A DNA stretch of 31,645 nt from a virus. Below are positions 1 to 31,645 of this stretch, piece by piece. A model generated the notes under the pieces. The model saw only the letters and a program-made list of their open reading frames with translations, did no database searches and was not told the DNA's origin. Both the position numbers and the translations under genes were made by a program. The DNA lies in IMG/VR virus record IMGVR_UViG_3300025093_000073, positions 1-31,645 of that record; one strand, 5' to 3'. Each line of letters opens with the position of its first letter. Within the stretch, counting starts at the first letter, position 1.

Positions 1-188
1 GCAATCCTCTTGTAGTCTCCGATGCTGATTTTCTTAATGTCATCCAATGGGATTCCCGACAATACCGAAATCAACGCAGGTACTCGCTCAACCAACTTGC
101 CATCTGATGTTAACACCGGGTAAAGCTCTGCGAACCTACCTACTGTAATGCTATCCCAATTCTTGGGTATTTTAATTTTCAACTCCAT
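1..188 (-). CDS. Tail assembly chaperone, N-terminal part only (cut by contig end)
   Basis: This is the first 62 codons of the gene seen whole at 30845-31489. The ATG lies at 186-188 and the reading frame runs off the left edge. Five bases differ from the other copy (75, 86, 93, 132, 150). Four are third positions and one is a CGA/AGA arginine change, so the peptide is identical. It is a second view of one gene from the contig overlap, probably from a sister strain, not a real duplication in the virion genome. Function is discussed at the full copy. Confidence 0.85.
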   Translation of the reverse strand, partial: MELKIKIPKNWDSITVGRFAELYPVLTSDGKLVERVPALISVLSGIPLDDIKKISIGDYKRI

Positions 189-195
189 ACACTAT

Positions 196-223
196 ACAAT
201 ATAATTTTTTTACAATGTGTCAA
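196..223 (-). promoter_or_regulatory. Late-type promoter before chaperone gene (left copy)
   Basis: On the minus strand: TTGACA (223-218), a 16-base spacer ending in TTA, then TATTGT (201-196). Seven bases follow before the ATG at 188, so transcription would start within a base or two of the start codon. The -35 is TTGACACAT, shared with other late sites. The promoter lies directly downstream of the terminator T-tract at 228-235. Confidence 0.7.
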
Positions 224-227
224 GCAT

Positions 228-253
228 AAAAAAAAGGGATGCGAATGCACCCC
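228..253 (-). terminator. Intrinsic terminator after terL / small RNA (left copy)
   Basis: Minus strand: a 7-bp stem (GGGGTGC paired with GCATCCC, one G-U) around the loop ATTC at 253-236, followed by eight T (235-228). It ends transcripts from terL and from the promoter at 321-328, just before the late promoter at 196-223. Confidence 0.8.
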
Positions 254-320
254 TCTTTCTGTAACAAAACAAAAACCTGTCAGAAAGGATGCCAAGAACA
301 GGCATCATCAATAGACTTTA
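228..320 (-). ncRNA. Candidate small structured RNA (three hairpins)
   Basis: The interval between terL and the chaperone gene reads on the minus strand as a self-contained transcript. It has a TATCTTTG element at 328-321, then hairpin 1 (GATGCC/GGCATC, 7-base loop, 306-288). Hairpin 2 follows directly (CTTTCTG/CAGAAAG, 287-281 with 261-255, 19-base loop), and the U8 terminator hairpin is at 253-228. The predicted length is about 85 nt. The right-end copy differs here only in hairpin 2's loop (279) and upstream of hairpin 1 (317, 319), so every stem is intact. No open frame of note lies inside. It could instead be just the 3' UTR of terL. Confidence 0.55.
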
Positions 321-328
321 CAAAGATA
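321..328 (-). promoter_or_regulatory. Bacteroidetes-type -7 element TATCTTTG (left copy)
   Basis: Minus strand TATCTTTG fits the TAnnTTTG -7 consensus of Bacteroidetes promoters and lies five bases after the terL stop codon. I do not see a clear TTG -33 element at the usual spacing. The same octamer follows the stop codon of the gene at 6887-7315, also leading into a structured RNA. Confidence 0.5.
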
Positions 329-333
329 GTATT

Positions 334-1527
334 TTATCTCAACTTATATACCCCTCTGTTGCTTTCTGCCAATTCATTTAATGCCACGTAGCGTATCGCA
401 TCCATGCAATGATCAAACATCTTGATAGGCTTACCTGTTGCTTTGCCATTTTTGTCAATCTCCCACTTATAGGATTTTAACTCCTTGATAAGATTGGTTG
501 AATCTTTCTGCACTACAAAATCAAATCGCTTTAAAATGTCGATGCCGTTGTTAACTGAATCCTTGCCCTTTTTAGCAGGATGGATATTCATCCCCATACT
601 GTACAATTCATCTATACTCTTTGGCTCTGCTGAATCAGCAATAAACTTTGTCCGTAGGTCTATACCTTGCTGCTTAATCTGTTGATATAGTTCTCTATTG
701 TTGATGCCAACCCGGTAAAGCACTTCTCTAAAATATAGCTTGTTGCCATCACGATATACTTCAACAACACTTGCAGGGCTACTGCTATAACCAAAATCAA
801 TACCAACGGCAACAATACCAATCCTACTATCGATGCTATCACATAACTCAAAACTTTCATAAATTCTCCCTTCTATTTTTCCATACATACCCAATCCATA
901 AATTGTCCAAAAGGATTTATCTGTTGCCTCAAGCAACTCAATCTCTTTTACCAACGCATTGGATAGATACGTATTATGTTTATAATTACTAACTATAACG
1001 GCAACATCTTTCTCCTGTTGCTTTCTCTTTTGCTCCAACTCGGTATTTATCCATACATCCTCATCATCCGGGTTAAAGTCTAAAAATATTTTCTTCTCTG
1101 TTCTTATCAGCAGTTGGAAGAACTCTTTTTTGTAGTTCAGCTCATTCGCCTCATTGCAATAGAGGATGTCCTGCTTGTTACCTCGTAACTTCTGCTCATC
1201 GTCTGCGCCCATAAATTGCACAATCCTGTTCTCGTACTTGTACGTTTTCTTGGTCTTGTTATGTTCTACTTGCTCGTAGAATCCCTCGTTGTGCATTATC
1301 TCCTCAAAGTCTTTTACAACTGTATTGTCCAACGTTGTCCGATACTTACGAACTGTACTCCAAGTACCTGCGTGACAATACTGCCCATCCCCATAGCATC
1401 CTGTCATCAACCACAATGCGGAGAGCTGCGCAAGGGAGTAAGTTTTGCTTGATCTCGTACCTCCACGATTGATCACAATCTTCTCGGTTGCATCGTAATT
1501 CTTTTCGAATATCGGAGTAACTTTCAT
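334..1527 (-). CDS. terL: Terminase large subunit (ATPase + nuclease)
   Basis: The packaging motor cuts concatemeric DNA and pumps it into the prohead through the portal. In the 397 residues, a Walker A-like GGTRSSKT lies at 22-29 and a Walker B ILYCNEANE at 121-129 with catalytic Glu126. The RNase H-like nuclease shows its acidic triad at Asp244 (VGIDFG), Asp298 (IADS) and Asp376 (HCMDA). Length is normal for the family. The ATG shares ATGA with the stop of the 31-aa gene upstream, so translation is probably coupled. It is the last gene before the terminator at 228-253. The cut type (cos or pac) cannot be told from sequence. Confidence 0.95.
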   Translation of the reverse strand: MKVTPIFEKNYDATEKIVINRGGTRSSKTYSLAQLSALWLMTGCYGDGQYCHAGTWSTVRKYRTTLDNTVVKDFEEIMHNEGFYEQVEHNKTKKTYKYENRIVQFMGADDEQKLRGNKQDILYCNEANELNYKKEFFQLLIRTEKKIFLDFNPDDEDVWINTELEQKRKQQEKDVAVIVSNYKHNTYLSNALVKEIELLEATDKSFWTIYGLGMYGKIEGRIYESFELCDSIDSRIGIVAVGIDFGYSSSPASVVEVYRDGNKLYFREVLYRVGINNRELYQQIKQQGIDLRTKFIADSAEPKSIDELYSMGMNIHPAKKGKDSVNNGIDILKRFDFVVQKDSTNLIKELKSYKWEIDKNGKATGKPIKMFDHCMDAIRYVALNELAESNRGVYKLR

Positions 1528-1619
1528 TGAATCAATAAGTGATATAATACCGCTAACGTTCCAACCGCTAAGATAATCAGCAGGATTAATAATGGGTCGT
1601 GTTCCTGTGGCTTATTCAT
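1524..1619 (-). CDS. 31-aa single-span membrane peptide between terS and terL
   Basis: A very short gene, MNKPQEHDP followed by one hydrophobic helix of about 20 residues (LLILLIILAVGTLAVLYHLL). Its ATG overlaps the end of the 37-aa gene by eight bases, and its TGA overlaps the terL ATG as ATGA. This double coupling, together with the clean N-terminal polar/C-terminal helix pattern, argues that it is translated. Function is unknown: an inner-membrane peptide, possibly lysis-related or merely a coupling cistron. Confidence 0.6.
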   Translation of the reverse strand: MNKPQEHDPLLILLIILAVGTLAVLYHLLIQ

Positions 1620-1725
1620 CTTTGTTTTGGTGTTTTTTCTTACGAGTATATTTTTTACGATTCCTATGAATATTGTGTTTCATAGCATCTTGTATCTCTT
1701 GTTGAGTTACAACTATTCGTTTCAT
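1612..1725 (-). CDS. 37-aa very basic peptide downstream of terS
   Basis: The ATG lies 11 bases after the terS stop codon and the TAA overlaps the next mini-gene. The peptide starts MKRIVVTQQEIQDAM and ends in a strongly basic stretch (HRNRKKYTRKKKHQ), so nucleic-acid binding is likely by composition. It fills most of the 208-base gap between terS and terL. No family is recognised. A link to packaging is inferred from position only. Confidence 0.55.
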   Translation of the reverse strand: MKRIVVTQQEIQDAMKHNIHRNRKKYTRKKKHQNKDE

Positions 1726-1735
1726 TGGTTGTAGC

Positions 1736-2206
1736 TCATTCCTCATCTCTGTTGCGCTTTACTTCGATAGTTATTTTCTGCTCCTGTTTTATCTTCTCCG
1801 GCTCATTCATCCCAAGCATTTTAGCCAATGAATCCAATGCACCTTTAGCATCACTACCCTTGAGTAATCCACTATTACTCATGGCGTATATCTTCTCCTT
1901 GTCTGTCTTGGTCAACTTCTCTTTTTTCATCAAAGCTTTAATCTCCTCAAAAGTTTCAACCATCCCGATGTACTTCTGCACTATCCATTCCCGGTTGATA
2001 CTGTGTTGCTCGGCAGTCTGTTCCTTGAGTTGGTTCACCGTTTGGGTTATGTTTGGTTTTTGCATCAGTTTTGTTGCCTCTGTTCTTATCCAACTTTTAT
2101 CACTATTCTTTGGCTTGAATGCTTGTCTATATGCCTCCGATTGATTGCCCAATTCAACAACCAACTCTGCAAACTTTCTCTCTTTTATTGTCAGCTCTTT
2201 ACTCAT
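1736..2206 (-). CDS. terS: Terminase small subunit
   Basis: 156 residues. The N-terminal segment (about residues 5-60: KERKFAELVVELGNQSEAYRQAF, then a WIRTEATKLMQKPNI helix) is the Terminase_2-type helix-turn-helix that recognises phage DNA. It is followed by a helical oligomerisation region and a charged tail that would meet TerL. Length and position just upstream of terL fit the family. The ATG directly abuts the stop of the gene upstream (TGAATGA). It probably belongs to the late transcript starting at 2795-2822. Confidence 0.85.
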   Translation of the reverse strand: MSKELTIKERKFAELVVELGNQSEAYRQAFKPKNSDKSWIRTEATKLMQKPNITQTVNQLKEQTAEQHSINREWIVQKYIGMVETFEEIKALMKKEKLTKTDKEKIYAMSNSGLLKGSDAKGALDSLAKMLGMNEPEKIKQEQKITIEVKRNRDEE

Positions 2207-2494
2207 TCAATTCATAAAAAAGTTGTCAGCATCTTCGATATAATACCAACAAATGAAATCCAACGATATACTCGATGGGTCAATCCAAAAGTTATGCCCT
2301 GCATCTCTGACCTTTCTAATTGTATCCTGCGCTTCATCGTTTAAACCTACTCCGTTAATCTCTGCAACATTGACGTAAGTATTGGTTTTAATGTAAGCAT
2401 ATATCTTCCCATCGTTAGAAACAATCAACCCCTCGTTATTGGGCAGTTTCCAAACATCCTCCTCTCTCCTCTCCTGTTCGTTCAATTGATTCAT
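2207..2494 (-). CDS. Hypothetical 95-aa protein upstream of terS
   Basis: The start at 2494 is chosen because its ATG overlaps the TGA of the upstream gene (ATGA). A longer frame to 2587 would overlap that gene by 97 bases. The protein is acidic and mixed alpha/beta: MNQLNEQERREEDVWKLP, then a strand-rich middle with SNDGKIYAYIKT, then an aromatic C-terminus (FICWYYIEDADNFF). I recognise no domain. It lies in the late packaging operon. Confidence 0.7.
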   Translation of the reverse strand: MNQLNEQERREEDVWKLPNNEGLIVSNDGKIYAYIKTNTYVNVAEINGVGLNDEAQDTIRKVRDAGHNFWIDPSSISLDFICWYYIEDADNFFMN

Positions 2495-2733
2495 TCCTTT
2501 CCCTTTCGTCTGTTGGCATATTGCTCCTTGAGTTGAAAGTAATTTTTTGTTATTCGGCTCAAGGCTCTTGCAACGCATACATTGCATCCTCTATCAACCT
2601 TGTTGCCTGTCTCGGATTCATACAGGTTAAGCAATTGCCGTACCTCCTCTCCTTTGTTTCTGCTGATTGATTGTGTCCTGTAATACATAAACAGGATGTC
2701 ATCGTATTGTTTTAAATCTGTGTAGTAGCTCAT
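2491..2733 (-). CDS. Hypothetical 80-aa protein with a CxxC motif
   Basis: Mostly helical and charged, beginning MSYYTDLKQYDDILFMYYRT, with GCNVCVARAL near residues 49-58 and a basic end (NRRKGKE). The single CxxC pair is too little for a zinc ribbon unless it dimerises. It is linked by ATGA overlaps to the genes on both sides. If the promoter at 2795-2822 is real, this is the first whole gene of the late packaging transcript. Confidence 0.75.
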   Translation of the reverse strand: MSYYTDLKQYDDILFMYYRTQSISRNKGEEVRQLLNLYESETGNKVDRGCNVCVARALSRITKNYFQLKEQYANRRKGKE

Positions 2734-3017
2734 AACTTAAACAGTTTCAAATGTCGCTCAATCCCCTCTACAAGAATCGGACAAGCTCCAATGTATAATA
2801 TAAAGTTTTGGTTTATTGTCAATGTGATCATGATGGCTATCCAAATGGATAAACATACCGGGCAGCTCAATGGCTTATAAGATAGTGCAGTTAGTAGGAT
2901 TGCTCCGATGTAATACAGATACTTGTGAGCAGTAACCCTCTTGATGAAATCGGGCAGATAATCCGATACCAAGAAAGGAACAGTTGCGCAAAATATCAAT
3001 GCTTTTAACTCCTCCAT
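2730..3017 (-). CDS. Small membrane protein with CPVC motif
   Basis: 95 residues with about three hydrophobic segments: residues 7-20, 35-47 and 52-80. A CPVCLSIW sequence lies between the second and third. The Cys-Pro-x-Cys plus Trp at a membrane edge resembles small phage and Bacillus membrane proteins of unknown role; I am not certain of the family. It overlaps the sigma-like gene by 13 bases and the next gene by ATGA. A strong late-type promoter lies inside its coding sequence. Confidence 0.7.
   Translation of the reverse strand: MEELKALIFCATVPFLVSDYLPDFIKRVTAHKYLYYIGAILLTALSYKPLSCPVCLSIWIAIMITLTINQNFILYIGACPILVEGIERHLKLFKL
2795..2822 (-). promoter_or_regulatory. Late-type promoter for terS-terL, inside the membrane-protein gene
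   Basis: Minus strand TTGACA (2822-2817), 16-base spacer ending TTTA, TATTAT (2800-2795). Both hexamers are strong and the spacing matches the other late sites. It sits about 180 bases downstream of the end of the sigma-like gene and would start RNA near 2788, some 55 bases before the ATG at 2733. This would let the packaging genes be expressed separately from the middle operon. Confidence 0.65.
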
Positions 3018-3577
3018 AACTCCCTAAAGTTTTCGGGCATCAAACTCTTAACCCTCTTTAAACGATTGTGCAACCATCCGTAACTGAACGAACCTGCGCC
3101 CTGTTCTTTCAATTCATTGTACATTTCTTTGAAGTTGTATTGAACCCCAAAGTATGCCCTCATCAATCCGACATCAATAGCATCAAAGTCATTGCTGCCC
3201 TGCATAAATTGGATAACCCTCCTTTGCTCAACATACTCATCCCGATTATACCCTCCGTTTATGTCATTGGTAAAGTGATAAAGCTCAATAAAATTCTCGT
3301 AATCAATCGAATGAGGACAATTGTTCCGGTGCTTTAATCGTTGGTAATTGTATCGGGAGTAGCTGCTATTATAATTGATCAGCATAATCTTAGCGCAGTA
3401 ATCAATCAATTTATTCTCTCTGTGTATCGACATTATTTGCTCCTTGTCCTTTTCAAGTATCTGAATAATAACCTCCTGCAATAATTCATCTGCCTCGTTT
3501 CGGTTGCGCGTAATCTTCTTGCTCAAATCTTCAAGCAACCTGTAAACCTCTGTAATTGCATCCTCATAACTCGACAT
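3005..3577 (-). CDS. Sigma-70-like RNA polymerase sigma factor (phage-encoded)
   Basis: 190 residues. Residues about 15-85 look like sigma region 2: NEADELLQEVIIQILEKDKE is the usual region 2.1/2.2 helix that binds the beta-prime coiled coil, and LIDYCAKIMLINYNSSYSR follows as 2.3/2.4. Residues about 135-185 look like region 4: LMRAYFG, a YNFKEMYNEL helix and a SYGWLHNRLKRVKSLM recognition helix. It is the last large gene of the middle operon, followed immediately by a TTGACA-N16-TATTAT site. I infer that it directs host polymerase to the late promoters. A packaging-associated regulator without true sigma activity is the alternative. Confidence 0.75.
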   Translation of the reverse strand: MSSYEDAITEVYRLLEDLSKKITRNRNEADELLQEVIIQILEKDKEQIMSIHRENKLIDYCAKIMLINYNSSYSRYNYQRLKHRNNCPHSIDYENFIELYHFTNDINGGYNRDEYVEQRRVIQFMQGSNDFDAIDVGLMRAYFGVQYNFKEMYNELKEQGAGSFSYGWLHNRLKRVKSLMPENFRELWRS

Positions 3578-3818
3578 TCTCTGTCAATGCTTTTACTTGC
3601 TTTTTTAGTTGGCTATTCTGCATAGATAACTCTGCCCATTGCACCTGTTTCCTGTGAGCTTGTGCCACCGCTTTGTTATAATCTTTCTCCAATGTACGGA
3701 TAGCAAGATTCGCCTCCAATACGGTCTGCAATTCGTCGGAATGATTACCCTTTGCTTTTATCCTTTCAGCCAATGCCATCAATTTTACGCGGATTTCAAT
3801 CAATTTTAATTCATCCAT
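3564..3818 (-). CDS. Hypothetical 84-aa coiled-coil protein
   Basis: Almost entirely helical, with heptad-like spacing of Leu/Ile/Val and many charges. It begins MDELKLIEIRVKLMALAERI and ends with a QNSQLKKQVKALTENVEL coiled coil. It overlaps the sigma-like gene by 14 bases and the upstream gene by 13, so all three are probably co-translated. No known domain. A small partner of the sigma-like protein would fit the position, but nothing in the sequence proves it. Confidence 0.7.
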   Translation of the reverse strand: MDELKLIEIRVKLMALAERIKAKGNHSDELQTVLEANLAIRTLEKDYNKAVAQAHRKQVQWAELSMQNSQLKKQVKALTENVEL

Positions 3819-4066
3819 TTGCTCCTGTGTCTCATAAACAATGCTCTGTGTACAACCTCGTAATCTGTTGCAATCAATTTCTCATGTGAAACCTCAAACC
3901 AACTGCCAACATCATCAAATTTACGCATTTTGTATTTAAAGGATTCTCTTTGATTTTTGTAATCCCAATAATCAACTCTATCAAGCAGCTCATACACTTG
4001 CCCCTCAATTTTAAAAATGCTATCCAATGCGAAAGGGAAGTGCATTTCATTTTCTGTTTTTGTCAT
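3806..4066 (-). CDS. Hypothetical 86-aa protein
   Basis: A soluble, aromatic-rich small protein. The middle (IFKIEGQVYELLDRVDYWDY, KYKMRKFDDVGSWFEVSHEK) looks like a small beta barrel or SH3-like fold, from its pattern of short alternating strands. The ATG overlaps the methyltransferase stop (ATGA). Family not recognised. Confidence 0.65.
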   Translation of the reverse strand: MTKTENEMHFPFALDSIFKIEGQVYELLDRVDYWDYKNQRESFKYKMRKFDDVGSWFEVSHEKLIATDYEVVHRALFMRHRSKWMN

Positions 4067-5103
4067 ATCATTTTATTTAATATCCTCTCCAATACATTTA
4101 CGCTGATACTGTTTCCGGCTTGTTTATAGAGTTGCGTATCGGAGCATACCTCTTGAGCTTTAAAAAAAGCATCATCCGGGAATGCTTGTAGCCTCCAACA
4201 TTCAAGCGGAGTTAATCTTCTAATTTTTGATTGTACAATTGCTTGTGTGCATCCGGTATCTAACGTTTGTGCAACCCCTTTACCTACACGACCTCTACGT
4301 GTTTTTGAGTCTGCATAAGTATAGTTGATGCTATCCCCGTACTCCGCTATTTCATAACCACTTAATGTGTTGCTCTTTATTTTTACTTTGCTTTGTCCTG
4401 AATCCCATTCCAACACGAATCTCTCTATTACTGAATCACTCAAATAGTACTTCTCATCACATTCGGTTTGCAATACATCCTTTAACCTCAATCTTAATGG
4501 CTCAATTTTCGGAAATTTAAACGACCTAAACTCCTTAAATCCGACTATGAAAATGCGTTCCCGATTTTGGGGTACTCCATAATCTTTCGTGTTCAATACT
4601 TGGGCATATACGTGATACCCTAAACCATCATCAAATACGTCTAAGGACATTTGACCGTTTAGTGTACCACCACAATTCGTTAAGATGTCTGTAATGGTTT
4701 GGTATGTTCTGCCATTATCATGAGAGAGTAAACCTTTTACATTCTCAAGGATAAACATTTTCGGTTGATTGATTCGGATAAACTCGGCAACATCAAAAAA
4801 TAGTGTACCCCTTACATCGTCAAAACCTTTGCGCTGCCCGTTATTGCTGAATGGTTGGCAGGGAAACCCTGCAACGTACAAATCCAATTGTTCTACATCC
4901 TTGTGATTCCTTTTGGTTATATCAATGTAGAATTTTCCGGGAGCTTTATGGATAGCATCGTATGAATCTCTTGCATACTTGTCTATTTCGCAGGAAAAAA
5001 CCTGCTCGTAATCAATGCCCAAATTATTTAGAGCCATTTCGGGCGCACCAATTCCGCTAAAATCTGTGCCTACTTTCAGTCTTGTTTTGTTCATTTTGTT
5101 CAA
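4063..5103 (-). CDS. C5-cytosine DNA methyltransferase (orphan)
   Basis: Transfers a methyl group from SAM to cytosine C5 in DNA. All core motifs are visible in the 346 residues: I (FSGIGAPEMAL, from 15), IV (GFPCQPFS with catalytic Cys82), VI (ENVKGL), VIII (QNRERIFIVG), IX (RRLTPLECWRLQAF) and X (QAGNSISVNVL). The target-recognition region lies between VIII and IX (about residues 195-295). No cognate restriction enzyme is adjacent, so it most likely protects phage DNA. It could also supply 5mC as substrate for further base modification, given the glycosyltransferase at 8113-8949. Target site is unknown. Confidence 0.93.
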   Translation of the reverse strand: MNKMNKTRLKVGTDFSGIGAPEMALNNLGIDYEQVFSCEIDKYARDSYDAIHKAPGKFYIDITKRNHKDVEQLDLYVAGFPCQPFSNNGQRKGFDDVRGTLFFDVAEFIRINQPKMFILENVKGLLSHDNGRTYQTITDILTNCGGTLNGQMSLDVFDDGLGYHVYAQVLNTKDYGVPQNRERIFIVGFKEFRSFKFPKIEPLRLRLKDVLQTECDEKYYLSDSVIERFVLEWDSGQSKVKIKSNTLSGYEIAEYGDSINYTYADSKTRRGRVGKGVAQTLDTGCTQAIVQSKIRRLTPLECWRLQAFPDDAFFKAQEVCSDTQLYKQAGNSISVNVLERILNKMI

Positions 5104-5115
5104 TTTAACTATTAT

Positions 5116-6117
5116 CTAAAAAGGGCAATCCTGTTCTCCCCTAAATTCTTTTAACACTTCATTGTTCATTACTTCCATCTCTGTCTGTCTCTCTATTTCC
5201 TCCCCCTCTCCGAGAGGAGCTGCATACTTTTTATCGCCCCCCCTTAGTATCTCAAAGTATTTGCCTTGCTTTATGTCATAGGATAAACAGGTAGTACCCC
5301 TTACCCCTACAATGTTGGGCTTTGCCTTATCCACTTTTACATCTGTTGTATGGCTATCGAAATCCCGATGCACAATGATAACGCTCTTAGCATTGTTACC
5401 CCATTCGCTACCGCCTTTGAGCTGATGCATATCGGGCATAACAACCCTTCCATCCTTATCCTTTTTTGCAGTCTTGGGATGAATAATAGTGTGGAAATGT
5501 AACCCGGAGGATTCTGCCAATTCGTTTCTATTGGATAACGTTGCCTCCAACCACTTATCCTCCCTGCTAAATCCATCTGTATCATGGCGCATATAGTTCC
5601 ACGAATCAATTACCGCACTAAATAAATTCAATTTGTTTTTATTGGCAACGGCATACTCCCAAAACTCGGTAGGAGTTACTTGCTTTGACCTGTTGGATTG
5701 CTTTGGATTGTAGATATGAAAGTAGTTTAACACATCAAGGATATACCTGTCAACCTCTTGTAAACTGATTCTGTTCTCTATCTCTTGCCTCTGACCTTGT
5801 GCATCGTAGTAATGCTCATGGAATTGTTTACCGCTAAACTTGTGAAGGAGCTTGGCAATTACCTCTGCATTGCTCCCGGCATCGGGCATATAAATCAGAT
5901 GCTTATGATCGTAATACTCCGAGCAGTTTTTTAGCAGCTCAAATAATAACTCTGTTTTACCACTACCGGGATAACCTGTCCAATCCGTACAACTGCCCTC
6001 CTTTATGTTGTAATGCGGAGCAAGTTTTTTAAATCCGCAATAGAATACCTTACCGCCTCCATCTTTGTATAATTGTATAACCTCATCCCTAATATCCTGC
6101 AACTGTACTATCCCCAT
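5116..6117 (-). CDS. Replicative helicase / RecA-fold ATPase (DnaB-like)
   Basis: 333 residues with a Walker A GYPGSGKT at 48-55 and a Walker B-like hydrophobic strand ending in Asp (LFSAVIDSW, about 158-166). Downstream motifs (FHTIIHPKT, MHQLKGGSEWGNNAKSVIIVHR) fit the H3/H4 region of DnaB/Twinkle-type helicases, where QLKGG precedes the DNA-binding loop. There is no DnaB N-terminal domain and no primase. It overlaps the initiator gene by 10 bases, the usual initiator-helicase pairing. Expected role: unwinding at the phage origin after loading by the upstream protein. Confidence 0.85.
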   Translation of the reverse strand: MGIVQLQDIRDEVIQLYKDGGGKVFYCGFKKLAPHYNIKEGSCTDWTGYPGSGKTELLFELLKNCSEYYDHKHLIYMPDAGSNAEVIAKLLHKFSGKQFHEHYYDAQGQRQEIENRISLQEVDRYILDVLNYFHIYNPKQSNRSKQVTPTEFWEYAVANKNKLNLFSAVIDSWNYMRHDTDGFSREDKWLEATLSNRNELAESSGLHFHTIIHPKTAKKDKDGRVVMPDMHQLKGGSEWGNNAKSVIIVHRDFDSHTTDVKVDKAKPNIVGVRGTTCLSYDIKQGKYFEILRGGDKKYAAPLGEGEEIERQTEMEVMNNEVLKEFRGEQDCPF

Positions 6118-6782
6118 CTTCGTGCCTCCTCTCGCAGTTTCTTAATGTGTGCCTCCTGTTTCTCATAGGCATCCATCTCCTCCTCTTTCTTGTATTGGAT
6201 AGCATCTTTTTCTCCCATCCATTGCTCAGCTACATTGCGCCACTTCTTGGCTATTGGTTTGTTTTTGGTATTTAACCAATCTAAAGAATTGTAATAATGA
6301 AAGAATTTATCTGCGAACTCCTCAACGTATCCTCTGCTATTAAAATACTCTCGCACCATTTCAATCGTTGGTGCATCCTTAGTAGTAACAGTAACAGTTA
6401 CATTATCATTTACATTAACAGTATCAGTAACAGTAACAGTATCAGTTATTTTTGTTATAGCATTTATAACACTGTTATCCTCTGTTATAACATTGTTATC
6501 CTTTGTTATGCTTTTGTTCTTGTTCCATCTGCTTTGCATCCCTTTCTTACCTGCCTCGCTGCGTTTCTGTTTCTGACGCTCCCAATCTTTCAAGTCTCTT
6601 TTTAATTGTCGTTTGATTGGTTCAAATGCAACGGATAAAAGAACATCCTCAACTTGTGGATTCTTATCGTTTACATAGTCAAGGATTAATTTAAACAACT
6701 TCCCTGCAACCTCATCCGGGAGCTTGTCTACTGTGTGAATCAAGTCACAGTAAAGAACAAATGAATTTTTGTTTTTAGCCAT
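6108..6782 (-). CDS. Putative replication initiator / helicase loader (DUF6291-like N-terminus)
   Basis: 224 residues. The N-terminus (NSFVLYCDLIHTVDKLPDEVAGKLF to about residue 90, with a KRSEAGKKGMQSRW basic segment) resembles the DUF6291-type domain of phage replication proteins. A low-complexity linker at about 92-140 is rich in Thr-Val, Asn-Asp and Ile-Thr repeats. The C-terminal domain (about 140-224; FNSRGYVEEFADKFFHYYNSLDWL and KKWRNVAEQWM) is the kind seen in DnaD/DnaT-like loaders. It sits directly upstream of the helicase. The linker DNA carries regularly spaced repeats that may be the origin (6453-6509). It starts 28 bases after a structured RNA/terminator. Confidence 0.7.
   Translation of the reverse strand: MAKNKNSFVLYCDLIHTVDKLPDEVAGKLFKLILDYVNDKNPQVEDVLLSVAFEPIKRQLKRDLKDWERQKQKRSEAGKKGMQSRWNKNKSITKDNNVITEDNSVINAITKITDTVTVTDTVNVNDNVTVTVTTKDAPTIEMVREYFNSRGYVEEFADKFFHYYNSLDWLNTKNKPIAKKWRNVAEQWMGEKDAIQYKKEEEMDAYEKQEAHIKKLREEARRWG
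6382..6450. repeat. Hexanucleotide-rich tract in initiator gene
   Basis: Near-tandem GTAACA/GTTACA/GTATCA hexamers. On the coding strand they are ACT-GTT repeats that make the Thr-Val linker. The tract is A/T-rich and flanks the phased TGTTAT repeats on one side. It may be only a protein-level repeat, but its place next to the iterons makes it a candidate for part of the origin. Confidence 0.55.
6453..6509. repeat. Phased TGTTAT iterons inside initiator gene (candidate origin)
   Basis: TGTTAT begins at 6453, 6473, 6483, 6494 and 6504, spacings of 20, 10, 11 and 10 bases, that is, about one helical turn apart. One copy (6483-6492) is part of the perfect palindrome TGTTATAACA. The array lies in the linker-coding part of the initiator gene, the same arrangement as the iterons in lambda O. 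Origin function is inferred. Confidence 0.5.
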
Positions 6783-6809
6783 AATGGTTTATTTTTTACG
6801 GTCTATGCT

Positions 6810-6876
6810 AAAAAAAAGAAAGGTGGAAAGGGCATAAACCAACAACCTTTTACTGCGATGCCTCGCAAACCACCTT
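6810..6876 (-). ncRNA. Three-way-junction RNA ending in U8 (leader/attenuator or small RNA)
   Basis: Minus strand. A closing stem AAGGTGG (6876-6870) pairs with CCACCTT (6826-6820). Inside it are hairpin TGCGA/TCGCA with a 4-base loop (6867-6854) and hairpin AAAGG/CCTTT with a 14-base loop (6850-6827). The second hairpin stacks directly on the closing stem. A T8 tract follows at 6817-6810. Together this is a compact three-way junction plus intrinsic terminator, preceded by TATCTTTG at 6885-6878. The initiator gene starts 28 bases later, so it may be a regulated terminator for the replication operon, or a free RNA of about 65 nt. Confidence 0.6.
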
Positions 6877-6877
6877 A

Positions 6878-6885
6878 CAAAGATA
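6878..6885 (-). promoter_or_regulatory. Bacteroidetes-type -7 element TATCTTTG
   Basis: Minus strand TATCTTTG, one base past the stop codon of the nuclease gene, followed by the structured RNA. Upstream, AGTTGAAATAAA is nearly the same as the sequence before the matching element at 321-328 (AGTTGAGATAAA). A canonical -33 at the usual distance is not evident. Confidence 0.5.
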
Positions 6886-6886
6886 T

Positions 6887-7315
6887 TTATTTCAACTGAT
6901 TATCTGAATCAATCAGCTCGTAATTTATAGGCATTTTTGTCATGTTATTAACATCAATAAATAGACACAATTCCATGTCATTCGTTGCGCCCTTTCTCTG
7001 CTTTCTGCCACTCCATTTAACATACCCTTTAATATCCTCAACCTTGATATATAGAATACAATCAGTAAACCCAAACACCAAGAAAGCAGGTAATTCCCTG
7101 CTCCTCTCTTGGAGCTTTACTATCTTGATTAACGAAATTAATTGCGCAGGATATTTATCATGCTTAAACTTCTTGGCTTTTATCTCGACGTAACATCTGC
7201 CGGGTACAACAAAATCAACATCATGGCTACCTAACTTTTTAAAGGGATGCCCACATGAAAAGCAATCCATGATTCTATACTCGTTAATCCTGTCCTGCTC
7301 TGTTTCGAATCTCAT
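6887..7315 (-). CDS. PD-(D/E)XK-type nuclease
   Basis: 142 residues. The sequence HDVDFVVPGRCYVEIKAKKF gives the core: Asp34, then Glu44-Ile-Lys46, with an early Glu6 on the first helix. This matches small VRR-NUC/resolvase-like members of the PD-(D/E)XK superfamily. The remainder (LPAFLVFGFTDCILYIKVEDI) supplies the last strands. A role in recombination or replication-fork processing is likely from its neighbours: SSB-like protein, annealing protein and exonuclease. The ATG overlaps the upstream stop (no gap, ATGA). A restriction-type nuclease is a less likely alternative. Confidence 0.65.
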   Translation of the reverse strand: MRFETEQDRINEYRIMDCFSCGHPFKKLGSHDVDFVVPGRCYVEIKAKKFKHDKYPAQLISLIKIVKLQERSRELPAFLVFGFTDCILYIKVEDIKGYVKWSGRKQRKGATNDMELCLFIDVNNMTKMPINYELIDSDNQLK

Positions 7316-7716
7316 AGTTTCTTACTCCCCTCCAACTCCTTTTTTAAGCAACTGATTTTTACAGATAGCACTTGCAACGTTTGGTTCACTTGGTCAAGTA
7401 GTAATTTGATCCGCTTGTAATTTACCTCCGCTTGTTTCTCCTTTTCAAAGGCATCTGAATCAACGTAAAACATCTCCCTCGCTTTGCCTATTGCCTCTGT
7501 TGTTTCGCTCATGTACTGTCCGTATTCCTGTTTGCGTTCAACCTCTCGCATACAATACCACTCGTAAAGCTCTCCGAGATGCTCGGCAATGTAGTAACCG
7601 TACACGCTCAACTGCATCTGTACATCAAGCAGCGCATTAATATCATTGGCAGGAGCAGAACTAACCGCCCCCACCAATTCATTTACCTTGCTTATATCAA
7701 CAAATAAATCCCTCAT
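7312..7716 (-). CDS. Hypothetical 134-aa helical protein
   Basis: All-helical by composition, with a C-terminal coiled coil (NYKRIKLLLDQVNQTLQVLSVKI and beyond). A middle segment, YIAEHLGELYEWYCMREVERKQEYGQY, is rich in Tyr/Glu. It lies between the SSB-like gene and the nuclease in an uninterrupted operon. No domain recognised. A recombination accessory protein would fit but is only a guess. Confidence 0.7.
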   Translation of the reverse strand: MRDLFVDISKVNELVGAVSSAPANDINALLDVQMQLSVYGYYIAEHLGELYEWYCMREVERKQEYGQYMSETTEAIGKAREMFYVDSDAFEKEKQAEVNYKRIKLLLDQVNQTLQVLSVKISCLKKELEGSKKL

Positions 7717-8106
7717 TTAAAATGGTAGTTCATCAGATTCATCGTTAACAATGCTCTGCTGATTCTCATTGAAATCCTCTGCCATCTCTCCATTAAGTTG
7801 GTTAGGATTCTCCTGTTTGATTCCTTCAAAGTTAGATTCGGATGTCATTGCAATCCTCCAAGCATTGAGATTGACAAAGTATTTACCGTCCCATTCTCTA
7901 CCTCCTATATTGAACCATACTGTAACTGTATCTCCTACTTTATACTTGTTTAGAATGTCGCACTTATCCCGGAAAAATTCCATCTTAACGTGCTGCGGAT
8001 ATTCCTCTTTAGTAGTTACAACAAACTCCCTTTTTTTAAATCCGCTATCGAACTCCTGTGTGTCTCCAATCACTTTGATTGTACCTGTTAAATGTAATTC
8101 ACTCAT
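7717..8106 (-). CDS. ssb: Single-stranded DNA-binding protein, DUF3127-like
   Basis: 129 residues. The first 90 form an OB-fold pattern ([41 protein letters not shown]) typical of DUF3127, an SSB-like family common in Bacteroidetes phages. The rest is a disordered, Asn/Glu-rich tail ending ESDELPF. That acidic tip resembles the DDIPF tip of bacterial SSB, which recruits host replication and repair proteins. It probably coats ssDNA during replication and strand annealing. The operon position is just below the modification genes and above the nuclease. Confidence 0.8.
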
Positions 8107-8112
8107 ATCTGT

Positions 8113-8949
8113 TTATTTATTTATTGTTATTAATTTCATTCCATATTCATTAACTCGGTCTTTGACAATATCATCATAATTATCAACCCGAATCAATTTA
8201 TTTTTTTTGAATGGCTTGTAATTTACTTGATGATGCCATCTCCCGAATCTCCAAACCACTTTTGCAACATCGGGATGTTGTTTTGCCAACGATTCAGCAA
8301 ATTCTTTTCTCTGATTAGTTTCGTTATATATTTTTTCATTACCTCCTTTTATCTTTTGTGTTTGTGATTTTTGTTGCAAAAAAGCCAAAAATAAAACAGT
8401 ACAATATCCATCCTTTAAAACTCTTATACTTAAATCGGTATCCTCATTATATTTACCTCTCCATCTGTGAGGAATAGAATTATCAATTAAAGTGCAACTG
8501 TAAATTCTTGTGTTCATTCTGTATGGATTCCATTTACATCTACTCTTTACAAAAAAGTCATATTCTAATCCTGCCAATGCAATATTTTTGTATCTATCAA
8601 CAAAGTCCTCAACGCATCTAAATATTGCTCCTGTGTTACATTTTACTTGAAAATTATTATTCAATCTATTGAATTGCTCAATATTATCGTCCATTATCCA
8701 ATGCCGTTTGTAACCTTGTTTTTTTGAATGTTCAAATATCCAATTTCTTGCAGGAATTGAACCCTGTTCTAAATTTGAAAACGGCAGAGTTAATAGGTTT
8801 TTATTATCAATATGCTTTGAATATTGTTCAAATTCTTGTGGCTCTACAACAACCCGATAATCTACACCCATATTATTTAGAGCTTTTATTGTTAATCTGC
8901 TCTCGTGCCTTCCTTTTGATGGTATATAAATTGGATATTTAAGATTCAT
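8113..8949 (-). CDS. TET-associated-type DNA glycosyltransferase (TAGT family)
   Basis: I recognise the conserved pattern of the TET-associated glycosyltransferase family: YPIYIPSKGR (5-14), QGSIPARNWIFEHS, a DxD-like HWIMDDN (83-89), NTRIYSC, the YNEDTDLSIR metal/sugar site, and RFGRWHHQVNYKPF. These enzymes are predicted to add sugars to oxidised or hydroxymethylated bases in phage DNA. The start at 8949 is preferred, giving 278 residues and an 11-base overlap; 8973 is also open. No TET/JBP dioxygenase is in the genome, so the acceptor base is unclear. A 5mC-derived or host-supplied modified base is possible, since a C5 methyltransferase is encoded at 4063-5103. Confidence 0.8.
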   Translation of the reverse strand: MNLKYPIYIPSKGRHESRLTIKALNNMGVDYRVVVEPQEFEQYSKHIDNKNLLTLPFSNLEQGSIPARNWIFEHSKKQGYKRHWIMDDNIEQFNRLNNNFQVKCNTGAIFRCVEDFVDRYKNIALAGLEYDFFVKSRCKWNPYRMNTRIYSCTLIDNSIPHRWRGKYNEDTDLSIRVLKDGYCTVLFLAFLQQKSQTQKIKGGNEKIYNETNQRKEFAESLAKQHPDVAKVVWRFGRWHHQVNYKPFKKNKLIRVDNYDDIVKDRVNEYGMKLITINK

Positions 8950-9187
8950 CAATGTACATTTTATCGGATGCAATTCTATTATCCATCACAGGAAACCAAA
9001 TTGATTTTGCTTTTGGAGTAATTATTTGATTTATCAATTTTGAAAATATAGCAATATCCTTCTCATTCCTAAAATGAACTATTAACTTTCTGTAACTTGT
9101 TAAATCTTGCTGATTAAATTCGGGCATATCTTTCCACTCCTTTTCCCATTCATTTTCTAAATCGGGAAATAAATTTTGCTGACTCAT
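8939..9187 (-). CDS. Small partner of the glycosyltransferase (82 aa)
   Basis: An acidic N-terminus (MSQQNLFPDLENEWEKEW) rich in Trp and Glu precedes a small alpha/beta domain, LIVHFRNEKDIAIFSKLINQ and ITPKAKSIWFPV, that ends in MYIDES. I recall this pattern beside TAGT-type genes in other phages but cannot name a family. It overlaps the glycosyltransferase by 11 bases and its upstream neighbour as TAATG. A targeting or regulatory subunit is a reasonable inference from that fixed pairing. Confidence 0.7.
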   Translation of the reverse strand: MSQQNLFPDLENEWEKEWKDMPEFNQQDLTSYRKLIVHFRNEKDIAIFSKLINQIITPKAKSIWFPVMDNRIASDKMYIDES

Positions 9188-9831
9188 TACATTAAGTTTT
9201 TTATGTATTCTCTACACTCTATTACTCTCCCATTGATGGCATCAATAACATCGTCATCTCGTTCTATCTCAAAGATTCTGATACGATACGCCTCATCAAT
9301 TTCCGAGTACCTGTAATTCTTTGCAAATGAATCAAAGTCTAACTCACTTGCATATTTAAACTCCCTCTCTATCAATGAATCGGGAGTATCCAACAGGGTA
9401 TAAATTAGCTTGTAATGGCTTAATCCTGTCAATGCCATGTACCCTTGAGCTTGATAAAAATAATCCTTGTTTGGTACGTTCTCGTAGAACAAGGGAAACG
9501 TGAAACAATCCCAAGAGTTTTTGACATCAATTACGTAATCCTCTGTTATCACATCGGGAGTACCAACAAGCAGCTCATTCTCATACCTCTGCTCGTTTTT
9601 ACTGATGTCTGCATTGAGAACCCTACCTGCAAAAGATATGCTCTCATCCTCAACCATGTTACCCTTATCCATATACTTGGTTGTAACAACTTTCCTGCGC
9701 TTGTATATCTGCTCTTTTATCCACGTTTCCACGTAGCTCTGCGCAGTCTTGGAGAGCTGCCCTTTTGTTCTACTGTTGGTCATTATCTGCCCGATGGCAG
9801 AGCATCTTATTTTAAACTCCGGGAGATTCAT
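9187..9831 (-). CDS. YqaJ/lambda-exonuclease-like recombination nuclease
   Basis: 214 residues with the PD-(D/E)XK core of viral recombinases: Glu61 in MDKGNMVEDE, Asp93 in GTPDVI, then IDVKNS with Asp102 and Lys104, and DYFYQAQGYMALTG with the downstream Gln/Tyr helix. It should degrade one strand of double-stranded ends and hand the single strand to the annealing protein encoded immediately upstream (4-base overlap). Together they form a Red-like recombination pair. Confidence 0.8.
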   Translation of the reverse strand: MNLPEFKIRCSAIGQIMTNSRTKGQLSKTAQSYVETWIKEQIYKRRKVVTTKYMDKGNMVEDESISFAGRVLNADISKNEQRYENELLVGTPDVITEDYVIDVKNSWDCFTFPLFYENVPNKDYFYQAQGYMALTGLSHYKLIYTLLDTPDSLIEREFKYASELDFDSFAKNYRYSEIDEAYRIRIFEIERDDDVIDAINGRVIECREYIKNLM

Positions 9832-10304
9832 TTCGCACCCCCTCTCTTAAAGTCATCTGCCTCATCCTCTCCAAACACTTGCAAGGAGTAAAACCCTGTG
9901 AGCTTTAATACCGCTCTGCTCATTGCTCGTTTCTCTGCCATCGCTACCGGGTAAGCATTGGTTGTATTGCTTGGGGATGCCTCTCCAAAGGTCTGTATCT
10001 GTACATCTCCCATCTGCGCAAATGCTTGGATAATTACGCACTTGTTATCTGCTGAATTGTATTGCAGTTGATACTCAATATCAATACCTGCTTGTGCTTG
10101 GATTTTGTCTATTCCCGACCTCGTTATAATCGTGTAAAACTTGTGTTTAAAGTAATCGTCTTTTGTTAGGTTGTACTTCTTATACAACGCATTTAACTTC
10201 TCTGATTTAGTCATTGCTTTGAATTTATATTGTTGGTAATTGTTTTGCTTTTTTGGTGCAGCATTAATCCAATACTGCCTCTCCTCGTTAGTCATGTTCT
10301 CCAT
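9828..10304 (-). CDS. Single-strand annealing protein (ERF/Rad52-like)
   Basis: The C-terminal half contains QTFGEASPSNTTNAYPVAMA, then EKRAMSRAVLKLTGFY, then a GEDEADDF tail. This is the conserved signature of Erf/Rad52-type phage annealing proteins. The N-terminal part (FYTIITRSGIDKIQAQAGID) gives the beta-beta-alpha core. It promotes annealing of ssDNA made by the exonuclease downstream. The start is uncertain: the frame is open to 10340, but 10304 (158 aa) or 10295 gives a short overlap with the gene upstream. Confidence 0.7.
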   Translation of the reverse strand: MENMTNEERQYWINAAPKKQNNYQQYKFKAMTKSEKLNALYKKYNLTKDDYFKHKFYTIITRSGIDKIQAQAGIDIEYQLQYNSADNKCVIIQAFAQMGDVQIQTFGEASPSNTTNAYPVAMAEKRAMSRAVLKLTGFYSLQVFGEDEADDFKRGGAK

Positions 10305-10590
10305 TCTCAACCTCCTCTCTCCATTTGTAATATTGGTCAATTAATTCGCCCTGCTCGTATAACTTGGCATCCTTATCCAACCACTCAAGAAAATGCTCAA
10401 CGTCATCTGTATATTGCATGATGCAACCAATGGGCATCATTGTAGCGGAGCAGTATAATACTTTGGCATTCTGCTCCTCATCCTCAAGGATTCGCACCAT
10501 TGTTTTTGTCTTGTTTCTTAGAAAGTTAAGGTCTTTATGCTCATCCATAAAGTCATAAAAATCCTCAATTGTTTTGTTAATGTTTGTCAT
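10288..10590 (-). CDS. Hypothetical 100-aa acidic protein, first gene of the recombination operon
   Basis: The ATG at 10590 is preferred over an upstream GTG at 10614, because the GTG lies within the promoter element at 10614-10621. The protein is acidic and alpha/beta: TIEDFYDFMDEHKDLNFLRN at the start, a hydrophobic AKVLYCSATMMPIGCIMQY in the middle, and DDVEHFLEWLDKDAKLYEQG after it. Being first after an early-type promoter suggests an early host-interaction or regulatory role, but no family is recognised. Confidence 0.65.
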   Translation of the reverse strand: MTNINKTIEDFYDFMDEHKDLNFLRNKTKTMVRILEDEEQNAKVLYCSATMMPIGCIMQYTDDVEHFLEWLDKDAKLYEQGELIDQYYKWREEVENGEHD

Positions 10591-10613
10591 AATTTTGGTT
10601 TTTGTTTGTTTCA

Positions 10614-10621
10614 CAAATATA
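10614..10621 (-). promoter_or_regulatory. Early-type -7 element TATATTTG
   Basis: Minus strand TATATTTG (TAnnTTTG consensus) within TTAATTTATATATTTGTG, nearly the same as the site at 12665-12672. It precedes the recombination operon; the RNA would start near 10607, 17 bases before the ATG. No good -33 TTG is visible. Confidence 0.5.
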
Positions 10622-10631
10622 TAAATTAATG

Positions 10632-11054
10632 TTAATAACTGAACTGCCTAATAAATCTTTTATCACGTTCATTCAACCTATCTCTACGCTCAATACGTTT
10701 CCTTGCCAAGTCCACTAATTTAATCCTGTCAAGAGAAAGTAAACTATCACAAATCAGATTGTACTTGCTTGTCGTATCTGTGTATTTAGTATCCAAATAA
10801 TCCTGCACTACCCGGATAGAATGCAATGCCGTTGCATGATCTCGGTTGATAATGGCAGCGATGTTCCCAAGTTTATGCTCAAACTTATTACAGGCAACGT
10901 AGCAGTACATCTGTCTCGCCTCCATTACTCCTCCTCGTTTCCTGCTCCGGCTCTTTACCTCATTAACATCTACATCGTATGCCTCGCAACATACTTGCAG
11001 AATCGTTGTCAGCTCCTCCGCTGCCTCGCTTAATAAATCTAATTTTTGTCTCAT
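10632..11054 (-). CDS. Stand-alone DnaA domain IV (DNA-binding) protein
   Basis: 140 residues. Residues 22-90 match the C-terminal DnaA domain: YDVDVNEVKSRSRKRGGVMEARQ is the basic-loop/helix region. INRDHATALHSIR (69-81) is the DnaA signature helix-turn-helix that reads DnaA boxes. The AAA+ ATPase domain is absent, so it cannot melt DNA alone. It could bind phage origin sites, recruit the phage helicase, or compete with host DnaA. It is linked by ATGA to the upstream gene. Confidence 0.85.
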   Translation of the reverse strand: MRQKLDLLSEAAEELTTILQVCCEAYDVDVNEVKSRSRKRGGVMEARQMYCYVACNKFEHKLGNIAAIINRDHATALHSIRVVQDYLDTKYTDTTSKYNLICDSLLSLDRIKLVDLARKRIERRDRLNERDKRFIRQFSY

Positions 11055-11311
11055 TTTGATTCCAATATTTTTTTAACATCTTCCCAATACTCGTTAACAT
11101 CCAAGCTCTGAATCCTCTGTGATTCCAATGCCTGTATTATCTTGTCGCAACATTTAACGCTCAACTCAATGGCTCTCTCCCACCTCCAATCCTCTTTATC
11201 TCCATCCATAAAATCACTAAAGTTTTGGATAACATCTGAACCCGGATAAAAGATTATAATCAATTCCTTTGCCTGTTCGTTGGCGCTAAATTTCATTTTA
11301 CTCTGTATCAT
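11051..11311 (-). CDS. Hypothetical 86-aa protein
   Basis: A small helical protein with the pattern seen in many Bacteroidetes phage early proteins: a NEQAKELIIIFYP start, then IELSVKCCDKIIQALESQ, and an ending DVNEYWEDVKKILES. I recall the layout AKEL...A...AI...YW.EV as a family without assigned function. The ATG at 11311 overlaps the lysin stop (ATGA). Confidence 0.7.
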   Translation of the reverse strand: MIQSKMKFSANEQAKELIIIFYPGSDVIQNFSDFMDGDKEDWRWERAIELSVKCCDKIIQALESQRIQSLDVNEYWEDVKKILESK

Positions 11312-11691
11312 ATCTTTATTCTTTTTAGTTTGCTGATGTAGTTTGTATCGGTTGCGTATCCTCTATCCTTTAAGAATTGGTAATAATCCCCTCCCTTGTA
11401 ATGTCGTTTCTGCCACCGGGAATAGTATGCAATGGAATCCTCCCAAGAATCAAACTCTAAATACTTTCCTTTGTACCGAAATCCAAATAAGTTATGGCGA
11501 TGTTTGCAGGAGTAAGATGTTAACCAACCTGTCTCAAGTATAACCTGCCGTAATACAATGTCCTTATGTTGCACCTCTGACGCATTTAGCTGCGTTTTAA
11601 CGGCTTTAATTGTCTGCGCTGAACACTTACCTACCAAGCATAATAAAAAGAGCACTACAAACAAAATATACATTTTAGTTTTTTCTTTCAT
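11308..11691 (-). CDS. Exported GH73-type glucosaminidase (peptidoglycan hydrolase)
   Basis: 127 residues. A signal peptide covers about 7-25: MYILFVVLFLLCLVGKC then SAQ, with a likely cleavage after Ala25. The catalytic region follows: LRQVILETGWLTS with the expected acid Glu53, then HNLFGFRYKG, and FDSWEDSIAYYSRWQKRHY near the substrate cleft. This is the short glucosaminidase fold of flagellar/phage type. It is placed in the early region, away from the holin/M15 cassette, so it may serve late lysis or early wall remodelling. A structured RNA precedes it (11703-11790). Confidence 0.8.
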   Translation of the reverse strand: MKEKTKMYILFVVLFLLCLVGKCSAQTIKAVKTQLNASEVQHKDIVLRQVILETGWLTSYSCKHRHNLFGFRYKGKYLEFDSWEDSIAYYSRWQKRHYKGGDYYQFLKDRGYATDTNYISKLKRIKI

Positions 11692-11702
11692 TTTGTTCTG
11701 TT

Positions 11703-11790
11703 AAAAAGCGAACCCCAAACCGGGCAAAAGTTAAGCACCATAAACCCTACGTTTTTTTAAGTTTACAAGCTGCCTCCTGTCGGGATTCGC
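11703..11790 (-). ncRNA. Long-stem structured leader upstream of the GH73 lysin
   Basis: Minus strand. GCGAATCCC (11790-11782) pairs with GGGGTTCGC (11716-11708), nine base pairs with one wobble, enclosing 65 bases and followed by T5 (11707-11703). Inside, GTAAAC can pair with GTTTAT. The element fills the 97-base gap between the gene ending at 11792 and the ATG at 11691. It looks like a regulated or weak terminator or an RNA thermosensor-type leader. I see no open frame in it and no known riboswitch core. Confidence 0.4.
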
Positions 11791-11791
11791 C

Positions 11792-11995
11792 TTAGTTCAT
11801 AATATCTATATCATCCAATGGAAAGGGAACAAACTTTGCCCAATTGTCCTGCCCTAATGTCCATGGAGTTATATGCCCCTTGCTGCAAAGCATTTCAAAT
11901 GAATGCTCCCGGTTGCGTATCTGCGCCATTACATAAAAGTATGCCAACGCTTGGCTACACATCTTATTCGCTTTTACTGTTTCTTTCTCATCCAT
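11792..11995 (-). CDS. Hypothetical 67-aa protein
   Basis: Begins MDEKETVKANKMCSQ and contains a helix ALAYFYVMAQIRNREHSFEM, then CSKGHITPWTLGQDNWAKF, with an acidic end. The start at 11995 is chosen because the longer frame (to 12106) reads through the real overlapping membrane gene in another frame. It overlaps that gene by 22 bases. Function unknown. Confidence 0.6.
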   Translation of the reverse strand: MDEKETVKANKMCSQALAYFYVMAQIRNREHSFEMLCSKGHITPWTLGQDNWAKFVPFPLDDIDIMN

Positions 11996-12120
11996 ATCAG
12001 CAAAAATAAACTGTATATAAATGTAAAAAGAAAAAAGTAACCTCCTGTCTTTAAGTTGATAGTAAGGCAAGTGATCAATGAGAGCAACATGCTCCCTGCT
12101 ATCCAAGTAAATGTTTTCAT
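11974..12120 (-). CDS. 48-aa two-span membrane protein (holin-like size)
   Basis: A short gene with ATG at 12118-12120 overlapping the upstream TGA (ATGA) and a TAA at 11974-11976. The peptide is MKTFTWIAGS, a hydrophobic segment (MLLSLITCLTI), a short NLKTGG turn, a second strongly hydrophobic segment (YFFLFTFIYSLFLLIW), and a basic MRKKQ end. Two short spans with a basic tail fit small phage membrane proteins. With the exported lysin two genes downstream, a holin or antiholin role is possible but unproven. Confidence 0.7.
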   Translation of the reverse strand: MKTFTWIAGSMLLSLITCLTINLKTGGYFFLFTFIYSLFLLIWMRKKQ

Positions 12121-12392
12121 CTTAAACTAATTTTTATATTTAAGACTGCGGATGTAGATGGGTCATCAACACCACAGCCATCACAAATACCAACTGAATA
12201 AAATATAGCATCGCCCTCATCATTGAAAGCATTGTAGGTCAATAATGGACTTTCGCCACAATCACATTTGCAACTTTCATTTTTCCAAATGGCAAAGACA
12301 TATTTGTCAGCTACTGATTTAAATGCTTCGTTGATTATTTCTTCTGCTTGTTCTTTAGTTTTTACTGTCTGATGTACTTTTATTGTTCTCAT
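12117..12392 (-). CDS. Hypothetical 91-aa protein with cysteine cluster
   Basis: The ATG at 12392 is used; a TTG at 12401 would add three residues. An N-terminal helix (TKEQAEEIINEAFKSVADKY) precedes two cysteine groups, CKCDC (near residue 40) and CDGCG (near 72). These could bind one metal in a small beta-rich domain. It starts only 12 bases after a strong intrinsic terminator, so its expression may depend on read-through. Confidence 0.65.
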   Translation of the reverse strand: MRTIKVHQTVKTKEQAEEIINEAFKSVADKYVFAIWKNESCKCDCGESPLLTYNAFNDEGDAIFYSVGICDGCGVDDPSTSAVLNIKISLR

Positions 12393-12403
12393 TTTTGTCA
12401 ACT

Positions 12404-12425
12404 AAAAAAGGGGGATTGCTCCCCC
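12404..12425 (-). terminator. Intrinsic terminator between two small early genes
   Basis: Minus strand: GGGGG (12425-12421), loop AGCAAT, CCCCC (12414-12410), then six T (12409-12404). It lies after the stop at 12435 and 12 bases before the ATG at 12392. Confidence 0.8.
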
Positions 12426-12434
12426 TGTTGGTTA

Positions 12435-12644
12435 TTATTCGTACTCTGTTATTCCTTTTGGCAATTCGCCTTCTACTTCCCAAGTAGTTCTAACAATCAT
12501 ATCTTCGCCCTCGTACCAAGACTCCTCATCGTAACATTCAGAAAAGATTGAATCTTTATTTAACAGGTTAAAGAGCTTTTTATATAAACCTTTGTAACCT
12601 TTACTTTTTTGGTTTTTTAATCTGTATGTTGGAAATTCTTTCAT
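12435..12644 (-). CDS. Hypothetical 69-aa protein, first gene of an early transcript
   Basis: A basic N-terminal half (YRLKNQKSKGYKGLYKKLFN) and an acidic C-terminal half (CYDEESWYEGEDMIVRTTWE) form a charge-segregated small protein. The leader is an A/C-rich AAACAAAACAAAAC run without a Shine-Dalgarno, typical of Bacteroidetes. A TATATTTG element lies 21 bases upstream, and a strong terminator follows at 12404-12425. It may therefore form a one-gene unit. Early host-takeover proteins often look like this, but there is no direct evidence. Confidence 0.65.
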   Translation of the reverse strand: MKEFPTYRLKNQKSKGYKGLYKKLFNLLNKDSIFSECYDEESWYEGEDMIVRTTWEVEGELPKGITEYE

Positions 12645-12664
12645 TTTGTTTTGTTTTGTTTCCT

Positions 12665-12672
12665 CAAATATA
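12665..12672 (-). promoter_or_regulatory. Early-type -7 element TATATTTG
   Basis: Minus strand TATATTTG within TTAATTTTATATATTTGAG, closely matching the site at 10614-10621. RNA would start near 12658, upstream of the ATG at 12644. The 105-base divergent gap (12645-12749) also must hold the promoter of the plus-strand nuclease gene, for which I see only a loose TTG...TATTTTT match at about 12720-12745. Confidence 0.5.
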
Positions 12673-12749
12673 TAAAATTAACAATACAATGTACGGATGT
12701 TAAATAAAAAAGTTATGAACTTGCAATTGTTATTTCGTATTTTTAAGCA

Positions 12750-13040
12750 ATGGGCAGACGAGCAGCAAGGATAGATTCAAACCAAAATGAAATAGTTACA
12801 ATGCTCCGCAAGATGGGCTATTCTGTTGCCATCACTTCTGATTGTGGAAAGGGATTCCCGGATATTGTTGTAGGTAGGTCGGGCAGAAACTATCTATTTG
12901 AAATCAAAGATGGAAACAAACCTAAATCAGCGCAGAAACTAACAGAGGCAGAGCAGCAATTTGCCGATACTTGGAAAGGGCAATACAACGTAATTACCTG
13001 CCTTGACGATGCAATTAAGATACTGAGGAGATCAGATTAA
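12750..13040 (+). CDS. VRR-NUC domain nuclease (only plus-strand gene)
   Basis: 96 residues with the PD-(D/E)XK resolvase-like core: Glu14 on the first helix (NQNEIVTMLRKMGY), GKGFPDIVVG with Asp38, and LFEIKDG with Glu51 and Lys53, followed by LTEAEQQFADTW. Stand-alone VRR-NUC proteins of this size cut branched DNA such as Holliday junctions. It runs against the rest of the genome, and its last 26 bases overlap the end of the convergent gene at 13015. Opposite orientation and its own promoter suggest independent control or later acquisition. Confidence 0.85.
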   Translation: MGRRAARIDSNQNEIVTMLRKMGYSVAITSDCGKGFPDIVVGRSGRNYLFEIKDGNKPKSAQKLTEAEQQFADTWKGQYNVITCLDDAIKILRRSD

Positions 13041-13257
13041 TTTCATCCCAAAACTCCGCATCTATTTCCTTAATCTCTCCATTCAACCTGTCCATCTCTT
13101 TTTGAAAACCTTTAAGCTCCGCAACTGTTACATCGGTTGCATCCATCAAAGGAGTTAACCTGTGCATCTTCTTTAGTCTCATGTCAATCCTCCTGCGGAT
13201 TGCTTCATTCGTGTAATACCTTGCTCTGTAATTGTTCTCCTTATTTCTCATCTTCAT
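13015..13257 (-). CDS. Hypothetical 80-aa basic/coiled-coil protein
   Basis: A basic N-terminus (NNYRARYYTNEAIRRRIDMR) is followed by helical segments ending in KEMDRLNGEIKEIDAEFWDE. The ATG overlaps the TGA of the exonuclease gene (ATGA). Possibly nucleic-acid binding by composition. It is the last gene of the lysis/exonuclease transcript, converging with the VRR-NUC gene. Confidence 0.65.
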   Translation of the reverse strand: MKMRNKENNYRARYYTNEAIRRRIDMRLKKMHRLTPLMDATDVTVAELKGFQKEMDRLNGEIKEIDAEFWDEINLISSVS

Positions 13258-14027
13258 TTGATTCCGTTTAGCATTTTGTAATTTAGCAATTCTTGGTATT
13301 GTTTCCCCGAAAGGGTGTAGGTAGTTTCACACATTTTGCAGCGCATATTGAAACGCATCACTCCTGTTGTGGTTGTATATCTCTTGCGCATTCTTACATG
13401 GGCAGTACCACACTCCGGGCAAGTAAACTTGTTGCCATCCCACAATGCGCCATAATGTGTCTTGGCTTTCGTAATCTTTCGCAGCTTGTTAAATACCCCC
13501 TCCAATATCATTACATCGTTTTCGCAATACTCAACCATTTTCTTTAGAGCAGATTGGTCGTTGTCAAGGCAAACAGATTTCCACAAATCGAATCCTCCTG
13601 TATCTGTTTTCTTGCCGATGTCAAAGTATCCTGCCAAGTAATCTAATTTGTTACTGTTCATATACAGGGTAGACCTTGCCATTTTCAACGTGTCAATGGT
13701 TCGGTAGTTTACATCCGTTTCAATGCCATGATATAAGCACCGGGATGCAATCCACTTGATGTCGAACCTATCGCCATTGTGGGCAACTAATTCATCTGCC
13801 TCTGCCATTACTTTTACAAACTTCTTGAGGAGAGCTTTATCACATTGCCGTTTACCCCAATCAAGAGAATGCACCTCATACTCATCCTCCCACTTGTAGG
13901 AGATACATATAATCTGCCTCTCTTTGATTATCTGATTAGGTCGGATTATCTTATTGTAACCGCAGGAGAAATCAGCAATGATGTTAAACGATGTCTCGAT
14001 GTCATAGAATAAACGTTTGCGCCTCAT
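13254..14027 (-). CDS. 3'-5' exonuclease, DEDD RNase H-like, with C-terminal zinc ribbon
   Basis: 257 residues. The exonuclease motifs are in order: FYDIETS (Asp9, Glu11), ELVAHNGDRFDIKWI (Asp in ExoII), and MVEYCENDVMILEGVF (ExoIII with DEDDy-like Tyr/Asp). A ribbon follows, FTCPECGTAHVRMRKRY and NMRCKMCETTY, two CxxC pairs for one zinc. It resembles the proofreading domain of family B polymerases and YprB-like nucleases, yet there is no polymerase domain. It may trim DNA ends in replication or recombination. Its position after the lysis genes is odd. The ATG overlaps the holin stop as TAATG. Confidence 0.85.
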   Translation of the reverse strand: MRRKRLFYDIETSFNIIADFSCGYNKIIRPNQIIKERQIICISYKWEDEYEVHSLDWGKRQCDKALLKKFVKVMAEADELVAHNGDRFDIKWIASRCLYHGIETDVNYRTIDTLKMARSTLYMNSNKLDYLAGYFDIGKKTDTGGFDLWKSVCLDNDQSALKKMVEYCENDVMILEGVFNKLRKITKAKTHYGALWDGNKFTCPECGTAHVRMRKRYTTTTGVMRFNMRCKMCETTYTLSGKQYQELLNYKMLNGIK

Positions 14028-14521
14028 TAGTATTTACGCTTGTGATACTTCTCTATTGTCCTTGCGCCAAAGTAAGCAGAGTTTACTGCCAATGCAAGTA
14101 TCTCAAATACTCGAATGTAAACCGAATCGATAACAATACCACAAGCATCTAAAATTACCAACACCGTTAACAGTACCCAAGTATATGCAAGGATGGATGG
14201 TCGAATAAGTTTAGGCAATTGTAACTCCTGCTCATTGTCGCTCTGCCATCTCTTGGTTAATTCCTTTTGCTCATCTATCTCCAATTGCAACAACCTCTGC
14301 GCCTCCTCTTTGTCTTCCGGAGAAAGGTCATTACTCCCTGCAATTGCTTCGCCAATCTTATTCAATCCTCCGATATTAAACACATCGCCAACAGTTGATA
14401 CCGCTCCCCCTAAAATATCGGGAGCTTTCTCCTTTAGGAATACCCCTACCGCAGTATCCTTAAATGGCTTTCGATTTGCTTTGCGCTCTGCCCTCTTTGC
14501 TTGTCTTTCCTCTTTGCTCAT
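14027..14521 (-). CDS. Holin (3-TM type)
   Basis: The start at 14521 is set by the ATGA overlap with the M15 gene; the frame is open to 14578 but that start would run into the endolysin coding region. The N-terminus is basic and Lys/Arg-rich (SKEERQAKRAERKANRKPFK). The middle has a helix with SPEDKEEAQRLLQLE. Hydrophobic segments at about residues 110-155 (LAYTWVLLTVLVILDACGIV and RVFEILALAVNSAYFGART) match the 3TM holin family also used by gene-transfer agents. It would open the inner membrane for the M15 endolysin encoded just upstream. Confidence 0.75.
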   Translation of the reverse strand: MSKEERQAKRAERKANRKPFKDTAVGVFLKEKAPDILGGAVSTVGDVFNIGGLNKIGEAIAGSNDLSPEDKEEAQRLLQLEIDEQKELTKRWQSDNEQELQLPKLIRPSILAYTWVLLTVLVILDACGIVIDSVYIRVFEILALAVNSAYFGARTIEKYHKRKY

Positions 14522-14952
14522 GGATTTACAATTTTGTACTGCGTCAACCCGGTCAACCTGCAATCTAAATGCAACCAAGTAGGAGTATGCTCAATGTTCT
14601 CAATGGTTGTTAATCCGATGTTAAAGTATTTATCTTGGTTGTGGAGGAGGAAGTCGTATGCCTCCCGAATCTCCAACCCGATAAACTTACAATCGATTGC
14701 TCTGCCGTATTTATGTTGGCTATACTTTGCGCCAACCTTACTGCCCAATGTTCTTAATCCGGAGGATTTATACCCTCCTCCTGTCTCGTAGTTATTGATT
14801 ATAATAGGGACATTTAAGTCATTTCTTAATTCTTGGGCAATTGTGACAATTCTGTGGTCAATGAACCACAAAGCATTCTGTCCGAATTTCCTCATATAAT
14901 CCGGGTGAATGAATTCATCCAAGTAAAAGTTGTCAGTTATCTTGTACCTCAT
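14518..14952 (-). CDS. Endolysin, M15A-type zinc peptidase
   Basis: 144 residues. The zinc site is clear: SQHKYGRAIDCKF supplies the first His and Asp, and TWLHLDCR the last His. The N-terminus, NFYLDEFIHPDYMRKFG, is the usual substrate-cleft start. This fold cleaves peptide cross-links in peptidoglycan. There is no signal peptide, so release depends on the holin encoded next. Linked by TAATG to the XhlA-like gene and ATGA to the holin. Confidence 0.88.
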   Translation of the reverse strand: MRYKITDNFYLDEFIHPDYMRKFGQNALWFIDHRIVTIAQELRNDLNVPIIINNYETGGGYKSSGLRTLGSKVGAKYSQHKYGRAIDCKFIGLEIREAYDFLLHNQDKYFNIGLTTIENIEHTPTWLHLDCRLTGLTQYKIVNP

Positions 14953-15155
14953 TATCCGAACATTGATTTAATGAATGTGGAGATACTAACGGCAGCAGTA
15001 CCTATCACTCCCCACTTAAATTTATTCAGCTCCTTTACATCCTTTTCAACGTCAGTCAATCGCTTGTCCTTAGATTTTAAACGCTCCTCAATTACTGCAA
15101 GAGATGTGTTCATGCTGCTCTGATTCTCAAGTATTTTATCAATCTTATCCTCCAT
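14952..15155 (-). CDS. XhlA-like lysis accessory membrane protein
   Basis: 67 residues from the ATG at 15155 (a GTG one codon earlier is possible). An N-terminal coiled coil, KIDKILENQSSMNTSLAVIE through LKSKDKRLTDVEKDVKELN, is followed by one C-terminal membrane span (WGVIGTAAVSISTFIKSMFG). This layout is that of XhlA-type proteins beside holin/endolysin pairs. TGATG overlap with the upstream gene. Confidence 0.75.
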   Translation of the reverse strand: MEDKIDKILENQSSMNTSLAVIEERLKSKDKRLTDVEKDVKELNKFKWGVIGTAAVSISTFIKSMFG

Positions 15156-15649
15156 CACGCCTTTGGTATTTCGCAGATATTTAAGTTTATCGGTTGTCTT
15201 ATTGTAATGTCAAACACCCACCCTACTAAGTTATCAGAGAATCTCTCTGTAAAGGATAACCCGGTTGATGTACCACTATCAAAAATACGGACAGAATTGC
15301 CCTTGAATTGAGGATTGATTGTAAGGTATGCCAATAAATCTTGATAGATGAGGAGCATATTGCTTTTTATTTGATTCTCATACAATGCCTCGCCATCCTT
15401 ATCAAACTGTATATCACAAACAATAACTTGAAAGGAGTAATCCAACTCGCCATCTGTAAACGTTGCTCCTGCGTCTGCAATCCAAAGGATAGGATAATTC
15501 TTGTAATCGAATTCGTTGAGCTTTGTTGTCTCAACTACCTCCCAAAAGTCTCCATTGCCAAAGTGATTAATCTCATAATGGTCAGTTGCAAACTGCTCAA
15601 AGATGTCCATCATTTGGAGATACGTGATATGATTAGTCTTTATCGCCAT
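15155..15649 (-). CDS. Head-tail joining / tail completion protein (putative)
   Basis: 164 residues with mixed alpha/beta layout: a helix at ITYLQMMDIFEQFATDHYEI, then strands NYPILWIADAGATF and YSFQVIVCDIQF, a helix around NQIKSNMLLIYQDLLAYLTI, and final strands VGWVFDITIRQPINLNICEI. The pattern resembles tail-terminator or neck proteins that cap the tail under the connector, and it follows the connector gene. I infer the role from fold pattern and position; there is no diagnostic motif. Confidence 0.6.
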   Translation of the reverse strand: MAIKTNHITYLQMMDIFEQFATDHYEINHFGNGDFWEVVETTKLNEFDYKNYPILWIADAGATFTDGELDYSFQVIVCDIQFDKDGEALYENQIKSNMLLIYQDLLAYLTINPQFKGNSVRIFDSGTSTGLSFTERFSDNLVGWVFDITIRQPINLNICEIPKA

Positions 15650-15749
15650 ACTTTTGTTTAAAGTATTTAATCAATTCTTTCTCTGCCTTTCCCCATTTCC
15701 ACTTATTCGGCTTGGGCTTATCTTCTTTTGTTTTCCCAATATTCCGCAT
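15633..15749 (-). CDS. 38-aa Lys/Trp-rich small protein in the connector-neck gap
   Basis: ATG at 15747-15749, TAA at 15633-15635. It overlaps the connector gene by 32 bases and the next gene by 17, filling an otherwise empty 68-base gap. The peptide runs MRNIGKTKEDKPKPNKWKWG and ends AEKELIKYFKQKYGDKD: a basic Pro/Trp start and an amphipathic helix. Coding-like content supports it, but overlaps with real genes could create such a frame by chance. Function unknown. Confidence 0.5.
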   Translation of the reverse strand: MRNIGKTKEDKPKPNKWKWGKAEKELIKYFKQKYGDKD

Positions 15750-16284
15750 CCTTCTTGGTATAATAGTTTCCTTTAGCATTTCCTAAATACATTCCTGTTT
15801 TAGCAGCAGACCTTACAGGAGCAATTTCCCCTCCCTCATCACTCTCGCAGTATTCCGGGAATAGGTTGGAATTGCATACGAGATAATCAACTAATTTAAT
15901 GCCGTAAAAATTTGCTTTGCGCTCTGCTTTCTCCATTAGGAAATTAAGCTCGTTAAATGATACGCTTGTTGCGTTCTCGCTATTCTTTGTGGATACTCCT
16001 TTGTTGCGATTCTTGTAATTGTTCATGTAGAACAAGTCATGTTCCACCCACTTCAACAAAGTGATAACCACGTAATCATTCATCAAGGTCAAGTAATCCC
16101 CTGTTAATGTTCCTCCAATTATCTTAGTCTTTAATGCCTCGTATAAACGTGTACCAAGTAATGGCTCAATGTACATCGCTTGGGCATCGGCAATAGTTGC
16201 TGCCAATACCTTGTCTCCTACTTGGTCGGATGTAACTGTATTGCTCTTGTAATAATCGGTTGTTATAAATAATACTTTCGCCAT
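15718..16284 (-). CDS. Head-tail connector protein (DUF6712-like)
   Basis: 188 residues. The N-terminus (ITTDYYKSNTVTSDQVGDKV) precedes ATIADAQAMYIEPLLGTRLY, the helix-rich core seen in gp6/DUF6712 adaptor proteins. KANFYGIKLVDYLVCNSNLF and a Cys/Glu-rich segment follow. Such proteins form the ring under the portal. The portal gene lies three bases upstream, as expected. Confidence 0.75.
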   Translation of the reverse strand: MAKVLFITTDYYKSNTVTSDQVGDKVLAATIADAQAMYIEPLLGTRLYEALKTKIIGGTLTGDYLTLMNDYVVITLLKWVEHDLFYMNNYKNRNKGVSTKNSENATSVSFNELNFLMEKAERKANFYGIKLVDYLVCNSNLFPEYCESDEGGEIAPVRSAAKTGMYLGNAKGNYYTKKDAEYWENKRR

Positions 16285-16287
16285 TCT

Positions 16288-18315
16288 CTATTGTTGTTTA
16301 CGTCTAACTATTGTCTGTTGCCAAATGTGTCTGCACCATTTTGTCTTTCTGCCTGTTCTCGGATTGTTATACCAACCTCCTCTGTAATTAAAGACTGATA
16401 ATCCCATACCATTGTCTAATGTGGTTATTTCATCCCTTGTGTATAACTTTCGTTGCAACATCATTTTAATACAAAAATCTCTTGACCTTGTTTTTAAAGG
16501 AGGAGCATCAGAGCGCAGGGCATACCGATAAACAACCATCAAGGTCGGCTCTATATCTTCCTCAACGATTGTATCTATCCCATCCCTTGTAACTTCTCTC
16601 CTTACTAATCCATCTCTTTCGCTGATTGCAATTGCTCCTGTTGTTTCCAATTTCGCCAAGCTCTGTGCAACTTCATCCTCTGTTATTTTCAATGCTCGTG
16701 CAATGTCTGTGGTTGAGGCATCGGGATTGTTTTGGAGTTGTTGCAATACTGCCAAATCAGTTGATGACAATCCGGGTATAGCTGCGAATTTATGCAACTC
16801 CGCTTTCGCCTTGTCATCCTCAATTAAAAACTCCTCAATGTTCGTACATTCCAATTCCTTAAATGATACAATCTCAAAGTCATCCTCATCGTATCCGCAA
16901 TTGCTAAAATGCTCTAAGATAGCTGCCTCAACATCTTTATCCTCATTGAAATCGGTTGTTGTTGTTGTGGTTGTTCTCGTAACCTCCGATACTTCGGGCA
17001 ATCCAACCAATGCTCTTATCTCCGCAATGGTCATGTTGTCAAGTACCTTAGTTGCAACCAATGGCGATATCATACCGATTGCATCAGCAACAGGATTCGT
17101 TGCTCCCTCAAGCTCATCCATTCCAATCATTTCCCTTATCTCCTCCTGCGTCAAGTTGGCAACCATTGTAGCATTATCTATCTGCGCTTTGACAGGTTCT
17201 AATGGCTTAATCTCAAGGATGCCGGGTACACCATTAACCAACAGAATGGAGTTAAATAAATCCTCCTTGCTCTCCTGCTTTGGAGTAACGTAACGATGTT
17301 GGAAACTACTGTGAGCAACTCGCATCTCATCGGCATTGTTGGAGAATCCTGTACCCTCCGATGCCCATCCAAAAAGAATAGGATTAATTACCCTGTGTCC
17401 AATGGTCAATGCTGAATCAATGCGCTCCTCTAATATCTGATATTGCTTGTCTAAATTGCTTGGAGTAATTGTCGTTATCTCTGCGCTCCTATCCTTGTTA
17501 TCCGAAAAGTTCAAAATGAATTTACCTGCGTTGTCAGTCCCTGCAAACTTTTCCGCAATCTGTCTCTCCAATAACTCTGCCTCCTCATCCGTCGGGATGC
17601 CGTTAGAAAAATTTATTAGAAAGCTCGGCACAAACTGATTCTTAATGTTGTTGAGGTCAAAGTTTGCCAATTCATAATCTGCCTCAATAAGTGGTACGGC
17701 AGGTAGGTAACTTGGCAATGGATAAACCTCCTTAGAATTGCTACAATCAACGGCAAGTATCTGCTTTCCTCCTCTGTTGTTTACATCGAATGCCGGGATT
17801 ACTTCCCAATCCTCATTGTTCTCCGGCTTTCTTTGTGTCCAATCCTGCGTATAGTAAAAGAATGTTTTATCCTCGTTTGTTCTAAGATAACGGAAATCCA
17901 TATAGTTTACCTCTGCAATACTCTCACGATCATTGCTCCAAATGATCTCTAAATAGTAACCGCCATACAGAACATCGTCAAAGTTTGTAAGGTAGTTTAA
18001 CCTGTTCAATGTTTCATCGGGATTCGGAGCAGCGATAAATGCTTTGGCTTGGGCAATGGCTTGATTAGTTACGTTGGCAGTCTTGTCAACCTTCCATCCT
18101 CGCCCTGTCAAAAATTCTACTTTGCCATCAACCAATGCTCGATGCTTGGAGCTACGATTATACAAGTCCAACAGATACTGTGGGTAATTATTCCTGTATT
18201 GTTTCTCTGTGCCGAAACAAACGTAATCTTTGTTTTTTTCCTCCTTAATTTCGGGTGGCTTAGACATTGAGAAATCTAATGCAATTACGTTGTATTTATT
18301 CTTTAAGTTATCCAT
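16288..18315 (-). CDS. Portal protein with C-terminal winged-helix and CRHIW domains
   Basis: The portal ring anchors packaging and the neck. In the 675 residues, the first 430 or so carry portal-like features (HRALVDGKVEFLTGRGW, FDDVLYGGYYLEIIW, SALTIGHRVINPILFG). A Thr-rich linker near 445-455 is followed by an acidic region. A winged-helix-like segment lies at about 513-579 (SSTDLAVLQQLQNNPDASTT, DIARALKITEDEVAQSLAKL, ETTGAIAISERDGLVRRE). The last 90 residues contain SRDFCIKMM, YRGGWYNNPRTG and WCRHIW, a domain usually found on minor head proteins. So this looks like a portal fused with extra modules. Length is larger than typical portals of 450-550. Confidence 0.82.
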   Translation of the reverse strand: MDNLKNKYNVIALDFSMSKPPEIKEEKNKDYVCFGTEKQYRNNYPQYLLDLYNRSSKHRALVDGKVEFLTGRGWKVDKTANVTNQAIAQAKAFIAAPNPDETLNRLNYLTNFDDVLYGGYYLEIIWSNDRESIAEVNYMDFRYLRTNEDKTFFYYTQDWTQRKPENNEDWEVIPAFDVNNRGGKQILAVDCSNSKEVYPLPSYLPAVPLIEADYELANFDLNNIKNQFVPSFLINFSNGIPTDEEAELLERQIAEKFAGTDNAGKFILNFSDNKDRSAEITTITPSNLDKQYQILEERIDSALTIGHRVINPILFGWASEGTGFSNNADEMRVAHSSFQHRYVTPKQESKEDLFNSILLVNGVPGILEIKPLEPVKAQIDNATMVANLTQEEIREMIGMDELEGATNPVADAIGMISPLVATKVLDNMTIAEIRALVGLPEVSEVTRTTTTTTTDFNEDKDVEAAILEHFSNCGYDEDDFEIVSFKELECTNIEEFLIEDDKAKAELHKFAAIPGLSSTDLAVLQQLQNNPDASTTDIARALKITEDEVAQSLAKLETTGAIAISERDGLVRREVTRDGIDTIVEEDIEPTLMVVYRYALRSDAPPLKTRSRDFCIKMMLQRKLYTRDEITTLDNGMGLSVFNYRGGWYNNPRTGRKTKWCRHIWQQTIVRRKQQ

Positions 18316-18613
18316 TTTGTGGAGTTGGATTATTTAGTGTTATTGTTTCCCCTGCCGTTGTGCTTACCTCTGCCAATGCAAAAAGTTCTACCCTCATTTG
18401 GCTCGTTGAATCGCTATCCGGATTCCATTCGCATACCCTTGCAGCAGGAGGTGTTTTGTCTTGCTGCGCATCTTCAAGAAATTCATAAAATATCACTTCA
18501 GCATTAGTCTTGTCTGTTTCAAAGTTGCTCCCTATCAAAGTGATTTTGAAATAGTCCAAGTTTCTATCTTGCGGATTTTTTATTCCTGTATTTTCCTTGT
18601 AGTAAATTTCCAT
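18308..18613 (-). CDS. Hypothetical 101-aa virion-region protein
   Basis: Strand-rich: DYFKITLIGSNFETDKTNAE, VIFYEFLEDA and MRVELFALAEVSTTAGETIT, ending in NNPTPQNG. It resembles a small beta-sandwich decoration or adaptor protein. It lies between the lectin-like gene and the portal and overlaps the portal by 8 bases. No family is recognised. Confidence 0.65.
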   Translation of the reverse strand: MEIYYKENTGIKNPQDRNLDYFKITLIGSNFETDKTNAEVIFYEFLEDAQQDKTPPAARVCEWNPDSDSTSQMRVELFALAEVSTTAGETITLNNPTPQNG

Positions 18614-18614
18614 T

Positions 18615-19847
18615 TTACATTGTTCTAATGAATAAAGCAGTTCTTGTTGATAAGCTTGTTATTTGATTGTTTCCGCTGACTACTCCGTTTATATTACGAC
18701 TGAAATATCGTGTGGTTGTACGCATCGAACAAGAATCTAAAAGCGATGTGAATACTGCTTGTCTGAAATAGGCATTTTTAAAATAGGTGCTTGTTCCATT
18801 CCACGGAATAGAATTTATTTCGTGCATTGCTGCAATTCGCCAATCTGAATGACCGTATATATTCAAAGTAGCTGCAAGGTTCAAATTATTAATGTAATTT
18901 GAATTAATTATTGTACTCGCCGTTGCAATAGCTATATTTTCATAATGCCACATTAATCCTGTTAGATGGTCTTCTGTCAACCATCTTTTATCGGTCAAAT
19001 CTCCAACGACTGCATTTGCCCAATCTTGACCGCCTAAACCATCTGTGAACCGATTCTTGTTTCCCCACTTATTATCCAAAGTCAATGTTTCAGCGTTCAA
19101 ATCTGTCGCATCCAATGTTTGTATTATACCACCACTTTGAGCATATCCTGTAGTGTACGTTCCATTTTGGTATTGCCATCCATCGTCGTATGTCGCATAA
19201 CTTGTTACAAGTCCGAAACGTGGCGTTGGTCTTGCGTAGATAGTACCCGATGCTCCCGGCGTACAAACCACATCCGTATTCGCAGGAACATTTGAAACGC
19301 TGCCATCTGAATCAGTAAACGAAATATCGGGAGCAGTATAGGTAACTCCCGGAGCAATAACTTGCGTAAAACTTGAATCACTATTTTGGTAGGTTGCATC
19401 TGTTGGAGGAGGAGCAGGAGAAATTCCGGTACTTGCAAAGACATCCCAAGCATGGAAATCTTGCGTCGGATTTTGATAGTAACTAAATGCAGTACTTTGC
19501 CTATCTCCGTCAATCAATACTCTTGCCTTGCCTGTTTCAAGCAACACAGTACCGGGAGCATTGGGAGCAAGATTGGTTGCGCTTGTCTGCTCGTAGATAT
19601 TGTATGTAAAGAACCCAACAGGTTCAAGTAATATCTGCGCTAATAATCCATCGGGAGATGTTTGCTCTGTGATCGTAAATTCATTATACCTTGCAGGATA
19701 AGAGCTTGTATCGGGAGCAATGCAGGTCGTACTGATTAGAGATGTATCAGAGATAAACTCTATCAAGTAAACAGGATTAGACAAAGTTGATAACTCTGCC
19801 AATGATACCCGGATTGTATTACTACTATTCTTCGTCAGTACTAACAT
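18615..19847 (-). CDS. Virion surface protein with DUF1566/Lcl-type lectin-like C-terminus
   Basis: 410 residues. The N-terminal beta domain (about 1-115; NPVYLIEFISDTSL, GFFTYNIYEQTSATNLAP, VLLETGKARVLID) looks like a virion-attachment module. A Ser/Thr/Pro-rich linker spans about 130-230. The C-terminal 180 residues carry Lcl_C/DUF1566 marks: RWLTEDHLTGLMWHYENI, GHSDWRIAAMHEINSI and a final TRTALFIRTM strand, a C-type-lectin-like fold. It could bind host-surface or environmental glycans from the capsid or tail. There is no reverse transcriptase or template repeat, so it is not a diversity-generating target here. Confidence 0.7.
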   Translation of the reverse strand: MLVLTKNSSNTIRVSLAELSTLSNPVYLIEFISDTSLISTTCIAPDTSSYPARYNEFTITEQTSPDGLLAQILLEPVGFFTYNIYEQTSATNLAPNAPGTVLLETGKARVLIDGDRQSTAFSYYQNPTQDFHAWDVFASTGISPAPPPTDATYQNSDSSFTQVIAPGVTYTAPDISFTDSDGSVSNVPANTDVVCTPGASGTIYARPTPRFGLVTSYATYDDGWQYQNGTYTTGYAQSGGIIQTLDATDLNAETLTLDNKWGNKNRFTDGLGGQDWANAVVGDLTDKRWLTEDHLTGLMWHYENIAIATASTIINSNYINNLNLAATLNIYGHSDWRIAAMHEINSIPWNGTSTYFKNAYFRQAVFTSLLDSCSMRTTTRYFSRNINGVVSGNNQITSLSTRTALFIRTM

Positions 19848-20004
19848 CCTCTATCTTGTCAGCTTTTTTCTTTTTGGTTGCTTTCTCAAATACGTCGAAT
19901 CCGTATGCCTTTGCTATCTTCTTAAACTTGGCAGAGTCCTCAATTAAGAACCTCATTCCCTTGTGCTGAATGTAGCTGCCAATCAATTGCTTTTTAATCT
20001 TCAT
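19825..20004 (-). CDS. 59-aa basic/acidic small protein upstream of the lectin-like gene
   Basis: ATG at 20002-20004, TAG at 19825-19827, overlapping the next gene by 23 bases. It begins MKIKKQLIGSYIQHKGMRFL, continues IEDSAKFKKIAKAYGFDVFE, then a KKKKADK run and an acidic VSTDEE tail. The core resembles small head-module proteins carrying a GFDVFE-type motif in related phages, as far as I recall. The late-type promoter at 20010-20037 ends five bases before its ATG, which strongly supports the gene. Confidence 0.75.
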   Translation of the reverse strand: MKIKKQLIGSYIQHKGMRFLIEDSAKFKKIAKAYGFDVFEKATKKKKADKIEDVSTDEE

Positions 20005-20009
20005 ATCTT

Positions 20010-20037
20010 ATAATATAAAACTTTCGAAATGTGTCAA
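20010..20037 (-). promoter_or_regulatory. Late-type promoter before the 59-aa gene
   Basis: Minus strand TTGACA (20037-20032), 16-base spacer ending TTTTA, TATTAT (20015-20010). Only five bases separate the -10 from the ATG, so the transcript would be leaderless. The -35 starts three bases after the T-tract of the terminator at 20041-20067. Confidence 0.75.
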
Positions 20038-20040
20038 AAT

Positions 20041-20067
20041 AAAAAAGGGATTGCATAAAGCAACCCC
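20041..20067 (-). terminator. Intrinsic terminator after the candidate tail-tube gene
   Basis: Minus strand stem GGGGTTGC (20067-20060) / GCAATCCC (20054-20047), 8 bp with one G-U, loop TTTAT, then six T (20046-20041). It separates the capsid/tail-tube transcript from the promoter just downstream. Confidence 0.85.
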
Positions 20068-20092
20068 CTCTTATCTTGTATGAATGAATGTA

Positions 20093-20623
20093 TTATACTG
20101 CTATTGTAAGACCTGCGATAACGGCTGCATCCACTTCGTAAACATCGTGTGTCTGCTTTGCCATTAGGTTTATGGAGTATCCGTTAAGGTCTCCAAACGC
20201 AGTCCCGGTTGAACTGTTATTTGTTCCACCTGTTTTATGCGCTCCTCTTTCATCGCCTAATAGAAAGTATTTACCCTCTACTGTTTTAATAATGGCAACG
20301 ATTCTTTGAATCGCTAATAGGTTTAATTCATTGCATTTAGATGCCTCCATTTTCGTTACAGTAAACGACAAGTTAGCATCATAAAAAAGCGAGTTGTTTT
20401 GAACTGATTTAGTTTCTGTTGTTTCCAACAAACCAACTTCTTCGTTCAGTTCATATCTGTACCAAGTAGATGGCGCACCGCTTGTTGTTATTGCAGTTAC
20501 CTCGCAGTTGGTTACTGTGATGGATGTTAACTCCTCAAAAGCGAGGAGATATGCTTCGGATATTCCTCCGGCAGGCGCCTCACAATTATAGCGAGTTACC
20601 CCTGATGTTAGTGCACAGCTCAT
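20093..20623 (-). CDS. Virion structural protein, candidate major tail tube protein
   Basis: 176 residues, beta-rich with few helices: TSITVTNCEVTAITTSG, TWYRYELNEEVGLLETTETK, NLSFTVTKMEASKCNELNLL, then AFGDLNGYSINLMAKQTHDV. The strand-helix-strand layout and the KMEASKCNEL helix fit tail-tube-like folds. It follows the capsid gene and has its own terminator, which fits a highly expressed structural gene. A head decoration protein is the main alternative. Confidence 0.55.
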   Translation of the reverse strand: MSCALTSGVTRYNCEAPAGGISEAYLLAFEELTSITVTNCEVTAITTSGAPSTWYRYELNEEVGLLETTETKSVQNNSLFYDANLSFTVTKMEASKCNELNLLAIQRIVAIIKTVEGKYFLLGDERGAHKTGGTNNSSTGTAFGDLNGYSINLMAKQTHDVYEVDAAVIAGLTIAV

Positions 20624-20646
20624 TGATTATTAGTGTTTTAAGCATT

Positions 20647-20668
20647 GGGAGAGTTTATATACCCTCCC
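20647..20668 (-). other. RNA hairpin between capsid and candidate tube genes
   Basis: Minus strand GGGAGGG (20668-20662) pairs with CTCTCCC (20653-20647), 7 bp with one G-U and an 8-base A/T loop. No T-tract follows, so it is not a normal terminator. It may stabilise or process the capsid mRNA. Confidence 0.45.
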
Positions 20669-20691
20669 TTTGCAGTTTATAAATCAGTTAA

Positions 20692-21621
20692 TTAGACAAG
20701 AGTAAACTCTACCAACTCGGCAGGGTATGCAACTTGTGTACCTCGCTTAAATGAAATGCTTGACTTCACGTTGCGGTCGTCTTGGCTATACCACATTTCC
20801 ATCTCATCATCTCCCATTGCATCCATTCCAATGTAGAAGTTAGATGCTCTACCTGCGAAGATTCTGTTTGTACCTGTCAAACCATTTACCGCTACTATCT
20901 TCAATCCTGTACCCGGTAACATTAGCTCTCCGTTTGCAGTCGCCTCATCGGTTGCATAGTGGAAGAAATTAGAATCTGTGATGTTGATTACCAAGTTACG
21001 GAAAGAATCCCATCCCATAAAGCAAACCAAGTCATCTGCGTTCAATACGCTTGTAGGAATAACAGAGTAAATACCTTGTACAATGTCAAGAGCATTAGTT
21101 GAAGTGATTCCTGTTGCAACAGTTACACCACCAACGTTACCATCAACAGATGCAGCAGCAGCGTCGATAACTGTAATGAATCCGTCATAGAAACCTAAGT
21201 TACCTGCACCAACTCCATCCTCTCCTTGCCAATCAGCAAGTTCAAGAGAATCCTGTAGTCTCTGCATCTTTATGTCCATGTATGCAGCAGGAATGTCAGA
21301 CTCGTCATAGTTTGATCCTGCTCTCAATAGAATCTGTGTCCATTTTGCCTCAAGGTCTTTTGGGCACAATGCCTCTTGTACCTTGATTGCCTCAACTGCT
21401 AAATTCCTTTGGGAAAATGTAGTTGTGCCGGATGAAGCGAATGCGCAATCGTCGTCTTGGAAAACAACGCTTGAATCGAATAATTGTAGTGCTGCACTAC
21501 TCTTGATGCCTACCTGTATATTAACAAGTGAGGCAGTTTTTCCTGCACTTACCGCAGGTAATAATAAATCCGTTGATGTTTGGTCAACGTAATCTACTAA
21601 AGCTGATACATCAAATGCCAT
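20692..21621 (-). CDS. Major capsid protein
   Basis: 309 residues, in the usual HK97-fold range. The N-arm helix is MAFDVSALVDYVDQTSTDLL, then PKDLEAKWTQILLRAGSNYD and AAYMDIKMQRLQDSLELADW as the spine-type helix. The A-domain-like part carries LVCFMGWDSFRNLVINITDS, and the end has SSISFKRGTQVAYPAELVEF. The scaffold gene lies immediately upstream, then the protease. Capsid role rests on fold pattern and context; there is no single motif. Confidence 0.8.
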   Translation of the reverse strand: MAFDVSALVDYVDQTSTDLLLPAVSAGKTASLVNIQVGIKSSAALQLFDSSVVFQDDDCAFASSGTTTFSQRNLAVEAIKVQEALCPKDLEAKWTQILLRAGSNYDESDIPAAYMDIKMQRLQDSLELADWQGEDGVGAGNLGFYDGFITVIDAAAASVDGNVGGVTVATGITSTNALDIVQGIYSVIPTSVLNADDLVCFMGWDSFRNLVINITDSNFFHYATDEATANGELMLPGTGLKIVAVNGLTGTNRIFAGRASNFYIGMDAMGDDEMEMWYSQDDRNVKSSISFKRGTQVAYPAELVEFTLV

Positions 21622-21625
21622 CTTT

Positions 21626-22282
21626 TTACTTTTTTAGTTTTTTAATTATGTTTAATTTATCTTGAAAGGATGGCTCTGTTCTTTTGAACGCATCCGATTT
21701 TCTTTTAATTGTTGGTGTTGCGCTTGGTTCTTTGCTCAACTCCTCCAATGTCTTAACTACTTGAGATTTAAACTCCTCATTTGACTTCAATGCCTCTGCA
21801 AGTTTCTCTTCAAGCTCTGCAAATTTTCTCTCTACTTCTGTTCTTTCAATAACAGTTTTTGGAGTTGGCTCTTGAGCAACTACCTCATCGCTCATCTCCT
21901 CCTCAATTTCCTCTGCTGCCTCTTCCTCTGCAACTTCCTCCTCTGATGGGATTATCTCTGTGATAACGCCTCCGACAGTAACTATCTTTTCTCCACTTGC
22001 CAATTCATGCTCTGCATCGGGAGCAGGTATAATTCCATCCTCTGTTACAACGGCAACACTTGCGCCTAATTCGATGTCGGGTTCAATGTTTACAATAGTA
22101 CCATCAGCAAGTTGTGCATCAACAAAATTTTCCTTTTCAATTTCGGTTGTTTCCTCTGTTGATGTTTCGATTGTCTCCTCAGTTGCCTCTGCCGTTGGCT
22201 CTGCAACCTCCTCAACCACTTCATTAAATGCCAACTTTCTCAAGGCATCAATGTTGTTTTTTAAGTTTTCTCTAATGTTCAT
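21626..22282 (-). CDS. Scaffolding protein (acidic)
   Basis: 218 residues, strongly Glu-rich, with a central stretch VAEEEAAEEIEEEM. A coiled coil lies at about 145-190 (KFAELEEKLAEALKSNEEFK then VVKTLEELSKE), and the C-terminus is basic (FQDKLNIIKKLKK). A helical, acidic protein with a basic C-terminal helix beside the capsid gene is the classic scaffold layout; the basic end would contact capsid subunits. A small GASVAVV...GIIPAPD beta segment sits near residues 70-110. It should be removed by the protease encoded upstream. Confidence 0.75.
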   Translation of the reverse strand: MNIRENLKNNIDALRKLAFNEVVEEVAEPTAEATEETIETSTEETTEIEKENFVDAQLADGTIVNIEPDIELGASVAVVTEDGIIPAPDAEHELASGEKIVTVGGVITEIIPSEEEVAEEEAAEEIEEEMSDEVVAQEPTPKTVIERTEVERKFAELEEKLAEALKSNEEFKSQVVKTLEELSKEPSATPTIKRKSDAFKRTEPSFQDKLNIIKKLKK

Positions 22283-22302
22283 TTTTCGAGATTGTTTAGT
22301 TT

Positions 22303-22330
22303 ATAATGTAAGTAAATTATTATGTGTCAA
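22303..22330 (-). promoter_or_regulatory. Late-type promoter before scaffold gene
   Basis: Minus strand TTGACA (22330-22325), 16-base spacer ending CTTA, CATTAT (22308-22303). RNA would start near 22296, giving a 14-base leader before the ATG at 22282. The -35 is again TTGACACAT. The site lies in the 51-base gap between protease and scaffold genes. Confidence 0.7.
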
Positions 22331-22333
22331 ATT

Positions 22334-23239
22334 TTATCCGTTGATTGCGTCAATGGCTGCATCAATGATCTGCTCATCTGTTGGTATTGCCTCCTCTTTG
22401 GCAAACATTCCCTCTACGCTAAATCCTTTGTACTTGCCCTCTTTTATTTCATTCCACACCTTGTCGTTATCAACCCTCATGGATACGAACCATGAACCAT
22501 CGGGAGCATCTTGGAAACCATCGGGAGCAGTAACCCCTCTGTCTTTGTCAATCAGCAACGATTCAAACACATAAACATCCTTGACCGGGCTATTGTGCAT
22601 TAGATTGATTTCCGAGTTTAATCCTTGTCGCATAAACTTGTTGACTATCTTCTCAATGGTTGGTTTACGAAATACAACGTAATGGTCTCCAACCTGCTCA
22701 TCGTATCTGTAAATCGGCAAGTCTGCAACCATAGCATAACCCGATGCAATGCGCTTATCTTCATCCGCTACCTTGAATGTAAGTTTGTTAAACTGCGCAT
22801 TGTTTCTCTGCTCCATTTTATTCAATGCCCAATTAATCCCGGATGTACCTCCCCAAAGTAACCACGCTAAATATCCGCAATCTTTCCAAGGTGTATCCTT
22901 ATACTCTGCATTGACCTCCGCATTATCTCTGTGTCTGTTAAATGATGCCATCCTGCCAATGGTATCCCAAGATAAAGCCTCTCCGTTTTTGAGTTGCCTT
23001 GCTCTTGCAAGACCTACCCTCGTATAATTGCAGTTAATTTCATCCTCATACTCGTCAATCCATCTCAATGCTTTGGCTGCGTTGTTGGATGCTGATTCGG
23101 GATAGTCATCGTAAGATTCTTGGAACTCTGCATTGAACATTTGAAAGTCTCGCTCAATGGCAGGTAGGTCAACCAATGCAATCATTGATACACCGCTTTC
23201 ATCCTCCTCGTCGATAATTAGTTCAAATAGTTTCTCCAT
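22334..23239 (-). CDS. Prohead protease, XkdF-like
   Basis: 301 residues. The N-terminus (LFELIIDEEDESGVSMIALV, then DLPAIERDFQMFN) and the C-terminal half (GYAMVADLPIYRYDE, YVVFRKPTIEKIVNKFM, MHNSPVKDVYVFESLLID, GFSVEGMFAKEE) match XkdF-type phage serine proteases that mature the prohead. Inserted at about 45-145 is a helical domain containing KALRWIDEYEDE, GLARARQLKNGEALS and YLAWLLWGGTSGINWA, seen in some Bacteroidetes phage members. Next to scaffold and capsid as expected. Confidence 0.82.
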   Translation of the reverse strand: MEKLFELIIDEEDESGVSMIALVDLPAIERDFQMFNAEFQESYDDYPESASNNAAKALRWIDEYEDEINCNYTRVGLARARQLKNGEALSWDTIGRMASFNRHRDNAEVNAEYKDTPWKDCGYLAWLLWGGTSGINWALNKMEQRNNAQFNKLTFKVADEDKRIASGYAMVADLPIYRYDEQVGDHYVVFRKPTIEKIVNKFMRQGLNSEINLMHNSPVKDVYVFESLLIDKDRGVTAPDGFQDAPDGSWFVSMRVDNDKVWNEIKEGKYKGFSVEGMFAKEEAIPTDEQIIDAAIDAING

Positions 23240-23244
23240 AGTTT

Positions 23245-23272
23245 AAAATGTAAAGTTGTTTAATGTTGTCAA
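23245..23272 (-). promoter_or_regulatory. Late-type promoter before protease gene (weak -10)
   Basis: Minus strand TTGACA (23272-23267), 16-base spacer ending TTTA, CATTTT (23250-23245). Five bases separate it from the ATG at 23239, so the message would be leaderless. The whole element fits in the 35-base gap after the tape-measure gene. Confidence 0.6.
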
Positions 23273-23274
23273 TT

Positions 23275-25239
23275 TTAAAAAGAGGAAAGCTCCGATACGG
23301 CAGTTACGTTCTCCTGCGTTGTTGTAATATCGCTCTCCAATACAACTACCTGCGTAGTAATCTCCTGTTGTTGTTGGTCAACCAATGATGCAGTATTTGA
23401 GATGTTGTTCAATGGCACTCCTCCACCTCCTGCACTTGCTCCACTTATTGCACTATCAACCGATGGAGTAGCATCAGAACTTCCAAGAACTGATTTAGCT
23501 TGAATGATTCCTGCCAATACCGCACTCACTCCCGAAATGATTGCAGGGATGTTAGCAGGAAATGGCACACCTGCTCCGGCTGCTACGGCTGCTGATATAC
23601 CTCTTGCAGTATCAACGGCAATTTGCGCAACCGCTAATGCCTTGCGTATCTTCTCTCGTTTCTCCTCATCCTTTATAAATGCTTGGTTGATTAATCCTAA
23701 AAACTCTATACCCTGTTGCGCTTTGTCAAGTCTGCTATTCCAACCCTCCTCAATCCTTGCTTTCTCTGCCTCTCGGTTTTCAATATCCATTTGTGCCATC
23801 TCTGACCAAGCAGTCATCCATACCTCCTTAACCTCATCCGTTGCCTCCTTTTGTACACCTACAACAGAGCGCAAACTTTCTCCCCGTATCTCTGATTCCC
23901 TTTGTAATGCCTCGTTTAATTCTCTAAGGTTGGTAATCTCTTTTTGGTATGCCTCATTGCTTATACCAAGCATCTGATTAATGGAGGCAGTTTTAGCATT
24001 CTCAATCTTCTTTAATGCCTCTGCCTCTTTTTCCATCTCCTCCCGAAGAGATTTTTGTGCATCTGTCAATGTCTTGGTCGCTTCAATCTGCTTCCCTCTT
24101 ACCCTTACAAATGCCTCATCCTGTAATAGTGCCTCTTGCTCGGATTCCATCAATTCCTTTAGAGCTTGTTTCCTAACCTGTAACCCTGCAATCTCATTTT
24201 GAGCATCTTCCTTTCCGAGCTTAATGAGCGTCTCTTTCATCGTCAAGCTCTCCTCATCAGCACTTAATTTGCTTTTAATAAATGTGATACTATTCTTTGT
24301 CACATCAAGCAACCCTGTTCTTGACTTTGCAAGTTCATCATTAGACATCAATTCCTTTTCTAATATCTGCGCTTCAATCTCTGCCATCTTTCCGGCAAAT
24401 GCCTGCGCTCTTGCTTTGCGCTCAATGGCATTGGTGTACTTATTAATGGCAATTGTAGCATCCTCTGAGTTGATTGTTTCTAAGGTAATGTTGCCTAAAT
24501 ATTCGGGACTAATTTCATTGATTTGCTTGATTGCCTCCTGCCTTGCCTCTTTACTTAATGTTTCATCTTTGGCAGCTTTAACCAATGAATCTAAATTCTG
24601 TTTTTCCTGCGCAATTGCTTTGGCTGCTTGTACTCTCGCCTCATTTAGTAACAGTGATTTTTGCAACTGCACATCCAACGCTTTTGCAGCATTACGGGAG
24701 TTAATTACAAAGACCGCAACCGCAGCAGCAACGGCAACAACCGCAGCCAATAATGCACCCCAAGGATTGGCTTTCATGGCTGCGTTTAATGCGTCAATTC
24801 CTTTCTTTGCTAATCCTGCTGCTCCTCCTAATTTTCGCAATGCAATTATACCATTAGCCATGTCCCGTAATCCCATAGTTAAGGACATCGCTGCTGCCAT
24901 CTTTTGTAACGACCTTTCTAAGCTCTCCGATTGAATACCCATTAAATTGGCTGCGCCCTCCGCAACCATGAACCCTCCTGCCAACGTATTAACGGCATCA
25001 GTCCCGGCAGTTAGTTTCTGCTCAAAGTCTAAACTTTCAAATTGTAACTCCACATCCTTAATCCTTGCCTCTGTCTTTTGGATAGATGCAGATAGGTCAT
25101 TGAATGCCTTGCTCCCTATTTGTTCGCCATCACGTAACTTCTTTAATTCATCAATGGAGTCCTCTAATCCTTGTAATGTATTTTGCGATTCTGCCGTATC
25201 AACGGCAACCTTAATAACTATGTTTTCCTCTACTGCCAT
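23275..25239 (-). CDS. Tail tape measure protein
   Basis: 654 residues, long and helical. The N-terminus (VDTAESQNTLQGLEDSIDEL, then KTEARIKDVELQFESLD) is typical of phage tape measures. A hydrophobic segment lies at about 155-180 (LLAAVVAVAAAVAVFVIN), coiled coils run through 190-540, and a second hydrophobic, Ala/Gly-rich region near 560-610 (GISAAVAAGAGVPFPANIPA) would insert in the host membrane. At roughly 0.15 nm per residue the tail would be near 100 nm, so a siphovirus tail is expected. There is no muramidase domain. Confidence 0.88.
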   Translation of the reverse strand: MAVEENIVIKVAVDTAESQNTLQGLEDSIDELKKLRDGEQIGSKAFNDLSASIQKTEARIKDVELQFESLDFEQKLTAGTDAVNTLAGGFMVAEGAANLMGIQSESLERSLQKMAAAMSLTMGLRDMANGIIALRKLGGAAGLAKKGIDALNAAMKANPWGALLAAVVAVAAAVAVFVINSRNAAKALDVQLQKSLLLNEARVQAAKAIAQEKQNLDSLVKAAKDETLSKEARQEAIKQINEISPEYLGNITLETINSEDATIAINKYTNAIERKARAQAFAGKMAEIEAQILEKELMSNDELAKSRTGLLDVTKNSITFIKSKLSADEESLTMKETLIKLGKEDAQNEIAGLQVRKQALKELMESEQEALLQDEAFVRVRGKQIEATKTLTDAQKSLREEMEKEAEALKKIENAKTASINQMLGISNEAYQKEITNLRELNEALQRESEIRGESLRSVVGVQKEATDEVKEVWMTAWSEMAQMDIENREAEKARIEEGWNSRLDKAQQGIEFLGLINQAFIKDEEKREKIRKALAVAQIAVDTARGISAAVAAGAGVPFPANIPAIISGVSAVLAGIIQAKSVLGSSDATPSVDSAISGASAGGGGVPLNNISNTASLVDQQQQEITTQVVVLESDITTTQENVTAVSELSSF

Positions 25240-25242
25240 ACT

Positions 25243-26070
25243 TTAAACTATTGGAACTGTGATTATGTCAAATGTTGTGTTTACTATGCTTGTCCCTTGT
25301 GATGTTTTTGCTTCAGCCCAAATGTCAGAATACTGTGCAAACTTTCTGTATGACAAAAGCACTTCTTCATATCTACCGCCTACCTCATCATAGGAAGTCA
25401 CCACCCTTGCACCACCATAAGGTGAAGTGACATCATTTGCATTGTTTCGAACAAACAGATTAAAATCAACAGGTCTTGTTCCGGGAGCTTGTACCGCAAC
25501 TCTTGTCAGATATCCTTCAAATCCTCTTGGTATTGCCCATTGGCTTGATGTTGTCTTTCCTTTCCCGGCTGACAGAAATGCTTGTTCGCCTTGCGTCTGT
25601 GAATCGAATGTGATGTCTCCTACATTTGTACCTGCTCCGATTCCTTGATACGCTCCCGATTCGATTACAAATGCTCTTAGGATTCTAATGAATGAATTGG
25701 TTGTCTGTACTGTACTCACTCCATTTAAAGTAACATCCTCCACAATCTTATCCCAATTCGCATCCAATCCTACAACCCTAATTTTGTGCGCCCCTGTTCC
25801 TGCTGCTCTGTCTTGATTGCTTGAGCTTGTAATGTCAAGGATTGAGGCAGTTGTCATCCAAGTATAAGACGTTCCGCAATTTGGTCTTACTTGCTCCCAT
25901 TGATTCCCTATATCAGCGCATCTGCCGACAACGTGGTCATAACTGAAATCTGTTACCTTACCTCTGTTAACATCAATAACGAAATTGGATAAGTTACGGA
26001 TTCCAATAACCTCCTCCGATTGCGCAACGGCATCGGATAATAATACTCTTGGATCAACTATATAGGTCAT
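25243..26070 (-). CDS. Virion structural protein (tail or tailspike-type beta protein)
   Basis: 275 residues, beta-rich. GTGAHKIRVVGLDANWDKIV, then VTLNGVSTVQTTNSFIRILR and GAGTNVGDITFDSQTQGEQA, resemble a structural protein also seen in marine phages. There is no catalytic site. The C-terminus (GRYEEVLLSYRKFAQYSDIW) looks like a receptor- or partner-facing beta domain. It is encoded between the tape measure and a beta-solenoid-like gene, so a distal tail or fibre component is likely. Confidence 0.6.
   Translation of the reverse strand: MTYIVDPRVLLSDAVAQSEEVIGIRNLSNFVIDVNRGKVTDFSYDHVVGRCADIGNQWEQVRPNCGTSYTWMTTASILDITSSSNQDRAAGTGAHKIRVVGLDANWDKIVEDVTLNGVSTVQTTNSFIRILRAFVIESGAYQGIGAGTNVGDITFDSQTQGEQAFLSAGKGKTTSSQWAIPRGFEGYLTRVAVQAPGTRPVDFNLFVRNNANDVTSPYGGARVVTSYDEVGGRYEEVLLSYRKFAQYSDIWAEAKTSQGTSIVNTTFDIITVPIV
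25244..25271 (-). promoter_or_regulatory. Possible weak late-type promoter before tape measure gene
   Basis: Minus strand TTGACA (25271-25266) lies 32 bases before the ATG at 25239, the same distance as in the stronger sites (33-35). The -10 position reads AGTTTA and the spacer does not end in TTA, so support is mostly positional. It overlaps the last codons of the upstream gene. Confidence 0.25.
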
Positions 26071-26549
26071 ACTATGTGGTAATTAAAGCCATCATATACG
26101 ATGGTCAAATTTGTATAATGTGAATTTATTTGAACAAGAGAGCTGCCATCAATTGTGCTTGCTCCTGCATTAATAAATACCTTATTTGGAGATGCTAACT
26201 TTTTAAAATTAAACTCCATGCCCGGATAATAATCCGCTTGGTTGGCAGAGAGAATAAATGTGATGTTATTGGTTGATGTGTCGGCAAGGTAATACGTTGT
26301 ATTTGCATCTGTGTTGTTGTTTGCTGCATCTGTCCAAATCAATCTGTTTCCTGCACCGCTATAATTAAACCGCTTTACATCGCCATCTATTACTACAACA
26401 TTGCTCTCCTCAACTGTCTGATTATCGCCAACGATTACAACATTCTCAACCTTGCCAAATACTTGATTATTGTTGCCTATTACCAATACTCGGTCTGCTG
26501 ATGAATCAATAAAATTATCCTTTCCTAATACCTTAATCCTCCTGCTCAT
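26067..26549 (-). CDS. Small tail-fibre-like protein with beta-solenoid N-terminus
   Basis: 160 residues. The first 60 show repeated short strands of the pattern VxVIGxNNxV (RVLVIGNNNQVFGKVENVVI then VGDNQTVEESNVVVIDGDV), typical of a short beta-helix. The rest is a beta domain with YYLADTSTNNITFILSANQA and VFINAGASTIDGSSLVQINS, resembling fibre tip domains. It overlaps both neighbours by ATGA. Confidence 0.6.
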   Translation of the reverse strand: MSRRIKVLGKDNFIDSSADRVLVIGNNNQVFGKVENVVIVGDNQTVEESNVVVIDGDVKRFNYSGAGNRLIWTDAANNNTDANTTYYLADTSTNNITFILSANQADYYPGMEFNFKKLASPNKVFINAGASTIDGSSLVQINSHYTNLTIVYDGFNYHIV

Positions 26550-28945
26550 CTTGTGTTATTATCTTTAAATGGTTGGTCAAATGATGGCAATGGCTCATTA
26601 TCAACTCCCCCTGTTACCGAACCGCTACCGCCATTGATAATAAAAGGAGCATCTACAAATGGAACAATCTCCGCTAATTTGATAAATACGCACTTGGTTA
26701 ATTGCCGTTGCAATGGAGAGTAATCAATTACCTGTTGCAATCGGTAGTAAGAGTTGTTAAAAAAGTATTGTTTTTTAAATGTCAGCTCATTGATGTCCTG
26801 CGCATTGAGATTAAAATAGGCAGTTACTATCTTACTATTCTCGTTGCTTATCTCCCGGATGTAATTGTAGTAATACTTGTTTACCAATCCTGCAATTGTG
26901 CCGTTAACCGTTGCAAAGTTACCGCTATAAAATACCTCTTTTGTCAATCCAAAATTAAGGTCAAGAGTTGGATTATATGGGTCATCTAAATGCCCGGCAT
27001 AAGGATAATCTGTACGAGTAACATCAGCAACTATTGTGCTTGTATGCAACCAACTGTTATTAGTTGATTTCAATCCTCCATAGTACAGGATACGTATGTT
27101 CATATCCATCTGCACTTTATTATTGGCATTGTCTGTTTTGAATATCTCCGGGTATATCCTGTCGTGGTCTAAATCCCCAATAATCGGAGTAGGCGAAAAG
27201 ATTACCTCAATCTTCTTTGTGCCTCTTAAAAATTCATTGTCAAGTATTACCCTCCTGTATCCGTAAACCTCCTCCCAAGTATCCTCATAAAGCTCGTTGT
27301 AATAGTCTTTATCTGACTTGTACGAAAACTCGAAATCTCTAAATTTCAATGCGCCCAATGGCTCAATTAGTATCTCATTGCTTGTATCCAACTTGCTGCT
27401 CCAATCAACTGTATCTGTTGTATAAAAGTCATCTCTTGGCTCAATGTCCAACAGTTTAGGATTCTCTCTATCCGGTTGGATATACAAGTTGTGCATATTG
27501 ATAATCCCTTTGAGAAACTCCTTCTGCTTTATCTTTTCGGGAATCATCCCATTCATATCAATACTATTGCCCTCAACCAAGTTAGAGCCAACCGGGATAA
27601 CTCTCAAGTCTGCTGCTCTGATATTCAAATCAACCTGCCCTGTGTAGTATGTTCCCGGTGTACCTGCATCCTCAAATAAGTCAAATAAACCATAAGGAGG
27701 AGATACAATTGCGCCTCCTGTTATAAGTAGTATATATTGAACCTGTAGTGTAACAACATCCCCTGCATTTAAAAATATACTATTGCGATTTACAATACTG
27801 ACAGAGGCAGGATTGAATATGCCGGGAGTATAATTAGCATCCGGAGGAGTTGGATTGATTGCAGTAGTATATGTATTTGTGAATGGATTGGTTGCGCTTA
27901 TGTCTAATTGCCTAATGTTTTTAACTACTCCGTTAACAACGAGCTGCAAATTTGTTCTCATATAAACCAATGAATTTACAGATATACCGGGAGCAGCAGC
28001 AGACGAATCAAATACGGCATTGTAATTCGCCTCTCCGATTAGATTGTATATTCCGCTTTGGCTTATAGTTATTGTAGTTGATGCAGGAGGAATGCCCGAT
28101 TGACCAAGATTATCCTGTACTGCGTTATCAAAACTGATTGTATAATTACCACCGCTTATAAATGTGCCGTGATTATTGGTATTGACTGTTTGCAGCAGGG
28201 CAGTATTAATGATACACTTCCTGTCCTCAATCTGTTGGCTTGTGAGTTTTAGATTCCTACTTGCCGGGATAATCAAACTCTTGAAATACGTTGAGTTTAA
28301 GAATGTGGAGTTATACGAGTACCCTGCATCCTCAAAGATTTTATCCATATACGTTTTGGCATATACGGCAGGTAGGAAATTCTCAACACTCCATTCATCC
28401 TCTGTCTCATCGTATCCGTAATCTATCATTGGATAAACGTAACCATTGCCCAATGCAAAGGGAACAGGCACACCGCCTTGTATTATCTGTGTTGCCCAAC
28501 TGTCCTCCTCGTTCTGTAATGTCCAATCGTGGTCGAACTCGCTAATGTCTAACTCGGTCATTAACTTCTCTCCAATGTCATTGAACAGGTTTGCGTTTCT
28601 GCCGAACAGGTTTACATCATAAGTAATGCAACCATCCTTGATATTGATTTTCTTTAGCTGAATAAATCCATCAATCAACTCAACCGAGTTAATAGAATAC
28701 CTTGCCTCAACCCGGATATTCGGATTAAACGTAGCAGAGGAATGCTCAAGGTCAATATTGACATTGTAGATATGGCTAAATATCTTGTTGATCGTTTCGC
28801 TGCCCGGCAGCTTTATAGTCTTGGAATAATCCGCTTTCACTTTCTCCGGCTCTGCAATATCCGAGATGGCAAAGTTTAAAGCAACCGCAACATCCTGCGT
28901 CAGCTCAACTAATTGATTGTCGATATATAACTCCTGTCTATCCAT
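26546..28945 (-). CDS. Large tail protein (tip/baseplate, 799 aa)
   Basis: The N-terminus (MDRQELYIDNQLVELTQDVA, then KADYSKTIKLPGSETINKIF) is a pattern I know from large tail proteins of Bacteroidetes phages. A helical part (FLPAVYAKTYMDKIFEDAGY) precedes a long beta-rich section (about 260-480). The C-terminal 300 residues carry FEFSYKSDKDYYNELYEDTW and LTFKKQYFFNNSYYRLQQVI. It ends with a Gly/Ser-rich tail. A tail-tip hub or baseplate role is inferred from size and place in the tail block. Confidence 0.65.
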   Translation of the reverse strand: MDRQELYIDNQLVELTQDVAVALNFAISDIAEPEKVKADYSKTIKLPGSETINKIFSHIYNVNIDLEHSSATFNPNIRVEARYSINSVELIDGFIQLKKINIKDGCITYDVNLFGRNANLFNDIGEKLMTELDISEFDHDWTLQNEEDSWATQIIQGGVPVPFALGNGYVYPMIDYGYDETEDEWSVENFLPAVYAKTYMDKIFEDAGYSYNSTFLNSTYFKSLIIPASRNLKLTSQQIEDRKCIINTALLQTVNTNNHGTFISGGNYTISFDNAVQDNLGQSGIPPASTTITISQSGIYNLIGEANYNAVFDSSAAAPGISVNSLVYMRTNLQLVVNGVVKNIRQLDISATNPFTNTYTTAINPTPPDANYTPGIFNPASVSIVNRNSIFLNAGDVVTLQVQYILLITGGAIVSPPYGLFDLFEDAGTPGTYYTGQVDLNIRAADLRVIPVGSNLVEGNSIDMNGMIPEKIKQKEFLKGIINMHNLYIQPDRENPKLLDIEPRDDFYTTDTVDWSSKLDTSNEILIEPLGALKFRDFEFSYKSDKDYYNELYEDTWEEVYGYRRVILDNEFLRGTKKIEVIFSPTPIIGDLDHDRIYPEIFKTDNANNKVQMDMNIRILYYGGLKSTNNSWLHTSTIVADVTRTDYPYAGHLDDPYNPTLDLNFGLTKEVFYSGNFATVNGTIAGLVNKYYYNYIREISNENSKIVTAYFNLNAQDINELTFKKQYFFNNSYYRLQQVIDYSPLQRQLTKCVFIKLAEIVPFVDAPFIINGGSGSVTGGVDNEPLPSFDQPFKDNNTR

Positions 28946-30132
28946 TAGAATTGTTGTCTGTCAGAATCAATTGCATAAGTAAAGGATACCTCAAGTAAAA
29001 AGAGTTCATCTCTATCCTCATACTTCACATCGTAATTGGTTGTATCAATGTTAACCGCTATCAGCTCTCCTCCGATTTCAAGGTATATATCTTGACTGCT
29101 CAACATATCTTTCAACCATTCGGATTGCTCTCCGCTTATCCAATTGGATGTGAGCGCAGTTGTGCGTTTCTCCTTTACCCAATAATCCAACGTTTGCCTA
29201 TCCTGTTTTGAATAGGTTACTGCACCCAAAGCAGAAACAACATCGGGTATCTGTTTCATAGTTTGCCGTTGTACCGAGTAGCTATCTTTTGCCGATAGTT
29301 CAAAATCAAACCAATCATAAGCTCCTAAACGATTAAGCCAATGCACCCTAACATTGTCGTAACAAGTTTCTTTTATCTTGAATGTGAATGTTTCCGCTCC
29401 TCCTGCCGATGTGTTTGCCGTTACTCTATACTCGTCAATTGTATTGTTAATGATCGGCTGAACCGGAGGGATTGAAAACCTCGCAGGATCAATTGCATTG
29501 ATGGCATCAACTCCTGCTGCTAACATAAATATTTGTGAGCTTGATGTATTGGGTACGTTGTAAACATTTTGGATAATGCCGTTGAGATACGTTGCAATAG
29601 TTAGGTCTGTTAATGTTGTTCCTGTGTCCAACATCAGATGTAATGCACCCCAACCCTCAAGGAATGTATTTTGTAATCTTGGCGCATTGGTTAAGAATTT
29701 AGTATCGAGATAGGTACTCGGCAGGTAGTCAACAAAATCAACGTAGGATAAGGCAGCATTAAATACATAGTGAGTTGCATTGCTTAGGTTAGGGAATTGC
29801 GTTAATGTTCCTGCAACCTCATACTCCTCGCCAATCTGTATATCATACTCAAGGTAACTATTAGATGCTCTCCGGATTCCATTTGTATCGGTCAATGGGT
29901 ACAGGTCTTGAGATAGGTAGTTGCGCAATGTACGTGATACATCAACAACCAATAAGCCAACTCCTCCCGGCTCTGCTTTGATCTTGTATCTGTAAACAGT
30001 TGTCGCTCCAATCACAATATCAACCAAGTATTTAAATTGAGGTTGAGCTACGTTGGTGCTTGTGCCTGTCCATATTACGTTATTGTTTACAGGTACGTAA
30101 TCCGCAGGAGTATTTACTATCGTTATTGCCAT
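28945..30132 (-). CDS. Tail protein (395 aa), probably distal tail
   Basis: Beta-rich N-terminus (TSTNVAQPQFKYLVDIVIGA, VYRYKIKAEPGGVGLLVVDV), with a middle ending in TNAPRLQNTFLEGWGALHLM. The C-terminus contains YDNVRVHWLNRLGAYDWFDF, which resembles a lectin/galactose-binding beta sandwich, followed by DELFLLEVSFTYAIDSD. It sits between the HK97-gp10-like gene and the large tail protein and overlaps both by one to a few bases. No catalytic motif was found. Confidence 0.6.
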   Translation of the reverse strand: MAITIVNTPADYVPVNNNVIWTGTSTNVAQPQFKYLVDIVIGATTVYRYKIKAEPGGVGLLVVDVSRTLRNYLSQDLYPLTDTNGIRRASNSYLEYDIQIGEEYEVAGTLTQFPNLSNATHYVFNAALSYVDFVDYLPSTYLDTKFLTNAPRLQNTFLEGWGALHLMLDTGTTLTDLTIATYLNGIIQNVYNVPNTSSSQIFMLAAGVDAINAIDPARFSIPPVQPIINNTIDEYRVTANTSAGGAETFTFKIKETCYDNVRVHWLNRLGAYDWFDFELSAKDSYSVQRQTMKQIPDVVSALGAVTYSKQDRQTLDYWVKEKRTTALTSNWISGEQSEWLKDMLSSQDIYLEIGGELIAVNIDTTNYDVKYEDRDELFLLEVSFTYAIDSDRQQF

Positions 30133-30689
30133 TATTCAAACATTTGGTTTGCAACATCCTCTGCCAACTTCTCGGCTAAGGATTCATATAATTCTTTTAA
30201 ATCTTTATCGGTCAAAACAGAGGAGGCAAACTTGTTGCCCTTGATACCCTTTCTGTATATCCCTTCTCTAATATTCAAAGCAGAAAAGTAATCATTGCCT
30301 CCTGCTTTTAATTTAGTCCTTACCCAATCTCCAATCGGGCCTCTTGGTACCTTATCTTTATTCCAAAACAATGGCGGCTTTTTAGATTTATACCTTGCAT
30401 CTGATGTGTTATTTTGGTTAGGCATTGCCTTGCCTGTAATATCACTCTTGCCTCCTACACCTCGCACCCCTGCATCAACATAGTACCAATAATCCTCCGC
30501 CTGTATTGTGCCAATTATAAACCCTCCCTTTTGAGTAATGCTCTTGTCGTAATTCTTACCCAATGATTGACGCAATGTCCCGGAGTTGTTACTCCTATCA
30601 GCAGCTAAGTTCCTTTGCATTCTGCGGATACGGACATTTAACCACGTTTGTAGTCTATCGGTTGTTAATGGATACTTATTCTCTGCCAT
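30132..30689 (-). CDS. HK97 gp10-like tail/neck protein
   Basis: 185 residues. The opening helix (TDRLQTWLNVRIRRMQRN) and the core DYWYYVDAGVRGVGG, with the aromatic YxxxxDxG pattern, then FWNKDKVPRGPIGDWVRTKL and a C-terminal ELYESLAEKLAEDVANQ helix, match the HK97-gp10 family of head-tail joining proteins. The ATG lies directly after the stop of the frameshift extension. Confidence 0.7.
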   Translation of the reverse strand: MAENKYPLTTDRLQTWLNVRIRRMQRNLAADRSNNSGTLRQSLGKNYDKSITQKGGFIIGTIQAEDYWYYVDAGVRGVGGKSDITGKAMPNQNNTSDARYKSKKPPLFWNKDKVPRGPIGDWVRTKLKAGGNDYFSALNIREGIYRKGIKGNKFASSVLTDKDLKELYESLAEKLAEDVANQMFE

Positions 30690-30965
30690 CTATCGCCTCG
30701 CTTTGAATTCGTTTAACTGCCTCAACTTCTCGTAATACTCCTCCTTGTCCTTGTAGTAAAGCAACAGATTGAGAAACTCGATGAGCTTCATATCGTAATA
30801 GTATTCCCATTTCTCCGGGCAGCCATTCGATAGGTTGTCCAATGTTACATACCATCCCCATGCCTCAAGTCCTCCTCCACCTGCTTTAGTATTTCCTGCG
30901 CTTTGGCGAGTTGGTTGTTGCCATAGTCTTTCATAGTTGCTATTAATTCGTGAGAGATTGTCCAA
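30690..30965 (-). CDS. Frameshift extension (T part) of the tail assembly chaperone
   Basis: This frame has no convincing start codon of its own: only a TTG at the slip site. It continues the upstream gene if the ribosome slips -1 on the T9 run at 30972-30964. It would add 91 residues, including GLEAWGWYVTLDNLSNG and a helical KLIEFLNLLLYYKDKEEYYE region, to the first 175 residues, giving a 266-aa product. That helical C-terminus is what GT-type chaperones use to bind tape measure. The alternative is a separate, poorly initiated gene. Confidence 0.75.
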   Translation of the reverse strand: MDNLSRINSNYERLWQQPTRQSAGNTKAGGGGLEAWGWYVTLDNLSNGCPEKWEYYYDMKLIEFLNLLLYYKDKEEYYEKLRQLNEFKARR

Positions 30966-31489
30966 AAAAAAAGCGCAATAGGATAGGCATATTTAATGCT
31001 CATCTTGTCCCGTATTGCCTCGCTTATCTCTTGATGCCTCTCTCCGTTGTACTTGCCTTTCTTCCAACCGAATGCCTTGCGCTCATCGGGTACGATCACA
31101 CAAGAGAGTATCTTGTGTAGATTCTGAATGATGAGGAAATTATTGTTATTACACTCCTTTAAAAAATGCATCAAGTCCATGTACTGCGCCCCTGTCATCT
31201 TATTGATGTTGGTATTGATGTGATACCTCTGCCCATCTATTTTAAATGTATCGGGCATCTCTCTCAATCCATTAAATTCATTTAAGAACTCCAAGTGCTT
31301 TGCAATCCTCTTGTAGTCTCCGATGCTGATTTTCTTAATGTCATCCAATGGGATTCCCGACAATACCGAAATCAATGCAGGTACTCTCTCAACTAACTTG
31401 CCATCTGATGTTAACACCGGGTAAAGCTCTGCAAACCTACCTACTGTAATACTATCCCAATTCTTGGGTATTTTAATTTTCAACTCCAT
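30845..31489 (-). CDS. Tail assembly chaperone (G-like, short product)
   Basis: 214 residues. It starts MELKIKIPKNWDSITVGRFA, a common N-terminus for this protein class, continues with ALISVLSGIPLDDIKKISIG and a helical middle, and the slippery C TTT TTT TTT run falls at codons 173-175. The normal product reads on for 39 codons beyond the run (TISHELIATMKDYGNNQ onwards). Chaperones G and GT wrap tape measure during tail assembly. Unusually, the tape-measure gene is several kb away. It is the first gene after the promoter at 31497-31524, with an ATG only seven bases past the -10. Confidence 0.75.
   Translation of the reverse strand: MELKIKIPKNWDSITVGRFAELYPVLTSDGKLVERVPALISVLSGIPLDDIKKISIGDYKRIAKHLEFLNEFNGLREMPDTFKIDGQRYHINTNINKMTGAQYMDLMHFLKECNNNNFLIIQNLHKILSCVIVPDERKAFGWKKGKYNGERHQEISEAIRDKMSIKYAYPIALFFWTISHELIATMKDYGNNQLAKAQEILKQVEEDLRHGDGM
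30964..30972 (-). other. Slippery T9 run for -1 ribosomal frameshift
   Basis: Minus strand GCGC-T9-GGACA. In frame 0 the codons are CTT TTT TTT TGG; T TTT TTT is a perfect X XXX XXX slip site. After a -1 step reading continues TTG GAC AAT, exactly where the downstream open frame begins (30965). I see no strong stimulatory pseudoknot immediately after it. Confidence 0.7.
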
Positions 31490-31496
31490 ACACAGT

Positions 31497-31524
31497 ATAA
31501 TATAATTTATTTAGAATGTGTCAA
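31497..31524 (-). promoter_or_regulatory. Late-type promoter before chaperone gene (right copy)
   Basis: Minus strand TTGACA (31524-31519), 16-base spacer ending ATTA, TATTAT (31502-31497), then seven bases to the ATG at 31489. It is the strongest member of the set and agrees with the left copy at the -35 and in spacing. Confidence 0.75.
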
Positions 31525-31528
31525 GCAT

Positions 31529-31554
31529 AAAAAAAAGGGATGCGAATGCACCCC
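31529..31554 (-). terminator. Intrinsic terminator after terL / small RNA (right copy)
   Basis: Identical to 228-253: 7-bp GC-rich stem and T8, with no substitutions between copies. Confidence 0.8.
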
Positions 31555-31621
31555 TCTTTCTGTAACAAAACAAAAACCTATCAGAAAGGATGCCAAGAAC
31601 AGGCATCATCAATAGACATCA
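31529..31621 (-). ncRNA. Candidate small structured RNA (right copy)
   Basis: Same three-hairpin layout as 228-320. The only changes are in hairpin 2's loop and just before hairpin 1. The strand variants keep every stem, which supports a real structure. Confidence 0.55.
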
Positions 31622-31629
31622 CAAAGATA
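31622..31629 (-). promoter_or_regulatory. Bacteroidetes-type -7 element TATCTTTG (right copy)
   Basis: Second copy of the element at 321-328, unchanged, followed by the structured RNA and preceded by the terL stop codon. Confidence 0.5.
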
Positions 31630-31645
31630 GTATTTTATCTCAACT

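Follow-up and report, generated by a model that had tools for sequence, protein, structure and literature searches.

A putative phage sigma factor and candidate late promoters in a presumed Bacteroidota siphovirus and its relatives

The minus-strand gene at 3005-3577 encodes a sigma-like protein of 190 aa (region-2-like N-terminus, probable C-terminal helix-turn-helix) and lies between the early/replication genes and the packaging genes of a phage genome, which raises the question of whether its product directs the host polymerase to a dedicated class of late promoters. We addressed this question in IMGVR_UViG_3300025093_000073, positions 1 to 31,645; the whole 31,645-nt stretch is called the window below.

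The genes lie almost all on the minus strand of the window. In that direction, the early/replication genes are followed by a C5-methyltransferase gene, the sigma-like gene and a small membrane-like gene (2730-3017, minus strand; a 95-aa ORF that comes next after the sigma-like gene in all lineages); by the small terminase (1736-2206, minus strand; phrog_51, 1.4e-14) and the large terminase (334-1527, minus strand; phrog_5653, 2.4e-34); by the tail block, a tape-measure-like gene and a protease-like gene (22334-23239, minus strand); and by 21626-22282, 20692-21621, 20093-20623, 19825-20004, 18615-19847 and the portal-like gene (16288-18315). The window ends, 1-344 and 31302-31645, repeat each other (344-bp overlap, 96.2% identity, 13 mismatches), suggesting that the genome is circular or terminally redundant and was assembled from strains that differ slightly. 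We infer a Bacteroidota host from the relatives and from the TATATTTG elements.

The tape-measure-like gene (23275-25239) shows 45% identity to L145, against 93-97% for the adjoining tail genes, and looks as if it had been exchanged. In the portal-like protein, an additional C-terminal segment (~residues 518-573) matches HTH families of phage transcription regulators, and the single opposite-strand ORF (12750-13040, plus strand) of this otherwise one-strand genome resembles endonuclease/resolvase families (phrog_93, phrog_5702). A glucosyl-HMC-glucosyltransferase-like gene (8113-8973; phrog_842, 5e-52) and the C5-cytosine methyltransferase gene (4063-5103) make it possible that the phage DNA is modified and glycosylated.

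Five sites at the heads of late blocks

A motif search returned five minus-strand 28-mers with 0 mismatches to TTGACA-N13-TTAYATTWT, exactly where the initial annotation had placed them, and no match in any of 100 dinucleotide shuffles, so that chance was rejected as their origin. Candidate late promoter 1 (2795-2822) stands ahead of small genes and the terminases; promoter 2 (31497-31524) heads the tail block, with the ATG of 30845-31489 7 nt downstream; promoter 3 (23245-23272) and promoter 5 (20010-20037) each lie 5 nt from an ATG, that of the protease-like gene and that of 19825-20004, respectively, the latter block running to the portal; and promoter 4 (22303-22330) lies 20 nt from the ATG of 21626-22282. 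Gene annotation bears out that the shared motif precedes late genes only: all five sites are ahead of terminase, head or tail genes, and none is ahead of replication genes. The segment at 196-223 (minus strand), previously given as a copy of promoter 2, does sit in the 344-bp end overlap, although it carries one mismatch (TATTGT).

No additional site with one mismatch or fewer was found when the window was scanned with the 28-mer, and with up to three mismatches there were 16 matches versus 10 +/- 3 by chance; the five thus form a discrete, sharply bounded set. Gapped-dyad enumeration ranked TTGACA + ATTAT among the top dyads, with exact dyad counts barely above those of shuffles, so that the argument depends on the motif as a whole and on its being conserved. 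A scan of viral contigs with a 15-base pattern, which is unspecific at that scale, gave many single matches among the matches listed and was left unused.

The 2795-type site is kept in 16/16 related contigs carrying the sigma-like gene (78-100% identity), and longer contigs among these relatives also keep the other sites. Promoters 3 and 4 have homologous sites in L140, L141 and L150, promoter 5 has one in L140, and promoter 2 is kept at the homologous gene in relatives. In L141, whose proteins are mostly 37-81% identical to those of the window, the 23245- and 22303-type sites have largely different spacers, with TTGACA, TTAYATTWT and the exact distance all retained. Spacer positions carry ~0-1.3 bits across 19 unique non-intragenic sites; as the search pattern dictates the fixed motif positions in this set, what carries weight is the recurrence, at homologous genes, of matching sites whose spacers have diverged.

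Promoter 1 does follow 3005-3577, but it is intragenic, which the initial annotation left unstated: it lies inside the ORF 2730-3017, and the next start codon (2733) is ~60 bp downstream. The synonymous-difference fraction in this ORF is 0.12 exactly at the promoter, compared to ~0.24-0.56 over most of the remaining gene. This minimum indicates that the DNA is constrained, not the protein alone, and rules out protein constraint as the cause of the intragenic site.

Strong hairpins with U-tracts, of the intrinsic-terminator type, stand directly before two of the sites: one (31530-31561, minus strand; -18.7 kcal/mol, z -6.2) ends 5 bases upstream of TTGACA in promoter 2, and the other (20042-20072, minus strand; -17.8 kcal/mol, z -4.2) ends 4 bases upstream of it in promoter 5. 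One might hold that the sites are repeats, operators or chance matches, given that one of them is intragenic and that the promoter reading is drawn from sequence; we judge this highly improbable in view of their absence from shuffles, their placement on the coding strand at the heads of late blocks, the fixed distance to the ATG, the two terminators and the conservation with divergent spacers. Taken with the synonymous constraint and with the other motifs found at the same genes in distant relatives (see below), this conservation and the ATG and terminator context strongly support the reading of the five sites as functional phage late promoters.

Geometry and comparison with host promoters

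The motif had been written TTGACA-N16-TATTAT. These letters are present, but the second hexamer was probably set off by two bases, as TTGACA-N14-TAYATT agrees better with the -7 frame of the host and with the other lineages. In three promoters out of five, the ATG comes 5-7 nt after the 28-mer and 7-9 nt after the TAYATT hexamer (at promoter 2, the 28-mer distance is 7 nt in the window and 5 in most relatives). In F. johnsoniae, TAHHTTTG spans -12 to -5 and the start follows after 4-5 nt (PMC6847099); if TAYATTWT is read in this frame, the predicted start coincides with or adjoins the A of the ATG at 23245 and 20010 and lies close to it at 31497, and a short leader would be kept at 22303. The short hexamer-to-ATG distance at these three promoters predicts leaderless late mRNAs, which, if true, would be an exception to host practice: leaderless mRNAs are rare in hosts, amounting to a few percent (3.7% at <10 nt in B. 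thetaiotaomicron, 5.5% in F. psychrophilum).

Host-type -7 elements are also found in the window. TATATTTG occurs at 12665-12672 (minus strand), 20 nt from the ATG of an early gene, and at 10614-10621 (minus strand), before recombination genes; TATCTTTG occurs at 6878-6885 (minus strand), before 6108-6782. All three are noncoding TAHHTTTG elements, in agreement with the earlier assignment of TAnnTTTG to the early/middle part, but that assignment was too narrow: TATCTTTG also occurs at 31622-31629 (minus strand) before the tail block, ~100 bp upstream of promoter 2 and upstream of its terminator, and is found upstream of the 31497-type site in some relatives too. The late sites themselves all read TAYATT(A/T/G)T.

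These late sites share the TA--TT core and the distance to the start with Bacteroidota primary-sigma promoters (TTTG / TAnnTTTG; PMC6847099), and differ from them in the invariant TTGACA, the missing TG end and the closer first element. They could be variant promoters of the host primary sigma, with TTG-N17-TAYATTWT as a form of TTG/TAnnTTTG; late use would then come from a phage activator, DNA replication or DNA modification, and the sigma-like protein would do something else. The TA, the TT and the lack of G at -10/-9 fit TAHHTTTG, the 5-nt distance to the ATG fits the host start distance, and F. psychrophilum has several variants around TAnnTTTG. We nonetheless consider this unlikely: the TG end of the host -7 element is never present in the late sites; TTGACA, absent from every reported flavobacterial class, is invariant in them; true TATATTTG elements stand at other genes of the same genomes; and the motifs of clade B (TACAAT) and phage P12024S (CGTTA), located at the same genes, misfit the host consensus.

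The sigma-like protein and its counterparts in other lineages

Sequence matches of the window protein are weak but largely of the sigma kind, and fall mainly on its N-terminal part: Pfam Sigma70_r2 (E 0.0097; 16.1 bits against a cut-off of 24), PHROG sigma factor (0.0049) and NCBIfam sigma families (0.002-0.14). The protein has a region 2.2 signature of the DELLQEV type. Its AlphaFold model (pLDDT 56) was too poor to search, and the Foldseek matches were unrelated; the L021 protein gave no NCBIfam match, profiles A1 and A3 matched no relevant PDB sequence, and profile A1 found no homologue in genome contigs.

A syntenic homologue is the L151 protein, encoded shortly before the small terminase on a contig whose terminase is 62% identical to that of the window. 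The profile of 17 relatives finds it (hmmsearch 2e-4), and hhalign of the window family against it gave 0.0015 over 42 residues (EADELLQEV / LAEDLKQEV). With its model (pLDDT 61; first 70 residues 71-84), the first 21 Foldseek entries were all sigma-factor chains, mostly ECF, with a best E of 0.066, chain F of three 9m9 entries being counted as sigma from list position and title. Residues 1-84 align to sigma2 at Z 5-7.6 for most of the 21 chains, which is middling by itself; it is the consistency of this unbiased search that argues for the sigma reading of the model. As to a C-terminal helix-turn-helix, HTH_30 gave 0.007 in the L151 protein, and the C-terminal halves are modelled at low confidence. 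Ahead of this sigma-like gene, L151:7840-7893 contains TATATTGC, a fit to TAnnTTGY, a motif (SM5) described for F. psychrophilum.

The weak region-2 matches, the DELLQEV-type signature and the syntenic L151 homologue, whose model matches sigma factors almost exclusively, indirectly support the 3005-3577 product as a sigma factor; the earlier label of a sigma-70-like protein is thus upheld in part, with the window protein itself falling under every curated cut-off.

L151 leads to clade B (>40 loci), in which the sigma-like gene again precedes the small membrane-like gene and the terminases, and the late proteins are ~25-46% identical to those of the window. The clade B motif, TACAACT-N13-ACAATA (i.e. 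TACAAC-N13-TACAAT-N7-ATG; ATG usually 6-8 nt after ACAATA), stands before homologues of 30845-31489, 19825-20004 and 21626-22282; its 21626-type sites have AAACAATA in place of TTACAATA. The clade B sigma genes carry a host-type TATATTTG 4-5 nt before the GTG start in 5/6 loci inspected. At L275:14530 and L227:3335 of this clade, the host-type TATATTTG directly adjoins TACAACT, as if host-read and phage-read promoters were fused in tandem.

Nonlabens phage P12024S is a distant relative (portal 26% identical to that of the window). Like the window, it has a sigma-like gene shortly before the terminase (P12024S_33; Sigma70_r2 Pfam 1.4e-5, 25.2 bits, above cut-off) and ATG-adjacent elements before late genes; unlike the window, its elements read AMACAM-N14-nCGTTA-N7-ATG, and no full-length homology was detected between the window protein and P12024S_33. 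There are seven such elements, each of them ahead of a late gene or immediately before the terminase, with a spacer of 14 in 6/7 (13 in 1/7) and the ATG 7 nt after CGTTA in 6/7 (6 nt in 1/7); the strict pattern gave 5 elements against 0.08 expected. In the compared set, the motifs of the window lineage and clade B have no matches outside their own lineages, and the P12024S motif occurs once as a stray, in a phage that is unrelated. The partial L151 contig has the sigma-like gene and no motif that we could find; in the terminase relatives L152 and L154-L157, neither a sigma homologue nor a motif was recognisable. Matched sigma/promoter pairs would be expected to show just such a pattern, a shared slot and geometry with letters that differ.

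A proposed early-to-late switch

We propose that the host polymerase with its own primary sigma reads TAnnTTTG promoters in front of the early/middle genes, the sigma-like gene coming at the end of this gene set; that the 3005-3577 product then binds the host core polymerase, with the -10-like TAYATT recognised by region 2 and TTGACA by the C-terminal HTH, a two-domain recognition that would impose the rigid spacing; and that the late promoters are fired by this factor, promoter 1 driving the terminases and the others the tail and head blocks. At 3/5 promoters the first transcribed base would be the A of the ATG or a direct neighbour of it, giving leaderless late mRNAs, and the terminators just upstream of two promoters would insulate late units; where the sigma-like protein of a lineage has diverged, its promoters would have diverged too, with the geometry unchanged. 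We regard this proposal as a whole, built on sequence comparison and structure models, as probable.

Its two halves differ in strength. Late use of the sites is the strongly supported half of the switch that the initial annotation had envisaged; that the 3005-3577 product reads them is circumstantial, a link drawn from gene position and from lineage-by-lineage co-divergence of sigma and motif, which is also expected from general lineage divergence without a causal link. The overlap of TAYATT with the host TAnnTT pattern and the host-type element before the tail block count against the proposal, as do the sub-cut-off sigma matches of the window protein and the lack of a motif in the partial L151 contig. 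Alternatively, a host ECF sigma might read the late promoters, as might the host polymerase together with a different phage regulator such as another small middle-operon protein, or the sigma-like protein might be an anti-host or appropriation factor. Several small uncharacterised genes do share the operon of the sigma-like gene, and the sigma assignment of the window protein is weak; but the sigma-like gene keeps the same slot just before the terminases in all lineages examined, and the motif changes from lineage to lineage, as it would not need to if a host factor read it. We think it quite improbable that one of these accounts is correct, and favor the phage factor as the reader of the late sites.

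A phage sigma with dedicated late promoters is already a known kind of system. SPO1 gp28 and T4 gp55 are late sigma factors that switch the host polymerase to late genes, in genomes, with promoter sequences and with accessory factors that differ from those of the window. The phages phiEco32 and 7-11 make a phage sigma from host-read genes, which then drives middle/late genes from a few well-conserved phage-specific promoters (PMC4331800). The window resembles them in its putative phage sigma and small set of well-conserved, phage-specific promoters; it differs in the host phylum, in that no anti-sigma gene was identified in the window, and in promoters made of two elements at a rigid distance, mostly on the start codon. 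In searches of open-access papers, which make up part of the literature, we found no account of a Bacteroidota phage sigma whose late promoters had been mapped or predicted. The lineage-specific, leaderless-type version in Bacteroidota phages thus appears undescribed, its newness lying in lineage-specific promoters of fixed, start-codon-adjacent geometry.

In conclusion, our results are compatible with a Bacteroidota siphovirus family with fast-diverging two-domain (ECF-like) sigmas, each matched to a lineage-specific late promoter for the switch to mostly leaderless late mRNAs, whereas the host sigma would read the early genes and, in some lineages, also the sigma gene; for this broader picture we see the chances as evenly balanced. 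Little has been described of temporal control in phages of Bacteroidota, and the three lineages of the same geometry and different letters offer natural sigma/promoter pairs for specificity tests, which could yield orthogonal expression tools for Bacteroidota. If the picture is true, late transcription in these phages would depend neither on the host sigma nor on neighbouring phages.
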